A DNA stretch of 64,000 nucleotides from Aureococcus anophagefferens (taxonomy: Eukaryota; Sar; Pelagophyceae; Pelagomonadales; Pelagomonadaceae). Positions 1-64,000 of this stretch are shown piece by piece (the stretch's first letter is position 1; every line of letters begins with the position of its first letter). The translations under genes and the position numbers were made by a program. The notes beneath the pieces are model-generated. The model made no database searches and was not told the DNA's origin. It worked only from the letters and a program-made list of their open reading frames with translations. Where the stretch lies: assembly GCF_000186865.1 (NCBI RefSeq), contig NW_008705571.1, forward strand, positions 1,188,465-1,252,464, read 5' to 3'.

Positions 1-1127
1 AGCAGGAACCCGCCGAAGCAGTTGTCCACGTGCAGCCCCAGACCGCGGGCCCGCGCGAGGGCGGCCAGGCCGGGCACGTCGTCGACGACGCCGTGCGTGA
101 ACGTGCACGCCGACGCGTAGATGGCCACAGTGTGCCGCGTGAGCTTCGCCGCGACGGCCGCGGGCGTCAGGCGGAGCGTTTTGGGGTCCGGCGGCACCTG
201 GGCAGCAAAAGAGTGATTCAACGTCGCTTCAACTTGAGTGTTCCGCGCGCGCGCGTTCCGGAAAACGCATCCACGCTTCGAGGCCGTTCAAGGAGATGAT
301 CGCTCGTCCAAAAGTCAGCCAAAACGAGTGGAAAACGGCCGAGAAAGGAGCCTTTGAAGTTGGGAATTTCGCTCTCTTTTGCTGCCCTGGGCGGTACGGT
401 GACCAACGTGAGCCCGAAGTAGTGGCAGGCCTTGTGGCAGCACGCGTGGGCCGTCGACGCGGCGACGATCTCGAAGACGGTGCGGCTCGGGTCCGCGCGC
501 CGCGCGCGCTCGCGGTAGGCCAGCAGCGCGATCATGACGCTCTCCGTGCCGCCGGACGTCAGGAGGCCGCAGGCGCTTTCGCCGCCGCGGACCATGTCGA
601 GCACCATGGCGACGCACTCGGCCTCCATCTTCCGCAGCGCGGGGAACGTCGTCGGGTAGAGCGGGTTCGACGCGTTGTACTCGCGGGACGTCGGCCTGGA
701 GCTCGTCGAGGCCGCCGTTCGGGTCGTGGTAGACGCCCCCGAACTGCTTCCCCGACGCGAAGCCGTCGTGGGTCCGCTTGAGCCGCCGGGCCGCGTCGAG
801 CACGGCGGCCGCGGGCCGGCCCGCGGCGGGCAGCGCGGTCGTCGCGTCCGCGTCGCCGTCGCCGTGCATCGACCGCGCGATGCCCCGCTCGATGTCCGCG
901 AGCGCCGCGCGCTTCGCCCGTGCGGCGGCGGCGGGGGCCACGGACGCGACGGAGGCGAGCAGCGCGGAGCTCACCGCCTTGACGACGCCCATGGGTCCGA
1001 GGCGCCACAGGCGCCGCGCGGCGACGGCGGCGAGGCCGAGGACCAGGGCGTGCTCGAGGCGCGCCAGCGCGGCGTTGCGCGGCGGCGGCGCCGCGATCCG
1101 CGCGCAGAGGGCCGCGAAGCGCATCAT
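1..1127 (-). CDS. Sphingosine-1-phosphate lyase, 5' part (runs off the left edge)
   Basis: PLP-dependent enzyme that cleaves sphingosine-1-phosphate to a fatty aldehyde and phosphoethanolamine at the ER membrane. Exon 1 (1127 to 398) has a hydrophobic N-terminal segment, then a YHDPNGG stretch, SNPLYPTTFPALRKMEAE and the family motif LLTSGGTESVMIA. Exon 2 (197 to 1) has CTFTHGVVDDVPGLA and HVDNCFGGF, as in S1P lyases. The PLP lysine would lie beyond the window. The intron (397 to 198) is an introner element whose donor GT comes from the target duplication; the frame is in phase across it. A 1-nt frame shift occurs near 685-687 in a CCC run (minus strand): GGLDELQADV and REYNASNPLYP are in different frames. 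That is either an assembly error or a mutation. Family assignment is firm; integrity is not. Confidence 0.85.
198..389 (-). mobile_element. Introner element, family 1 (copy 1), in the S1P lyase intron
   Basis: 192-bp element with terminal inverted repeats around GGGCAGCAAAAGAG. It is flanked by 8-bp target duplications: ggcggcac at 190-197 and ggcggtac at 390-397 (one mismatch). In gene orientation the intron is the upstream duplication (gtaccgcc, donor GT) plus the element, which ends ...CCCAG, so splicing restores the uninterrupted coding sequence. Such elements are known from Aureococcus and Micromonas as non-autonomous DNA transposons that create introns. Confidence 0.9.
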
Positions 1128-1347
1128 CGTCGTAGAATAGATTACACCGGGTCTATGCTGCGTCGCACATCATCGTGTTAGAATACTCTTCGAGGCAGCC
1201 CGGGCCAATCACGGCGAGGTGGAGAGGTCGATGCTGCATCTCTCGTTTGAACGACGGGCTGCCCCAACAGGCTCGTCCCGAACGACTGCGCGAACGATCG
1301 CGCTGCCATCCTGTGCAAGCTAGCCCACACGCGCAACGCACATTGCC

Positions 1348-1869
1348 ATGTTTTCATTCTACGGCGGCGGCTACGGCGGCTACGGCGACGACGGCTTCGA
1401 CCGCTCGACCTTCCGCGAGAAGTCGGGCGCGGCGCAGCGGCGCGAGGACGCGGCCATCGCCGCGTTCGACAAGCACGCCAAGGCGACGGAGGCGGACGCG
1501 GCGGTGAAAGCCAAGGTCACGGTCGAGCTGCTCAAGCCGAGCACGCACCTGACGCAGCCGTGCTGGACGGCGTTCAACAAGCACGTCAAGGCCCGCTCGG
1601 GCTGGACCGCGAAGCGCCGCGTGGCCACGAACGAGGAGAAGCGCGCCTCCGGCGAGACGCGCCAGGGCAAGTGCTACTTCGTCGACGTGACCTTCGACCC
1701 CAAGAAGGCCGAGAAGGCGCGCAAGGCCGCCGCCGCGGAGGCCGCGCCGCCGGCGAAGAAGCAGAAGCTCATCACGGACTGCACGAACACGCCCGCGGCC
1801 GCCGCGGCCGCCGCCAAGGCCTCTTCCGAGCCTCTGGCGCCCGCCGAGGTCGTCGACTTCGCCGCGTAG
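1348..1869 (+). CDS. Small basic protein, function unknown (173 aa)
   Basis: Starts MFSFYGGGYGGYGDDGFDRS, a Gly/Tyr-rich head. A charged alpha-helical body with many Lys and Ala residues follows, then a possible nuclear localisation cluster PPAKKQK near residue 137 and an Ala-rich tail. The central part (about residues 50-115, LLKPSTHLTQPCWTAFNKHV then GKCYFVDVTFDPKKA) looks folded, but I do not recognise the family. The ORF has typical local GC-rich codon use and ends with TAG. It is convergent with the splicing-factor gene that ends at 1945. A nuclear role is only a guess from the basic cluster. Confidence 0.6.
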   Translation: MFSFYGGGYGGYGDDGFDRSTFREKSGAAQRREDAAIAAFDKHAKATEADAAVKAKVTVELLKPSTHLTQPCWTAFNKHVKARSGWTAKRRVATNEEKRASGETRQGKCYFVDVTFDPKKAEKARKAAAAEAAPPAKKQKLITDCTNTPAAAAAAAKASSEPLAPAEVVDFAA

Positions 1870-1944
1870 GCGGCGCGCGCGCGCGTCGCGGAGCGCGCGT
1901 CGCGGATGCCGGTGCTTAGTCGTCCGCGGCTCGCCCCCCGGCCC

Positions 1945-3231
1945 TCACATCTCGGCGGCGAACTGGGCGCGGTGCGTCTCCGGCGCGACGTAGACGCAGG
2001 TGATCGCGCGGCCGGCGAACCAGCGGCCGTGGAGCGCGGCCGCGGCCGCGGCCGCGCCGTCCGCGTCTCGGAAGAGGACGTGGACGAGGCCCCGGGGCGA
2101 GACGGCGTCGACGTGGACGTGGACCGTGGGGCCGTACTTGCCGCACTCCGCCGTGACGTCGTCGCGGATGTCGGACCGCCACGTCGGGTCCGTCTCCGTC
2201 GCGGGGTCGAACATGTTCGAGATGACGAACGCCGCCGTCGCGGGCCCCTGGAGCGGCGGCGGCGCCGCGGGCTGGGGCGGCGGCGGCGGCGGCGGCGCGC
2301 CGGCCCCCGGCGCGCCGGGCATGGCCGCGCCGCGGCCGAGCTGCTCCATGAGCGCGGCGCGCGACCCCGGGTCCATGGCGACGCCGCCGCCGCCGGCGAC
2401 GTCGGAGTCGAGCCTCCAGTCCGACGACGACACGCCGCCGCCGGCCAAGGCCGGGTCGTCGTAGAACTCGACGGTGATGGGCTTGTCCGCGCCGAGCTCG
2501 ATGCCCGCGATGCGCGAGCTCGCCTTCGCCGCGTCGTCCGCGTGGACGAACGTGACGACGGCGGAGCCCGGCGCGACGGCGCCCATGTCGACGGCGTCGA
2601 CGGCCCCGAAGGGGGCCAGCACCGTGCGCAGGTCGCTCTCCGTGATGTTCGGGTGCAGGTTGCCCACGAGGAGCTGCTTCCGCGGCGCGGCCGCCGCGCG
2701 CGACACCTCCGCGGCCTCCTGCTGCGCGGCCGTCGCCTCCTGCTTGGCGAGGAAGTTCTTCTCCGCCTCGGAGGCTTTGACGAGGATGGGGAAGCGCTGG
2801 AAGTCGGCGACCGTGCCGTTGAGCATGAGCACCATGGGCACGGACTCGAGGTCCGCCATCTCGACGTACGCAAAGCCCTTGTGGCGGTTCGTGTACTTGT
2901 CGCGGATCATGATGACGTCCTTGACCTTGCCGACCTTCTCGAAGAACTTGCGGATCTGCTTCTCCGTCGCCTTCATGACGAGCTGGCTCACGAAGACCGT
3001 GCGCTGGTCCTTGGTCAGGTCGTCGATCTCCGACTTCTGCCTGATCATCTCGATGCTCTCCTTGGGCGCGGGGGCCGGCGCGGGCTCGGCCGCGGCCTTG
3101 TCCGCGCTCTTCTCGCGCCGCGACCGGTCGCGCCGGCTCCGGTCCCGCGACCGGCTCCGGTCGCGCCGCGACCGCTCGCGGCTCCGGTCGCGCCGCGACC
3201 GGTCGCGGTCGCGGTCGTCGTCGCGGCCCAT
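1945..3231 (-). CDS. RBM39/CAPER-type splicing factor (RS domain, RRM1, RRM2, C-terminal UHM)
   Basis: Single-exon ORF of 428 aa. Residues 1-45 are an Arg/Ser/Asp-rich RS domain encoded by degenerate repeats. RRM1 begins at RTVFVSQL (about residue 77) and has the RNP1-like KGFAYVEM. RRM2 begins at KQLLVGNLHPNITE. A Pro/Ala linker (PPPPPPPQPAAPPP) leads to a C-terminal RRM-like U2AF-homology motif (FVISNMFDPATETDPTW ... GLVHVLFRD). This order (RS-RRM-RRM-UHM) is that of RBM39/RBM23, nuclear factors that couple transcription to 3' splice-site recognition. The conserved segment after RRM2 containing NMFDP supports the call. I see no intron. It is separated by about 290 bp from the transporter gene upstream on the same strand. 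Confidence 0.9.
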   Translation of the reverse strand: MGRDDDRDRDRSRRDRSRERSRRDRSRSRDRSRRDRSRREKSADKAAAEPAPAPAPKESIEMIRQKSEIDDLTKDQRTVFVSQLVMKATEKQIRKFFEKVGKVKDVIMIRDKYTNRHKGFAYVEMADLESVPMVLMLNGTVADFQRFPILVKASEAEKNFLAKQEATAAQQEAAEVSRAAAAPRKQLLVGNLHPNITESDLRTVLAPFGAVDAVDMGAVAPGSAVVTFVHADDAAKASSRIAGIELGADKPITVEFYDDPALAGGGVSSSDWRLDSDVAGGGGVAMDPGSRAALMEQLGRGAAMPGAPGAGAPPPPPPPQPAAPPPLQGPATAAFVISNMFDPATETDPTWRSDIRDDVTAECGKYGPTVHVHVDAVSPRGLVHVLFRDADGAAAAAAALHGRWFAGRAITCVYVAPETHRAQFAAEM

Positions 3232-3520
3232 TGTTTTTTTTTTGGCGTCGAGCGCGGCAAGTTGTCGCGTCCTGCGCGGTCAGGGGCGCGGGAGCTTTCG
3301 TCCAATGGCGCGGGCCGCTCGCTGGCGCGCGGCGGCCAACACCTTCGATTTCGAGTCGGCACAGCGATGCGCTCGGCCGGCCGGGCCGCCCGGGGGTCGG
3401 TGCCGCGCGCTTCGGCCGCAGACCCTCCAGTGGCTCCACCAACCCTACACCAACCCTCCCCGGGCGGGCGCCCACACCCTCGTCATGCCGCGCCGACACC
3501 CTCGTCATGCCGCGCCGGGC

Positions 3521-5173
3521 TCATACGATCTTGCTCGCGCTCGCGGCCTGGTCGCGCGCGGCGGCGGCGGCCTTGGCGTCGCCGGCGCCGTCGAGGGACC
3601 GCTGGAACGGGCTCGGCGTGAAGGGCCGGCTGTGCTCCTCGGAGCCCGTGATGGCCTCGAAGTGCGCGTACATGGTCTCGAGGGACTTGCCCTTGGTCTC
3701 GGGCAGGTAGATCCAGAGGAAGGCCGCGCCGGCGGCGGCCGTCGACGCGTACCAGGCGAAGTAGCCGGCCCAGGACCAGGCGTCCTCGATGGAGATGGCC
3801 GTTGCGACGACGCCCGTCGTCGTGCACCGGTTCGCGAAGGTCGCGAGCGTCATGGCCCGCATGCGGATCGCGTTGTAGAAGACCTCGGACGGGATCAGCC
3901 AGCAGCCCGGCCCGAGGCCGAGCTCGAAGACGAAGATGTAGACGTAGTAGAAGAAGATGATGCCCGCCTGGTAGGCGACGTTGCCCTTGAGCGTCGTGCA
4001 GAACGCGTAGAAGAGCGCGAGGACGTAGAGCGTCGCGGCCGTGCCCGTCGCGCTCGCTAAAATCAGCGGCCGGCGGCCGACGGAGTCCAGGAGATGGCAC
4101 GACAGGATCGCCGTGCAGAGCTTGACGACGCCGAGGCCGAGGAGGATGCTGTAGGAGATCCACGTGGAGTTGATGCCGACGGCCTCGAGCGAGAAGAGGA
4201 AGTTGTAGAAGATCGCGTCGCAGCCGCTCAGCTGCTGCGCGACGGCCGCGCCGACGCCCACGAGCAGGATGCGCTTCACCGCGGGCTTGAGCGCGCGGCG
4301 CTGCGTCAGCAGCCCCACGACGGACGCGTCCTCCGCGGGCGCGATCCTTTGCTCCTCGGCGATGTCCTCGAGCGTGCGGTCGACGGCGCCGCGCGAGAGG
4401 CCCAGCCCCGCGAGCACGGCCCGCGCTTCGTCGACGCGCCCGTGGATCGCGAGCCACCGCGGCGACTCGGGGATGACGAAGGCCACGGCGAGGAAGAGCG
4501 CGATGGGCGTCAGCGCGCCGCAGCCGATGATGATGCGCCACGACCCCGACCACGACGAGAAGATGATCTCGATGACGAGCCCCGCGGCGAAGCCCAGGAC
4601 CTGGCCGCCCGTGATGGCGATCTCGCTCCAGGTCACGAAGTAGCCCCGGTCCCCCTGGGGCGAGATCTCCGCGATGTAGATCGGGTCGACGCTGAGGCCG
4701 AAGCCCACGGCGACGCCGACGATGCAGACGCCGACCATGAGCATGTAGTAGCCGAAGCTCACGGCCTGCATGAGCGACCCAGCGATGAAGAGCACGCTCG
4801 AGATCTGGAAGGCCTTGAGGCGCCCGACGGGCTCGCTCACGACGCCCGCGAGCACCGCGCCGAGGATCGCCGCGGCGCTGATCGCCGCCTCGTACATCTC
4901 GAGCTGGAACGAGTTGAGGTCGTACGTGTCCTGGATGAGCGGCGCCGCCGCGGACACGGCGCCGATCTGGAAGCCCAGGGCCACGGAGTTCAGGCAGGCG
5001 AGGCCCGCCAGGAACCGCACGCGGGACGCGATGAGCGCGTCGTCCTCGCCGGGCGGCTCCGTGTCCAGGGCGTCCATGTCGTCGCTGTCCTTTTTGCCGA
5101 GGAGCGTCTGGCGCTCCAGGGTTTGTTGTCGGTGGCGCGTCGTCGGACGACGACGCCGATGAGTCCAAGCCAC
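3521..5173 (-). CDS. Sugar-porter family MFS transporter
   Basis: 550 aa with about 12 hydrophobic segments. Sugar-porter signatures are visible in order: VGRLKAF in the first cytoplasmic loop, PESPRWL after TM6, QQLSGCDAIFYNF in TM7, VGRRPL in the second-half loop and LPETKGKS after TM12. This is a plasma- or organelle-membrane symporter or facilitator for a hexose, pentose or polyol; the substrate cannot be told from sequence. The first ATG gives a basic 30-residue leader; an internal ATG (MDALDTEPPGE) is an alternative start. It is divergent from the amidotransferase-like gene with only 68 bp between starts, so they probably share a bidirectional promoter. Confidence 0.9.
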   Translation of the reverse strand: MAWTHRRRRPTTRHRQQTLERQTLLGKKDSDDMDALDTEPPGEDDALIASRVRFLAGLACLNSVALGFQIGAVSAAAPLIQDTYDLNSFQLEMYEAAISAAAILGAVLAGVVSEPVGRLKAFQISSVLFIAGSLMQAVSFGYYMLMVGVCIVGVAVGFGLSVDPIYIAEISPQGDRGYFVTWSEIAITGGQVLGFAAGLVIEIIFSSWSGSWRIIIGCGALTPIALFLAVAFVIPESPRWLAIHGRVDEARAVLAGLGLSRGAVDRTLEDIAEEQRIAPAEDASVVGLLTQRRALKPAVKRILLVGVGAAVAQQLSGCDAIFYNFLFSLEAVGINSTWISYSILLGLGVVKLCTAILSCHLLDSVGRRPLILASATGTAATLYVLALFYAFCTTLKGNVAYQAGIIFFYYVYIFVFELGLGPGCWLIPSEVFYNAIRMRAMTLATFANRCTTTGVVATAISIEDAWSWAGYFAWYASTAAAGAAFLWIYLPETKGKSLETMYAHFEAITGSEEHSRPFTPSPFQRSLDGAGDAKAAAAARDQAASASKIV

Positions 5174-5241
5174 GCAATAGGCAATAGATTAATTTCCATC
5201 AGCGGCAAGTTTCCGTCAATGTAGGCGGGCAGCCTATCGAG

Positions 5242-5997
5242 ATGCTTCGTCTCGGCGTGCTCGCAGTAGCGGCCTCGGTCGTCGTCGTCGTCGTCGTCGT
5301 CGTCGCGCGCCGTCGAAAGGCGCCGCGGCTCCGCCTCGCCCTGTGGCACGACGGCGCGTCCGACGTCGCCGCGCTGGCGGCGCTCCTCGACGGCGTCGCG
5401 CTCGTCGAGGTCGACGCCACGCGCGAAGCGCCGGACGCGCTCGTCGCGGCGGCGCGGCGCCTCGACGGCGTCGTCGTCGCCGGCTCCGCGGCGGCCGCGC
5501 GGAGCAGGGAGCCCGGCGCCGCGGCGTTCCGCGCGGCCGTCGCCGCGGCGTTCGCCGCGGGCGCGCCCGTCCTGGGCCTGGGCCGCGGCCACTGCGTCGT
5601 CGCCGCGGCGCTCGGCGGCCGCGTCGCGCCGCTGCGGGGCGGGCCCTTCGCCGGGCGGCGCGCCGTGGCGCTCAACGAGCTCGGCGCGGCGCTCCTCGGC
5701 GGCGCGCCGGGCGACGCCTACGACCTCCCCCACGACCACGACGACTGCGTGCCGCGGCTCCCGCCGGGCGCCGCGAGCCTGTCGTCCCGCGACCCGGTCC
5801 GGACGCCCTTCGTGCTCGCCGCGGCCTTCTGGCGCGACCGCGCGTCCGCGCTCGCGTTCCGCGGCGGAGACGCCGGCGCGCCGCGGCCCGGCGCGGTCAC
5901 CTGCCAGCTCGCCCCATGCGACGCCGGCGACGCGCGGGCCTTCCTGGCGCGGTGCGTCGCGAGCCTGTGGCCGACCTCCCATGTTTCGATACGGTAA
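5242..5997 (+). CDS. Membrane-anchored class I glutamine amidotransferase-like protein, nucleophile apparently missing
   Basis: 251 aa. An N-terminal hydrophobic segment (residues 4-22, with a run of nine valines) followed by RRRK suggests a signal anchor. The rest resembles a class I glutamine amidotransferase/peptidase C26 fold. The oxyanion/nucleophile strand reads VLGLGRGHCVVAAALGG where active enzymes have G-x-C-x-G-x-Q/H, so the usual Cys position is Gly. A later Asp/His-rich stretch (YDLPHDHDDCVPRLP) occupies the region where the catalytic His normally lies. It is probably a pseudoenzyme or has a relocated Cys; this is inference. It ends about 70 bp from the convergent IDI-SQS gene. 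Confidence 0.6.
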   Translation: MLRLGVLAVAASVVVVVVVVVARRRKAPRLRLALWHDGASDVAALAALLDGVALVEVDATREAPDALVAAARRLDGVVVAGSAAAARSREPGAAAFRAAVAAAFAAGAPVLGLGRGHCVVAAALGGRVAPLRGGPFAGRRAVALNELGAALLGGAPGDAYDLPHDHDDCVPRLPPGAASLSSRDPVRTPFVLAAAFWRDRASALAFRGGDAGAPRPGAVTCQLAPCDAGDARAFLARCVASLWPTSHVSIR

Positions 5998-6069
5998 ACT
6001 TGCCTTCACCACATACTAGCATCGTTGCGCTAGCTCCCCGTGTGCGGCGTTACGTATCGCGGGGGGCGC

Positions 6070-8933
6070 CTAGAAGTAGCCGCCGACGACGGGCGCCTGC
6101 CGGAGGACCGGGACGACGTTCTCGGTGATCGCGGGGATGAGCGTCGCGTTGAGCGTCGGGTGGAGGAATTTGAGGTAGGCCGGGAGGAGGAAGGGGCGGA
6201 TGAGGAGGGGCCACCAGATCCAGTTGATGGCGAACTTGGAGATCTTGTAGCCGAGGTAGCCCACGGTGACGAGGAACGCGGCCTTCTTCTTGTAGGGCGG
6301 CGGCTCGGGCGTCGACGCGACGACGCGCGTCGCCGCGGCGATGAGGCGCCACTTGTCGGACGACGTCGCGTGGCAGTCGTCGACGCGGTCGAGGATGTGC
6401 TCCCCAAAGTGGCGGAACCACTTGAGCACGGCGCCGTGGCCCTTCTGCGTGTCGACGATGAGCCGCGCGGCCATGCCCTTGCGGATCTTGACGACGCCCG
6501 TGAAGAGCTTCGGGTTGTCGAAGCACTCGACGAGCGTGGCGATGGCCATGACCTGGGGGATGGCGCAGAAGCGGTAGACCTCGGGCGTCTTGATCTTCTC
6601 GAGGTACTTGAGCGCGTCCGGCACCTGGGCAGGAAAAGAGTGCGAACTTCCCAACTTCAAAGGCTCCTATCTCGGCCGTTTTCCACTCGTTTCGGCTGAC
6701 TTTTGGACGAGCGATCATCTCTCGGAACGGCCTCGAAGCGTGGACGCTTTTTCCGGAACGCGCGCGCGCGGAACACTCACGTTGAAGCGACGTTGAATCA
6801 CCCTTTTGCTGCCCTGTCCGGCACGAGCTCCAACGCGTCGGCGATGAGCTCGTCGAGGCACGCGAGCGCGCGGTCGCTCGCGCCCTTCTTGGCGACCTCC
6901 GCCGCGTAGCCGCTGAGGCAGGCCTTGTCGACGCCGAGGCGCGCGCAGGGCCGCGTGAAGTCGCCCAGGTCGCCCGTCGTCGCGTGCTTGGACCAGACGG
7001 TCTTCGGCCAGAACGCGCGGCCGTCGACGTAGTCCTCGAGGTAGTCGCGGATGATGTTCGTCTTCTGGAGGAAGAGGCCCATGGAGTTGGCCAGGCCCAA
7101 TTTGTTGTCCTCGCCGCAGAAGGGCCACTTGAGCAGGCCGCCCTCGGCGAGCTCCTCGGACTCGTAGCCGCGGCCGACGAAGATGCCCGTGAGGCCCTCG
7201 CCGACGAGGCCCGCGACGTTGTGGCAGTAGAGGTTGTAGGCGTCCTCGTCCTTCGTGCCCTGGACTAAGTCGGCCGTCACGTAGTCGGCCATGCCGCCGC
7301 CCATCTTGTCCGTGATGTCCTTGATGACGTCGCGCGACTCCTTGGGCAGCGTCGCGAAGACGCGCGCGACGGCGCCGAACTGCTCCAGTAACACGCGCTC
7401 GTCGCCCTCGCCGCAGCCCATGATGGGCGGCGCGTCCGGGTTCATCAGGCGCGCCTCGTGGAAGGACCGCAGCTCCGCCTGCTTCACGTCGAGCCGGCCC
7501 TTGTAGTACGTCATGTCGTCCTCGACGGTGTCCAGCGCGCGTAAGACGAGGTAGAAGACGCAGATGTCGATGCAGCAGCCCGCCGGGAGCTGCTGGATGA
7601 CGGCGGCGAAGGACCGCGACACCTTGCAGAGCATGTCGTTGCAGAACTTGACGTCGCCCGACGCGCCCGCGCCGAGGTTGTCCTTCAACCCCGCCAAGCT
7701 CGGCAGGAACTTGAGCTTCAGCGCGGACGTGACCTCGAAGGGGCGCAGGAGCTGCTTCAGCTTCGACGTCTTGTGCGTGGGCACCTTGCCGTAGGCGCCC
7801 TGCTTCATCTCGGCGCCCGACGCGCCGAAGACGGCCGTCGTGGACGCGACGTCCTTGAGCATCTGCTCGCGGAACGCGTCCGCCAAAACGCCCTCCACGG
7901 CCTCGGGCGTCGACGCCGCCACCCGGCGCTGCAACTCGTCCAGGAAGGGCTCGCACTTGCCCTGGCCGCCCATCCAGTCCGGGCAGTCGAAGCGGTGGAT
8001 GGAACCGTAGTCCGCGCACCGCTCGCCCGCGACGACGCCGTCCAAGTCCTCCCACCACGTCTTGAGGAACTTCTTCGCGATGATCTCGAACCAGGGCGAC
8101 CAGAGGGGCATGCTGTCCTTGGCCTCCATCTCGCGGAAGAGCTCCTCCTGCGTGACCCACTTGGTCGCGGAGACCTCGTGCGGGTGCGGCGCGAGCTGGA
8201 GCTCGGAGCCCGGGTAGTCGAGCTTGTAGATCAGGAGGTAGTCGATCTCGTGCTCGCCCCAGGGCGCGTCGGGCCCGTGGGTCTTGAGGTCCGCGGCGAA
8301 GTAGTGGACGCGCGTCGTGAAGGTGAACTTCTTCGGGTCGAGGACGCCCGGCGCGATGCCGAGCTCGTGGTCGAGCTTCCGGACCGCGGCGACCTTGACG
8401 CCGGCCGGGTCGCCGCCGAGCGTCGCGCCCGGGTCGTCGACCTCCTTGGGCGACATGCCGTGGAGCGGGTGACTGCAGCACGTGTTCGTCCAGACGTCGG
8501 CGAAGGTGATCTTCACGCCCGCGCGCTGCTGGAGCAGCAGCTTACCGTCGACGTCGAAGAGCATGACCGAGAACGCGCGGTGCAGGATGCCCTTGGGCAT
8601 GCCCACGGTGAACTTGTGGCAGTTGTACTTGTTGTCGTGGCCGATGACGTTGTCGCCGTAGTCGAGCACGATGCACTCGTCCTTGAGCATGAAGTCGTCC
8701 TGCGACTTGCCCTCGGGGCTCCAGACCTCGCCCTCCTCCTTGCGCTCCTCGTCGCCGTCCATCCTCAACGGCGGCGCGCGCGGGCGGATCCGCGGCAGCG
8801 GCGACGCGTATGTACAGAGGAGTAGTGCGACCGCGGCGCGGATGGCGTAGCTGGGCTGCGCCGACGACGAGCGGCGGCGGCGGCGGAGACGCGTCGACGA
8901 GCGCCGTGGCAAGGATTGGCCGGCCGGGGGCAA
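6070..8933 (-). CDS. Isopentenyl-diphosphate isomerase / squalene synthase fusion
   Basis: Two exons (8933 to 6825 and 6624 to 6070), in phase across an introner intron, about 887 aa. The N-terminal half is type I IDI (Nudix): residues around 75-300 contain CIVLDYGDNVIGHDNK, LHRAFSVMLFDVDG, the catalytic Cys motif TNTCCSHPL and RKLDHELGI. The C-terminal half is squalene synthase: VLRALDTVEDDMTYY (first Asp-rich motif), YCHNVAGLVGEGLT, GLFLQKTNIIRDYLED (second Asp-rich motif), FCAIPQVMAIATL, and a C-terminal membrane helix (GYLGYKISKFAINWIWWPLL). The fusion joins IPP/DMAPP isomerisation to squalene formation at the ER. The first ATG gives a leader with a hydrophobic stretch (AAVALLLCTYASPLPRIRPR); MDGDEERK at 8762 is a plausible alternative start. 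Such fusions are known from several algae. Confidence 0.93.
6625..6816 (+). mobile_element. Introner element, family 1 (copy 2), in the IDI-SQS intron
   Basis: 192-bp element with ends CTGGGCAGGAAAAGAG and CCCTTTTGCTGCCCTG. It is flanked by perfect 8-bp duplications tccggcac (6617-6624 and 6817-6824). In gene orientation the intron runs from 6824 to 6625: donor GTGCCGGA comes from the duplication and acceptor CCCAG from the element. Coding is ...LELVP before and after the same duplicated codons (DALKYLEK follows). It is inserted in the opposite orientation, relative to its gene, from copy 1. Confidence 0.92.
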
Positions 8934-8960
8934 ACGCCGTCGACTCCTCCTTATGCCTCC

Positions 8961-9599
8961 TTACTCCCGCAGCCCCAGCGCGTACAAAGCACCCCGCGCC
9001 GTGGCCGCGTGCCAGGCGCAGGCGAAGGCCGTGTTGACGACCAGGTTCGGCCGCGACTTGATCACGCAGGGGAACAGCGCCGCGGTCGCCGCGGCCGCGG
9101 CGCCGTGCGCCGCGCGCGTCTCGGGCGGCAGGCGCGCGAGCGTCACCGCGGCGACGACGGCGAAGGCGGCCGCGCGCACGTAGCGCCGCGGCCAGATGTC
9201 GTCCGGGCGGACGACGACGAGGTCCCAGGCGAAAACGACGAGCGCCGTGATCGCGAACGTAAAACCGTCGCCCGACGCGACGGCGGCGGCGATGCCGGCG
9301 ATGGCCGCCGAGTCCGCGGCGGACGCGTAGCGCGCGCACCAGGGCTGCGGGCGCCGGAACACGTCCCCAGGCAGCCGGCACCAGACGTTTTGCACGAAAT
9401 GCAGGCACATCGACGAGATTCCGAGGCAGCACAACGCAGCACAATCGACGACGCGCGTGCGGGCGCGCCGCGCGACGACGAAGAACTGCAGGAACGTGGT
9501 AGCGCGAGCGAAAAGTACCACGAGGTAGGCCGCGTACGCGGCGCCGCCGCGGCCTCGAGCCGCCCGAAACCCCCGGTCGTCGGCGACGAAGCGAGGCAT
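8961..9599 (-). CDS. Polytopic membrane protein, function unknown (212 aa)
   Basis: Contains about six hydrophobic segments, for example AAYLVVLFARATTFLQFFVV, CAALCCLGISSMCLHFV, FTFAITALVVFAWDLVVV and AAAFAVVAAVTLARL. I do not recognise the family. The start ATG (9599) lies one base after the stop codon of the upstream small gene (9601-9603), and its stop is only 27 bp from the first ATG of the IDI-SQS gene, all on the minus strand. That spacing is extreme for a eukaryote and suggests either polycistronic or overlapping transcripts, or a mis-modelled gene. Cellular location is unknown. Confidence 0.55.
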   Translation of the reverse strand: MPRFVADDRGFRAARGRGGAAYAAYLVVLFARATTFLQFFVVARRARTRVVDCAALCCLGISSMCLHFVQNVWCRLPGDVFRRPQPWCARYASAADSAAIAGIAAAVASGDGFTFAITALVVFAWDLVVVRPDDIWPRRYVRAAAFAVVAAVTLARLPPETRAAHGAAAAATAALFPCVIKSRPNLVVNTAFACAWHAATARGALYALGLRE

Positions 9600-9600
9600 G

Positions 9601-9846
9601 TTACAGCTTCGCGAGCAGCTCCTGCTCCTCCTTCATTGCCTTCTGCATCTTGAGGAGGTCGTTTTTCGTCGCGTCGCGCGGCGCGAAGACGCCGGACGCG
9701 CCCTCGACGAACTCGCCGAGGTTTTGCAGCGCCTCGGCGTTGGTGATGGGCTTCTCCGAGCGCACTTTCAGCGACGGCGGGTCGTTCAAGGCCGTGGCGG
9801 AGCGCTGGGAGAGGCTGTCGCGGATGCGGGAGCTCGGCTCACTCAT
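9601..9846 (-). CDS. Small coiled-coil protein, function unknown (81 aa)
   Basis: Begins MSEPSSRIRDSLSQRSATAL and ends LLKMQKAMKEEQELLAKL. A short Ser-rich head, a NAEALQNLGEFVEGASGVF centre and a charged amphipathic C-terminal helix look like a real small protein, perhaps a subunit or adaptor, but I cannot name it. A longer form starting at MSTVQRGKGQ about 60 bp upstream is possible. It is divergent from NEDD1 (10060), with about 210 bp of shared upstream DNA, and one base from the next minus-strand ORF. Confidence 0.5.
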   Translation of the reverse strand: MSEPSSRIRDSLSQRSATALNDPPSLKVRSEKPITNAEALQNLGEFVEGASGVFAPRDATKNDLLKMQKAMKEEQELLAKL

Positions 9847-10059
9847 CGGTCGCCCGTGCGGTGCAAGGTCGATGGTGCTTTGCCCCTTGCCTCGCTGAAC
9901 TGTGGACATTTGAGCGCATAGAGAGGCCTCGGACGCGCGCGAACGACGCAAACGAAGTGCAAACGGCGAGATACCGCGCCTGTAGACGCCGCAACAACGC
10001 GCGCGAACGCAACGCACGCCAAAATCAGACATTAAAACCACAGCAGACGCCCACCGACC

Positions 10060-11565
10060 ATGCTCGCCTCCTGCGGCGCGGCCCACGGCAGCCGCGGCGT
10101 CGTCAAGATCTGGTCCGCCACGGCGGCGGGCGTCGGCGCCGTGCCCGTGTGCGTCATGGACACGCACGGCCGCTCCGGCGTCGAGTGCGCGCGGCTCAGC
10201 GCGTCGGGCGAGGCTTCCGCGTCGTGCGGCGACGATCTGGCGCTCTGCGGCGTCCGCGAGGGCGGCGCGGTCGCGCTGCGCCTCGGCGACGCGGGGAGCG
10301 GCGAGCGGCTGAGGTGCGTCGACTTCGACAAGACGAGCCGCCTCGTGGCGACGGGCGGCGACGGCGGCGTGCTGAGCGTCTGGGACGTGAAGCGGCGCCG
10401 GGTGGTGAGGTCCATCGACGACCACGCGTCGGCCATCGGCTGCTGCCGCTTCGACGCGGCGTCGGGCACGCTCGCGTCGGGCAACGCCGCCGGCGAGGTG
10501 CTCCTCCACCGCGTGCGGTCCAAGCAGCTCCTCGCGCTCCTCGCGTGCGGCGACGACGGCGCGAGCCGTCCGCCCGCCGCGGGCCTGGAATTCAGCCCTT
10601 TGAAGCCGCAGATCCTCGGCGCCGTGCACGCCGACGGGAGCCTGCGGTTGTGGGACGCGGCGCGGGGCGAGCTCGTCGCCCGCGTCGGCGGCGACGGCGA
10701 CGGCGACGCGCGCGCCGCGCGCCGCGGCCTCGCGTTCTCGCCCGTGAACGCGAAATTCGTCGCGTCGACGACGCGCGACGGCCGCGTGGCCTTCTGGGAC
10801 GTCGACGCGGGGTCCTGCGTCAAGGCCCTGGCCCTCTTCGGCGCGGGCGACGCGACGGCCGTCGCCTTCGCCACGGAGCGCGTCGTCGCCGCGGCGACGG
10901 ACAGGGGCCGCGTCGTCGCCTACGACCTCCGGTCGACGTCCAAGCCGCTCACCTCCATCGACGCCCACGACGGCGAGCCCGTGCACGCCCTCCACTTCGT
11001 CGACGCGCCGCCGCCGCCGCCGCGCGCGCGCCGGAGCCGCCGCGACGACGCGACGTTCGACGGCGGCGAGTCCGTGACGACGCTCGGCACCGCCGGCGCG
11101 TCGCCGCCCGCGTCCGCGGCGTCGTCGCCGCGCCGGGCCGCGGCCGCCGCGCCGCCGCCGCCGCGCCGCTCGCCGCCGCGCGACCGCTCGCCGCCGCGGG
11201 ACCGCTCGCCGCCGCGCGACCGCTCGCCGCCGCGCGACCGCTCGCCGCCGCGCGACGCCGCCGCGACGCCGCCGCGCCGCGCGCCGCCGCCGCCGAAGCT
11301 CCCGGACGTCGCGTCGCCGCCGCGGCCCGCGCCCGCGCCCGCGGCCGCCGCGGCGCCGCCGGGCTTCGAGGCCGTGCTCTACGACGTCGCCGACGAGATC
11401 CGCAAGGACGTGCGGAACCTCCACGTCGACCTCCTGCGCCAGTTCCAGATCCAGCAGCAGGACTTCGCGCGCATGCTCGACGAGCAGCAGGCGCGCGTCG
11501 CCGCGCTCGTCGAGGAGAACCGGGTCCTCCGCTCGGAGAACGAGGCCCTCCGCGGCGTCTTCTAA
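10060..11565 (+). CDS. NEDD1-like WD40 protein (gamma-tubulin recruitment factor)
   Basis: 501 aa. The first 315 residues form a WD40 beta-propeller (repeats such as GGVLSVWDVKRRRVVRSIDDH, ADGSLRLWDAARGEL, RDGRVAFWDVDAGSCVKAL). A long low-complexity Pro/Arg region follows with five SPPRDR-type repeats (about residues 365-400). The last 65 residues are a coiled coil (ADEIRKDVRNLHVDLLRQF ... LVEENRVLRSENEALRGVF). Propeller plus this C-terminal helix is the NEDD1 architecture: the tail recruits the gamma-tubulin ring complex to centrosomes and spindles. The C-terminal match to the family pattern (R.D..NL...L..QF) is good. No intron is seen. Confidence 0.85.
   Translation: MLASCGAAHGSRGVVKIWSATAAGVGAVPVCVMDTHGRSGVECARLSASGEASASCGDDLALCGVREGGAVALRLGDAGSGERLRCVDFDKTSRLVATGGDGGVLSVWDVKRRRVVRSIDDHASAIGCCRFDAASGTLASGNAAGEVLLHRVRSKQLLALLACGDDGASRPPAAGLEFSPLKPQILGAVHADGSLRLWDAARGELVARVGGDGDGDARAARRGLAFSPVNAKFVASTTRDGRVAFWDVDAGSCVKALALFGAGDATAVAFATERVVAAATDRGRVVAYDLRSTSKPLTSIDAHDGEPVHALHFVDAPPPPPRARRSRRDDATFDGGESVTTLGTAGASPPASAASSPRRAAAAAPPPPRRSPPRDRSPPRDRSPPRDRSPPRDRSPPRDAAATPPRRAPPPPKLPDVASPPRPAPAPAAAAAPPGFEAVLYDVADEIRKDVRNLHVDLLRQFQIQQQDFARMLDEQQARVAALVEENRVLRSENEALRGVF
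11165..11256 (+). repeat. 18-bp coding tandem repeat (RSPPRD units)
   Basis: About five copies of an 18-bp unit, cgctcgccgccgcgcgac and variants, inside the NEDD1-like gene. It encodes a Ser-Pro/Arg-Asp linker between propeller and coiled coil and is likely variable in length. Confidence 0.8.
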
Positions 11566-11607
11566 GAAGCGAGCGCGCGTGAGGTTCCGAGGACGTTAGG
11601 GCCGCGC

Positions 11608-13219
11608 TCACGCCTTCGCGTGGCCGAGCGCGAGGCTCCGGCGGATCGCCTTCGCCGCGGTCCAGAGCTTGCTCTTGCGCTTCGCCGGGGCCGCGGCGTC
11701 CGGCGACGTGTCCGGCGAGCTCGCGAGGTCCGGCGCGTCGATCTCGACGCGCGCGAGGAACTCGTCGAGGCTCTGGGCCTGCTCGTCGCCGGGCGCCGCG
11801 GCCGGCGGCGGCGGCGGCGGCGGCGAGTCGGGCTCGGACGCGGCGCCGTCGTCGGCGCGGGCCTCCGGCCGGGCCCGGGCCTCCGGCCGGGCCCGGCGGG
11901 AGACGCGGTCGCGCGCGCCGGAGACGTCCGCGTCGCCGAGGAAGCCGTAGTCCATGGGCGGCAGCGCCGCGTAGGCGTCGCCGCCGCGGAGCGCGGCGGC
12001 GTCGTCGCCGGAGAAGCAGGCCGTCGCGAGGGCCAGGGGCCCGCAGATGGGCGTCCACGCGTCCGGCGGCGGCCGCGGCGCCGCGGGCTCGGGCCCGCGG
12101 GGCGCGGGCCGCCGCGCGGGCGACCGCCAGTCGACGGCGGCCTCCTCGGGCACCGCCGCGACGGCGCCCCCGCCGTCGCTCGAGGCGCCCGCGCTCGACG
12201 CGTCGTCGGACTCGTCGTCGTAGTCGTCGAAGGACTCGTCCGAGTCGACGTCGTCGAAGCCGTCCGCGGAGCTGCCCACGGCGATGGACACGTCGTCGTC
12301 GTCGTCGTCGTCGCTGTCGCTGCCGAGGGCGTCCTTGTACTCCTCGAGGGCCTCGAGGGGCAGCGCGCTCGTGCCGCGCCGCGACCGGCCGAGGTCGCCC
12401 GCGCGGTGGTGCCTGTGTGGAAATCAACCAGTGAGCTGGGATGTCGGGGCCAAACTTTGAAATTCTCTAGCTCGGTCAAATCGACGTCGATTCGGCTGAT
12501 TTTTGGACGAATCGATTGCTCTCATCGAGTTCTCGAAGCACAGCGGAAGTGCTCGTGTCAAAACGTTCGAATACGCTCACATTGAAGTCGAGTTGAAGAT
12601 TTGATTTCCACACAGGGTGGTGCGCGCGCAGCGCGGGGTGCTCGTGCTCCGCGCGCGCCACGAGCGCCTTGACCGCGGGGAAGTCCGTGAAGCCGTGGAC
12701 GGACCGCGCCAGGCCGTTGACCCAGGCGGGGATGGGGCCCACGCCCAGCTCCGCGCAGAGCGCGTCGCAGAAGTGGCAGCAGTTCCGCGTGAGCAGCGCG
12801 TACGTGTTGCCCTGCCAGAGCGCGACGAGCCGCGCGAGCCGCCGCTCGATGGCGCGCGCGTCGAGGCCGCAGCGGCCCATGGGCACGCGGCTCCGGTGCG
12901 ACGCGCCGTAGGCGTCGAGGGGGTCGTTTGTGAAGACGCCCGTCCCCCGGTCGCAGTAGCCGTAGCTGTACTCGACGCCCGCGAGCTCGACGCCCGCGTG
13001 GAAGATGCCGCCGTCCCAGGCGCCGAGGAGCCGCTTGTTGAGCGAAATCATCGTCTCCGCCATGTCGACGCACATGCCGATGTCCGTGATGTCGTAGACG
13101 TTGACGTAGACGCAGGGCCCGGCGAAGGCGCGGCCCCGGGGCTCCGGCGACGCGCTCCGGGCGAACTTGGACTCCCAGCCGCCGTAGACGCCCATGTGGT
13201 GCTCGACGTTGGCCTCCAT
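11608..13219 (-). CDS. PPPDE (DESI-type) desumoylating isopeptidase-like protein with long acidic tail
   Basis: Two exons (13219 to 12612 and 12412 to 11608) joined across a family-2 introner intron, about 470 aa. The N-terminal 200 residues are a PPPDE papain-like domain: CVYVNVYDIT, the catalytic-His strand GGIFHAGVELAGVEYSYG and the catalytic-Cys motif LTRNCCHFCDALCAELG, ending PIPAWVNGLARSV. The family removes SUMO or ubiquitin. Exon 2 encodes an acidic Ser/Asp-rich and Pro/Ala-rich tail and ends in a basic segment (KRKSKLWTAAKAIRRSL). MEANVEHHMGVYGG is chosen as start; upstream in-frame sequence is low quality. A second PPPDE gene lies 4 kb away at 17304. Confidence 0.82.
12413..12615 (-). 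mobile_element. Introner element, family 2 (copy 1), in the PPPDE gene
   Basis: 203 bp with TIRs CTGTGTGGAAATC / GATTTCCACACAG. Perfect 8-bp target duplications ggtggtgc lie at 12405-12412 and 12616-12623. In gene orientation CTGT stays in the exon and the intron runs GTGG...CACACAG (12611 to 12413). Splicing therefore leaves the duplication plus CTGT, 12 nt, in frame (HHPVHH at the junction). Confidence 0.92.
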
Positions 13220-13486
13220 GCTTCGTGCCCTGGCCCTGGCCCCTTTGGCAGCTCCTAGGGCAACAGCTCCATGCCCGGCTTCGGGAGACGAGGTGGCTGG
13301 ACAGCTTCGCAACCCGCGGTTTGTTTGCCGTGCAACATGCTCCGTTGTTGCACCCCCGAGGCTGCCCCATCTTCGCGTCGTGCGGCGTCGTGGTGCGTCC
13401 GACGGGTTCGGCGCGAGCGCCGAAGATCCGCAGCGGCTCCCAGACGAGCGAGTCGAACAGCGCGTCTGCCAGGCGCTCGATTCGTG

Positions 13487-14239
13487 ATGTCGACGTCGCC
13501 GCTCTACACGGCGTCCGCGTCGCTTCAACCGACGTCCGGCTGGCGCGTCGTCTATTTCGACGCCGCGAACCGGGGCGAATGCCTGCGCCTGCTGTTGACG
13601 GTGGCGGACGTCGAGTTTGAAGACATTCGACTACCATTCCCCTCGGGCGTCAAGCCCTACAAGCCCGCGGCCTGCGGCGACCGGAGCCCGCTCCCGTTCG
13701 GCCAGCTGCCCATCGTCCAGCACGCGACGGCCGAGGGCGGCTGCGTCAGCATCGGCCAGACGGTCGCCGCGGCGCAGTACATCGCCGCGCGGACCGGCCT
13801 GGCGCCTGTCGACGACGCGGCGGCCATGGCGCGGGCGACGTCCGCCTGCGTCGGCATCCAGGAGATGTACGACACGCTCTTCTACGGCTCGTTCATCCCG
13901 CGGATGGTCACCAAGGTCTTGTGCGGCAGCGTGTGTTTCGCTCCCGCGCGCGCGCTGGCCCGCTACCGCCTCCGGGGCAAGTACGAGAAATGCTTCTCCA
14001 CCTTCGAGCGATGGCTCCGGACCACCAAGGCCGGCGACGTCGCCTTCCTCGCGGGCCCGTCCCTGAGCTACGCCGACGTCTGCCTCTTCGACTGCATCGA
14101 GGGCGTCGAGGACTGCGGCTTCTTCGAGCCGGCGGACCGCGCTTCGGCGTACCCGCTGGTCACGAAGCTCTACGACCACGTCGCGGCGCTCCCCGCCGTC
14201 GCCGCCTACCTCGCGAAGCGGGGCTCGCGCTTCGCTTAA
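13487..14239 (+). CDS. Glutathione S-transferase (sigma/mu-like)
   Basis: About 250 aa from the ATG at 13487. The N-terminal thioredoxin-like domain has GWRVVYFDAANRGECLRLLL (Tyr and Arg positions typical of sigma/mu-like GSTs), the cis-Pro region SPLPFGQLPIV and the SIGQTVAAAQYIA motif that contacts glutathione. The helical C-terminal domain follows (RLRGKYEKCFSTFERWL, GPSLSYADVCLFDCIEGVEDC, ending LPAVAAYLAKRGSRFA). Cytosolic detoxification or redox enzyme; substrate unknown. It is divergent from the PPPDE gene at 13219. The frame extends upstream to 13271 but without similarity there. Confidence 0.9.
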   Translation: MSTSPLYTASASLQPTSGWRVVYFDAANRGECLRLLLTVADVEFEDIRLPFPSGVKPYKPAACGDRSPLPFGQLPIVQHATAEGGCVSIGQTVAAAQYIAARTGLAPVDDAAAMARATSACVGIQEMYDTLFYGSFIPRMVTKVLCGSVCFAPARALARYRLRGKYEKCFSTFERWLRTTKAGDVAFLAGPSLSYADVCLFDCIEGVEDCGFFEPADRASAYPLVTKLYDHVAALPAVAAYLAKRGSRFA

Positions 14240-14267
14240 GGCAGCATCGTCGGCTTATTGCCGTATG

Positions 14268-15191
14268 TTATGGACGGACCGCGGACGCGAGCAGGACGGC
14301 GGCGACCGCGACGGCGCCGCCGCGGGGCGGGGCGCCGCCGTCGACGTCGTCGGACGGCGTCGGCGCGGCCGTCGGCGGCGCCGTCCGGGCGCAGTCGCGC
14401 GCGTCGCTGCCGACGGCGCAGAACTCGGGCTCGTCGCACTCGCCGTCGTCGGCCCAGCGGCACGAGTTCGCGGCGTCCGCGGCGCTCGGCCGCCGCGTCG
14501 GCGCCGCGCGGGTCGGTCGGCGCGTCGGCGCCGCGGCGCTCGGCCGCCGCGTCGGCGCGTCCGAGCGCGTCGGCGCGTACGACGGCGCGGCGGAGCAGGA
14601 GCCGCAGGAGCTCGGGCAGTGCTCGCAGACCTCGGCGAGCTCGGCGTCGGAGAAGCTCCGCTGGCCGCAGCAGCGGGGCGCGTCGCGGAGCCCCGGGCAG
14701 CAGTCGCCCGCGAGCCGCTCCGCGCCGCCGTACATGATCTGGAAGTCGACGTCGCCGCAGCCCTGCAGCGTGTGCGCGCCGGCCCACGACGCCGAGTCGG
14801 GCTTCGGGAAGCAGACGGGCCCGCAGGCGACGCCGCGGCGGCCGCAGGCGACGGGGCACGCGTGCGCGACGGTCAGGTCGTCTCGCTCCCAGACGCCGAC
14901 GGGACACGGCGCGTCGCCGTAGCACCACCGGACGCCGCCCGTCGCGAGCAGCGCGCCGAGCTCGGCGATGGGCACGGCGCAGTAGGCCGCCTCGCAGCCG
15001 TCCGCGCATTTTTCAACAGCGCAATCGAGCACGCATAGCGTGGCAATCACTTCGTCGCAGCTCGCGCCGGTCACGTCCGCTTCAGAGGGCGAGCCAGCGA
15101 GGAGCACCCCGTCGAGCTGCAGGTCCATGTCGGCATCGCCGCAGTCGCGCACGTAGGCGCCGACCGACGCGAGGAGCAGAAGCTGCCTCAT
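14268..15191 (-). CDS. Secreted or surface Cys-rich protein with threonine/proline repeats
   Basis: 307 aa. It has a short N-terminal hydrophobic signal (MRQLLLLASVGAYV) and about 30 cysteines in clusters (CVLDCAVEKCADGCEAAYC, CGRRGVACGPVC, CEHCPSSCGSC). A stalk of imperfect APTRRPS repeats (about residues 200-235) leads to CRWADDGECDEPEFC, which resembles short Cys/acidic surface modules common in stramenopiles, and a hydrophobic C-terminus (GGAVAVAAVLLASAVRP) that could signal a GPI anchor. Probably an exported or cell-surface protein; function unknown. It is convergent with the GST gene, about 30 bp apart. Confidence 0.7.
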   Translation of the reverse strand: MRQLLLLASVGAYVRDCGDADMDLQLDGVLLAGSPSEADVTGASCDEVIATLCVLDCAVEKCADGCEAAYCAVPIAELGALLATGGVRWCYGDAPCPVGVWERDDLTVAHACPVACGRRGVACGPVCFPKPDSASWAGAHTLQGCGDVDFQIMYGGAERLAGDCCPGLRDAPRCCGQRSFSDAELAEVCEHCPSSCGSCSAAPSYAPTRSDAPTRRPSAAAPTRRPTRAAPTRRPSAADAANSCRWADDGECDEPEFCAVGSDARDCARTAPPTAAPTPSDDVDGGAPPRGGAVAVAAVLLASAVRP

Positions 15192-15280
15192 AGGAAGGCT
15201 GTTATCGGTGCATGTTGAAGCGACATTGCAGCTGGCGGGCCATATTCCACTTCATATTCCTCCAAGAAAACCGAATCGTA

Positions 15281-17125
15281 TTAGTGCGAGTCCCGGAGTC
15301 GCGGGAAGACGACGCCCTGGGCCTCGCAGTGGTCCCAGGAGAAGGCGTCGTAGACGTAGGGGAGGCGGTGCTCCGTGGGGTCGAGGACGTTGAACAGCTC
15401 GAGGTTCGTCAGGGACCGGGCCTCGAAGTTTGAGCCGTTGGCCTCGGCGTGGACGGGGAAGGGCACGACGTCGTAGGGGTGGTGGCCCTTGCAGCCGTTG
15501 TTGTGGCAGTACTGCGTCGGGCCGTCCGGGTTCGCCCACGCCGTGGTATCGAAGCCCGCCGTCGCGTTCTCCGATGCGCCGAGGAGCGCCTTGTACATGT
15601 AGAGGCGCTCGAGCGTCGGGTGCACGGGCCAGAAGGACACGTCCACGGGCGACGACGCCTCGAGCTGGTCGCCCGGCGCGATGGGCGTCGTGCAGACGGC
15701 CTTGAGCACGCCGACTTTCGTGTCGTGGTCGTAGGACCGCGAGAGCCGCGCGCCCATGAAGAGCACCTGCCACATGTCCTCGAGCGCCGAGATGTTGCGG
15801 AACCTGCCCGCGTCCTCGAGGAGGGGGCACTTGGGCTTGCAGTCCGCGCGCGGCGCGTCCGACGAGCACGCCGCGGGCATCTCGACGAGCCCCGCGCGCC
15901 AGCCCGACTTGAGCACCACAAAGGACATGACCCGCAGCGACTCGACGTCCTGGGGGAGCACGCCGACGGCCGCCAGGCCGTCGTACTCGTCCTTGCACTG
16001 GAACGTGCCGCCGACGGCCGCGTGGACGGGGCCGTGCGCGCCGTAGGACGCCTTCCAGGCCCAGGCGTAGTAGGACGTCGACTGAAACGTGAGGTTGTGG
16101 TGCGTGCCGCAGGACGGCCAGCCGAAGCCCGTGAGCGAGTCCGCGCCGCAGAGCTGGTGCACGCGCGTCACGAACGGCCGCGCGTTCGCGTTCCAGGGCG
16201 CCCTCAAGTAGCCGTAGGGGTTCGCGACGTGGTCGCTCGTCGCCCGCGGCACGCGCTGGTAGGCGAAGCGGCCCGCCGTGACCGTGTGGAAGCCGTTCTC
16301 CGCGGACCCGTACCAGCCGTCGCTCCACAAATCGTCGAGCGACCAGAACCGCGCGTCCAGCGGCGTGTGCTTTCCGTAGAGCGCTTTAAACGTGGCGTCG
16401 TCCCGCGTGTAGTCCCAGTAGGGCACGGTGACTTTGGGGTTCACGGCCTGGAGCCCGCGCTCGAAGAACGCCGTTAAAGCGACGTGCGTCGTCAGAAAGC
16501 CCAGCCCATCGTGCATGTGGTCGTCGACGCGGTCCGCGGCGAGCTCGAGGTGCAGCGCGACGAAGTCGTCGAGGGACCGGTACCGGTCGCCGTAGGTCCG
16601 CTTCCCCTCGGCCGCGCCGACGGACGCGAGCGTCGCGAAGGTTTGGAAGAACGCCTCGCGGTCTTCGTCCGTCAGGTCCCGCACGTCGCGGCGCACGTAG
16701 CGGCAGTAGAGCGTGCGCGTCGCGCGGCGGTCGCTGTTGGATTCGGCGACGACGGCGGCGTACTGGCCGAGGGCCGTGAAGGTCCGAGATACCTCGACGC
16801 CGGACGCGGTCCACGCGGCGCCCGCGGCGTCCGTCACGGTCCAGCTGTAGTCGCGCCTCTCGTCGTAGGCTCGGGCGCTCAGCGTCGTCTCCCGCCAGGG
16901 CTCGACGACGCGGCCCTCGACGAGCCAGGGGTAGCCCACGCCCGGCCGCGTCGCGTAGTCGGCGCCGCCGGCCTCGATGGACAGGGCGCTCGTCAGGACG
17001 GCGCCGAAGTCGAAGCGCCGGGACACGGCGGCCCCGAGGCCGCCGCCGGCGTAGCAGAGCGACGCCACGGCGAGCGTCGCGGCGCAGGCGGCCGCGGCCG
17101 CCCATCGTCGCGGGCGCCCGGCCAT
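15281..17125 (-). CDS. Tyrosinase-like copper oxidase (signal-anchored)
   Basis: 614 aa, no intron. A hydrophobic N-terminus (residues 9-33) should place it in the secretory pathway. CuA ligands are visible in HLELA (H192), DDHMHDGLGF (H203/H205) and LTTHVALTAFFERGLQ (H214), followed by the family motif PYWDYTRDD. CuB ligands are in AHGPVHAAVGG (H364, H368) and a third His in WPVHPTLERLY (H502), all typical type-3 copper positions. The family oxidises phenols to quinones. A beta-rich segment (residues 55-140) precedes the enzyme domain. The start is 180 bp from the divergent WW-PPPDE gene. The physiological substrate is unknown. Confidence 0.87.
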   Translation of the reverse strand: MAGRPRRWAAAAACAATLAVASLCYAGGGLGAAVSRRFDFGAVLTSALSIEAGGADYATRPGVGYPWLVEGRVVEPWRETTLSARAYDERRDYSWTVTDAAGAAWTASGVEVSRTFTALGQYAAVVAESNSDRRATRTLYCRYVRRDVRDLTDEDREAFFQTFATLASVGAAEGKRTYGDRYRSLDDFVALHLELAADRVDDHMHDGLGFLTTHVALTAFFERGLQAVNPKVTVPYWDYTRDDATFKALYGKHTPLDARFWSLDDLWSDGWYGSAENGFHTVTAGRFAYQRVPRATSDHVANPYGYLRAPWNANARPFVTRVHQLCGADSLTGFGWPSCGTHHNLTFQSTSYYAWAWKASYGAHGPVHAAVGGTFQCKDEYDGLAAVGVLPQDVESLRVMSFVVLKSGWRAGLVEMPAACSSDAPRADCKPKCPLLEDAGRFRNISALEDMWQVLFMGARLSRSYDHDTKVGVLKAVCTTPIAPGDQLEASSPVDVSFWPVHPTLERLYMYKALLGASENATAGFDTTAWANPDGPTQYCHNNGCKGHHPYDVVPFPVHAEANGSNFEARSLTNLELFNVLDPTEHRLPYVYDAFSWDHCEAQGVVFPRLRDSH

Positions 17126-17303
17126 CGGCGGCTGCCCCGAGTGTCAGCTAATAACGTCAACGTTCACTGCAAGGAGGCAAATCGACGCTCGACGTCTGTG
17201 CTCTGCGCGGCTTCGACCGACGCTCGGCGGCCGCGACGCGCGCTGCGAGGAAGCGCGCTCCGCGAACCTGTCGTCGCTCCGCGCGCGGCACGACGCCGGG
17301 CTC

Positions 17304-18494
17304 ATGAGCGCCCTGCAGGTGCCGTCCTTCGAGGGCGGGAGGGGCACGGAGCTGCCCGAGGGCTGGGTGCGGTGGGTCGACCCGGCGACGGATGAATATT
17401 ATTATCACAACGAGGAGACGGGCGAGACGACCTGGGACGACCCGACGCGCTGGAAGGTGGGCCTCTGGCTCGACCGCGCGCGCGGCGTCGGCGGCGGGCC
17501 CGAGGTCGACGACCGGCCGCCCTACGAGCCGCGGTCCATCGAGCACGCGTTCTCGCAGTGGTGCGCGTCCGAGGGCGGCGCGACGTCCTTCGACGACGAC
17601 GAGGAGGACGACGACGACGACGACGACGAGGCGGCGGGGGGCGCGTACCCCGTGACGCTCCACGTCTACGACGTCAAGTTCCGCGGCGCCGCCTTGCTCA
17701 ACGGCGTGCTCAACCGGTCGAGCGGCGCGTTCCACACGGCCGTCGAGGTCCACGGCCTCGAGTGGAGCTTCGGAGCGACCATGGGCGAGCAGAACGACGC
17801 CTGCGGCATCTTCGCGTGCGGGCCCAAATCGGCGCGGCCCCACGTCTACGCCGAGTCGGTGCCGCTCGGTTTTACGCGGCGGTCGCGCGTCGACGTCTTC
17901 AACTGCCTGTTGCGCATCGCCCCGCTCTGGGCCGGCTGCACCTACGACGTCTTCCGGAAGAACTGCAACTCGTTCTGCATCGTCTTCGCGGGCGAGCTCG
18001 GCGCGGATCCGCCGCCCGCGTGGACGCACCGCCTCGGCGACGGCGCCGCGGCGCTCGACGACCGCGCGCGGCGCCTGTACGCGAACCTGCAGGGCGGGCC
18101 CGAGGCGCCCGAGCCGTCCGGGCCCAGCGTCATCGTCTGGGACGACCACGGCGCGTGGCACGCGCGCCACTACGACACGACGGAGGAGGCCAAGGCCGCG
18201 TGGGACGACCTGCCCCTGTCCCACGCGTCCGTGCTCTTCGTCAAGGACGCGCGGTCCAGCCGCGACGTCGGCACGGCGGACACGGACAGCGACGGCGACG
18301 ACGACCCGGCCTGGGCCTGGCAGCCCCTCCGCCAGTACGGCATGCCCCACGCGGTCCGCAAGATCCGCGACCGCTTCGCCAACTCGCGCGCCCTGCGCCG
18401 CGGCGGCCGCCAGCCGACGGAGCGCCAGGCGAAGAAGCTCCTCCGCCCGAAACGGCGCGCGCTCTCCGAGACCGTCGCGCCGCCGACGCCCTAG
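17304..18494 (+). CDS. WW-domain PPPDE (DESI-like) peptidase
   Basis: 396 aa. Residues 14-48 are a WW domain (LPEGWVRWVDPATDEYYYHN ... TTWDDPTRW, both tryptophans present), which binds proline-rich partners. A run of Asp/Glu (DDDEEDDDDDDDE) precedes a PPPDE domain (about residues 115-260) with the His strand GAFHTAVEVHGLEWSFG and the catalytic Cys motif FRKNCNSFCIVFAGELG, so catalytic residues appear intact. The C-terminal 130 residues are basic and unrecognised. WW fused to PPPDE is unusual to me. It may share ancestry with the other PPPDE gene at 11608-13219, although sequence outside the catalytic core differs. Confidence 0.85.
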   Translation: MSALQVPSFEGGRGTELPEGWVRWVDPATDEYYYHNEETGETTWDDPTRWKVGLWLDRARGVGGGPEVDDRPPYEPRSIEHAFSQWCASEGGATSFDDDEEDDDDDDDEAAGGAYPVTLHVYDVKFRGAALLNGVLNRSSGAFHTAVEVHGLEWSFGATMGEQNDACGIFACGPKSARPHVYAESVPLGFTRRSRVDVFNCLLRIAPLWAGCTYDVFRKNCNSFCIVFAGELGADPPPAWTHRLGDGAAALDDRARRLYANLQGGPEAPEPSGPSVIVWDDHGAWHARHYDTTEEAKAAWDDLPLSHASVLFVKDARSSRDVGTADTDSDGDDDPAWAWQPLRQYGMPHAVRKIRDRFANSRALRRGGRQPTERQAKKLLRPKRRALSETVAPPTP

Positions 18495-18631
18495 CGGTTA
18501 ATCGTTGCCTTTTTCAACCGTGGTGCACGGTGCCTTTTTGTACAGGAGCTGCCCGTCGCGGCAGCCCGCGTCGTCGCGCGCCGCGCCGCGCCGCCGCCGC
18601 CGCCGTCCGGCGGCGGCGACCCGGCCGGCCC

Positions 18632-20623
18632 ATGCGCCGCGCCTCCAAGGACGCGCGCGACGGCGCGGCGGCGGCCGGCGACGTGCCGGAGATGCGGCGC
18701 GCCGTCGTCGAGGCGCTCCAGTCGACGCTGGTGCTGCGCAAGGCCAAGAGCGCCGTGTCCGAGTCGCTGAGCGCGACGGAGGGCGCGAAGCGGACGCGGG
18801 GCCTGAAGCAGGGGTCCAACGGCCGCGGCGGCGGCGACGAGCCGCTCGCGACGCCGAACGTCGAGGCCATCCGCGCGCTCCTCGAGGACCTCGGCTGGGC
18901 CAAGGAGCTGCGCCACGCGGTCTACGCCCTCGTCGCCGCGGCGAAGGACGGGCCCGACGACGGCGAGCCGAAGCGACGGGGCGGCCGCCGCGAGACGGAG
19001 CCCCTCGCGTCCGTCGTCTCCGCGCGGAAGCAGTGGGAGGCGTCGATCAACGACGAGCTCGAGGCCATCGCTCGCGAGCGGCACCAGCCCCTCGTGCGCG
19101 AGCGCGAGCAGCGCGGCGACAAGGCCGACGGCGTGCTCCTGCCGCCGACGCCGAGCGGCGCGCCCCTGCGCTTCCTCTTCGACAGCGCGGACCCGCGCGG
19201 GAACGCGAAGCCGTTCCGAGGACACTTCGAACGTCTCGGTCGCGTCGACGCCGTTTCGGCGAGTCGCGTTCTCTCGAGTTCTCAGTTGAGAGGTGACGTC
19301 GCGTCGAATCTTTTCGTTCGGCTCATGTTTGGACGCGCCGCTTTCTCTCGAAATGTCCACGTTGAAGTCGTGTTGACTATTTCTGTTCCCAGGCGAGGAC
19401 CTGCTCGACGCGATCGCGCACGTCGAGTCGCCGAACCGGTCCGCGGGCGGCGCGGCGGCGCCGTCGGGCGCCGCGGGCGGCGCCGGCTCGAGCCTCTGGG
19501 GCGTCGTGAAGCTCCAGCTCCACACGGAGCCCGTGCGGAAGCTCCGGGAGACGTTCCGCGAGCTCCACCCGTCGAAGCGGCAGCGCGGGCGCCGCGTCGC
19601 TCTCGGGCCGTTCCCGGAAAGCCGCCGTCGGAGCCGGGGCCGCCGCGCAGGTACGGCCTCGACGAGAAGCTCGGCGACGCCCAGGCGGACCGCTTCAGCG
19701 ACGAGTGGCACGCGCTGGGGAAGCGGTGCCTCGCGCGGGGCCACGTGCCCCTCGCGCGGCGCTACGCGCGGCGCGGCGTGCCGCCGTCGCTGCGGCCCCA
19801 GATCTACCGCGTGCTGCTGGGCCTGCCGAACGTCGAGCACCCGCAGGGCTGCTCCGAGGCCGAGAAGGCCTACTACGCGCGGCTCAAGGCCCACGTGGAC
19901 AAGATCGAGCTCGTCACGGACGAGCTGTTCCAGATGGACGTGCAGCACGTCGCCGACAACGACTACTACTTCCCCTTCGAGGAGGCCCTCGGCAACGTCG
20001 TCCTCGCGTTCAGCCGCGACCCCTGGGTGTTGCACAACTCGGCCGTGCGCACGCACGCGCGCCTCGCGGCGAAGCACAAGGAGCCGACGGACGGGCCCGC
20101 GTGGAAGGCCGGCTCCGCCGTGCCGCCCTGCGCCGTGCAGCCCTTCCGGGGCTTCGTGTCCTACACGGCGCCGCTCACCTTCGTCTACGAGCGGGAGGAG
20201 CCCATCTACTACTGCCTCCGGGCCATGTACGCCAAGTTCTGGTGCAAGCTCAACGTCATGCGCACGGCCGAGTGCACGCTCCTGCCCCTCTGCAAGCTCT
20301 TCGAGCAGCTCGTCATCGAGAACCACCCGAAGCTCTTCTTCTACCTCGTCCAGATCGGCGTCGACCCGCTCGCCGTCGCGCTGCCCTGGATCCAGTTCGG
20401 CTTCGTCGGGTTGCTCGACGTGGACCAGGTCCTCCTGCTCTGGGACCGCATCCTGGGCTTCGAGGACCTCTCGCTCCTCCCGATCCTCGCGGCGGCCATC
20501 TTCGTCTACCGGTCCGAGAAGCTCCTCTCCGCGACGTCGCTCGACGACGTCAAGGACATGTTCTCCGACGGCTCCATCCTCCAGGTCGTCCCGCTCATCC
20601 AGACCTTCCTCTTCTGCGGCTAA
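18632..20623 (+). CDS. TBC1D19-like Rab GTPase-activating protein
   Basis: Three exons: 18632-19184, 19393-19570 and 19651-20623, total 567 aa, in phase. The N-terminal region (VRREVEALQ-type helices, RALLEDLGWAKELRHAVYAL) and the TBC domain (RGVPPSLRPQIYRVLLGLP ... DNDYYFPFEEALGNVVLAFS ... PWIQFGFVGLLDVDQVLLLW ... AAAIFVYRSEKLLSATSL) follow the TBC1D19 pattern, including the C-terminal SILQVVPLIQTFLFCG. The usual IxxDxxR arginine-finger motif is not evident, as in TBC1D19-type atypical TBC proteins. Intron 1 (19185-19392) is an introner with a GC donor; intron 2 (19571-19650) is 80 bp, GT-AG. Splicing restores AHVESPNR and RELHPYGLDEK. Role: membrane trafficking. Confidence 0.82.
   Translation: MRRASKDARDGAAAAGDVPEMRRAVVEALQSTLVLRKAKSAVSESLSATEGAKRTRGLKQGSNGRGGGDEPLATPNVEAIRALLEDLGWAKELRHAVYALVAAAKDGPDDGEPKRRGGRRETEPLASVVSARKQWEASINDELEAIARERHQPLVREREQRGDKADGVLLPPTPSGAPLRFLFDSADPRGNAKPFRGHFERLGRVDAVSASRVLSSSQLRGDVASNLFVRLMFGRAAFSRNVHVEVVLTISVPRRGPARRDRARRVAEPVRGRRGGAVGRRGRRRLEPLGRREAPAPHGARAEAPGDVPRAPPVEAAARAPRRSRAVPGKPPSEPGPPRRYGLDEKLGDAQADRFSDEWHALGKRCLARGHVPLARRYARRGVPPSLRPQIYRVLLGLPNVEHPQGCSEAEKAYYARLKAHVDKIELVTDELFQMDVQHVADNDYYFPFEEALGNVVLAFSRDPWVLHNSAVRTHARLAAKHKEPTDGPAWKAGSAVPPCAVQPFRGFVSYTAPLTFVYEREEPIYYCLRAMYAKFWCKLNVMRTAECTLLPLCKLFEQLVIENHPKLFFYLVQIGVDPLAVALPWIQFGFVGLLDVDQVLLLWDRILGFEDLSLLPILAAAIFVYRSEKLLSATSLDDVKDMFSDGSILQVVPLIQTFLFCG
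19193..19392 (+). mobile_element. Introner element with diverged TIRs, in the TBC1D19-like gene
   Basis: 200 bp flanked by near-identical 8-bp duplications gcgcggac (19185-19192) and gcgaggac (19393-19400). The right end is TTTCTGTTCCCAG; the left end (GCGGGAACGCGAA) is an imperfect inverse. The inside holds the shared core TTCGGCTCATGTTTGGACG. The intron is GC-AG: donor from the duplication, acceptor from the element. Confidence 0.8.
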
Positions 20624-20707
20624 CAGGTTCTGGTATTTGTTTTTGCGTCCTATGGATGCTTTTGCGTCCCTTGTCTCGTTTTGGTTGAAGTTCCCGGGGG
20701 TAAAAGT

Positions 20708-21038
20708 TAGAGAGAAATACCCTAAACTAGGGTACTAAGGAACGTTGAGATCAACGTTACGGGGTAGTGCAGTGTCATCTCCATAGTGTGACGTCGCGAT
20801 AGTGAGGGAACAGGGTAATGTAAATTACGGGGATGATGGGGGATCACGAAGCTACTCAATCCAGGTAGATCCCTTTTTCAAGTTCACTACACTGACTACG
20901 AGGAATTCCCTTTTCAGGTTCAGCCCCGCAACTCTCCTTACGCATAAACCGTGGAGAATTAAAGTACAAGGGAGGAGAGGAGGAGCCTAACTAGGGATAC
21001 TCTCAGGATCGGGATCCTCTAACTAGGAAAACTCTCTA
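20708..21038. repeat. Left LTR of the short retroelement
   Basis: 331-bp direct repeat of 21510-21853. It contains several short palindromes (accctaaactagggt, aacgttgagatcaacgtt, ggatcgggatcc). Confidence 0.88.
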
Positions 21039-21207
21039 CACCCCCAGAATTGAAACTTCAATTCTAGAGTTTGAAATAGGTCAGAAATGATAACACCAAA
21101 CATCGGAGATCATCTATCTCAAACTGGAGTGCTCATAACCCAAAGAAATACTATACTCAACAAAGCACATTCAATACAAGTAGCCAAAGAAGCATATTTA
21201 TGGTCGG

Positions 21208-21423
21208 TTAGTATGAACGATGAGTTTGTGTTGAACGTAGTCTGACAGGATCATCATCCTCTGTACTTTCTGCTAAGAGAGTGTTAAGCCTTGCAAGATT
21301 TCGATCTTTTAGCTCCACTTTCAGTGCTAGGTAAGCACTAAAAGGCACAGCGCTTGATGCTTCAGCAGCGCCTGTTGGACCTGATGGGTCCTGAGCCATG
21401 ACACCCCCCTGCTTACCAAGCAC
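21208..21423 (-). CDS. Short ORF inside the LTR element (71 aa)
   Basis: Encodes MLGKQGGVMAQDPSGPTGAA... with a charged helical stretch (LALKVELKDRNLARLNTLL) and a polar tail. It is the only notable ORF in the internal region and could be a Gag remnant of an autonomous relative. It has no recognisable domain, and its codon use is unlike that of neighbouring genes. Confidence 0.35.
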   Translation of the reverse strand: MLGKQGGVMAQDPSGPTGAAEASSAVPFSAYLALKVELKDRNLARLNTLLAESTEDDDPVRLRSTQTHRSY

Positions 21424-21509
21424 GGGACGGGAGCGAAGACGAAGGGCGCGTACAGATGAGCGCGGGCAGCGACTTTCACGGAGATGGATGCGCTAGGGCA
21501 ACCATAACC

Positions 21510-21853
21510 TAGAGAGAAATACCCTAAACTAGGGTACTAAGGAACGTTGAGATCAACGTTACGGGGTAGTGCAGTGTCATCTCCATAGTGTGACGTCGCG
21601 ATAGTGAGGGAACAGGGTAATGTAAATTACGGGGATGATGGGGGATCACGAAGCTACTCAATCCAGGTAGATCCCTTTTTCAAGTTCACTACACTGACTA
21701 CGAGGAATTCCCTTTTTAGGTTCAGCCCCGCAACTCTCCTTACGCATAAACCGTGGAGAATTAAAGTACAACACTAGTGTACAAGGGAGGAGAGGAGGAG
21801 CCTAACTAGGGATACTCTCAGGATCGGGATCCTCTAACTAGGAAAACTCTCTA
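21510..21853. repeat. Right LTR of the short retroelement
   Basis: 344-bp copy of the left LTR, longer by 13 bp around acactagtgt. Near-identity to the left copy points to recent insertion. Confidence 0.88.
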
Positions 21854-21984
21854 AAAGTGTACCTCAACGTCGTTTCGCGGAGCTGCCCTCCATGCCTCGC
21901 ACGGCCCGGCATCGGCGCAAGACAGGATGGCAGCGCGATCCAAAGCACACATCTCCAAAGCACACGCACACACGCACTCGAGCC

Positions 21985-23589
21985 ATGTCCAACGCCGTGC
22001 GCGACGCGATGGAGGCGCAGCTGCGGCGCGACGCGACGCTGGGCGCCAGCGTCGACGCGCTCTTCCGCTGCGTGCCCGCGCACCTCGTGCCCGTCGACGA
22101 GCAGATGTCCAAGGCCCAGGTCATCGTCGACCGCCCGAGCTTCCGCGCGCTCGCGGCGCGGCTCCTGGACCGGCCGGCGCCGGCCGGCGCCGCGGACAAC
22201 GCCTTCGACGGCCTCGACGTCGACGGCGTCGGCGTGCTCTCCGTCGCGGAGATCGCGATCCGGCTCCGCGGCGGCGCGGCGCCGGGCGGCGTCGGCGACG
22301 CGGCCGTCGCCGACGCGCGCAAGCGGCTCCAGGCGAAGCTCGGCTCCCTCGTCGCCCGCGACGGCGCGCTCGTGTCGGGCGTCGCGCTACGCTTGGAGAA
22401 GCTCGGCTTCCGCGCGCTCGACGCCGCGGAGTTCCACCGCCTCGCGCTCCGGGCGCTGCACCTGCCCCTGGCGCGCGACGTGAGCGACGCCCTCTTCTCC
22501 AGCATCGCCGGGGGCGAGCCCGTCGTCACCGTCGCGGCCTTCGTCGCCGCGGCGATGCCGAGGGACTACGCGCGGGCGCCGTGGTACGTCGCGCGCCGCG
22601 ACGAAATGACAAAGACCGCCGCGGAGCGCCGCGACCCGGCGAGCGCGTCCAACGACCACGTGCCCAAACCGCCCGCGAGCCGCCGCGACCCGGCGAAGCT
22701 CCGCGAGGCCGTCGGCCACCACGTCGCGAAACTCGCCGCGTCCGACAGCCGCGCTTTGACGACCGTCGTCAAAGTCTTCGCGACGGCGGACCCCAAGGGC
22801 CGCGTGTCCCACCTCGAGGGCGACGGACAGCGCCGCATCTCGCGCGACGAGTTCCGCCACGTGCTCGCGCGCATCCTCATGATCCCCTGCGGTGCCGACG
22901 ACGCCGACGCCGTCTTCGCGACGTACGCCAAAGCCGACGGCGCGAACCTGACGCTGGAGGAGTTCGTGCACCAGTCCATGCCCCCGGACTACTCGCGGGA
23001 GCAGTGGAACGTCGCGCGCGAACAGGCCATGCGCAGGGGCCACGGCTGGACCGACGACGCCGCGGGCGCGTCGCACAAGCGCCACGGGCCCTACGTCACG
23101 CCGCGCGCGGGCGAAAGGCGCGCGGGCGCGACGCGGCCCGCGAGCCCCGCGGACGCCGCGTCGCCCGCGGGGGTGGTGTCGCCCGCGGACGCCGCGTCGC
23201 CCGCGGACGCCGCGCCGGCCGGCGTCCCCGAGATCCGCGCCGGGGCCGCGCTCGCCGCCGCCGCCGCGAAGAAGGCCGACGAGCCCCGCGCCGCGGAGCG
23301 GGCCGACGCGGCGCTCCCCGCCGTCGCGTCGGCGGCGCCGGCGCCCGCGGCCGTCGTCGCGCCCTTGGCGACGCCGCCGTCGACGTCGTCGTCGGGCTCC
23401 TCGTCGCGCGTCCCGAGCCGGCCGGCGACGAACCGCCCGAGCAAGTACCAGCGCACGAACACGGTCCACGCGCGCGCGGTCCTCGCGACGCCCGTCTTCG
23501 TCCAGAGGAAGTGCCTCCGGGCGACGGACCTCCCGAAGCACCGCCTCGCCCAGGCGCTCCTGGCCGCCGAAGTGGCCGCCGCGGCCTGA
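21985..23589 (+). CDS. EF-hand-like calcium-binding protein
   Basis: About 534 aa from MSNAVRDAMEAQL. Two EF-hand-like loops are visible: FDGLDVDGVGVLSVAEIAIRL (about residues 68-88) and LEGDGQRRISRDEFRHVL (about residues 275-292), with a further degenerate pair (YAKADGANLTLEEFVHQSMP). The repeated unit [EF loop]-MPxDYxRxxWxVAR occurs twice, so the protein is an internal duplication. The C-terminal 200 residues are Ala/Pro-rich repeats (SPADAASPAG type), then a basic segment. Calcium ligands are incomplete in some loops. It begins 127 bp after the LTR element, which therefore sits in its promoter region. Confidence 0.7.
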   Translation: MSNAVRDAMEAQLRRDATLGASVDALFRCVPAHLVPVDEQMSKAQVIVDRPSFRALAARLLDRPAPAGAADNAFDGLDVDGVGVLSVAEIAIRLRGGAAPGGVGDAAVADARKRLQAKLGSLVARDGALVSGVALRLEKLGFRALDAAEFHRLALRALHLPLARDVSDALFSSIAGGEPVVTVAAFVAAAMPRDYARAPWYVARRDEMTKTAAERRDPASASNDHVPKPPASRRDPAKLREAVGHHVAKLAASDSRALTTVVKVFATADPKGRVSHLEGDGQRRISRDEFRHVLARILMIPCGADDADAVFATYAKADGANLTLEEFVHQSMPPDYSREQWNVAREQAMRRGHGWTDDAAGASHKRHGPYVTPRAGERRAGATRPASPADAASPAGVVSPADAASPADAAPAGVPEIRAGAALAAAAAKKADEPRAAERADAALPAVASAAPAPAAVVAPLATPPSTSSSGSSSRVPSRPATNRPSKYQRTNTVHARAVLATPVFVQRKCLRATDLPKHRLAQALLAAEVAAAA

Positions 23590-23808
23590 CGTCGGTCGCG
23601 CTCTCTCCGTAAGACCTCCACATTGCGCGCCGCGAGGAAGCCCTGAACGAGGCGCCTGTAAGACACCCAAGGGCCCCCCCAACATTGCGCGGAAGCGCGG
23701 CGCGGCGGCGAGACGCGGTGCCGTAAAGGCCTCATTAAGGCCTCCTTAACGACCGCCGCGGACGGCATGGTGCCGCGACGGTGAAGCCGATCGGACGCCG
23801 CAATTGAG

Positions 23809-24342
23809 ATGGCCAGCTCATCGATGCTTCGGCTGGCGTCGCTGCTCTCCATCGTTGCGGCGCTGCACCTTTCGCGCCCTCCACAGCACCGCGCAACGCG
23901 CCTGCGCGCGGTGCCCGTCGCGGACCCCTTCGCGGCGACGGACACGCGCCCGATCGTGCTCTACGACGGCGTCTGCCGGATGTGCAACTTCTGGGTCGAC
24001 TGGGTCCTCGCCAACGACCGCGAGAAGGCGGTGCGCTTCTGCGCGCTCCAGTCCGACGTCGGGCGCGCGCTGCTCGAGCGGTCCGGCCGGCGGCCCGACG
24101 ACATCTCGTCGATCGTGCTCGTCACCGCCGACGGCGCGCACGTCAAGTCCGACGCGGTCTTCGAGATCGGCCGGCGCCTGCGCGTCACGACGCCCCTCTC
24201 GACCCTCGGCCAGGCCGTGATCCCGAAGGCCGTCGCCGACGCGGCCTACGACGCCATCGCCGACAACCGCTACAACATCGCGGGCAAGCGGCCGCCGCGC
24301 TTCACCGACGCCAAGGACGCGGACCGGTTCCTCGGCGAGTAA
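23809..24342 (+). CDS. DCC-family thiol-disulfide oxidoreductase (DUF393)
   Basis: 177 aa. The N-terminal 35 residues (SSMLRLASLLSIVAALHLSR) look like a secretory or bipartite organelle leader. The mature part begins PIVLYDGVCRMCNFWVDWVL, the family hallmark DxxCxxC (here DGVCRMCN), followed by FCALQSDVGRALLE and FEIGRRLRVTTPLS, typical of the DCC/YuxK family. Redox protein; the partner is unknown and the location is possibly the plastid. No intron. Short repeats (acattgcgcg, aaggcctcattaaggcctccttaa) lie in the 220 bp upstream. Confidence 0.85.
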   Translation: MASSSMLRLASLLSIVAALHLSRPPQHRATRLRAVPVADPFAATDTRPIVLYDGVCRMCNFWVDWVLANDREKAVRFCALQSDVGRALLERSGRRPDDISSIVLVTADGAHVKSDAVFEIGRRLRVTTPLSTLGQAVIPKAVADAAYDAIADNRYNIAGKRPPRFTDAKDADRFLGE

Positions 24343-24785
24343 GCGGGCTTTCCTTTGCGGCGGGGGCACCGGCCATCTTGAGGCTGGCGTGGGACTTCCT
24401 CCGAGGACGCGCGGGGGTAGCCGGAGCGCGCTCGGGGCGCTCCGAGTCGCGGGCGCCGGAGTCGTCCCGGAGCAGTCCGAAAGGTGGTGCTTCCAGACGC
24501 TTCTTCGAGTCGTCTGGGAGGCGTCCTGGCCTTGGGCTGAGCACCTGGCAGCCTCCTGGCTGGGAGGCCTGCTGGGAGGCCTGCTGGAGGCGCAGGGGTC
24601 TCAGGCCTGGTCTTGTTGGAGGCCTTGCCGGGCGGGGAACTGGGCGAGCACCGGCTCGAGGCCTGAGTGGCGAAACTCGTCGGCGGGCGTGGGGGCGTCG
24701 TCGCGACCTCCGGACCGTCGGCCGGCGTGGTCGCGACCGACGGCCGCCTCCGCACCGTCGGCGGTCGTCGGCGCCGTCGGCACGC
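24343..24785. other. Intergenic: short direct repeats, no gene seen
   Basis: 443 bp of GC-rich sequence between the DCC gene and a small ORF. It has repeated units of the type ctgggaggcctgctgg (24541-24590) and several short inverted repeats. No ORF on either strand shows protein-like composition. Confidence 0.5.
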
Positions 24786-25163
24786 ATGGTCCTCGTGAAA
24801 TGCGTGCGACGGACCGCCCGCGGCGGCTACTCGTTCATCGACGGGCGCCTCAACGCCGTGATCAACTACACGCTCGGGTCGCCCCCCTGGGTCTGGTTGT
24901 GCGCGGTGCTCATGCTCGTCAAAATGTGCCTCTGGCCGTGCAAGATCCTGTTGTCGGCGGGCGCGGACGACGAGGACGGCGACTGCTGCGCGAATTGGTG
25001 CGGCGGCCGGAAGGTGATCCCCGTCGTCGCGCCTTCTACCCCGTCCGACGCCGCCGGCGCGGCGCCGCCGGAGCCGGAGCCCATCCCGATCGACTTCTGG
25101 GAGGACGTCGTGCGCCCTGACGGTCGCGACGGAGCCGACGCCGACTTCGCGCCCGCGCCCTGA
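24786..25163 (+). CDS. Small single-pass membrane protein, function unknown (125 aa)
   Basis: Starts MVLVKCVRRTARGGYSFIDG. A hydrophobic segment PPWVWLCAVLMLVKMCLWPC (about residues 33-52) is followed by an acidic, Cys-containing loop (ADDEDGDCCANWCGG) and a Pro/Glu-rich end with PIPIDFWEDVVRPDGRD. Composition and a plausible membrane helix argue for a real gene, but there is no recognisable family. Confidence 0.45.
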   Translation: MVLVKCVRRTARGGYSFIDGRLNAVINYTLGSPPWVWLCAVLMLVKMCLWPCKILLSAGADDEDGDCCANWCGGRKVIPVVAPSTPSDAAGAAPPEPEPIPIDFWEDVVRPDGRDGADADFAPAP

Positions 25164-26119
25164 CGGGCGCGACGGCTTCGCCCGACCCGGTGACGGATTC
25201 GCCGGACCCCGCCGCGAGCACCCTGCCGCGATAGACGACGAGGTCGACGGCGAGGGCGGAGGCGAGGGCGAGGGCGCGGGCGCGAGGGCGACTCGACGTC
25301 GGACAAGTCGAGCTCGAGACCGCGGCTCGCGGCCGTCGCTCGCGGCCGTCGAGTCGCTCACGGCCGCGCGCGCGCGTCGGTTCCGCTCGCCCTCCGAGCG
25401 AGTCCGTCTCGGCACGGACTCGGTCCGGTCCGGACTCGCGCTGTAAATCACATGTTTGTTGTTACTTGTAGTGCACCCAACTCGCTTAGCCGCCACTGGC
25501 ATCGACGACGCAGGATCAGTGCTTTGGAACATCCATCGAGATATCGACGCCCCTCGGCGCGGACTTCGGCGAATGCGAGTGGAAGAGTAGGTCAATATTT
25601 CGGCGGCCTTCGAGGGCCTCAGTGTTGCGGTTGGCGGCGTCTGAGTCAGAGTTGCATGTTAATTTGTTTCGGCGCGCCCTCTGCTCGGGCGGTCGACCTC
25701 GATCGACTCAGGCATCCGCGATCTGTTAATACTGCTCTTCTCTGGGACATAATACAAGGTGCGCACGACCCCCTCCCGCCGCCCACGGGTCCCCGCTCCA
25801 CCCCCTCCCGGCCGCCGCGGCGACCGGGGGCGCCCCGCGGCGAGCTCGCCCGTCAAAAAAACGTTAAGCGCTTCGGGCCGGCGAAGCCCGCGAAAAAAAT
25901 ACCGGGGACCCCTCAGACCCCCCACCCGCCTCACCAACCCCACCGCACACCCCGTGGTGCACCCGGCCACCCCCCCCTTCGCACCAAAACCACCCAATCG
26001 CCCGCGGAAGACTTGGATATTTTCGGTCCGAACGCCTTCGAACCCCACCGCCCCCCCCCCCCGACCCCTCAAACGGCTCAAAAAGCCCCTCAAACCCGAC
26101 CAAAACCTTCCGTAGCACC
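25164..26119. other. Intergenic region upstream of DUR3: repeats, a lower-GC block and C-rich tracts
   Basis: 956 bp without a convincing gene. 25160-25430 has overlapping gcgagggc- and gactcg-type repeats. 25440-25760 is clearly less GC-rich than its surroundings and could be the remnant of a mobile element, but I see no inverted repeats. 25780-26110 is strongly C-rich on the plus strand, including a run of 13-14 C near 26049, and is probably the DUR3 promoter and 5' leader. Confidence 0.5.
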
Positions 26120-28318
26120 ATGGTCAACTGGGAAACATGCGTGACCGACCCCACGGACTCGTCCGGCACGCCGTACCTCACGCACATGCCCCGGGAGTAC
26201 TTCGGCGAGGACTCCTTCTTCGGCGGCAAGGCCCCCCTCAGCCAGGCGTCCGGGTGGATCATCGTCGTCGGCATGGGCGTGGGCATGACGCTCCTCGCGG
26301 TGCTCCTCACGTACCTCGAGGTCACGTTCAACCGCTCGGGCAAGGTCTCGTCCGAGTTCTTCAACACCGCGGGCCGCTCCGTCAAGACGGGCCTCACGGC
26401 GTCGGTCATCGTCTCCCAGTGGACCTGGGCGGCGACGCTCCTCCAGTCGTCCAACGTCGCGTGGAACTTCGGCGTGTCCGGCCCGTTCTGGTACGCGTCC
26501 GGCGCGACGATCCAGGTGCTCCTCTTCGGCATCCTCGCGATCGAGATCAAGCGCAAGTGCCCCACGGCCCACACCATGGTCGAGATCGTCCGGGCCCGCT
26601 GGCCCGGCGCCCACTACACCTTCCTCTTCTTCGGCTTCTCCGCGAACCTCATCGTGACGTCGATGCTCATCCTCGGCGGCGCGGCGACGATCAACGCGCT
26701 CTGCGGCATGCACACCATCGTCGCGTCCTTCCTCATCCCCATCTCCGTGATCCCCTACACCATGTACGGCGGCCTCAAGTCCACGTTCCTCGCGTCCTAC
26801 ATCCACACGTCGATCATCTTCGTCGTGCTCCTCATGATGATCTACACGATCTACGTGTCCAAGTTCTCCAGCGACCTCATCTGGGAGATGCTCAAGAAGA
26901 CGACGTCCTACTCCGTGAGCGACTGCAAACACATCTTCTCCGAGGACTTCGACGGCTTCTCGTCGCCGAGCTTCAACCCGGACGCCGCCGACCCCGCCGA
27001 CATCTTCCCCGAGCTCTTCCTCTACGCCGAGGAGGACGGCGACCTCACGGACTGCCTCGAGGACGACCCCCCCACGTGCACGAAGCTCTTCGCCTGCGGC
27101 GGCGTCGACGGCAACGCGGGCGTCGACGCGGACAGCGGCTCGTACCTCACGATGATCTCGCTCCAGGGCCTCATGTTCGGCGTCATCAACATCGTCGGCA
27201 ACTTCGGCACGGTCTTCTGCGACCAGTCCTACTGGCAGTCCGCCATCGCCGCCAAGCCCGCCGCCGCCCACAAGGGCTACATGCTCGGCGGCATGGTCTG
27301 GTTCGCGATCCCCTTCTCGCTCGCGTCGTCGCTCGGCCTCGCGGCGACGGCGATCCAGCTCCCCATCTCCAAGGAGGAGGCGGGCAACGGCCTCGTGCCC
27401 CCGGCCGTCGCCGTCCACCTCCTCGGCGCCGGCGGCGGCTGGGCCATCGCCATCATGCTCTTCATGGCCATCATCTCGACGGGCTCCGCCGAGGCGATCG
27501 CCGTGTCGTCGCTCGTGTCCTACGACGTCTACAAGCCCTTCTTCAACCCGGCCTGCACGGGCGAGGACATCGTGCGCATCTCGCGCATCGTCATCCCCCT
27601 CTACTGCTGCTTCTCCGGCGTCCTCGCGACGTGCCTCTGGTACATCGGCATCGGCCTCGGCTGGGTCTACGGCTTCATGGGCATCCACATCGGCTGCGCG
27701 GTCGTGCCCGTCTGGTGGTGCCTCACGAACCCGCTCATCTCGGAGAAGGGCGCCATCGCCGGCGCCTGGTCCGGCTGCGTCGCGGGCTACGTCGCGTGGC
27801 TCGTCACGGCGACGGCCTTGGGCGACCCGCTCGACAAGGACGGCCTCGGCACGCTCGAGTCCATGCTCGCGGGCAACGTCTGCTCCATCGTCGTGTCCGG
27901 CATGGTGTGCTACGCCATCTCCGCCATGAACCCCCAGAACTACGACTTCAAGTCGATGAAGGCGATCGAGCTCCTCGACAACGACCAGAGCGGCCTCGAC
28001 CCCGACGAGCTCTCCGAGGCCAAGCTCCTCCCGGCCCTCAACTGGATCAAGAAGTTCGGCTGGGGCGTGTCCTTCGTGCTCTGCGTCCTCTGGCCCGCGC
28101 TCTCGACGCCCGCGGGCACGTTCTCCAAGACGTACTTCTCGTTCTGGATCTTCATCGTCATCGCCTGGGGCTTCTTCGCGTCCGTCGTCATCATCGGCCT
28201 GCCCATCGTCGAGTCCTGGGAGGACATCTCCACCATCACCAAGGCCCTCACGGGCGTCAACGTCGGCCTCCCGGAGACGAACCTCCACGAGAAGGCCGCC
28301 AAGGAGGAGTCCGCCTAG
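26120..28318 (+). CDS. DUR3-type urea/sodium or proton symporter (SSS family)
   Basis: 732 aa, no intron, about 15 hydrophobic segments. Family signatures include SSEFFNTAGRSVKTGLTAS, VSQWTWAATLLQSSNVAWNF, SGPFWYASGATIQVLLFGI, CPTAHTMVEIVRARW and MAIISTGSAEAIAVSSLVSYDVYK, all of which match DUR3 high-affinity urea transporters. The loop at residues 270-340 is acidic. The C-terminus ends NVGLPETNLHEKAAKEESA. Plasma-membrane urea uptake fits an alga that lives on dissolved organic nitrogen. An overlapping long frame has no biological composition and was ignored. The first ATG follows a long C-rich leader. Confidence 0.93.
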   Translation: MVNWETCVTDPTDSSGTPYLTHMPREYFGEDSFFGGKAPLSQASGWIIVVGMGVGMTLLAVLLTYLEVTFNRSGKVSSEFFNTAGRSVKTGLTASVIVSQWTWAATLLQSSNVAWNFGVSGPFWYASGATIQVLLFGILAIEIKRKCPTAHTMVEIVRARWPGAHYTFLFFGFSANLIVTSMLILGGAATINALCGMHTIVASFLIPISVIPYTMYGGLKSTFLASYIHTSIIFVVLLMMIYTIYVSKFSSDLIWEMLKKTTSYSVSDCKHIFSEDFDGFSSPSFNPDAADPADIFPELFLYAEEDGDLTDCLEDDPPTCTKLFACGGVDGNAGVDADSGSYLTMISLQGLMFGVINIVGNFGTVFCDQSYWQSAIAAKPAAAHKGYMLGGMVWFAIPFSLASSLGLAATAIQLPISKEEAGNGLVPPAVAVHLLGAGGGWAIAIMLFMAIISTGSAEAIAVSSLVSYDVYKPFFNPACTGEDIVRISRIVIPLYCCFSGVLATCLWYIGIGLGWVYGFMGIHIGCAVVPVWWCLTNPLISEKGAIAGAWSGCVAGYVAWLVTATALGDPLDKDGLGTLESMLAGNVCSIVVSGMVCYAISAMNPQNYDFKSMKAIELLDNDQSGLDPDELSEAKLLPALNWIKKFGWGVSFVLCVLWPALSTPAGTFSKTYFSFWIFIVIAWGFFASVVIIGLPIVESWEDISTITKALTGVNVGLPETNLHEKAAKEESA

Positions 28319-28861
28319 GCGCTCCCGCGCCTACCTCGAGCTCGACCACCCCGGCCCCCCGCCTTCCGCACACCACGGCCAGCACGTCCTCCGCGCCGAC
28401 GACACGTCGGCGCAGCCCCTGGCTGCCCCCGCGCGCCGCCGCCCCTCCGGGCCGCCGCAGCGCTCCCCCTCCGCCCGCCGCCGCGCTCTCGTGAAGCTCG
28501 ACCCCCTGCACATCCCCCGCCGGTGCCACAGCCGTGTCCAGCCTCGGCTGTGACACCACCCGCGATCGCGGAAAGCCTCGGCCGGTTCGACTACGAACGA
28601 CCGACCGCCCGCGCGACGCTGATCTCATGCTAACTTGTATAATAATAATAATAAGAACTTGAATGTGAATGCGACTCACGGCCGGTGTTCGGCCTGGCCC
28701 GGCTCCTCGGGGCTGGATAACGAATACCGGCTGACTCGATCGCGGGTGTACACAGCCGACACGACTGTGGCACCGGGGAACGTGCAGGGGATGTGAGGCT
28801 TGGTCGAGCTTCGCGTTATCCAACGAATCAGCGGCCGTAGATGCGACCGCGAGCATCGCTA
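28319..28861. other. Intergenic between DUR3 and the PCIF1-like gene
   Basis: 543 bp with no gene. It holds a fold-back repeat (listed separately) and a short ATAATAATAATAATA microsatellite at 28637-28655. Confidence 0.6.
28489..28826. repeat. Fold-back (MITE-like) inverted repeat
   Basis: The left arm (about 28489-28572: gaagctcgacc ... ggtgccacagccgtgtc ... acccgcgatcg) is matched, inverted, by the right arm (about 28736-28822: cgatcgcgggt ... gacacgactgtggcacc ... ggtcgagcttc). The arms are about 80 bp, imperfect and contain nested palindromes; the spacer is about 165 bp. No target duplication could be fixed by eye. Confidence 0.6.
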
Positions 28862-31800
28862 TTAGAGCTGCACCCGCCCCCCCGGCGCCTCCGCGCCACC
28901 CGGAGGCCGCCGCAGCGGCCAGGCGAACGCGTCCTCGATGCCGGCCTGGAGCTCGCGCGTCGCCGGCCACCGCCGCGCGCCCGCGTCCGTCGCGAGGAAG
29001 AGCACGATGGACGGCATCGGCGGCACGTAGGCGCGGGGCAGGGCCCGGGCGTAGAACTTGCCCTCGCGGTAGTGGTGCGCCCCCGCGGCGAGCAGGAAGT
29101 CGCGGCGGAGGTAGCGCGCGCACGGCCCGTCGCGCGCCTGCGAGCGCGGGACGTTCCCGAGGCTCCCGGATTCCGCTCGATTCGGCTCATGTGTGGACGG
29201 GCGATGGTCTCTCGGAGCGTTCTCGAAGCGGGGCTCGGTCGACGGGAAGCGCCCGCGTCGCGCCGTCGCGCGCGTGGCGCGCGTGCGCGGCCGCGTGGAC
29301 CATGACGAACATGAGGGGCCGCCCGCCGCGCTCCGCGGCGTCGAGGAGCGTGCGCAGGTGGCGCTCGACGACGTCGGAGTTGAGCGTGAAGGGCGGGTTG
29401 ATCTCGTAGCAGCCGCTCGCGGGCTCGAACGCGAAGAACGAGCCCACGCTCCCAAAGGGCGCGTCCGTGTCGCGGAAGGGCGAGCAGTAGCTCCCCAGCG
29501 TCGCGTTGAAGGGCGTCGCGCAGCACTCGGCGTCGCAGCCCCAGCGCCGGAGCACGTCGAAGACGGCGGCGGGGATCGCGCCGTGCTGGCCCGCGTCGCC
29601 CGCGAGGTCGTCGTAGCGCAGCAGCATGGAGAAGACCTTGCTCAGGAAGGCCGGCGGCCGCTCGTCGTCGCCGTCGCCGCGGGCCTGCGGCCGTTTCCGC
29701 TTCGGGATGCGGCCCGGCCGCGCCGCGAGCGCGGCCTCGGCCTCGTCGTTCGCGTCGTCGAGCGTCGCCGCGGGCACCGCGCGCGCGGACCCGAGCTTCG
29801 CGGCGAGGAAGCGGTCCAGGAGCCGGCGCAGCACGTCGACGCGGAGCTTGCAGCGGACCGACGCGTTCTTGGCGCAGTAGACCTCCGCGACGGCGCCGGG
29901 CCGCGCCTGCGGCGCCCAGTCCGGGTACGCGACGAGCTCGTCGCCGCCTGGGCGGGAAACGAGAGATTCAACGTCGCTTCAACGTGAGTGTTCCGCGCGC
30001 GCGCGTTCCGGAAAAAGCATCCGCGCTTCGAGACCGTTCCGAGAGATGATCGCTCGTCCAAAAATCAGCCGAAACGAGCGGAAAACGGCCGAGATCGGAG
30101 CCTCTGAAGTTGGGCATGTCGCACTCTTGTCCTGCCCTGGTCGCCGCGGCCGATGGACCGCGAGCTCGCCGCGCCCGGGCCCTCCCTGGGCAGGTACTGC
30201 TGGTGCACGCCGAAGACCGCGTCGACGCGCGGCCGCGCGCCTGTGTGGAATTCAAATCTTCAACCCGACTTCAATGTGCGCATATGCGACAGTTTCGACG
30301 CAAGCTTTTTGGCTGGGCTTCGAGAACTCGACGAGAGCAATCGATTCGTCCCAAAATCAGCCAAATCGACGTCGATTTGATCGAGCTAGAGAATTCTGAA
30401 GTTTGGTCAGGACCACCCAAACCAGTGGTCGAATTCCACACAGGGTAGCGCGGAGCGCCGCCGTGACCTCGCGGCGCCGCGCGTCGACGCGCTCCGCCGC
30501 GGCGTCGCAGAACCGCAGCCACTTGTCGACGATCAGGCGCGCCGAGTCCGACGCCGACAGGGCCGCGTCGCCGCTCCGGAGCGCGTCGACGCGCGTCGAC
30601 CGGTCCTCGACGCGCTTCGAGATCTCGGCCGCGAGGTACGCGCGCGTCGCGCCGCAGCGGCCGCTCGGGAAGAGCGAGATGGAGCTCGGCTTCCGGAGCC
30701 AGTCCTCGGGCGCCGACACCTCGAGGTCCGCGAAGTCGCCGCCCGCGCGCGCGGACAGGTCCGCGTCCGCGCCCTCCCAGAAGACGACCTTGCCGTAGAT
30801 CTCCGCGGCGTCGCGGTCGCTCAGCGCGAAGGGGCCCCGCTGGTCCCAGCTCCGCTCGCCGACCCAGACCTGGCGGCGCGGGCGGTGCTTCGAGCGTCCC
30901 GGTCGAGCGTCGCGTCCTCGTCTCTCGGCGCGCGTTCGAAGCGCCGATCCTCGGACGGCCGCGAGCGCAACGAGACACCCGATGCTTTCCGCCCCGGGCC
31001 CGGGACGTTCTGGCCCGCCGACACGACGCCGTAGAACTCCTGGCGCAGGTTGTCGACGACGGCGCGCACGCGCGCGTGGGCCTCGAGCGACACCCACGGC
31101 GACGTCGCGTCCTCCTCGACGTAGATGGACCTGCCAAAATTTTCGATCAAAAAAGCGCGGTTCCGCGCGACGCCGCGGCGGACTCGTAGGCCTCGAACTT
31201 GCACTCCTCGTCGCCGTCCGAGTCCGACCCGTCGCAGATGAGCACGTCGAGCATGGGCTCGCCCCGCGCGTCGACCGTCGGGCCGCCGCAGACGCAGCAG
31301 ACGTCCGCGCCGTCGTCCGGCGGCGGCGGCGCGCGGGCCGGCGGCGGGCGCTTCGTCGCGCCCACGGCGAAGGCGCCCGCCGGCGGCGGCGGCGGCGGCG
31401 GCGCCTTGCGCTTCCGCGGCGGCGGCCGCCGCTTCTTCGGCCTCGGCGCCGGCCGCGGCGCCGGCGCCGGCGCGGACGGCGGCGGCGGCGCGGGTTGCGG
31501 CGGCGGCTCCGGCGCGGACGGCGGCGGCGGCGGCGGCTCCGGCGCCGAAACAACCTCCAGCGCCGAAGCCGCCGGCGCGCCGAACTCCGGCGCGGCGCGA
31601 AGGATGATCTTCTCGATCACCTTTCTCGAGTGCCACGTCGTCGACTGGTCCTTCTCCCACAAGCAACAATAGCGGTCCTTCTCGTCCGGTCCTTCGATGA
31701 CCTCGCCGATCCAGGGCTCCTTGCCATAGCCCGGGAACTTTTTCGCGACGACGGCCTCCAGGAGCGGGTCGTACGCCACGTCTGCCGGCGCGGCGACGTC

Positions 31801-31899
31801 GGCGAGCACCGCTGGCGCTGCCACGGCGTCGGAATTTGTGGCTGGCGCTGATTCTGCGCCGCTAGCTCCCAAATCGAGCTCCATGCCGCAGCTCGACAA
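28862..31899 (-). CDS. PCIF1/CAPAM-like mRNA cap adenosine N6-methyltransferase, six exons
   Basis: Inferred exons (minus): 31899-31184, 31130-31007, 30869-30440, 30241-30148, 29947-29274, 29137-28862. The core has FNATLGSYCSPFRDTDAPFG, GSVGSFFAFEPASGCYEINPPF (the catalytic NPPF), DVVERHLRTLLDAAE, PLMFVMVHAA and RDFLLAAGAHHYREGKFY, as in PCIF1, which methylates the cap-adjacent Am. The N-terminal exon has Pro/Lys-rich low complexity and a CVCGG...LICDGS stretch like a partial zinc finger. Junctions FEAYE/SIYVEED, AGQN/VWVGERS and HAR/ARDGPC are in phase. The small exon 30241-30148 fits its upstream neighbour (VDAVFGVHQQYLPREG) but not its downstream one by 1 nt, probably an indel in a G-run near 30177-30183. 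Nuclear enzyme. Confidence 0.75.
29138..29273 (-). mobile_element. Short introner-derived intron (136 bp) in the PCIF1-like gene
   Basis: GC-AG intron starting in a duplicated gcgcgcgacgg (29263-29273 and 29127-29137). It contains the shared introner core (plus strand ttcggctcatgtgtggacgg and ctcggagcgttctcgaagcg) but lacks obvious TIRs; probably a decayed copy. Confidence 0.65.
29948..30139 (-). mobile_element. Introner element, family 1 (copy 3), in the PCIF1-like gene
   Basis: 192 bp, ends CTGGGCGGGAAACGAGAG and CTCTTGTCCTGCCCTG, with perfect 8-bp duplications gtcgccgc (29940-29947, 30140-30147). On the gene strand the duplication reads gcggcgac, so the donor is GC and the intron is GC-AG. 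Confidence 0.88.
30242..30443 (-). mobile_element. Introner element, family 2 (copy 2), in the PCIF1-like gene
   Basis: 202 bp, TIRs CTGTGTGGAATTC / GAATTCCACACAG. Flanks are only half matching (ccgcgcgc versus ggtagcgc), so the duplication has decayed or the copy arose by recombination. Splicing at the second GT (CTGT|GTGG) and CACACAG gives the same CTGT exon tail as the other family-2 copies and joins TLC to ARPRVDAVF. Confidence 0.8.
30870..31006 (-). mobile_element. Introner-like short intron (137 bp) in the PCIF1-like gene
   Basis: GT-AG intron beginning gtcccggg with GTCTGGGT after the acceptor (weakly duplicated). The inside shares tctcggcgcgcgttcgaagcg with introner cores. Phase 0, giving AGQNVWVGERSWDQRG. 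Confidence 0.6.
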
Positions 31900-31954
31900 C
31901 TGCTCGTTTCAGCGACGTTCTCCACAACGTCGGCCCGGCGCCACGACAGAGGCG

Positions 31955-34900
31955 ATGGAGCCGAGGAAGATGACTCGCAGTCAGGCCTTGCTGCTGCTCT
32001 GCACCATGCGAAGCGCCCTACCGCTCGCGCCAAAGAAGCTGCCGATGCCGCTCTGGCGCGTGGCGCCCGCCGTAAGCGACGCGGCGGACGGCAAGGCGAG
32101 CACGTGCGCCTTCGGCCCCGTCGCCGTCGCGACCGATCCGCGGCGGTTCCTCGAGGCGCAGCTGGGCCTGGGCCTGAGCGTCGCGCAGCTCAACGTGACG
32201 GCGAGCGAGGTGCGCTGCGTCGCGCGCTTCGAGGGCGACGGCCTCGACGCCGTCGAGGTCGCGGTCTCGGACTCCGGGGGCGGCGCCGCGGCGATGCTCT
32301 CCGTCACCGTCGAGGGCTGCGGCGGCCGGCCCGTGTCGCGCGCCGCCGCCGCCGCCGCGGCGGCCCGCGTGCGCTGGAGCGAGCGCGCGCGGCGCGGCCG
32401 GCCGCCCGCGCGCGACGCGCTCGCGAACTTTGCGGGCCGCGGCCGCGACGTCTGCGACCTCGGCGTCGAGCTCGCGGCGCTCGCGGCGGGCAGCCTCGTG
32501 CGCCTCGACGCCCGCGCCAACGGCGCGACGCTCGACGTCTACGCCGGGGACGACGAAACGGCGTCCTGCGAGCTCGTGCGCTTCGGCGACGACGCGATGG
32601 CCGCGGGCCCCCGGGCGGGAAAAGAGTGATTCACGTTCGCTTCAACATGACCGCGTTCCGGGAAAAGCGTCCACGCGTCGAGAGCGCTCCGAGAGATGAT
32701 CGCGCGTCCAAAAATGAGCCGAAACGAGTGGAAACCAACCGAGATATGTTCGCACTCTTGTCCTGCGCAGGCGGGCCCGTCGGCGGCGTTCGCGCCGCTC
32801 TGGGCGCTCTGCCGCCGCGCGGACCCGCGGTCGCTCCCGACGGCGAACGCGGCCTGGGCGACCATGGTCGTCGACGAGCTCGCGCGCTGCGGCGTCGACC
32901 GCTTCGTCGTGAGCCCCGGCTCGCGGTCGACGCCGCTCGCGCTGGCCATCGCGCGCGACCCCGCGACGGCGGGCAAATTGGCCGTCGTCCACGACGAGCG
33001 GTCCGCGGCGTTCTACGCGCTGGGCCACGCGCGGGCGCGGCCGGGGAGCGTCGCGGCCGTGCTGACGACGTCGGGCACGGCCGTCGCGAATCTGCTGCCC
33101 GCGGCGTGCGAGGCGGACGCCGCGGGCGTGCCCTTGCTGCTCCTCACGGCGGACCGGCCCGCGGCGCTCAAGGGCGTCGGCGCGGACCAGGCGCTCGAGA
33201 GCCAGGGCCGCGTGCTCGAGCCCGTGTGCCGGCGCGTCGCGGACCTCCCGCCGCCGGACGACCGCGTCGCGGGTCTGGGCGACCTCGCCGAGGTCGCGGC
33301 GGCCGTCCGCGCGGCGACGCGCCCCGACGCGCCGGGGCCCGCGCAGCTCAATTTGGCCTTCGAGGAGAATCTGGCGCCGCGGCGCGGCGCCGTGCGGGGC
33401 AGGGCCTCGGGCGCGCGGGGCTTCCCCGCGGGCAGCGGCCCGGCGACGAGCTGTGTGCAAATCAAATCTTCAACCCGATTCAACGTGAGCGTAATCGAAC
33501 GGTTCGGACCAGTCCCTTCGGCCGTGCTTCGAGAACTCGATGAGAGCAATCGATTCGTCCAAAAATCAGCCGAATCGACTTCGAATTGACCGAGCTAGAG
33601 ATTTCTGAAGTTTGGCCCCGACGTCCCAGCTCACTGGTTGATTTGCACACAGGCGACGAGCGACTGGGACCCGGGCTGCCTCGCCGGCGCGACCGCGAGC
33701 CGCTGGCTCGCGGCGACGGCGCCGCTCGTCGTCTACGACGAACAAAGCGCCGCGGCCGTGGCGCCGGGCCTGGGCCACGTTCTTCGTTCCTCCTCGTCGG
33801 GCGTCGTCGTCCTCGGCGAAATCGACGGCGGCGACCGGCTCGACGCCGCGCACCTCCTGGCGGCGCTCGGGTGGCCCGTCGTCCACGCGGACGCGCGCAG
33901 CGGCCTCCGGGGCGCCGCGCGGGACCTGGGTCTGCTCGTCGAGCGGCCGAACGTCGTGCTCTCGGACGCCGCGGGCGTCGCGGCTTCGCTCGCGCCGGAC
34001 TGCGTGCTCCAGCTCGGCGGCGCGCCCGTCTACGGCGGCGCGACGCGCGCGTGGCTCGAGCGCGCCTTCGCGGCCTTTCCGCGGCCGGCCAAGGTCGTCG
34101 CGGCGCCGGGCCTCGGCCGCGTCGACGACGACGGCGCGACGACGCACCGCTTCGACGGCTCCGTCGGCGCCTTCGCGCGGGGCCTCCACGGCCTGTCCTC
34201 GTCGAGCGGCCTCACGTTCCTCGCGGACCTCGGCGCCGTCGCGGACGCGGCCCTGGCGCGCGCCATGGACGACGACGACACGCTCACGGAGCCGGCCATC
34301 GCGCGCGCCGCGAGCCGGCGCGCCGGCGCCGTCGGCGCCTTCTTCGTGTCCAACAGCATGGCCGTGCGGGACGTCGACCGCTTCGGCGTTTCGGACGGCG
34401 GCGACGCGAACCGGGGCCTCGCGGGCATCGACGGCGTGCTGTCGACGGCGCTGGGCTACGCGGAGAACTCGGGCGGCGCGCTGCTCTTGATCGGCGACCA
34501 GGCCCTGCTCCACGACGCGGGCGCGCTGCGCGCCGTCGCCGACGCGAAGCGCCTCCGGGGCGCGCGGCTCCAGACCGTCGTGACGAACAACGACGGCGGC
34601 GGCATCTTCAGCTTTCTGCCGTTGGCGACGAACGCGCCGGGCCTGCCCGCGGACGAGGTCGTCGACGAAGAGACGGAGTTCGAACCCCTGTTCGGAGCGC
34701 CGCACGCCGTCGACTTCGGCGCGCTCGCGCAGGCTCACGGGCTATCGCACGCGCGCTGCGACACGAAGGCATCCCTCGACGCCGCGCTCGCCGGGGGCGT
34801 CGATTTGGTCGAGGCCGTGCCCGCGGTCGCGAGGCGCGCCAACGTCGCCGCGCACGCGCGCCTCGAAGCCGCGGCCGCGGCGGCCGCGCGCGCGCGCGTC

Positions 34901-36865
34901 GTCGGCGGCGCCGACGACCGCGGCGCCGCGGACCTCCACTACGAGTTCTCCGCCGGCGCGTCGTCGGAGCCGCCCGTCCTGCTCCTCCACGGCCTCTTCG
35001 GGTCGTCGGCGGACGTCGCGCGGCTCCGCGCCGCGTTCGCGGGCCGCGACGTCATCGCCGTGGACCTGCCGGGCCACGGCCGGAGCGGGCCGTCGCTGGC
35101 GCACCACGCCGCGGGCTTCGAGCCCCTGGTCTTCTCCTTCGACGCGCAGGTCGACGCGCTCGCGGGGCTGCTGGACCGCCTCGACGCGGACGTCGTCGAC
35201 GTCGTCGGCTACTCGCTCGGCGGCCGCCTCGCGCTCGGGCTCAAGCGGTCCCACCCCGCCAAGGTCCGGCGCGTCGTGGCGCTGTCCGCGCGCCTCGCGG
35301 GCCTCGCGGGCGACGCGGGCCCGGAGGCCGCGGCGCGGCGCGCGGCCGACGCGGCTCTCGCGGACCGCGTCCGCGCGCTCGACGGCGACCAAAGCTGGCG
35401 CGGCTTCTTCGACGACTGGTACGCCGGCGACGCCAAGGCGGGCATGTGGCGCGGCCTCCGGGCCGACGGCGACGCCTACGGCGCCCTGCTCGCGCGGCGC
35501 CTCGCGCGGCCGCGGCCCAAGGGATTCGCGGCGTCGCTCCGACACGGCGGCCTCGGCGACTCGCCCGCGCTGACCGCCGACGGCGACACGCTGCTGCTCT
35601 ACGGCGCCGAGGACGCGCGCGTCGCCGCGGACGTCGCCGCGTTCGCGGGCGGCGCGCCGGCGGAGGCCGTGCCGGGCGCGGGCCACGCGCTCCTCGACGA
35701 GGCGCCGGACGCCGTCGCGGCCGCGGCCGTCGCGTTCCTCGGCGCGGGCGACGGGACCACCGGCGCGCCCCATATATCCGAGGCGACGATCCGACGCTTC
35801 GCGGCGCCCGTCGGCCGCCCCAAGGCCGCGGCCTGGGACGGCGACGAGCTCGACGTCGCGGAGTCGTCCGTGAGCGGCGCGTGGATCGCCCTCCGCGTCG
35901 ACGGCCACGCGGGCATCGGCGAGGCCGCGCCCTGCCGGGGCGTCCACCCCGAGTCCCCGGCCGACGCCGAGGCGGCCCTCGAGGCCGCCGCGGCGGCGCT
36001 GCGCGGCGCGACGCCGCCGGCGGGCGCGCTCGACGACGGCGCCGCGCTCGACGCGTGGATCCGAGAGACGTGCGGCGTTTTACCGGCGTCCGCGCGCTTC
36101 GCCGTCGAGACGGCGCTGGTCATGGCGCTGTCGCGGGGCCGGCCGAGCGCGGGCTACGCGCGGCTGTTGCAGGCGCCCGCGGCGGCCGGGACCGTCGCCG
36201 TCGCGGCGCTGCTGGATCCCAGGGACGCGTCCGACCTCGACCTCGACCGCGCCGGCAAAGTCGTCAAGCTCAAGGTCGGCGACGCGTCGCCGACGCAGGA
36301 CGCGCGCCGCGTCGACCTGCTGGACTGGGGCAAGCTGCGCGTGCGCGTCGACGCGAACCGCAAGTGGAGCGCGGACGACTACGACCGCTTCTTGGACGCG
36401 CTCGACATGGACCCGGCGAAGCTCGACTTCGTCGAGGAGCCGCCGGCGGACCGCGCGCCGCCGAAGGCCCTCGACGAGACCCTGGCCGAGGCCCTCGCCG
36501 CGGGACGCGAGCCCGACGTCGCCGGCGCGGCCGCGCTCGTGTTGAAGCCCGCGCTCCTCGGGATAGCGCACTCCGCGCGGCTCGCGCGGCTCGGGCCGCG
36601 CGCGGTCGTGTCGAGCTGCTTCGAGACGGGCGTGGGCCTCGCGCACCTCGGCGCCTTCTCCGCGGCGGCGCCGGGCGACGAGCACCACGGCCTCGGCACC
36701 TTCGCGTGGCTGAAAGAAGACCCGCTCTCGCCGGGCTTCGGCGACCTCCTCGACGACGCGCTCGTCCTCGACGTGCCCCGCGCGGAGCGCGCCCTCCGGC
36801 GGGCCGCCGAGGCCGTCCTCCACGGCGCGGCGCCGGGGGACGCGTTTGAACAGAGTACGATTTAG
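31955..36865 (+). CDS. MenD-MenH-MenC fusion (PHYLLO-type, phylloquinone/menaquinone pathway)
   Basis: Exons 31955-32602, 32771-33454 and 33653-36865, total 1514 aa, in phase across two introners. Residues 1-30 form a hydrophobic leader ending SALPLAPKK (plastid-type); about residues 30-215 are an N-terminal domain I do not recognise and that does not look like MenF. MenD (SEPHCHC synthase): VVDELARCGVDRFVVSPGSR, HDERSAAFYALGHARA (TPP glutamate), TTSGTAVANLLPA, NNDGGGIFSFLP. MenH (hydrolase fold): LLLHGLFGSS, DLPGHGRSG, nucleophile VVGYSLGGR, GAGHALLDEAP. MenC (o-succinylbenzoate synthase, enolase fold): KLKVGDAS, RVDANRKW, DFVEEPP, VLKPALLG. It converts isochorismate to o-succinylbenzoate. 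The upstream end lies about 55 bp from the divergent PCIF1-like start. Confidence 0.9.
32611..32770 (+). mobile_element. Introner element, family 1 (copy 4, internally shortened), in the PHYLLO gene
   Basis: 160 bp, ends CCGGGCGGGAAAAGAG and CTCTTGTCCTGCGCAG, with perfect duplications gcgggccc (32603-32610, 32771-32778). The donor is GC from the duplication; the intron 32603-32770 is GC-AG and restores DDAMAAGPSAAF. Confidence 0.9.
33451..33652 (+). mobile_element. Introner element, family 2 (copy 3), in the MenD domain
   Basis: 202 bp, TIRs CTGTGTGCAAATC / GATTTGCACACAG, perfect duplications gcgacgag (33443-33450, 33653-33660). The intron is 33455-33652. Splicing leaves CTGT plus the duplication in the mRNA: the protein reads ATSCATSDWD, with the target codons visibly repeated. 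Confidence 0.93.
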
Positions 36866-36933
36866 TTTAGCGTTTTTCGCCGCGCGCACGTCAACTTGAA
36901 CGTCAAGGGAATCGAAGAATTGAGCGGAAAGGG

Positions 36934-37953
36934 ATGGTGGTGCTTGTATTGCGCAGGCCGCTGCTCCTCGCTCTGCTCGTCACCGGTGCCTCGTCCTTCG
37001 TCGCACCACACAGAACCAGAATCCGCGTCGCGCCGTCCAGCGCCGAGCCGTCGGTGTGGCAGTCCATGAAGAACGAGGAGCTGAAGGCGCACCTCCGGCG
37101 GCGCGGCCTCGCGGTGTCCGGCAACAAGACGGCCCTCGTGGCGCGCCTGACGGCGGCCGAGGCGGACGCGGCGACGGCGCTGAAGAAGGTCGCCGACGCC
37201 AAGGCGCCGGGCCGCATGCCGGAGGCCGCGCCGCCGCCGCGGCGCGGGTTCATCGACGGCAGCGTCCGCGACGCCGTCGACCTCGACGTCGGCGGCGTCG
37301 CGCTCGCGTGCCACGTGGCGTCGACGCGGCTCGTGGCCCAGGAGCGCGCCGCGGCGCCGGGCGCCGGGGGCAAGTGCGTGCTCCTGCTGCCGGATTTGGA
37401 CGCGCGGGGAAACTACGACCTCGAGAGCAGCCTCGCGCTCGCGGACCGCCTCGCCTTCGACGCCGACGCGCTCGTCGTCGCGCCGGCGCCCGAGGACCTC
37501 GAGGCCTACGCCGCCCTCGAGCCGGCGGCGGTGCTCGAGGCCGCGCGCGCCGCGCACGCGGGCGCGCGCGCCGCCGGCGCCGCGGGCGTCGTCGCCTTCG
37601 GCCGCTTCGCGGACAGGGCGCTCGCCGCGGGCGCCGCCTTCGACGCCGTCGTCGCCTGGCGGCCGGCGGCGGACGCGGCCGCCCTCGGGCGCGCCGCGGC
37701 GCGCGCGGAGGGCGCGCCGCTCGTCGTCCTCGGCCGCGACGCCGGCGCCGCGGCCGCGGCGCTCCGCGCGGGCTTCGACGCGGGCCCCGCGGCGGACTAC
37801 GTCGTCCACGTCGCCGACGCGTCGTCGCTCGACCCCCTCGACGAGGCGAGCGACGCGGCGCTGCTCGCCGTCGCCTGGCTCCAGCTCTACCTCGTCCGCG
37901 AGAAGGACCGGACGACGGGGCCGAGGGCGCGCGCGCTCTGGGTCGACGAGTGA
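36934..37953 (+). CDS. Plastid-type leader + SAP domain + dienelactone-hydrolase-like fold
   Basis: 339 aa. A signal peptide (VLVLRRPLLLALLVTGASSF) followed by VAPHRTRIR matches the ASAFAP-type bipartite plastid leader of secondary algae. Residues 47-75 are a SAP motif (MKNEELKAHLRRRGLAVSGN), usually nucleic-acid binding. Residues 110-339 resemble an alpha/beta hydrolase of dienelactone hydrolase type (CVLLLPDLDARGNYDLESSL, LVVAPAPEDLE), but the nucleophile-elbow region reads GVVAFGRFADR without the expected Cys/Ser, so it may be inactive. The fusion is unusual; the function is unknown. It is convergent with the next gene about 50 bp away. Confidence 0.65.
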   Translation: MVVLVLRRPLLLALLVTGASSFVAPHRTRIRVAPSSAEPSVWQSMKNEELKAHLRRRGLAVSGNKTALVARLTAAEADAATALKKVADAKAPGRMPEAAPPPRRGFIDGSVRDAVDLDVGGVALACHVASTRLVAQERAAAPGAGGKCVLLLPDLDARGNYDLESSLALADRLAFDADALVVAPAPEDLEAYAALEPAAVLEAARAAHAGARAAGAAGVVAFGRFADRALAAGAAFDAVVAWRPAADAAALGRAAARAEGAPLVVLGRDAGAAAAALRAGFDAGPAADYVVHVADASSLDPLDEASDAALLAVAWLQLYLVREKDRTTGPRARALWVDE

Positions 37954-38001
37954 GGGACGTAACGTGAGGGACGTAACTACACAGGGGTTTAAGGTTTCTG
38001 G

Positions 38002-40648
38002 CTAGGGCGGCTCGCTCTTGGCCGAGGGCGGCGGCGCGGGCGGCGCGCCCGGCCGCGGCGGCGCGCCCTGCTGCGTGTGGAGGACGAGCTGGCTCATGGA
38101 CGCGATCTCCTGGAGCTGCTGCGGCGTGAGGTTCGTGAGCTGGCTCATGAGCTCGTGGAGGTTGAAGCCGCCCGCGGACACGGGCACGCCGTTCGGCGGC
38201 GCGACCATGGGCCGCGGGGCCATGCCCGCGTGGGGGTGGCCCGGCGGCAGGCCGACGGGCATGCCGTTGGGCAGGCAGGCGGGCATGCCGCCGGGGCCCC
38301 GGGGCATCATGCCCGGGTGCATCGCGCCGGGCATGGGGCCGTAGCCCGGCCGCGGCGCCGCGCCGTGCGGCGCCGCGCCGTGCGGCGCCGCGCCGTGCGG
38401 CGCCGCGCCGTGCGGCGCCGCGCCGTGCGGCGCCACGCNNNNNNNNNNNNNNNNNNNNNNNNNNNNNNNNNNNNNNNNNNNNNNNNNNNNNNNNNNNNNN
38501 NNNNNNNNNNNNNNNNNNNNNNNNNNNNNNNNNNNNNNNNNNNNNNNNNNNNNNNNNNNNNNNNNNNNNNNNNNNNNNNNNNNNNNNNNNNNNNNNNNNN
38601 NNNNNNNNNNNNNNNNNNNNNNNNNNNNNNNNNNNNNNNNNNNNNNNNNNNNNNNNNNNNNNNNNNNNNNNNNNNNNCGCCGCCGCCGCCGCCGCGGCCC
38701 CCGGCGCGGGCGCCGCGGCCGCGGGCGCCGCGGGCCGCGGCGCCGGGCCCGCGGGCGGCTGGAGCAGCGGGTGGGGCTGCGGCGCCGCGCGGGGCGCCGG
38801 CGGCGGCGCGTGCGGGTGGGGCGCGAGGTGCGGGTGCTGGAGCAGCGGGTGCTGCTGCGGCGGCCGCGGCGGCGCGCCGTAGGGCCCCGGCGCGTAGGGC
38901 CGCGGCGGCGGCGCGCCGCCCGCGGCGCGCGGCGGCGGCGGCGGCGCGCGCCCCAGGGGCTGGCCGTGCTGCTGCTGGGGCAGCAGGGGCGGCTCGCTGA
39001 GCGCGCGGAAGTGCGTCGGCGGCGGCGGCCCGGAGCTCGCCGCCGCGCCGGGCGACGGGCCCGCGTAGCCGCGCCGCGGGTCGAAGGCCGCGCCCGGCGG
39101 GAGCTTCGTCGGGCTCGCCTGGTGCGCGGCGCGCAGGCGCTGCTGCTGCTCGTGGTGGAGCCGCGCGGCCGCGCCGTGCGCGCCGTGCTGCTGCGCCATC
39201 ATCGCCGCGAGCATCGCCGGGTGCACGTGGCCGCCGTTGACGCGGACCATACCCGGGCTCTGGGCGAGCGCGCGGGCGAGGGCGGCCTGCTGCTGCTGCG
39301 CGAGGAAGCGCTGCTGCTGCTGCTGCTGCGCGACCTGCTGGGGCGTCGGCGCGGCCGCCTTGGGCGTCGCGGTCGGCGTCGGCGCCTCCGACGGGCCCGC
39401 GGCGCTGGCGCCGTCGGGCGGCGCGGGGATGGGGCCGCGGCCGGGCAGGTCGGCCTTGGCGACCTTCGCCGCGCCGGGGCCCCGGGGGCCCTTGCCGCCG
39501 GGCGCGCGCGGCGGCGCGCCGCCGCCGGGCGCGGACGCCGCGCGCCGCGCGGCCGCGGGCGGGCCCGGCGCGTCGCCGTCGACGTCCATGGCGCCGCTCG
39601 ACGACGCCGTCGACGCCGCCGACGCCGTGCGCCGGTGCGTCTTGCGGCTCGAGCCGCCGGCCTCCGCCTCCTCGACCGCGGACACGTAGGGCCGCGCGTA
39701 GAGCACGCGCTCCTCGAATACGGGCTCGTCGCCGGACGGCGGCGCCTCGTCGGCGACGTCCATGGCGTCGCCGGCCGCCGGCGCCACGTCCAGGGACGCG
39801 AGGCCCGCGGAGACGACGACGACGCCGTCCTTGTCGCCGACGCGGATCGGCCGCTCCGGGTCCTCGCACTGCGCGTCGACGTTCCGGTTCGTCGCGGTGC
39901 CAAAGGGGCAGACGTGGTTCACCTTGACCTGGCCGCAGCGGCCGCACTTGTAGCGGCCCCGGTCCTTGTCGCCGTCGCCCTTGGCGTCGTCGCCCTTGCC
40001 GCCCTTGCCCTTGCCGCCCTTGCCCGCCGGCGCCTTCCGCGGCGCCGCCGCGCGCGGCGGCTTCGCCGCCGCGGCCCTGTCGTCCTTGGCGATGGCCGGC
40101 AGGATGGCCTTGCGGAAGGCCTCCGTCGTCATGGGCGACAGGCCGTCGCAGAGGCTGTCGTCCTCGCCGTAGGACGAGTTGGGCAGGTCGAGCGACGAGT
40201 TCGGGTCGATCGACGACGTCGCCGCGTCGAGGCTGTGGCTCGCGTTGCGCCGCGTCGCGCCCAGGTCCTCGTCGTCGTCGCCGTAGAAGGCCCCGGGCAG
40301 GTCCCCGAAGTTGCCCTTCTTCCGCCCGAGGCCCAGGCCCGGCGAGTCGCCGCCGCCGCCGCCGAACGACGTCGCGCAGTGCTCCATGACGCGCGCCCAC
40401 TCGGGCGTCGACGGCTCCACGTCGAGCGCCATGATGGGGTCGTCGGCCAGCGACCACATGGGGAAGAGGTCCACGTCGTCCGTCGGGGCGGCGACGTGCA
40501 CGGGCTCGGAATGGATGCGGCGGTGGCCGGGCCGCCCGGTCTGCTCCCGCCGCGACCGCTTGCGGCCCACCTGCTCGGGGCTCGACGCCATGAGCAGGCC
40601 GTGGCTCATCGACACGGACCGCCGGATGTCGGACTGGTCGTCGTTCAT
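38002..40648 (-). CDS. Low-complexity regulatory-type protein with a short Cys/His zinc motif (interrupted by the assembly gap)
   Basis: The start MNDDQSDIRRSVSMSHG leads into Ser/Asp-rich segments (SSSLDLPNSS-like blocks). A Cys/His motif RYKCGRCGQVKVNHVCPFG (about residue 235) is seen in many stramenopile nuclear proteins. Long Pro/Gln/Ala tracts follow (QQVAQQQQQQRF, QQQQAAL). The unknown bases 38439-38677 interrupt it. Beyond the gap the frame continues with five GAAPH repeats, Met/Pro-rich sequence and a helical segment (FNLHELMSQLTNLTPQQLQE), ending KSEPP. It looks like a transcription co-regulator, but the function is not established. Confidence 0.65.
38350..38438 (-). repeat. 15-bp coding tandem repeat at the edge of the gap
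   Basis: About six copies of cgccgcgccgtgcgg (GAAPH units) run directly into the N run. The gap probably contains more copies that could not be assembled. Confidence 0.8.
38439..38677. other. Assembly gap (239 Ns)
   Basis: Unknown bases. The flanks are a GAAPH tandem repeat on one side and a (GCC)n tract on the other, so the true length is uncertain. Confidence 1.
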
Positions 40649-41419
40649 GGCGCCGGAGAACGCTTTTTCAGAGGGTTTCGCGAGAGCGCCGCCGCCGGCG
40701 CGCGCCCACGCCGCGCGGGTCGCCGCCGCGCGATGCGCGCGTCGCCGAGCGCTGGGGGCTCAGGCTGGGCGTGTGTTGGGCCGAGCTGCGCACCTCACCT
40801 CTTGAAAAAAAGTGTCGTCGTGTGCGAGCCGACTTGCCCGGTTTGCTTTCTCTCTTTTTTTTTTTAAGGCAAAGCAAGAGCCGCCCGGGATAAAAGTTGG
40901 GGTACCCTACGCCGGGTTCTTCGATCGCGCGCCCGGCACCCACCCACCCACCTCCTGGCCAATCAGGGACCTCCCTTTTCGTTAGTTGCCTTCAAGTTGC
41001 CGCTCGCAAAATCGCCACAACGCGCGCGCGATTCCGCGCGCGCGCTCTCTCGTGTCGCGGAGCTGCGCGGTCCAATCTCCGCTTTGCGATGAGAACGGGC
41101 ACCCGCGCCGCTCGACTCGCCGCGGCGAGAAGCGGCGCTTGCCCAGAGACGACGATAGCGGCGTGAAGACACGTCGCCGAGGCGCCGCGCGACCGTCAGC
41201 CGCGGCACTGCGGGTCATGACCGCGCGCGCGCGCGCGCGTTACAAGTACCCATCAGTACACTGTAGATTTTCCAAATCAGGCCTCCGGACCCACCCACCC
41301 ACCTCGTCGTGAGGTTCGAATCTTTTGTCCGTGGGCGGCTCGTGGGCAAAGCAGTCTGGGCGAGTCGTTCGCGCAATGCAGATCGCCCCACGCCTCCTCT
41401 ACGAATTCATAACACGCCA
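40649..41419. other. Intergenic: promoter-type DNA, no gene seen
   Basis: 771 bp between the zinc-motif gene start and the end of the next minus-strand gene. It contains a T-rich tract (40850-40866), two copies of cacccacccacccacctc (about 40939 and 41287) and an alternating (GC)n run at 41221-41240. The short ORFs here look random. Confidence 0.5.
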
Positions 41420-43030
41420 CTACCAGGGCAGGAACGACTTCCGCTGGGCCTTGGCCTCGGCCTTGCGGCGCTTCTCGCGCTCGGACTGCTTCTTGCGGAG
41501 CTTGTTCCAGGCCGCGATGGCCTTCTCGTCCTCCGCGTCCTGGAGCTTCTTCGCCTCGTGCTCCCCTGCGGCGGACAACGTCGCCCAAAAAAAACGCGAG
41601 AGGCGCCGGGCGACGCGCGGAGGGCCTTGGCGACGGCGACGCCCATGACGCACGCGTGCCGCGCGTTCTCGCGGTCGACGCGGCGCAGCCGGAGCGCGAG
41701 CTTCCGCGCCTAACAAAGAAACCGTCGGGAAACCACGCAAAAAAAGAATCCAACGCACCTCCTGGGCCCGCACGTCGTCGGCGGCCGGCGGCGTCGGCCG
41801 TCCCGCGGCGCGGTCGCGCTCGACGGCCACCGCGCGCTCGTCGAGGAGGCCCGCGTCGCCGAGCGCGGCCGCGAGGTGCTCGTTGGCCATTTCGGCGCCC
41901 TCGGGCAGGGGCGGCGCCAGCGCCGCGTCGGAGAGCGCCCCGGCGACGCGCGCGCGCAGGTCCTCCTCGTGCCGCCGCGGCTTCTTGACGTTCCGCAGCG
42001 CCGCCGCGGTCCCGGGCTTCGCGGAGCCCGGCCGCGGGTGCTCCGCGTGCCAGGCCTTGGACCGCTCCGCGGCCTCCTCGTCCGTGGCCGCGTAGGTCGC
42101 CGGCTCGCCGAAGACGTCGAGCGCGTCGCCGTCGCCGTCCGGCGGGAGCGCCTCGAGCGCGTCCGCGAGCGCGCCGTCCCCTAAACACCAGGCCAGCACC
42201 GTGGCCGCCGGGTCCTCGAAGGGTTCCCGCGCCGCCTCGTCGTCGGGCCGGAAGTCGCCCCTGACCGCGCGCTCGAGGCGGCCGAAGAGGCGGTCGTCGA
42301 GGACGGAGTCGTCGAACTCGGGCTGGCGGTCGATCCACTTCCAGAGGAGCGTCGTCGAGCCGCCCCGGGTCGAGTCCACGGGCGGGTACTCGGAGCTCAG
42401 GAGCGCCTCCTCGTCCCAGGCCTCGGGCCGGTCGCCGAGCCGCGCGGCCTCGGCCGCGGCCGCGTCGCGCGCGAGCACCGTCGGCGAGTCGAGCTTCAGG
42501 AGCGCGTAGAGCGCCGACGCGTGGCTGTTGGGCCGCACGTTGGCGCCGACGAGCCGGAGCCGCACGCGGAACTTGCGCCGCGGCAGCCCGTCCGCGGCGA
42601 CGGGGCCGTCGCGCCGCCGCTTCTTCTTCGACCGGTGGTCCGACGCCGCGCGCGGCCGGCCGTCCGCCGACTCGACGCCGACGAGCTGCTGCGACTCGGC
42701 GTCGAGCAGCGCGCCGAGCTCGCCGTCGAGGAGCGCCGCGGCGCCGCCCGACCCGTCGAGGCGCGCGGCCTCGTCGCGCGCGACCGCGAGCGCCGGCAGC
42801 AGGAACTCGCGCCAGCGCTCGGCGAGGGCCCGCACGTGCCTCAGCTCGACGGCGACGTTGGCCTCGCGCTTCGAACGCGCGGCGTGCGACTTGCCGCAGG
42901 GCGCCGCCAGCAGCGCGCTCAGCGCCGCCAGCGGCGCCGCGCCGTCGAGGTCCGCGGGCACGCGCGCCAGCAGCGCCGAAACCTCCGACTCCGTCGCCGC
43001 CGCGTCCGCCGCTTCCGGTGACGTCGCCAT
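41420..43030 (-). CDS. Unknown nuclear-type protein with two ultra-short introns (506 aa)
   Basis: Exons 43030-41759, 41709-41607 and 41565-41420. Intron 1 (41710-41758, 49 bp) is GT-AG with a T-rich middle; intron 2 (41566-41606, 41 bp) is GC-AG with a T8 tract. Both have composition unlike the exons, and together they restore a single frame. The protein has a helical N-terminus, a basic cluster SDHRSKKKRRRDG (likely nuclear localisation), a segment RRKFRVRLRLVGANVRPNSH and a C-terminal basic coiled coil (AIAAWNKLRKKQSEREKRRK). I do not recognise the family; a chromatin or transcription role is a guess. Confidence 0.6.
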   Translation of the reverse strand: MATSPEAADAAATESEVSALLARVPADLDGAAPLAALSALLAAPCGKSHAARSKREANVAVELRHVRALAERWREFLLPALAVARDEAARLDGSGGAAALLDGELGALLDAESQQLVGVESADGRPRAASDHRSKKKRRRDGPVAADGLPRRKFRVRLRLVGANVRPNSHASALYALLKLDSPTVLARDAAAAEAARLGDRPEAWDEEALLSSEYPPVDSTRGGSTTLLWKWIDRQPEFDDSVLDDRLFGRLERAVRGDFRPDDEAAREPFEDPAATVLAWCLGDGALADALEALPPDGDGDALDVFGEPATYAATDEEAAERSKAWHAEHPRPGSAKPGTAAALRNVKKPRRHEEDLRARVAGALSDAALAPPLPEGAEMANEHLAAALGDAGLLDERAVAVERDRAAGRPTPPAADDVRAQEVRWILFLRGFPTVSLLGAEARAPAAPRRPRERAARVRHGRRRRQGPPRVARRLSRFFWATLSAAGEHEAKKLQDAEDEKAIAAWNKLRKKQSEREKRRKAEAKAQRKSFLPW

Positions 43031-43219
43031 TGGGCGCGGCTGGGTGTGCCGCTCAGAAAGGCATCATGTGTGCGATCGGGGCGCAGCAGCCGTGGGCTGC
43101 AATCTTGGGGCTGCTTGGGAAACATTGCGTTCAACAAACGCGATCGATTTTGTTGCAAGCCTCGACCTCGTCGACGACGGCGCAGGCGCAGGGCCGGAGC
43201 TGCGGCCCTCCCGCGGGCC

Positions 43220-43714
43220 ATGGTCTACCGCCTCTCCATCACCCTGCACGGCCCCGAGGAGGAGGCGGGCACGGTGACGAAGTGCGCCGTCGACGGCCTC
43301 ACCTACAACAAGATCCGCGCGGCCTACCCCTTCGCCGGCAGGTTCCACTTCCGCGTGAAGCGGCGCTTCGAGGGGTCGCACGTCTGGTGGGACCTGCGCG
43401 GCGACCCGGACGCGCCCGTCGCCGTCGACGACGCGTCGCGCGTCGAGCTCCGCGCCCTGTGCCTCGACGCGGCGGACCCGGCCTGGGACGGCCCCGTCGT
43501 CGCCGCGCGGGCCGAGGGCCGCGCCGACGCCGCGCGCGACTACATCCGCGAGAAGACGGAGCGCGCCAAGGAGAAGGCCGCGGAGCTCCGGGAGAAGGTC
43601 AAGGCGCACGAGTCCGTCCAGAAGCTCCAGTCCAAGGCGACGGAGATGCGCGGCAAGCTCTCGTCCCAGACCGCCAACGTCCGGGGCAAGCTGAGCCAGT
43701 GGCTCGACCGCTAA
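43220..43714 (+). CDS. Small protein with C-terminal helical repeats, unknown (164 aa)
   Basis: Starts MVYRLSITLHGPEEEAGTV. The N-terminal 90 residues look like a compact beta-rich domain (RFHFRVKRRFEGSHVWWDL, then DDASRVELRALCLDAA). The C-terminal 65 residues form an amphipathic charged helix with 11-residue-type periodicity (REKTERAKEKAAELREKVK ... SKATEMRGKLSSQ), which could be a coiled coil or lipid-binding helix. No family recognised. It is divergent from the gene starting at 43030 (190 bp apart). Confidence 0.55.
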   Translation: MVYRLSITLHGPEEEAGTVTKCAVDGLTYNKIRAAYPFAGRFHFRVKRRFEGSHVWWDLRGDPDAPVAVDDASRVELRALCLDAADPAWDGPVVAARAEGRADAARDYIREKTERAKEKAAELREKVKAHESVQKLQSKATEMRGKLSSQTANVRGKLSQWLDR

Positions 43715-43756
43715 TATGTTGTTCGCTCCATGGCGCTGGGTCCCAAAACCGCGCCG

Positions 43757-44525
43757 TTACTGGGGGAACCAGCGTCGAAACAGCGACGCGCCCCGCCGCT
43801 TCTCCATCTCGCGCGCGGTCTCGACGGCGACCCAGGTCACGGAGCTCTTCGCCGCGAGCTTGAGGATGAAGCCCTTGGCGAAGGGCGGCACCCAGCGCGG
43901 GATCTGGAAGTCCGTGGAGTAGTAGAGCCGCGTCCAGCCGCCGGCGAGCTTCTCGCAGTACCAGTAGCCCACCTGGTCCGCGACGTCGGATTTGCGCGTG
44001 TAGTCGAGGGAGAAGGACATCGCGTGGTTGAGCGGGTCGTAGACGTGCTCGACGTAAAAGTCGAGCTTCGTCATCGGCACGGCGATCTCGTACTTGGCGC
44101 AGGCCACGCGGCAGCCGCTGAGAGTCCACCCTCTTCGATAGACCTCGCACCGCTTCACGTCCTTGATCATGCGGTGGTAGTTGGGCCAGTCGCAGATGCG
44201 GCCGAAGACGACGTCGGGCGGCGCCTCGATGTCCTGGATGCCTACACGAACGACGAATCCACATGCCCCGTCACATGGCGGGGAACGAACCGATGGTCCG
44301 CTTGAAGCCGTTGGCCTGGGGGATGAGTTTCAGCGCGGGCGTGCCCGACCGGAGCTGCGCCTCCGTGATGCCTTTGAGAGTGACGCCGTACTTGCTCGGG
44401 TGCCGCCGGTCGTATTGCTTTAAGATGCCGGTGTGCGGGTGCGGCTCGATGGGTTTGCCGGCGACGACGGTGCACCCGACGGCGACGACGACGGCGCAGA
44501 GCGTCGCGGAGCTGCTGCGACCCAT
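43757..44525 (-). CDS. START/polyketide-cyclase-like (SRPBCC) protein with signal peptide
   Basis: Two exons, 44525-44291 and 44241-43757, 239 aa. The 49-bp GT-AG intron (44242-44290) restores FKRTIGIQDIEAPPDVVFGR. The N-terminus is a signal peptide (SSSATLCAVVVAVGCTVVAG). The rest is a helix-grip fold of the START/COQ10/polyketide-cyclase type: DIEAPPDVVFGRICDWPNYH, MIKDVKRCEVYRRG, VGYWYCEKLAGGWTRLYYST, FAKGFILKLAAKSSVTWVAV. Such domains bind hydrophobic ligands or act as aromatase/cyclases. It lies just upstream of, and divergent from, the PKS locus, so a role there is possible but only suggested by position. Confidence 0.75.
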
Positions 44526-44957
44526 AGCACTATGTAGTGCACCTCGACGAGGTCAAAGGTTTCACCTGCCCCGGGGCTGCCTTGACGGTGCACTAGTGAT
44601 CTGCGATGCGCTCGGATCTGAGTCAAACTCTGACTCTCATGTGCCAGCCAGCCTGACCGCAGCCTCGCCATGCGCGCGCTGCGCCCTGCTGCGACTTCGC
44701 AGCGCGAGCGTCGCTCGCCGCCACCAGCACCACCACGAGCCAGCAAAGCCACCAACGACCGCGCGCGGGAGAGCGCCTCCACAGATCCGCGCGCGCCGCA
44801 CGAACCGCCCACGACGACCGCAGAGCACCACGCGGAAGAAGACGCCATTGAGCACCACCGCCGTCGCACGACCGCCGCGGAAGACACCGGCATCACCTAG
44901 GAAGACGCGACGGACGCGAAACGGTTCCGACGGCGGGACCCGATTTTTTATTGATTG
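44526..44957. other. Intergenic between the SRPBCC gene and the PKS frame
   Basis: About 430 bp, moderately GC-rich, no convincing ORF; it should hold the divergent promoters. A minus-strand AATAAA lies at 44947-44952. An 18-bp direct repeat (acgctcggcggcgcgccg) occurs at about 44961 and 44998, at the start of the PKS frame. Confidence 0.45.
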
Positions 44958-45035
44958 ATGACGCTCGGCGGCGCGCCGCGATTGCTGCCAGCACCGACGC
45001 TCGGCGGCGCGCCGTGACTGCGTTCCCTGTGACTC

Positions 45036-45380
45036 GTGCCGAGCGCGCAAGCCGCGGCCCTCGGCGCGTTCTTTTCTCGCGACGCGCCGTCGACGGCCGC
45101 GGACGTCGCCGCGTTCGCCGCGGCGACGGCACCGGAGCTTGCTCGGGCCATCGCGGCGGCCCTCGCCGCCGCGGGCCTGGACCCGCTGGACGCCGACGCG
45201 CCGTGGATGGCGCGCGGCGCCAGCTCCGCGGCGCTCGTCGCCGTCGCGGCCGCGCTCGCGAGGACGCTCTCGCGGGACGTGCCCGCGCTCGCGTGCTTCG
45301 ACGCGCCGACGCCGCGGGCCCTCGAGGCGTCCCTCGCCGGGCGCACCGCCGCCCCTCCGGCCGACGGCGAACCCGAGTGA
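45036..45380 (+). CDS. PKS N-terminal acyl-carrier-like domain (ACP0)
   Basis: 114-codon open stretch ending at TGA 45378. It has helices ELARAIAAALAAAGLDPLDA, then PWMARGASSAALVAVAAAL and PALACFDAPTPRALEASL, a carrier-protein pattern (the last part equals the FD-x-P-T/S-P element of the other ACPs here). The phosphopantetheine site reads GASS rather than GLDS; a serine is present but the motif is atypical. There is no ATG near the start; an in-frame ATG (44958) is cut off by TGA at 45015, so the true 5' end is unknown. It lies in the same frame as the following 2,300-codon PKS. Confidence 0.6.
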   Translation: MPSAQAAALGAFFSRDAPSTAADVAAFAAATAPELARAIAAALAAAGLDPLDADAPWMARGASSAALVAVAAALARTLSRDVPALACFDAPTPRALEASLAGRTAAPPADGEPE

Positions 45381-48300
45381 TGTCGGTTCCTCCACTATCG
45401 CCCGCCGACGCTGCCCGCCGCGCTTCCCGCCGCGCTCGTCGGCGCCGAGGGCGCCGTCGCCGTCTCCCGGGCGCCGACCGCGCGCCGGCGCCTCGACGCC
45501 GAGGCCTACGGCGGCTTCGTGCCCGACGACCGGCTCCGCAGCGACCCGGCGGTCACGAGCGCCGCGGAGGCGGCCGCGACGGATCCGCAACATTTCGCGC
45601 TCCTCGAGGCCGCGTCCGCGGCGCGAGGCGACGTCGGCCGCGGCGCGGGCGTCTACGTCGGCGTCAGCGGCGCCGAGTTCGAAGGTTCAAGCGGCGTCTA
45701 CGGCGCCGCGGGCGCCGCGCCGGCCGTCGCGGCCGGCCGCGTCGCGTTCGCGTTCGACCTCGCGGGCGCCGCGGCCGCCGTCGACGCGGCCTGCGCGTCG
45801 ACGCTCGTCGCCCTCGCCGTCGCACTTAGAAACGAAAGCGACGCCCTGGTCCTCGGCGTCAACGCCATCCTCGCGCCCCGACTGCATCGCGCGTACGGCG
45901 CCGCGGGCATGCTCTCCGCCTCCGGCCGCTGCCGCGCGTTCGACCGCCGCGCGAGCGGCTTCGTGCGCGCCGAGGGCTTCGGCGCGGTCGCCGTGGCCGC
46001 CGCGGGCCGCGGCGTCGACTTCTGCCGCACCGCGCACGGCGGCCGCGCCGCGAGCCTCACGGCGCCGCGCGTCGGCTCGCAGGTCGCGCTCCTCCGCGCG
46101 GGCGCGGCCCGTCGGTGGACGGCGCTCGAGGCCCACGGCACGGGGACGCCCCTCGGCGACCCCATCGAGGTGGCGGCGGCGTGCGCCGTCATCGACCGTC
46201 GAGCAAGGAGCGATGCCGACGAGCTCGGCCGCGTCCCGGTCACCGCGTCCAAGGCGGCCGTCGGCCACCTCGAGGCCGCGGCCGCGCTCGCGGGCCTCGC
46301 GGCGGCGCTCGCCGACGGCGCCGGCGCCAACGCGGCGCTGGCGCGCCTCAACGGCCGCGTGGGCTTCGGCGCGCGGCTCGCGGCGCCCGTCGCGCGCGCG
46401 CCGCGGCCCGCCGGGCCCGCGGCCGCGAGCTCGTTCGGCTTCTCGGGGACGATCGCGCACGCGTGCGTCGCCGCGCCGGGAGGCGCGGGCCCCGAGGCCC
46501 GAGGCGCGGCGTCGATGCTGCGCGCGGCGCGGCTCTGGCTGCGCGTCCCGACGGCGGCGGCGCCCGCGGTCCGCGCGCGGCGGCGGCGGCGGCGGCCGTT
46601 CCGCGCGCTCGTCGTCGGCGTGCTCCGCGACGACGCGGCGGTCCTCCGGGCCCTGCCCCGGGTCGAGGTCGTGCGCGACGCGCGGGACCTCCGGGAGTCG
46701 ACGAAGAACGTCGTCGTCGGCGTCGGCGACGCGGGCGCGAGGGAGGCGGCGCGGCTCGTCGCCCGACCGGAGCGTCGGGCCGGCCGCGTGCGCTACGCCG
46801 CGGCGATCCGCGGCCGCGCGCCGGGCGTCGAGGCCGCGGCGGACGCCGATGACCTCGCGGCCCGCGTCCAAAGCGCCCTGGCGCGGCTCCGGCGGCCCCC
46901 GTGCGCCGCGGCGCGCGCGCTCGCGGGACCGCCGGCGCGCGCGTTCGCGGTCGTCGTCGGCTCGGGCGTGTCGGGCCTCGCCTTCGCGCGCGCTCTGCAT
47001 CACTACGCGGCCGTCGTCGTCCTCGAGCGCGAGGCCCACGTCGGCGGCGTCTGGCGCTCCCAGGCCAACGAGACGTCGCGCGTGAACACGTCCGAGGCCG
47101 CGTACCGCTGCCACGACGCGGGCGCGGGCGACGACGCGGACCACACGCCGGCCTGCGATATTCTCGCGAACCTGCGGCGCGTCGCCGCGACCTACGGCAC
47201 CTTTTTATTTCGATCGCCGGCGGTCGCGTGCCGCAGCGCGGCCGGCGACCACGCGGTGCTCGTCGGCCCGTCGCGGCGCGTCGTCGCCGCGGCGCTCGTC
47301 TGCGTCTGCGCGAACCGGCGCCTCGGGCGCCTGCGGCGCCTGGCCTTTCCCTCGGAGGGCGCCTTCCGGGGCCGCGTCGCCTACGGCGCGGGCGACGACG
47401 CGGCGCGCGTCGACTTCCGCCGCGCGCGCGTCGTCGTCGTCGGCGCGGGCGCCTTCGCGACGGAGAACGCGCGCACGGCCCTCGAGGGCGGCGCGGCGCG
47501 CGTCGCCGTCGTCCAGCGCCGGCGCGGCAGCGTCTGCCCGCGCATCGTCGACTACCTGAACTTTTCGCGGCCGTACGACGGCGCGTTCGCGCACCGCGCC
47601 GAGGGCAACCGGCTCGTCTTCGCCGCCTGGAAGGGCGCCTTCGCCGCCTGCGGCGTGACCGAGCCTGAGTGCTGGCGCGCCGGCAGGCTCGCGCCCGCGG
47701 GGCACACGATCTCCGTGTCCGACGTCTGGCTCGTCGCGCACGCGTGCGGCTCGCTGTCGACGGCGCTCGGCCGCGTCGGCGGCGTCGGCCCCGACGCCGT
47801 GACCGTCGGCGCCGCGTCCATCCCCTGCACCGTCATCCTCAAGTGCGTCGGCTTCTGGAAGAACGCGGCGCTCCGGCGGCTCCTCGGGGCCAACGGCCTC
47901 GGCGCGAACAACGTCGTCCGCCGGGGCCTCTGCTACCAGGCCGAGGCGATCCTCGACAACGTCGGCGGCTACCAGAGCCCGTCGGGGAGCAGCTACGTCG
48001 AGGGCGCCCAGCTGTCCATCCTCCTCCTGACGGCGCAGCTGCGCGACGCGGGCACGGTCGAGGCCGCGGGCCGGCGGCTCGACGTCGTCGACGCGCGGGC
48101 CTCCGAGGGCCTCCTGGGCCTCGGCACGAGCCCCGGCGCCGTCGCGGCCCTCGGGCCCCGGTTCCTGGAGGCGGCGCGCGCCCGCGTCCTCCGCCGCTGC
48201 CTCGCGTTCCACGAGACGGCCCTCCCGGCGGCCTACGTCGCCGAGAACGCGCGCGACTGGCGCGCGCTCTTCGCGCTCTGCGGCGGCGCGGCGCAAGCGT

Positions 48301-51300
48301 ACCCCTTTGCATCGCTCCTGGACGGCCTCGCCGGCGAGTGGGTCGACCCGGCGCTCGCGCTCGGCACGGCCGCGAGCCTCCGGGCGACGGCGCCGGACGT
48401 CGCCGCGCGGCTCGAGCGCTGGGCCGCGACCGTCGCGACGGCGCCGACGAGCGCCGCGCGGCCCCGCCGCGCGCCGAGCGGCGTGCCCGCGACCGTCGTC
48501 GAGTCCTGCGTCGCCTTCGTCCTCGGCACGGCCGTCGCGGCCGACGCGCCGCTGCTCGAAGCCGGGCTCGACTCGCTCGGCGCGACCGTCTTCGCCGAGA
48601 CCCTCGCGCTCGAAGCGTCGGTCCAAGTGCCCGCGACGATCGTCTTCGACGCGCCGTCGCCCAGCGCCGTGCTCCGGTTCCTGTCCCCCGCCGCGGACGA
48701 CGACGGGCCGGCGGTCCCTCTTTCGCGCTCGACGGCGGCGATCGCGCGCGCGGTCCTCCGCTTTCCCGGCGGCCGCCTCGTCCTCGGCCTCGTCGCCGCC
48801 GTGGCGGCGGCGTCGACGCACAGCCCGCGGCCGACGTCGGCGTCCTACGGCGCCTTCCTCCGCGCGAGCTTCGGAGCCGCGACGCTCGGGCGCGTCGAGG
48901 CGTCGACCGTCGACGTGCGCCAGCTCGCGCTCCTCGACGTCGCGGGCGCCCTCGGCCCGCCGCGGAGCGCGGGCGTCTACGTCGCGGCGCTGGGCTTCAC
49001 GCGGCCCCGCGGCGGCGAGGCGCTCGAGCCGAACGCGTACTCGTCGACCGGCGACCTGCTCTCCGTCGCCGCGGGCCGCGTGTCGCACGCCCTCGGCCTC
49101 GAGGGGCCCTGCCTCGCCCTCGACACGGCCTGCTCCGCGTCCCTCGTCGCCCTGGCCATCGCCGCGGCGGCGCTGGGCCGCGGGACCTGCGCGGAAGCGG
49201 CCGTCGCGGCGCTCTCGGTCGTCGAGGCGACCGTGTCCGCGTCGCACGCGGTCGCGGGCCTCGTGTCCCCGCGGGGCCGCTGCCACGCCTTCGACGGCCG
49301 CGCCGACGGCTACTGCCGCGCCGACGGCCTCGCGGCCTACCTCCTCGGCGGCGACGGGCCCGACGACGTCTCGGGCGTCGAGGCGCGGCACGACGGCGGG
49401 AGCGCGTCGCTCGCGGCGCCCAACGGGTCGTCCCAGCGGCGGCTCCTGCGCTCCGTCGACGGGGCCACGATCGCTTTGGAGGCCCACGGCACGGGCACGG
49501 CGCTCGGCGACCCCGTCGAGGTCGGCGCGGCCGTCGACGCGCTCGGCGACACGCGCGCGGCGGCCGTCAAGGGCGTCGCGGGCCACGCGGAGGCCTGCGC
49601 GGCGGCGGCGGGCCTGGCGGCGCTCCTCGGCACGGCCCTCCGGCGCGGGTCCCTCGCGCCGAGCGCCGAGCTCCGGTCGCTGAACGCCTACCTCGCGCCG
49701 CTCGCGCGGACCTTCGCCGCGGCCGCGGACGCGGCGCCGATTCCCGCGCGCCGCGGCGGCCGCCTGAGCTCCTTCGGCTTCAGCGGCACCATCGCCCACG
49801 GCGCCTTCGCGTCGAGGCGCGACGAAGCTTCAGTGCCGCGCCGGGATAGGACGCGCGCGCGGTCGAGGACGGCCCGGGCGATCCGCGAGCCCGAGCCCCG
49901 TTGTTTCGCGGCGCCCTGCGCCGAGCACGTCGTCGCCGGCCGCGTCCTCGCGCCCGGCGTCGCCTACGTCGAGCTCGCCCTCGCGGCGTCGCGCGCCGGC
50001 GCACTCGCGGGGCTCGCGTTCCTCCGACCTGGCGTCGGCGACTTCGAGCCGCGCGTCGCGGCGCGCGGCGGATCCTTCGACGTCCTGGCGCGCCGCGGCT
50101 CGACGGTCACGACGCTCGCGACGGGCCGCTTCTCGGAGGCCCGCGGCGCCCAGCCCGCGACGCGAGGCGTGCCCTCCGCGCGGCGCGTCCGCCGGATCCC
50201 GCCGAAGCCGAAGGCGCCGGCGCCGCGACGCCGCGTCCGTCGGGCGACGCCCGCGAGCGACCCCTGCGTCATCTGCTTCGAGGCGGCGGGCCGGTCGCTC
50301 CGGTGCCGCGTCGCCCGGACGGCGCGCGGCTTCGCGTGGACGCGATGGGCCGGCGTCCGGGGCTCGCGGCCGCGCTTCCGACCCGGCGCGCTCCGCGGCG
50401 TTTTCTTCCGCCGACCCGAGGCGCCGCCGAAGCCGTCGCCCCCGACGCCGACGCGCGCCGCGCTCTCTGCCGTCGCGGCCGAAGCGCCAAAGGCGATCAC
50501 CCGCCGCGCGGCCGCGCGGCGGCGGGCCGTGTCCGTCGAGGACGTGCTCCTCGAAATGACGGGAACCACCCGCGATCGTACGACGCCGCTGCTCGCGGCC
50601 GGGCTCGACTCCATCTCCGCCGTGGAGTTCGCCCGCCGGCTCAGCGCGCGCGCGGGCTCGGACTTCCCCGCGACGCTCCTCTTCGACCACCCGACGGCCG
50701 CCGACGTCGCGGCGCTCGCGGGCTCGGCCGCGGCCGCGCCGACGCGCTCCGCGGATCGCTCCGTCGCCGTCGTCGCCGTCGTCGCGCCCGAAGCGCCGGC
50801 GCCGGCGACGTCCGCGGGCCTCGGCGCCCACGCGGCGGCCCTGCCCGTCGACGCGCTCGTCCTGGGCGCCGTCGCGTGCTCCTCGGCGCCCGCGGGCCGC
50901 GCCTGGCCCCCGGACGCCGCGGCGGCCTACGGCGCCTTCTTCTGTCGCGGCGACGCGACGGCGGACGCCGCGGCGCACGCGATCCGCGCCGCGGAGGCCG
51001 CGGCCATGGATGCGGAGATGCTGCTCCTCCTCGCGGCCGCGTCGCGCCTCGGCGTCCGCGACGACGACGCCGCGGGCGTCTACGTCGGCGCGGGCGCGGC
51101 GCTGGCGGGCCTCGGCGAAACCGCGACGCGGGCGAACGCCTACGCGGGCACGTCGACGGCGCTCTCCGTGGCGTCGGGCCGCCTCGCGCACGTCCTCGGC
51201 TTGTCCGGTCCCGCGGTGTCGCTCGACACGGCCTGCTCCTCGTGGCTCGTCGCCGCGCACCTCGCCCTCGCCGGCGGCTGCGCGCGGGCCGTCGTCGCGG

Positions 51301-52292
51301 CCGCGGGCGTCCTGCGAGCGGGCGCGTCCCGGGCCTACGCCGCCGCCGCCATGCTGTCGCCGCGCGGGCGCTGCCACGCGTGGGACGCGCGCGCCGACGG
51401 CTACTGCCGCGGCGAAGCCTGCGTCGCCCTGGGGCTCGGCGCCGGCCGCGCGGCGTCCGCCGTGCGCCAGGACGGCCGGAGCGCGAGCCTCACGGCGCCC
51501 AACGGCGCCGCCCAGCGGCGCCTCCTCGCCGCCGTCGCCGGGGACGCCGCGGCGGCGCTCGAGGCCCACGGCACGGGCACCGCGCTCGGCGACCCCATCG
51601 AGGCCGCCGCGGCCGCCGCCGCGTTGGCGGACGGCGCGAGTGCCGCGTCCATGAAAGCTGGCGCGGGGCACCTCGAGGCCTGCGCCGCCGCCCTCGGTCT
51701 GCTCGCGCTCCGCGCGGGCGGCGGGGCGAACGCGCAGCTCCGACGATCGAACGCGCACCTCGCGGCCCTCGGCGCCCGCTTTCGGCGCCCCGTCGAACGC
51801 GCCGCCAGCGGCTTCGCGGCGCGGCGCCTCAATTCTTTCGGCTACAGCGGCACCATCGCCCACGCCGCCTTCGACGACGAGAGCCGCTTTCGCGTTTCGA
51901 GCCGGCTCGCGGCGGCGTCGCTCTTTCGCGCCGCGCGCGAATTATTCCCGGTCGGCGACGGCTCCTCGGCAGCTATCTGCGAGCTCGTCGGACGCGACCC
52001 CACCCCCTTGTCCGAAGGCACGCATCTCTCCTACGAGCGGCGCTCATTCGGCGCGCGGATCGAGGGGCGCGTCGTCGTCGGCGACCTCGACGTCGCGTCT
52101 CTGCTCTTCGACCGCTCCGGTGCCTTGCTGGGCCGTCTACAAAGGTCAATTCCGCTCGAAGCCGCCTTCACCGTTGCCCTGTGCACAGCGGCGGCCCTCG
52201 AGACGGGCGTCCTGGACAGAAGCGCGGCCGACGTCCTGGCGATCGACGCGATCGAGTCGCGCCCCGCGAACGCGGTCTGGATCGACGTTTGA
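45381..52292 (+). CDS. PKS core: KS1-FMO-ACP1-KS2-DH-ACP2-KS3
   Basis: Uninterrupted 2,303-codon frame, very GC-rich and without stops. Three ketosynthases have complete Cys-His-His triads: KS1 AACAST / [12 protein letters not shown] / [10 protein letters not shown]2 DTACSASL / [12 protein letters not shown] / [10 protein letters not shown]3 DTACSSWL / [12 protein letters not shown] / KAGAGHLE. A class B flavin monooxygenase is embedded after KS1, a carrier domain (GLDSLG) after that, a DH-like hot-dog after KS2 and a second carrier (GLDSIS). No ATG occurs in frame before about 45908, so it must be translated with upstream sequence. The last 130 codons after KS3 are unrecognised. Assembly-line enzyme making a polyketide of unknown structure. 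Confidence 0.88.
45400..46480 (+). other. Ketosynthase domain KS1
   Basis: Begins around the [11 protein letters not shown] motif (45577), Cys codon at 45792, His of EAHGTGT at 46134, second His in KAAVGHLE, end [12 protein letters not shown]. It lacks the usual RFPG opening seen before KS2 and KS5, and the active-site context AACAST is less typical. Confidence 0.85.
46935..48440 (+). other. Embedded flavin-dependent monooxygenase (FMO/Baeyer-Villiger-like)
   Basis: FAD-binding Rossmann motif [16 protein letters not shown] (46951) is followed by [15 protein letters not shown] second, NADPH-type Rossmann motif is [20 protein letters not shown] (about 47430). The Baeyer-Villiger fingerprint FxGxxxH appears as FRGRVAY, with Tyr in place of His. 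The tail [20 protein letters not shown] extends to ACP1. A monooxygenase between a KS and an ACP is the arrangement of oxygen-inserting or oxime-forming modules in bacterial trans-AT PKSs. Confidence 0.82.
48484..48695 (+). other. Acyl carrier domain ACP1
   Basis: [20 protein letters not shown] then [18 protein letters not shown], with the phosphopantetheine serine in GLDSLG, and [15 protein letters not shown]. Confidence 0.88.
48720..49815 (+). other. Ketosynthase domain KS2
   Basis: RAVLRFPGG opening, Cys in DTACSASL (codon 49131), [40 protein letters not shown] and [11 protein letters not shown]. Complete triad. Confidence 0.9.
49900..50420 (+). other. Dehydratase-like hot-dog domain (short)
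   Basis: [20 protein letters not shown] fits the PKS dehydratase HxxxGxxxxP motif (His codon 49926, Pro codon 49953). The second half of a double hot-dog, with the catalytic Asp, is not clear, so the domain may be truncated or inactive. Confidence 0.6.
50520..50730 (+). other. Acyl carrier domain ACP2
   Basis: [36 protein letters not shown] (Ser carrier) and [17 protein letters not shown]. Confidence 0.88.
50840..51885 (+). other. Ketosynthase domain KS3
   Basis: [18 protein letters not shown], Cys in [14 protein letters not shown] (codon 51234), [39 protein letters not shown] and [11 protein letters not shown]. The [14 protein letters not shown] context is shared with KS4. Confidence 0.9.
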
Positions 52293-52322
52293 CGGGTTCT
52301 GGACTAGTCGCGCTTCCATACT
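51886..52322 (+). other. Unrecognised linker/domain between KS3 and HCS, ending in two stops
   Basis: About 130 codons ([20 protein letters not shown] ... [20 protein letters not shown]) without a family I can name, then TGA 52290 and TAG 52305 in frame. GC content starts to fall here. Confidence 0.5.
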
Positions 52323-53650
52323 ACGAACGTGACGCTACTCGATGCCCAAGGCGCCGTCGCGCTCCGCGCACTCGGCGTACACGCGCGACGCGCCGGCGCC
52401 TCGTCGCTCCCGCCGGTCGCCCGAGACGCCCGGAGACGCCGCCGCGCGGACGAGGCGGGCATCGTCGCCCTGGACTACCACGCGCCGAGTCTCTGCGTCC
52501 GCGCGACGGACGTGGAGCACTTCCACGGCAGCCCCGGGCGCTACACTGTGGGCCGAGGCCAGGAGCTCGTCACTTTCGCGAGCGACGACGAGGACGCAGT
52601 TTCGATGGCGCTGTCGGCGCTTTGTCGGCTGCTCGCTCGAAGCGAACTTGCTTTCGAGGACATCGGCCGACTCGAGTGTGGTACGGAGAGCGGCGTCGAC
52701 CGTGGCAAGTCCACAAAGTCCTTCCTCATGTCTTTGTTCGAGGCGACCGGCGACCTCGACGTCCAGGGCGCGGACGCCGTGAACGCCTGTTACGGCGGTA
52801 CGAACGCGCTCTTGAGCACCAGGAACTGGATTCACGGCCCTGAATGGACCGGGAGGTACGGCGCCGTCGTCTGCTCTGACCCGGCCGTGCACCCGGACCC
52901 GGCTCAATTGGCCGGCGTCGGCGCGTCGGCGGTGTCCTTGCTCGCGGGACCGCGCGCTTCTCTGGCCATGGAGACCCGGTGCACGACCTTCGTCAAGCAT
53001 GCCTGGGACTTTTACCGGCCCATCGGATGGTCGTCCAACGACGCCCTCGTAGACGTCGCCGTGGCTACCAGTCAGTACGAAGAGGCCATGCTCTGGTGCC
53101 AGGGCCGCTTCGATCGTCGCGACCTTCTCCTCGTCTACGTTCGCGTCGCCTACCACTGCAACGCTCCGTACCATGCCAAGCGGAACTTCCGAGTCATGTG
53201 CGAGGCCATGCACGCCCTATCGAAAGGCGATCACGAGCGGCTCTACGACAGGCACGTCCTGCCCGGCACGGCGATCAGCGCTCAGAACGCGACGACGTAC
53301 ACGTGCCCTCTGTACGCGTGTCTTCTTTCGCTCGTTATCTGAGGAACTGACGGACGAGTCTTGTGCTTTTCCTACGGCTCGGGGTGCGCCGCGAGCATGT
53401 TCGCCTTTGAGTCTGACGGCCTCCCCGTCCATCCTTCGGACGCGCTCGAACGTTTGGCGCGTCGAAAGCCGAAGACGATTCCCGATGCGCTGGCTCTGAT
53501 TACCGCTTTTGAAAGCACACACGGCCGCTTCGGCTTCGAGCCATCGTGGTCCTCGGATCGTCAGGATGGCGCGTTTTACCTCGGCGAAGTGACCGCGGTC
53601 GGCGTGCGGGAATACGCGCGGCACGAGTCTCGAGGCGCTTCGCTTCGCGT
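52323..53650 (+). pseudogene. HMG-CoA-synthase-like domain (HCS) of a beta-branching cassette, interrupted by one TGA
   Basis: Clear HMG-CoA synthase family: IVALDYHAPSLCVRATDVE, GTESGVDRGKSTKSFLMSLF (acid/base Glu codon 52686), VNACYGGTNALLSTRNWI (nucleophile Cys codon 52788), GRYGAVVCSDPAVH, KHAWDFYRPIGW and VAYHCNAPYHAKRNF (His codon 53154), so all three catalytic residues are present. The C-terminal hallmark VLCFSYGSGCAASMFAF (about 53361) lies after TGA 53340 in the same frame, proving that one domain spans the stop. In bacterial PKSs such enzymes add an acetyl-derived carbon to a beta-keto-ACP. Whether this copy is translated is unknown. It has no own ATG and lies in frame with KS3. Confidence 0.88.
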
Positions 53651-54863
53651 GCGCCGGGACGACGCCGCCACACGCATCGAGATGGTGCGACCGCACGTGG
53701 ATGACGATTTACTGGCCGATTTCATGCGCGCGCTGGACGCGAACCGCCTTCACATATTTGTGCCTTGCGAGTCGTCGGACGCGGAGCCGGAATCGTCGCT
53801 CGAGCTCGATCTCATCCGGAAGGTGCTCGTCAATGATGTGCGGATCGCGACGATCTGCGCCGGCGCTACGCTGGGTAGGGTCATGCTATTTCTGGCGCTT
53901 TCGGACGTGGTTCTTGGGACGGTGGAGTCGCGATTCGGGTTTCCCGGGGCTCTTCCCGGAGCCGCGTCCGCCGCGCTCGGTCGGCGCGTCTCCTCGCAGC
54001 TCGTGCGGCGTTGGGTGCTGATGCGCGAGATCTTGGACGCCCGCACAGCCATGCTGAGCTCGCTCATTGACGGCATCGCCATGCAAAGGAGCGACGCCGA
54101 GCTCGAGCTGAGCTTGCAGCTGGGACGCTCGAGCCCCCGAACTGAACTCTTGCCAGCGAGCCCTCCTCGCGCTCGCGACGAGCCGACTGCCTCGTGGGCG
54201 CGCGCTGGAGTCCTTCAGCTCGCATTAGGGCCGCTTCCATAGACGCTCGTGGCGCGAAGCGACCTGCACGTGGCCATCGTTTACAATTTTTCCCCTTCGC
54301 CGCGACTAGACGTGCTACGCAACCTGGACGCTCCTCTCCTCGAGGTCGCGTCGCGCGCGGTCACGAAGCTCGCGGACTGGACCGCGTGCGTCCTCGGCGC
54401 CGAGGCTTTCGGTCTCGCGGCTTCGACGCACGACACGGCGGCGACGGCGCAGCAGCACGCGCTTACGCTGGCTTTCACCATCGCGTCGGCTCCGCAGACC
54501 GGGACGCGGAACACGACGCGCCTGCTTCGATTGGACTCGCCCCCCGCGAAGGAATGCCTTCGCCAGCCGGTGTTGGTCGACAAATTGAGCGTCACGTTCG
54601 AAACCATGCTGAATAAAGCAGCCCAACCCTGAAACATGACGATCACAACGCCCGAGCCTGGCGTCGTCAGCTTCCGCTGCAGCAGGCTGTCCGAAACGGA
54701 GCTCCGCGGCGCTATCGCTCAAATGCGACCGACGTCCTGCGTCCACGTATTCTGCATTGGACCGCACGGCGTCGACCGGCAGTGCATCTCGCAGCTGTGA
54801 GAAGTCGCCTCGCGCTGCGAGCGACCCACGTTCGCGATAGTCTCGGGATGCCAGCCCCGCGAA
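53651..54863 (+). pseudogene. Decayed crotonase-like segment(s), interrupted by TAG and two TGA
   Basis: Frame continues from HCS. 53651-54110 resembles an enoyl-CoA hydratase-like domain (VRPHVDDDLLADFMRALDAN, LFLALSDVVLGTVESRFGFP, LIDGIA). Then comes unrecognised sequence (VAIVYNFSPSPRLDVLRN), and a second weak crotonase-like stretch starts at TITTPEPGVVSFRC (about 54640). Stops at 54240 (TAG), 54630 (TGA) and 54798 (TGA) fall inside it without any frame change. The ECH catalytic acidic residues cannot be recognised; homology is weak except for the first part. Confidence 0.55.
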
Positions 54864-56336
54864 TTGCTGTCCGCGGTCGACGTCGTGCTCGCCCACAGTC
54901 ACCAAGCGACCCAGGACGTGATCCTATCTCTCATTGCTCGTCTCGGTGATCTGGACGGTGTACGCGCTTACCTGCGGGCTACGACGCCGGAGGAAGCATT
55001 CCTGAGAGCGGCGACGCGGACCGTCCGTCGCGCGGCGCACGCGGGTCGGAGGCGAGTGCGCCTGGACTTTGAAGACAAAGGCCTGATCCGCACGGAACTC
55101 AACGATCCCACGACGTTCAATGCGCAGACGCCACCTTTCATGGAGAGCCTGCTGTCCTGCGCGCGCGAGGTACGTCGGCTCTGCGCGTTCGCCGACTCGC
55201 CGGCTCACGTTCTCGAGGGTGTAGGCGCCCACTTCTGCACCGGAGGCCGACATGACGAGCATCAGCAAACACAATCATTCTCCGCGGCGCTGGCGGACCT
55301 GAGCGCGCAGAGCTCCATCACCGCGGAGATTCGAGCGTCGCTCTTCGCGACCTCGGCCGCCGTCCACGGGAAACTGATCGGAGGCGGCGTCGCCCTCGCT
55401 CTGGCCGCGGACTGGCGCGTGTGCCCCGAAGCGACGACGTTCACCTTCGGGAATCTCCCGCGGGGCGTCAATCCGATCTTGATGTTCAGCCGGGCGCTGC
55501 CGCTGATGGTCGGACGGAGCCCGGCGTTCCAGATCTACGTCGAAGACGCCGCGCTCTCGAGCTGGGAGCTCCGTTCGCTCGGACTCGTGAACGAGGTCGT
55601 CGCAGACACCGAGGAGGCGAGGCGATGTGCAAAATACGTCGCCGTGGACCGTCCCCTCGCACGAAGCAGCTCCGCGCGGATCTGTTCGACCGACGCAGCC
55701 CACGCCGCGCGAGAGGTGATCTACTTCGCCGAGTCCTCCGCGGCTCGTCCTCGACACGTCGAGACGCATCATGTGACACGTGCACGAGAACCTCCAAGAC
55801 CCCGCGTGCAGATGGCTATGCCAGCCGGCCTCGAAGACGCCGCCGTGATCGCGCGGGTCTTCGAAGTCCTGGGGACCCTCGCCTCTCGCGATGCTCCACT
55901 CATGGCCGCTGGCGTCGACTCCTTGGGCGCCACCGAGCTTCAGAAGGCGCTGAGCGCGGACCTGAGTGTCGAATTGCCGGCGACGCTTCTGTTCGATCAC
56001 CCGTCGGTGTCCGCGATAGTCGAGTTCGTGGCCAGCGCCAGCGAAACAGTCGAGGCGGCGATGAGCCTCGCCCGTGTACAAGCGCCGACGGACACCTCCA
56101 GCGCTCTGGGAGTGTCGAAGGTGACGATGAAAATTGCCGGAGACGTCGCGACGGCGCCTCGACTTCGCGAGCTCGCTTCGGGAGCGAGCACGACGCCCTC
56201 GAGCATACCCGCGACGCGGTGGAACGTCGTCGAGCCTGCGTCTGCGACGTATGGATCGCTCATCGTCGACGGGCTGCGGGTCGACAGTCGGAGCTTCGGC
56301 ATCCAACCGTTCGCGGCCGAGCAGCTCGATCCATAG
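54801..56336 (+). CDS. PKS segment: ECH-like domain, ACP3 and start of KS4
   Basis: Open between TGA 54798 and TAG 56334. The crotonase domain (about 55060-55640): LIRTELNDPTTFNAQTPPF, GVGAHFCTGGRHDEH (oxyanion loop), VHGKLIGGGVALALAADWRV and NLPRGVNPILMFSRALP. The usual catalytic Glu positions are not evident, as in PKS-associated ECH decarboxylases. ACP3 (55820-56040): VLGTLASRDAPLM, AAGVDSLGATELQKALS and [19 protein letters not shown]4 then begins (YGSLIVDGLRVDSRSFG). The segment is less GC-rich than 45-52 kb. ECH next to ACP fits the dehydration/decarboxylation steps that follow HCS in beta-branching. Confidence 0.78.
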   Translation, partial: EVASRCERPTFAIVSGCQPRELLSAVDVVLAHSHQATQDVILSLIARLGDLDGVRAYLRATTPEEAFLRAATRTVRRAAHAGRRRVRLDFEDKGLIRTELNDPTTFNAQTPPFMESLLSCAREVRRLCAFADSPAHVLEGVGAHFCTGGRHDEHQQTQSFSAALADLSAQSSITAEIRASLFATSAAVHGKLIGGGVALALAADWRVCPEATTFTFGNLPRGVNPILMFSRALPLMVGRSPAFQIYVEDAALSSWELRSLGLVNEVVADTEEARRCAKYVAVDRPLARSSSARICSTDAAHAAREVIYFAESSAARPRHVETHHVTRAREPPRPRVQMAMPAGLEDAAVIARVFEVLGTLASRDAPLMAAGVDSLGATELQKALSADLSVELPATLLFDHPSVSAIVEFVASASETVEAAMSLARVQAPTDTSSALGVSKVTMKIAGDVATAPRLRELASGASTTPSSIPATRWNVVEPASATYGSLIVDGLRVDSRSFGIQPFAAEQLDP

Positions 56337-57270
56337 TTCCTCGTGTTGTTGGAGGCCGCCGCTACGTCGTTGCACGAGCGTGCGTCCGCCGACGTCGGAG
56401 TCTACGTTGCGCTGCTTGGATAGCCCGTCGAACGAGCGGCGGCAAGCGAGCTCGCTCCCAAGGGAGCGCAGCAGATATCGGGCGCGTCGGGGCAATTATC
56501 CTTTTCGCTCGGCCTCACGGGCCCTTGCGTGACACTGGACACAGCCTGTTCGTCCTGGCTCGTCGCAGCGCACCTGGCCCGTGCCGCTGTGTTTCGAAGC
56601 GAGTGCTCTCTGGCGACGGCCGCCGGCGCCGGCATCCTCGGAGCCGCGTGCGGTCGCTCGTTTTCCCTCCAGGGCATGCTCTCGGAACGCGGTCGTTGCC
56701 ACACCTACGACAGCCGGGCGGATGGATACTGCCGGGGCGAGGGGTGCGTTGTGGTCGTACTATGATCGACTGGCGAGGCTCGAATCATCGCGCTGGCGGT
56801 GCAAAGCGACGGACCGAGCGCGAGCCTCGCGGCTCCGAACGGATCCGCGCAACGCCGACTCCTCGCGGGCGTGCGCTCTGATTCCTATTCATGCGTAGCA
56901 GCTCTCGAAGCACACGGAACGGGAACCGCTCTCGGAGATCCGATCGAGGTCGGCGCCGCGGCGCTCGCGCTGGAAGACGAGGTCGCGTCAGCGTCGCTCA
57001 AGGCCAACGTTGGGCATCTCGAAGCGGTCGCGGGTGGAGCTGGGACGGTGTCGCTACTGCTGATTCCATTGTTGGCGGCCCAGGTCTCGCCGAATGCGCA
57101 GCTACGGCGGCTCAATCCGCATCTCGACTCTCTCATCAGGGAGGGTGGTTTCTTGATGCCGGTACAGGACGCGCTCCTTCGAGCCACTCACGACACCGAC
57201 GGTCGAGTGAGCTCTTTTGGCGCTACTGGGACCATCGCGCACGGGTTATTTGTGGCACGACGGCAATCAT
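56200..57270 (+). pseudogene. Ketosynthase domain KS4 with three in-frame stops
   Basis: Closest to KS3 ([14 protein letters not shown], Cys codon 56547; [32 protein letters not shown] with His codon 56913; LKANVGHLE). Stops are TAG 56334 in the motif EQLDP*FLVLLEAA, where other KSs have DPQ; TAG 56421 after YVALLG; and TGA 56763 in VVVVL*STGEA. Catalytic residues are intact and no indel breaks the frame, so it is a full-length KS apart from three nonsense codons. Confidence 0.85.
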
Positions 57271-60200
57271 GGAGCTTTGCTCCTCGAAGACAACCTGCGT
57301 CGATGTTTCGTTGTGAAAGTGCTGCTCCGTCCAAGGCTGTTGCCTCTTGGATCGCAATTCCCTGTGAAGAGATTATCAACGAGACGCTCGCTTCTTCGAT
57401 TCGCGAGCAGAGGCAATCGCTTGGCCCATTCTCAATTCTCGCGATCTTGGTTCGAGCGTGCCGCGGCGACGTGTGCAGACCGCTCTCCGCCGTGGACCGC
57501 AGACTCGTGGAGATTCAACAGCGTCTCATGATGCTCGACGTTGCGCTCCTGCATCCTCTGCGGCGCATCCCATCAGCGCGCGCCCCAACGACGCGACGCG
57601 AGAGGACGGCGCCTCGCGTTTTGTTCCTCCACGGCATGGACACCTACGGCGAGTTCCAAGCGCGCTTGCTGGACTGCCAGGGGTGGTCGAAGGCCGCCGA
57701 GTGGGTCACGACGAGCGCTCCGCACCGAGGCGCTGACTTCTCCGGAGGAGCCGGCGGCGTCTCGCTGCGAGCTCGATTCGGATACGAGCCGGGACGGTCG
57801 CGGTCCTGGCGGCTCATCTCCGAGTACTCGGTGACGAGCAAGAGCCAGGCGGAGATGTTCGCCCGGATCCGTCGCGCGACGGACGCGAGCGCCGACGAGT
57901 ACGGGCTGCTGGGCGACTGGGCCGCGTCAGTCGACCTCGTCGTTCGCGCCGCGACCGAGCAAGCTCCCCTGGACGGCATCGCCGGCATCAGCGAGGGCGG
58001 TACGGTGGGCGCGATCCTCTTCTCGCAGCATCTCCGCGGCGAGGTCTACCTCGGCAGCGGCTACCGGGGACGGCTGGTCTTGACGTTCTGCGCGCTGACG
58101 TCGCCCGCGCATTCTCGCATGTACGCGGACCCGATGCCGTGCCTCGCGAGCCTCCATCTGACGGGAGACACGGACACCGCGGACGTATGGCACATGGGTG
58201 GACAGACGGCGGCGCTGTTTGGCCCGTGGTCGGGCTTGGGCCACTTTCGCGGCGGGCACAAGCTCCCGAGGCTGAGCGACGCGTTGAGTCGCACCGTGAA
58301 CGAGCTGCGCGAGCAGAGCTTCGGGCTGAGCGTTCTTCGACGATGGGATCGCTCCGTGCCGTCTCGTTCGAGCGGCGGAACGAGCATCCCGACACGCCGG
58401 GCTCGACCGTTGGTCGAGGCCGCGGCGCCTGTCCGCGTCTCGATTCGGGCGACGGCGACGACGTTGCGTGCTCATTGGCGAGGCAAGGGCGTGCTTCATG
58501 TGGAGGTCTCAGCACAGCTTGATGCCTTGGATGTTGTCCAGAAGCACGCTACGTGTCACGCAGTCGTCTTGGCAAGCAGTTCGCGAGTTGTCGAGAATAT
58601 GGGCGCGATACGAGACTTCTCCGAGCCAGTCGTGTCCGTGCTAGCCGGGCGTGCGGCTTCCATGGACGTCGCACGAGCAGCCGACTGGCTGGTCGCGACG
58701 CGGACTCACATTGGTCGTTGGTCGCTCGCGGAACGCGGCCCGAGCTCCGTCGGCTTCGACTCGGCAGACGCGGCTCGGCTGCTTGGCGAGTGCACGACGA
58801 TGCTGGCCTCCGTCGGTGTCATCGGCGCTCGCAACACGCTCGTGTCGATGCGCGCTGAATGTCAGGAGAGCTTTCATCCGAACGACGTGGTCGCGCGACT
58901 AAAAGAGACGGTGACCGTTTGCGCGATGCGCGGCGCTCGCTTCTGCGCGAGCGGCGTCGTCTTCGGGCGCAGCAGTGCCGTTCTGCTGACAGCACGTGCG
59001 GGTCCCGCTCTCACCTGGCGTCGCGGCGGCATCGTCTGCGTCGAAAGCTCGCGACCGCTCGTCCAGGGCCGCGCGACGTGGTCTCGCGCCGTCGCCGTCG
59101 TCGTCGAGCTCGATGGCAGCGACGACATCTCGGCACGGCCATATGTTCCTATGCTCGCGGTAGTCGAATTCGCTGCTCTTTGGCGTTGCGACTGCGTCGT
59201 CGGGGTCGGAAGAATTCACGGTGCCGACCGCAGGGCCATTTCTCAGTCCGCTGCGACTAGGGCAATTCATGCTTACGCGGATGCGCTTCTCACGACTCGT
59301 GACTCGACAGCGCTGGCCGCACCCCTTCGTCGTCTCGTGGAGCATACCAGCAAGCGATCCATTTCCAAGCCGGCCTTAAGCATGATCCTCCAAGACCACA
59401 CGCTGCGCGTCAAAGCCGACGGAGACTCGGCCGCCTTGAGCGTCATCCTGATGATGAGCGACCGAGCTGGAATCAGGGCGTCTCTCGACAACCGCGATGC
59501 TCCACGCCCCCGCTACCAGCAGCCGGGCTCGTCGCCTTCTTTGACGTGTCGATACAGCACGCTCGCGTCGTCCCACGCGGGTCGCGCGGCTTGGGTCGCG
59601 CTGCTGCTGCGGCCGACGAGCGACTTAGGCATGCCCCGGCTCGTCGTGCACATGTCGTGCGATGAGCCTGGAATCGTGACGCTGGAGCTGAACGACCCTT
59701 CGACTTTGAACGCGATGACGCCGGAGCTGCTGCTGGGTCTGTCGTTCTCGGTTCGCGCGGCGCTCCTACACGAGAGCGCGCGCGGCCTCGTGCTCCAGGC
59801 CGCGGGTCCCCACTTCTGTACGGGCGGGCGGTACGATGCGGCGTCCCAGGGCAAGGTCCCGCAGTGGGTCCACGGGAGCGGGCTCGTGCTCGACCGGATT
59901 CGGACCGCGCCGCTGCGGTCGACGTCCGTGCTGCACGGAGCGTCCATCGGCGGGGGCCTCCTGCTCGGCCTCGCCGCGGACCGTCGCGTGTGTACTCCGA
60001 GAGCAGTGCTCCGGCTCGGCGTCGCTCCTCACGGCCTGAGCCCCATCGTCCGGGCGACGGACGCGGTCCCGCGGACGGTCGGCTACGGAGTCGCGGCCCA
60101 GATGTACCTCGCGGACCACGAGCTGGATGCACAGCAGGCGCTCGCGTCCGGCTGCGTCCACCGCATCTCGTCGGACGCGGGGACGGCGAGGCGCTTCGCG

Positions 60201-63200
60201 CGTCGGGGCGCGTCGGCGAGCGGTCGGACCGTCGAAGCGACGGACACCCGTCTCATCCAGGAGACGCTGCTCAACGGCGAGGCGAGCGGCGCCGTGAGCG
60301 AAGCGCTGTTCGTCATGCTGCTGCGCCGGGCGGCGCCGCGGAGGAGTTTGACAGCCGTGGCGTCCCCCGAGGCGAGCGCGCCCGGCTCGCCGCCGTCGTC
60401 GCCCATCGTCTCGCCGCTGCTCTCCCCGCCGACGTCGCCGGTGACTCGACAAAGCCGGGCCCTCGAGACGGTCGCGTCCATCTGCGCGGCCGTGGCCGGC
60501 GCCCACGTCGACGCCCAGGGCCCGTTGATGGAGGCCGGCGTCGATTCCCTCGGCGCGGCGGAGATCGTCGGCCGGCTCACCGCGGAGTTCGAGCGAGAGC
60601 TGCCCGCGACGCTCCTCTTCGACCATCCGACCGCGGCGGCCATCGCCGCCTTTCTGCAGCCCGGCTGCGTCCTGGAACCGCTGGACCTCGGCCCACCGCT
60701 CCTGCCGCTCGACCCGGCGTCGCCCGACGAGGGCCTGTCGCTCCGCCGGCGGGGCGACGGCGTCGTCGTCGTGACGTACGACCGGCCCGATCGCTCGAAC
60801 GCGGTCGACCGCGCGTCCGCGGCGCGCCTCGCGAGCCTCCTGGCGGCCCTCTGCGACGACGACGCCGCCGGCGCGATCGTCGTGACGGGCGCGGGCCCCG
60901 CCTTTTGCACGGGCGCGCAGTTCGACTCGTTCCTGCGGCGGGACCCCGCGCCGCGGCTCCGCGACGACGTCCGCGACCTGTCCCGCGCGCTCTTCGACGC
61001 GTTCCTCGACGCGTCCAAGCCCGTCGTCGCGGCCGTCAACGGCGCGGCCATCGGCGGCGGGGCCACGCAGGCCGCCCTCTGCGACGAGACGCTGGCGTCG
61101 ACGGCCGCGGCCTTTTCCTGGCCCTTCCGGCGGTGGCGCGCGGCGCCCGAGGGCTGCGCGAGCGCCCACCTCGCCCGCGCCGTCGGCGCCGGAGCCGCGC
61201 GGGCCGCGCTCGTCGGGGGCGTCGCGATGACGGCGCGCGAGGCTCTGGGTCGCGGCCTCGCGCGCGCGGTCGTCGCGCCCGCGCGGCTCCTGGCCCGCGC
61301 GGAGGCCGCGGCCGCCGCGCGCGTCGACGGGAGGCGCCGCGCGCTCCCCGTCGCCGGCCGCGCGCCGGAGGTCTTCCGGGAGTACGGCGTCGCGAACCTC
61401 TGCGAGAGCCACGCGCTCGCCGACGCCGTCTGCCGCGCCGCGTTCTTCGAAGCGTCGCGCGGACTCTTCGAAGACGCGAGCCTCGCGGACGCGGCCGTCG
61501 CGCGCGGGCCGCTCGACGCGCTCCGCCTCCTCGAGTCCCACGGCGACGCCGTGGAGTCGAGCGCGCCCGACGACGCCGTCGCCTTCCCGCCCGCGCTCCG
61601 GCGCCGCCCGCGCGCGCCCGCGCGGCTCCCGGAGCACGCGACGATATCGCGCGCGGTCCTCCGCCTCCCCGGGCGCACGCGCGACCTCGGCGACCTGCGG
61701 AGCCTCGCGGCGCGCGGCCTCGCGGGCACGGCGACGGTGCCGCGCCGGAGGTGGCGGCCGAGCGCGGCGCCGGGCGTCGCCTACGGCGCGTTCCTCGGGC
61801 CGCTCGCGACCGACGCGCGGGCCTGGCGCCTCCCGGCGGCGGAGGCGGCGGCCGTGCATCCCCAGCAGCTCTTCCTCCTCGAGCTCTGCCACGGCGCGCT
61901 CGCGGGCGCGCTCGCGAGCCGCGACGCGGGCGTCTACGTCGGCATCTCGGGGTCGCTCGGCGGCGCGCTCGGCGCGGACACCGCGCCGGGCGCCTACGCG
62001 GGCACGGGCTGCTCCCTCGCCGTGGCCGCGGGCCGCGTGTCCTTCGTCTTCGGCCTCGTCGGGCCGAGCCTGCCCGTCGACACGGCCTGCTCGGCGTCGC
62101 TCGTGGCGCTCCACGTCGGCGCCGCGGCGCTCGGCGCGCGCGAATGCGCGCGCTGCGTCGTCGCGGGCGAGGGGCTCCTCGAGGCCGCCGTCTTCGAGGC
62201 CTTCGCCGCCGCGGGCATGCTGTCGCCCCTCGGCCGCTGCCACGCCTTCGACGCGCGGGCCGACGGCTACTGCCGCGGCGAGGGCGGCGTCGCGGCGCGC
62301 CTCGCGTTCGGGCCGGGAACGGTCGACGCGCGCGCCGCGGCGGTCCGGCAGGACGGCGCGAGCGCGAGCCTCACGGCGCCGAACGGCACGTCGCAGCGCC
62401 GCCTGCTGCGCGTCGTCCTCGACCGCGCCGCCGTCGCGCCCGCGTCCCTCGAGGCCCACGGCACGGGCACCGCGCTCGGCGACCCCGTCGAGGTCGGCGC
62501 CGCGGCCGCCGCGCTCGCGGGGGGGTCGGGTCGCCGCCTCGTCTCGTCCGTCAAGGCGAACTTGGGCCACGCGGAACCCGCCGCCGCCGCCTCGGGCTTC
62601 GCGCTGCTCGTCGCGACGTCCCTTTTGAGCGCGCGCGCGGCGCCGAACGCGCGCCTCCGGCGGCTGAACACGCACCTCGTGCCCATCGCGGCGCCCGAGC
62701 GGGCCGCGCTGGTCCTCGGGTCGGAGGAAGCGCCGCCGTCGGGCATCGCGCGAGCCACGTCCGGCAACCTGAGCTCCTTCGGATTTAGCGGCACGATCGC
62801 GCACGCGAATTTCGGCGTCGACGGCGACGCGAGCCGCGGCCGCGGACGCGACTCGTTCGGAGCGTCGCTGTTCCGCGCGCAGCTGCCGCTGCAATCGCTC
62901 CAGTTCCAGGGTGCGGTGCTGTCTTCGTGTGCGAGCACGCCCAACAGTCGTACGCTTCTGTCTCCTGACGATGACCGCGTTCGAACGCCGCTGTCCTGGC
63001 GGAGCATCGGCTCATGGCCGCTGTACGTGGGTACCGTCCTCGTTGAGTTGCAACAGCGTCTCATGACGCTCGACGTCGCGCTCCTGCATCCTCTGCGGCG
63101 CATCCCATCAGCGCGCGCCCCGACGACGCGACGCGAGAGGACGGCGCCTCGCGTCTTGTTCCTCCACGGCATGGACACCTACGGCGAGTTCCAGGCTCGT

Positions 63201-63383
63201 TTGCTGGACTGCCAGGGATGGTCGAGAGCCGCCGAGTGGGTCACGACGAGCGCTCCTCACCGAGGCGCTGACTTCTCCGGAGGAGCCGGCGGCGTCTCGC
63301 TGCGAGCTCGATTCGGATACGAGCCGGGACGGTCGCGGTCCTGGCGGCTCATCTCCGAGTACTCGGTGACAAGCAAGAGCTAG
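56766..63383 (+). CDS. PKS segment: KS4 end, serine hydrolase A, degenerate crotonase, ECH, ACP4, ECH, KS5, start of hydrolase B
   Basis: 2,205-codon open frame between TGA 56763 and TAG 63381. Domains: end of KS4; FSH1-like hydrolase (57600-58420); a degenerate crotonase-like/unknown stretch (58530-59560); crotonase (59630-60330: LNDPSTLNAMTPELLLGL, GPHFCTGGRYD, HGASIGGGLLLGLAADRRV); ACP4 (60465-60665, AGVDSLGAAEIV); a third crotonase (60740-61330: VTYDRPDRSNAVDRASAA, GPAFCTGAQFDSF, NGAAIGGGATQAALCDE); KS5 (61640-62830); and the beginning of hydrolase B. 59.7-62.85 kb is again very GC-rich, its flanks less so. There is no own start codon of note; probably part of the same polyprotein as the upstream segments. 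Confidence 0.82.
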   Translation, partial: STGEARIIALAVQSDGPSASLAAPNGSAQRRLLAGVRSDSYSCVAALEAHGTGTALGDPIEVGAAALALEDEVASASLKANVGHLEAVAGGAGTVSLLLIPLLAAQVSPNAQLRRLNPHLDSLIREGGFLMPVQDALLRATHDTDGRVSSFGATGTIAHGLFVARRQSWSFAPRRQPASMFRCESAAPSKAVASWIAIPCEEIINETLASSIREQRQSLGPFSILAILVRACRGDVCRPLSAVDRRLVEIQQRLMMLDVALLHPLRRIPSARAPTTRRERTAPRVLFLHGMDTYGEFQARLLDCQGWSKAAEWVTTSAPHRGADFSGGAGGVSLRARFGYEPGRSRSWRLISEYSVTSKSQAEMFARIRRATDASADEYGLLGDWAASVDLVVRAATEQAPLDGIAGISEGGTVGAILFSQHLRGEVYLGSGYRGRLVLTFCALTSPAHSRMYADPMPCLASLHLTGDTDTADVWHMGGQTAALFGPWSGLGHFRGGHKLPRLSDALSRTVNELREQSFGLSVLRRWDRSVPSRSSGGTSIPTRRARPLVEAAAPVRVSIRATATTLRAHWRGKGVLHVEVSAQLDALDVVQKHATCHAVVLASSSRVVENMGAIRDFSEPVVSVLAGRAASMDVARAADWLVATRTHIGRWSLAERGPSSVGFDSADAARLLGECTTMLASVGVIGARNTLVSMRAECQESFHPNDVVARLKETVTVCAMRGARFCASGVVFGRSSAVLLTARAGPALTWRRGGIVCVESSRPLVQGRATWSRAVAVVVELDGSDDISARPYVPMLAVVEFAALWRCDCVVGVGRIHGADRRAISQSAATRAIHAYADALLTTRDSTALAAPLRRLVEHTSKRSISKPALSMILQDHTLRVKADGDSAALSVILMMSDRAGIRASLDNRDAPRPRYQQPGSSPSLTCRYSTLASSHAGRAAWVALLLRPTSDLGMPRLVVHMSCDEPGIVTLELNDPSTLNAMTPELLLGLSFSVRAALLHESARGLVLQAAGPHFCTGGRYDAASQGKVPQWVHGSGLVLDRIRTAPLRSTSVLHGASIGGGLLLGLAADRRVCTPRAVLRLGVAPHGLSPIVRATDAVPRTVGYGVAAQMYLADHELDAQQALASGCVHRISSDAGTARRFARRGASASGRTVEATDTRLIQETLLNGEASGAVSEALFVMLLRRAAPRRSLTAVASPEASAPGSPPSSPIVSPLLSPPTSPVTRQSRALETVASICAAVAGAHVDAQGPLMEAGVDSLGAAEIVGRLTAEFERELPATLLFDHPTAAAIAAFLQPGCVLEPLDLGPPLLPLDPASPDEGLSLRRRGDGVVVVTYDRPDRSNAVDRASAARLASLLAALCDDDAAGAIVVTGAGPAFCTGAQFDSFLRRDPAPRLRDDVRDLSRALFDAFLDASKPVVAAVNGAAIGGGATQAALCDETLASTAAAFSWPFRRWRAAPEGCASAHLARAVGAGAARAALVGGVAMTAREALGRGLARAVVAPARLLARAEAAAAARVDGRRRALPVAGRAPEVFREYGVANLCESHALADAVCRAAFFEASRGLFEDASLADAAVARGPLDALRLLESHGDAVESSAPDDAVAFPPALRRRPRAPARLPEHATISRAVLRLPGRTRDLGDLRSLAARGLAGTATVPRRRWRPSAAPGVAYGAFLGPLATDARAWRLPAAEAAAVHPQQLFLLELCHGALAGALASRDAGVYVGISGSLGGALGADTAPGAYAGTGCSLAVAAGRVSFVFGLVGPSLPVDTACSASLVALHVGAAALGARECARCVVAGEGLLEAAVFEAFAAAGMLSPLGRCHAFDARADGYCRGEGGVAARLAFGPGTVDARAAAVRQDGASASLTAPNGTSQRRLLRVVLDRAAVAPASLEAHGTGTALGDPVEVGAAAAALAGGSGRRLVSSVKANLGHAEPAAAASGFALLVATSLLSARAAPNARLRRLNTHLVPIAAPERAALVLGSEEAPPSGIARATSGNLSSFGFSGTIAHANFGVDGDASRGRGRDSFGASLFRAQLPLQSLQFQGAVLSSCASTPNSRTLLSPDDDRVRTPLSWRSIGSWPLYVGTVLVELQQRLMTLDVALLHPLRRIPSARAPTTRRERTAPRVLFLHGMDTYGEFQARLLDCQGWSRAAEWVTTSAPHRGADFSGGAGGVSLRARFGYEPGRSRSWRLISEYSVTSKS
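57516..58465 (+). repeat. Direct repeat unit A (hydrolase module duplication)
   Basis: 950 bp matching 63051-64000 with no gaps. Similarity starts abruptly at caacagcgtctcatg, just upstream of the hydrolase domain; the preceding KS4 and KS5 are much more diverged from each other. Confidence 0.88.
57600..58420 (+). other. FSH1/LovG-type serine hydrolase domain A (candidate product-release thioesterase)
   Basis: APRVLFLHGMDTYGEFQARL, nucleophile elbow GISEGGTVGA (Ser codon 57990), Asp in LHLTGDTDTADV and His in HFRGGHKLPRLSD give a complete Ser-Asp-His triad in the FSH1 pattern. LovG, of this family, releases lovastatin intermediates in fungi. Here the domain sits in cis behind KS4. Confidence 0.82.
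60465..60665 (+). other. Acyl carrier domain ACP4
   Basis: ICAAVAGAHVDAQGPLM, EAGVDSLGAAEIVGRLTAE and [18 protein letters not shown]. It is preceded by a Ser/Pro linker (SPPSSPIVSPLLSPPTSP). Confidence 0.88.
61640..62830 (+). other. Ketosynthase domain KS5
   Basis: RAVLRLPGRTRDLG opening, HPQQLFLLELCHGALAG, Cys in [14 protein letters not shown] (codon 62088), [38 protein letters not shown] and [13 protein letters not shown]. Complete triad. Confidence 0.9.
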
Positions 63384-64000
63384 GCGGAGATGTTCGCCCG
63401 AATTCGCCGCGCGACGGACGCGAGCGCCGACGAGTACGGGCTACTGGGCGACTGGGCCGCTTCAGTCGATCTCGTCGTTCGCGCCGCGACCGAGCAAGCT
63501 CCCCTGGACGGCATCGCCGGCATCAGCGAGGGCGGTACGGTGGGCGCGATCCTCTTCTCGCAGCATCTCCGCGGCGAGGTCTACCTCGGCAGCGGCTACC
63601 GGGGACGGCTGGTCCTGACGTTCTGCGCGCTGACGTCGCCCGCGCATTCTCGCATGTACGCGGACCCGATGCCGTGCCTCGCGAGCCTCCATCTGACGGG
63701 AGACACGGACACCGCGGACGTCTGGCACATGGGTGGACAGACGGCGGCGCTGTTTGGCCCGTGGTCGGGCGTGGGCCACTTTCGCGGCGGGCACAAGCTC
63801 CCGAGGCTGAGCGACGCGTTGAGTCGCACCGTGGACGAGCTGCGCGAGCAGAGCTTCGGGCTGAGCGTTCTTCGACGACGGCATCGCTTCGTTCCGTCTC
63901 GTTCGAGCAATGGAACGAGCATCCCGACATGTCGGGCTCGACCGTTGATCGAGGTTGCGGCGCCTGTCCGCGTCTCCGTGCGGGCGACGGCGACGACGGT
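63051..64000 (+). pseudogene. Serine hydrolase domain B, near-copy of domain A, with one TAG (cut by window edge)
   Basis: Aligns to 57516-58465 without a single indel (constant offset 5535 bp) at roughly 95-96% identity, differences mainly transitions. The codon at 63381 is TAG where copy A has CAG (57846). Nucleophile Ser (codon 63525), Asp and His of the triad are kept downstream of the stop. Confidence 0.85.

Follow-up and report, generated by a model that had tools for sequence, protein, structure and literature searches.

Candidate cis beta-branching modules with an HMG-CoA-synthase-like domain of eukaryotic ancestry, and in-frame stops that are most likely decoded, in a giant polyketide synthase of Aureococcus anophagefferens

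Our analysis points to a beta-branching module built in cis into a giant, acyltransferase-less polyketide synthase (PKS) of Aureococcus anophagefferens, in a frame whose stop codons would be decoded, and we put the probability of this whole reading at about 0.6. Domains, their order and repetition, ancestry and selection pattern are observed, and they suggest the chemistry, the acetyl donor and the readthrough that complete the reading. The more specific combination, in which UGA means Arg and UAA/UAG mean Gln in the PKS family, TAG or TAA terminates the tubulin genes, and a eukaryote-derived HMG-CoA synthase was fused between ketosynthase (KS) and crotonase (ECH) to give a beta-branching module of independent eukaryotic origin, falls just short of an even chance.

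Domain content and order of the module

The window, that is the whole stretch of 64,000 nucleotides analysed (contig NW_008705571.1, hereafter C11), comes from a brown-tide alga that is culturable; the domains of its PKS frame are listed in Table 1. An HMG-CoA-synthase-like (HCS) domain with all three catalytic residues had been predicted here, and a Pfam profile search of the translated frame agrees, with a match to the N-terminal domain PF01154 at 52308-53339 (E 1.5e-47) and motif offsets that put the putative catalytic positions at 52686 (Glu), 52788 (Cys) and 53154 (His), residues that we take to be the catalytic ones of HMG-CoA synthases. The Glu-to-Cys spacing of known HMG-CoA synthases is 34, and that of the window HCS is likewise 34. 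A sister copy 25 kb apart matches over 7,079 bases at 96.9% identity and with no gap, which together with the E value of the HCS (1e-47) rules out a chance match.

Table 1. Features of the PKS frame in the window
Feature	Position	Strand	Remark
PKS frame (frame 3) inside window	45381..63383	+	continues in same frame to 74285
Ketosynthase KS1	45381..46370	+	active-site motif DAACAS
FAD/NAD(P)-binding oxidoreductase-like domain	46926..47660	+	PF13450, 1.2e-6
Acyl carrier domain	48474..48695	+	GLDSL
Ketosynthase KS2	48729..49661	+	DTACSA
PKS_DH_N-like stretch, weak	49851..50180	+	PF21089 7e-6, slightly under cut-off
Acyl carrier domain	50526..50735	+	GLDSI
Ketosynthase KS3, directly upstream of HCS	50874..51716	+	DTACSS
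Linker preceding HCS	51717..52427	+	51717-52289 without own Pfam match
HCS domain	52428..53720	+	TGA at 53340 cuts domain; end approximate
ECHa, weak crotonase-like, adjoins HCS	53733..54182	+	without first (FCxG) segment of other aligned crotonases
ECHb crotonase	55041..55700	+	PF00378 2.7e-16; FCTGG motif like both compared ECH2 sequences
HCS-module acyl carrier domain	55821..56045	+	GVDSL
Ketosynthase KS4	56073..57092	+	DTACSS; in-frame stops 56334, 56421, 56763
FSH1-type serine hydrolase domain	57591..58295	+	PF03959
ECHb2 crotonase	59646..60206	+	domain match
Acyl carrier domain	60450..60671	+	GVDSL
ECHc crotonase	60741..61445	+	top PF00378 stretch within its piece; FCTGA motif like compared ECH1 sequences
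Ketosynthase KS5	61566..62645	+	DTACSA
Second FSH1-type hydrolase domain, next similar module	63126..63830	+	domain match

The module reads KS, DH-like linker, HCS, ECHa, ECHb, acyl carrier, KS. The crotonases, two carriers and ketosynthases expected between 52323 and 61330 were all recovered, ECHa as a weak match and ECHb, ECHb2 and ECHc as clearer ones, with KS4 inside that interval and KS3 and KS5 just outside it. By BLAST, the ECHs have 19-42% identity to both ECH1 and ECH2 references, often over short stretches. Between 58296 and 59645 no Pfam match was found at E <= 1, and a set of three sequences gave a weak crotonase-like score. The foreseen absence of an acyltransferase (AT) holds for the contig of the window, as none of the nine genome-wide PF00698 rows falls on C11 (all 11 candidates were scored); one such row, near a KS, lies on each of the islands C34 and C52. 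Ketoreductase rows are likewise lacking on C11 and the low-GC islands among the best 36 of 78 candidates scored. The active-site Cys motif is kept in all 11 KSs of C11 at 45-82 kb, none of which classes as a decarboxylating KS. Among the carriers found, none could be assigned as a dedicated acetyl donor, and the HCS module has one carrier in both the window copy and its sister.

In-frame stops and the sequence behind them

The claim that these domains share one frame stands if stops are ignored, but seven in-frame stops within 52323-61330 had been overlooked: 53340 (TGA), 54240 (TAG), 54630 (TGA), 54798 (TGA), 56334 (TAG), 56421 (TAG) and 56763 (TGA). The window part of frame 3 has others at 52290, 52305 and 63381, and the frame counts 11 from 45381 to 74285. 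The TGA at 53340 splits the HCS: for its C-terminal portion, PF08540, the end is matched by the following piece alone (53343-54239). Two TAGs and one TGA break KS4. Introns around the stops are excluded at 53340, where there is no room for one since both flanks align continuously to a single homologue, P0003, with two P0003 residues between them. Taking both C11 copies, stops occur at 11 places, seven of them shared, two as CAG/TAG pairs and two as TCG/TAG pairs.

The stops are most likely decoded in the PKS family, with UGA read as Arg and UAA/UAG as Gln, so that the frame would yield one long protein. When ten low-GC HCS copies are set against 31 of 39 outside relatives, columns with at least 80% Arg in the relatives hold CGN 82 times, AGG 13, TGA 13 and other codons 2; those with at least 80% Gln hold CAR 22 times, TAR 8 and others 0; and those with at least 80% Trp hold TGG 36 times, stops 0 and others 4. 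Same-residue retention in paralogue blocks is 0.82 for TGA counted as Arg vs 0.79 for CGA and, with TAR counted as Gln, 0.80 for TAG vs 0.78 for CAG and 0.70 for TAA vs 0.77 for CAA. Of seven stops in the high-GC KSs (C11, C12), only two coincide with a Gln column and not one with an Arg column (TAG on Q 2, A 1, V 1; TGA on S 2, A 1). The low-GC KS alignment agrees with the TGA and TAA assignments and disagrees for TAG, which fits Ala over Gln by 4.2 log units. Selenocysteine at TGA was rejected, Cys being present in only 3 of 62 non-stop partner codons.

Downstream of stops that paralogues have in common, the sequence evolves under purifying selection (dN/dS 0.25-0.32). A set of 49 paralogue blocks without overlap (10,507 codons) has a ratio of 0.236 overall and of 0.249 past the first stop in common, both computed after a frame filter that biases the ratio downwards and removed 36,951 of 187,374 aligned bases of unclear frame. 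A filter-free recheck of C34 only (25 blocks, 4,753 codons), in which the frames agree in 25 of 25 blocks, gave 0.318, and 0.304 behind the first shared stop. For the window copy pair behind the shared TGA at 53340 the value is 0.32 (bootstrap 0.23-0.45; 1,140 codons).

This selection counts against the reading that copies with stops are pseudogenes being eroded by point mutations and that stop-free copies alone work, a reading which we regard as unlikely. Such decay would account for stops within conserved domains, for a GC of about 52% in the affected stretches, for the many stops one C-to-T step away from Arg or Gln codons, and for an in-frame stop frequency on C34 (517 of 22,860 codons, 2.3%) not much lower than the roughly 2-5% per segment in the remaining five frames. 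According to the available part of PMC8629427, the stops of pseudogenes come from certain codons by single transitions, for example from UGG. Against decay, Trp codons are seldom turned into stops here (TGG unchanged 81, TGG/TGA 2, TGG/TAG 0, TGG/TAA 2), the window's two copies are gapless along their whole match, and four of seven frame breaks in the C34 ketosynthases fit short introns (47-52 bases, GT/AG ends, one position). Relative to unchanged pairs, C/T exchange also reaches 0.39 at CGA, above the values at CGC (0.09), CGG (0.07) and CGT (0.22), while at third positions the exchange is of similar size whether GA, GC, GG or GT follows (0.54, 0.65, 0.80 and 0.49). Context-driven mutation or base-calling was rejected, since same-letter C/T exchange is not raised at the other two codon positions; at the second position it is 0.101 before GA and 0.080-0.149 before GC, GG and GT. 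Two values count against the sense reading: CAA/TAA exchange (0.089) is not above that of CAT/TAT (0.092), and CGT/TGT exchange is itself fairly high (0.215). The p-values of the full exchange set are too small, its pairs being redundant; an independent pair set gave p = 0.004 for CGA/TGA vs CGB/TGB and p = 0.11 for CAR/TAR vs CAY/TAY.

The same exchanges bear on U-to-C editing of the mRNA, which would remove the stops (TGA to CGA, TAR to CAR) and leave ordinary decoding to give Arg and Gln. A single base rule would thus yield all three outcomes and fits both the HCS columns and the paralogue retention. However, CGC/TGC, CGG/TGG and CAC/TAC (0.06) are exchanged less freely than CGA/TGA and CAG/TAG, so that an editor would need to act mainly at stops, at hundreds of sites, and the unraised second-position exchange before GA stands against it too; we find editing rather improbable. 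Still harder to accept is a second organism, with a variant code of its own, as the source of the low-GC contigs, the window copy being a partly decayed relative. The difference in GC (about 52% vs 72%) would fit, as would the location of none of 17 tubulin rows on C34, C37, C41, C45, C52, C55 or C77, and contamination of this kind is described, in the part of PMC8629427 available, where the aligned stops are confined to a portion of the genome. A complete second eukaryote should bring tubulins, however; the window, with its stops and the selection behind them, lies on a 1.4-Mb contig with 72% GC in the part read; and metagenome protein P0001, representative of a cluster of 9 sequences, ends exactly at the TAG of the window's sister copy.

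Elsewhere in the genome, the 7 tubulin gene ends readable among 9 fetched are TAG (5) and TAA (2). Inner stops occur in 0 of 17 tubulin rows and 0 of 15 AMP-binding rows, and inner TAG or TAA in 7 of 132 kinase rows, a count that leaves introns out of consideration. No tRNA reading UGA or UAR is among the 35 tRNAs read, a sample that is also without any tRNA-Gln (37 places reported from the best 63 of 277 candidates scored, 36 fetched); a tRNA-Arg(TCG) query matched only itself, and a human tRNA-Gln query gave no match, which carries no weight. The proposed decoding resembles the dual-meaning stop codes of Condylostoma, karyorelict ciliates and Amoebophrya in that UAR would be Gln and TAG/TAA end other genes; unlike in those codes, UGA would be Arg, and this is clearly seen in one gene family only. 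The meanings of UGA named in the available parts of the dual-code papers are Trp, Cys and Gly (PMC11687900, PMC6394959, PMC8629427).

Recurrence, ancestry and proposed working

The predicted fusion of HCS, two ECHs and a carrier in cis between the KSs of an AT-less eukaryotic PKS was supported, and it recurs in the genome. PKS-type HCS occurs at 16 places genome-wide, with a KS 1.0-1.44 kb upstream in 15 and ECH matches downstream in 15, as surveyed from rows near HCS (62 of 125 KS rows and 30 of 66 ECH rows, three ECH rows being below the Pfam cut-off). All five HCS modules of C34 have two or three carriers behind the ECH pair. Metagenome proteins P0023 and P0024 combine KS and HCS in one protein, and in the metagenome relative P0007 a PKS_DH domain (PF14765) precedes the HCS. 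The HCS domains of the metagenome relatives P0003 and P0005 and of the C12 copy contain no in-frame stop.

The PKS-type HCSs form one clade inside the eukaryotic HMG-CoA synthases (tree support 100/100). The possibility raised at the outset, that the HCS groups with the alga's own mevalonate enzyme (contig C1) as a stray insertion, was discarded on the AU test (p = 6e-7) and the 16 PKS-type places. The original prediction of a bacterial system fused in the alga did not hold for the HCS, whose grouping with five bacterial beta-branching HCSs was rejected (AU test, p = 2e-47); these references were typed by their gene neighbours, one of them (Azospirillum) having a PKS but no ECH in its stretch. 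Independent eukaryotic assembly of cis beta-branching modules is the best reading that the sequences suggest. Sequence ancestry and catalytic residues are shared with the eukaryotic mevalonate enzymes PDB 2f82 and 2p8u, presumably the plant and human HMG-CoA synthase; the algal HCS differs from mevalonate synthases in being set into a PKS, with KS and ECH on either side, and in forming its own clade, apart from the C1 enzyme.

In the working that we propose, the carrier of the module would receive from the upstream KS a chain in its beta-ketoacyl form, since no ketoreductase was detected in the module. The HCS would attach an acetyl carbanion at the beta-ketone and so create an HMG-like branch. 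One crotonase may dehydrate this branch and the second decarboxylate it, after which the chain would pass on carrying a beta-methyl or exomethylene branch. Since the HCS stems from a eukaryotic HMG-CoA synthase, it would probably take acetyl directly from acetyl-CoA, which would account for the absence of a decarboxylating KS among the KSs found; an AT in trans would supply malonyl units. The HCS might instead do another job, such as releasing the chain or forming a different type of branch, as the atypical ECHa and the lack of a donor carrier or decarboxylating KS among the domains found could suggest; yet the window copy keeps its catalytic residues and an ECH follows nearly every HCS, and we hold such a role to be similarly unlikely to pseudogene decay.

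Bacterial HMGS beta-branching cassettes, which we take to be of the PksG/BaeG, CurD, MupH and LnmM types and mostly of trans-AT PKSs, likewise have an HCS followed by two crotonases and AT-less modules, and the tandem carriers of the C34 copies are a further likeness. In contrast, the five annotated bacterial stretches encode HCS as a gene apart, whereas in the alga it lies in cis, is of eukaryotic ancestry and falls outside the PksG/CurD clade; the 11 C11 KSs all keep their Cys, and no dedicated donor carrier was identified. Gain of a PksG/CurD-type cassette by gene transfer and later fusion, to which the common HCS-ECH-ECH order and the C34 tandem carriers might point, is hardly credible for the HCS in view of the tree and the AU test.

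Relation to algal PKSs and significance

Algal modular PKSs from Emiliania, Chrysophaeum and chlorophytes are described as large and served by AT in trans in the available parts of PMC4661987 and PMC10366177, and the A. anophagefferens frame resembles them in being large, modular and AT-less. Unlike in our frame, HCS modules are not met in those parts, where PMC4661987 mentions HMG, ECH and enoyl-CoA hydratase 0 times and PMC10366177 mentions HMG-CoA 0 times. In line with the expectation that no nuclear eukaryotic example of such a fusion has been described, a literature search, with most subscription journals outside its coverage, found no earlier description. The available part of PMC4661987 counts 56 'free-standing' KSs in A. 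anophagefferens and calls their re-annotation 'less straightforward'; stop-broken frames could explain this resistance, and in-frame stops offer a reason why these genes defy annotation. Should the stops indeed be decoded, the genetic code would gain an exception of a new kind, a recoding observed in a single gene family in which UGA stands for Arg. If our reading is true, these modules would represent a eukaryotic cis beta-branching machinery of independent origin and would open a genetic route to studying the synthesis of beta-branched polyketides in algae.

Organisation and repetition of the module

Pfam matched an HMG_CoA_synt_N domain (PF01154) at window positions 52308-53339 (E = 1.5e-47), with HMG_CoA_synt_C behind it, and likewise matched crotonase (ECH), carrier (ACP) and ketosynthase (KS) domains in the polyketide synthase (PKS) frame (frame 3, 45381-74285, partly beyond the window). 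The single frame of the original prediction held for the order of the HMG-CoA-synthase-like domain (HCS), crotonase, carrier and KS domains, but seven in-frame stops break the predicted interval (52323-61330), out of 11 in the whole PKS frame. One of them, a TGA at 53340, falls within HCS; the metagenome protein P0003 is unbroken across it, with 78% identity before and 62% behind.

Domains of the window module (window positions)
Domain	Position	Basis
KS3	50874-51716	profile search
HCS	52428 to ~53720	profile search
ECHa	53733-54182	profile search
ECHb	55041-55700	profile search
ACP	55821-56045	profile search
KS4	56073-57092	profile search
FSH hydrolase	57591-58295	profile search
ECHb2	59646-60206	profile search
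ACP	60450-60671	profile search
ECHc	60741-61445	profile search
KS5	61566-62645	profile search

The predicted lack of an acyltransferase was borne out, none of the nine acyltransferase rows in the genome searched (49.05 Mb, 86 contigs) lying on C11, the contig of the window (C11:1188465-1252464). Ketoreductase (KR) rows numbered at least 36 genome-wide (the best 36 of 78 candidates), and none among the matches listed lay on C11, C34, C37, C41, C45, C52, C55 or C77, a search that a divergent KR could escape. The Cys motif is retained in all 11 KSs examined on C11, and the HGTGT motif was not found in the frame of KS9. Part of the PKS has matches among A. anophagefferens proteins, to P0162 at 98% (14% of the query covered) and to P0163 at 48% (27% covered). 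An FAD/NAD(P)-binding domain lies between KS1 and a carrier (46926-47660); FAD domains are also reported for Chrysophaeum PKSs in the accessible text of PMC10366177. Positions 57504-62845 hold a module of another type (FSH hydrolase - unknown - ECH - ACP - ECH - KS), which is tandemly duplicated, with a copy at 63039-68319 in window numbering (~82% DNA identity). Elsewhere in the window, RabGAP-TBC, sodium:solute symporter and alpha/beta hydrolase matches occur at 17396-20620, 25868-28315 and 33599-36862, and GC falls locally to 0.54 at 20001-22000 (window 72%).

Genome-wide, PF01154 gave 19 rows in 17 places (two split), namely one mevalonate enzyme and 16 others. In 15 of these 16 a KS lies 1,018-1,437 bases upstream of HCS, and in 15 of 16 an ECH_1 row lies no more than 5.5 kb downstream, counts that drew on 62 of 125 KS rows and 30 of 66 ECH rows. 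Contig C34 carries five HCS modules on one strand, in an array analysed over 224.5-313.7 kb; each has HCS-ECHa-ECHb, then two to three carriers, with ECHc too in two cases, and then a KS. Tandem carriers are a hallmark of bacterial beta-branching modules. The HCS module is genuine, recurs in the genome and evolves under selection, and we strongly infer that it is a beta-branching module.

A ~2 kb direct repeat (99.8% identical; C34:216960-221641) immediately precedes the C34 array. On C12, at 301-316 kb (L027, L031), a PKS with KS, KR and HCS rows is without inner stops, and its HCS is split over two frames, intron-like.

Ancestry and relatives of the HCS domain

In a tree of 45 sequences rooted on five bacterial HCS, and sampling few lineages beyond algae, the 16 PKS-type HCS formed one clade (100/100) inside a 36-row eukaryotic clade (100/100), adjoining a Blastocystis protein, while the five bacterial HCS, taken from plasmid records in which HCS is a separate gene close to PKS genes, were a separate clade (99/94). 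Four of the 16 PKS rows entered with X at stops; the program flagged long branches (haloarchaeal, P0039, Streptomyces Lnm-type), two PKS rows that were less than half filled, and an odd composition for Blastocystis. A bacterial-type HCS was not supported, grouping with the bacterial HCS being rejected (AU p = 2e-47). Grouping with the alga's own mevalonate enzyme, named in the original prediction as a refuting outcome, was also rejected (p = 6e-7), as was grouping with pelagophyte mevalonate enzymes (p = 1e-5); a clade of eukaryotic mevalonate enzymes excluding the PKS rows gave p = 0.03. The alga's mevalonate-type HMG-CoA synthase on C1 is 100% identical to A. anophagefferens P0044 over the 50% covered. 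The algal module departs from the bacterial beta-branching cassette family in HCS ancestry and in the decarboxylating KS, the Cys motif being intact in all 11 C11 KSs, and it cannot be counted as a member of that family.

Among solved structures the top matches were the HMG-CoA synthases 7cqt, 2f82, 2wya and 2p8u (160-180 bits), which we take to be plant and human enzymes; next came 5hwp (81 bits), presumably a bacterial HMG-CoA synthase, and the HMG-CoA-synthase-like 8s81 was last of 15 (24 bits). A search with the HCS piece found 39 proteins, mainly metagenomic, with KS plus HCS in P0023 and P0024 and PKS_DH plus HCS in P0007. In P0014, labelled Rhodomonas salina (eukprot, a cryptophyte data set), HCS continues past its C-terminal part; if not contamination, it would broaden the spread.

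In-frame stops in the PKS family

Stretches read from C34, C37, C41, C45 and C52 have a GC of ~52% (window 72%) and carry PKS copies in which in-frame stops are numerous and the frames are conserved. Against 31 of the 39 relatives, at columns with at least 80% one residue, ten low-GC HCS copies had CGN 82, AGG 13, TGA 13 and other 2 at Arg columns, CAR 22, TAR (TAA or TAG) 8 and other 0 at Gln columns, and TGG 36, other 4 and no stops at Trp columns. Counted as distinct columns over all HCS copies the signal is weaker, because stops are common to several copies: the top outside residue was Arg 5, Gly 3, Gln 2 and six others once for TGA (16 columns), Gln 5, Arg 4, Glu 4 and two others for TAG (15), and Arg 3, Glu 2, Met 1 and Gln 1 for TAA (7). 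With the KS profile, in low-GC copies, TGA fits Arg best by 36.6 log units, TAA fits Gln best by 4.1, and TAG fits Ala, 4.2 above Gln; the seven stops of high-GC KSs fall in Q (2), A (2), S (2) and V (1) columns.

Between redundant paralogue pairs, the ratio of C/T differences to unchanged C was 101/260 for CGA/TGA (CGC/TGC 35/396, CGG/TGG 12/181, CGT/TGT 31/144) and 94/347 for CAG/TAG, with the synonymous CTG/TTG at 238/774; CAA/TAA stood at 51/576 versus CAC/TAC 33/535 and CAT/TAT 31/337, and TAA is therefore exchanged no more freely than missense pairs are. Across a non-overlapping set of 49 blocks, CGA/TGA gave 22/58 versus 25/177 for CGB/TGB (p = 0.004), and CAR/TAR 24/209 versus 11/177 for CAY/TAY (p = 0.11).

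These blocks, after a filter on third-position change that removed 36,951 of 187,374 aligned bases, hold 110 shared stops (in 32 of 49) and have a dN/dS of 0.236 overall, 0.249 for the 6,749 codons past the first shared stop and 0.279 for the 1,876 codons within 10 codons of one. Unfiltered, C34 alone (domain-fixed frames; 25 blocks used, 11 outside framed segments dropped) gave 0.318 overall and 0.304 past the first shared stop, with 47 shared stops. The window module and its duplicate on C11, 96.9% identical and gap-free over 7,079 bases, show 0.32 (0.23-0.45) past their shared TGA. Non-stop partners were Arg in 35 of 62 cases for TGA, Gln in 23 of 54 for TAG (Glu 9) and Gln in 13 of 27 for TAA in the filtered blocks, and 16/28, 13/37 and 7/18, respectively, in unfiltered C34. 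Four of the seven frame breaks examined in C34 KSs are compatible with introns 47-52 bases long, bounded by GT and AG and located at one position. Taken together, the stops of these PKS genes behave as sense codons as far as selection is concerned; this shows best for TGA, next for TAG and least for TAA.

Elsewhere in the genome, seven readable tubulin ends of nine places fetched carry TAG (5) or TAA (2). A C34 kinase gene (Pfam) has 18 CAR codons and no stops, and a putative reverse transcriptase frame on C34, chosen for openness, has four CGA, 17 CAR and no stops. Inner TAG or TAA, and no TGA, occur in seven of 132 kinase rows (on C22, C29, C31, C35 and C44), which may reflect introns or a broader use of sense stops. 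A kinase gene is nearly identical between C34 and C49. An open frame of putative mobile-element type is found on both C34:142501-149500 and C37:262001-263500, the C34 one close to a reverse-transcriptase-like frame.

Relation to earlier reports

In the accessible text of PMC4661987, 56 A. anophagefferens KSs were counted as free-standing, many thought to be type I PKS parts, PKS re-annotation was called 'less straightforward', and there is no mention of 'HMG', 'ECH' or 'stop codon'. The accessible parts of PMC10366177, which describes AT-less PKSs in Chrysophaeum, do not mention 'HMG-CoA', and those of PMC10756674, on PKS expression in A. anophagefferens, mention neither 'HMG-CoA' nor 'stop codon'. 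As anticipated, no prior report of an HCS or beta-branching PKS in a dinoflagellate, haptophyte or other eukaryote was found, in a literature mostly non-subscription and with few preprints; the papers listed for eukaryotic polyketides concern plant-pathogenic fungi, cyanobacteria and Streptococcus mutans. No title among the matches listed concerned Aureococcus stop codons or readthrough, or algal PKS recoding, and UGA as Arg is absent among the meanings named in the accessible text of PMC11687900, PMC8629427 and PMC6394959. The pattern of stops is a more surprising result than the module itself.
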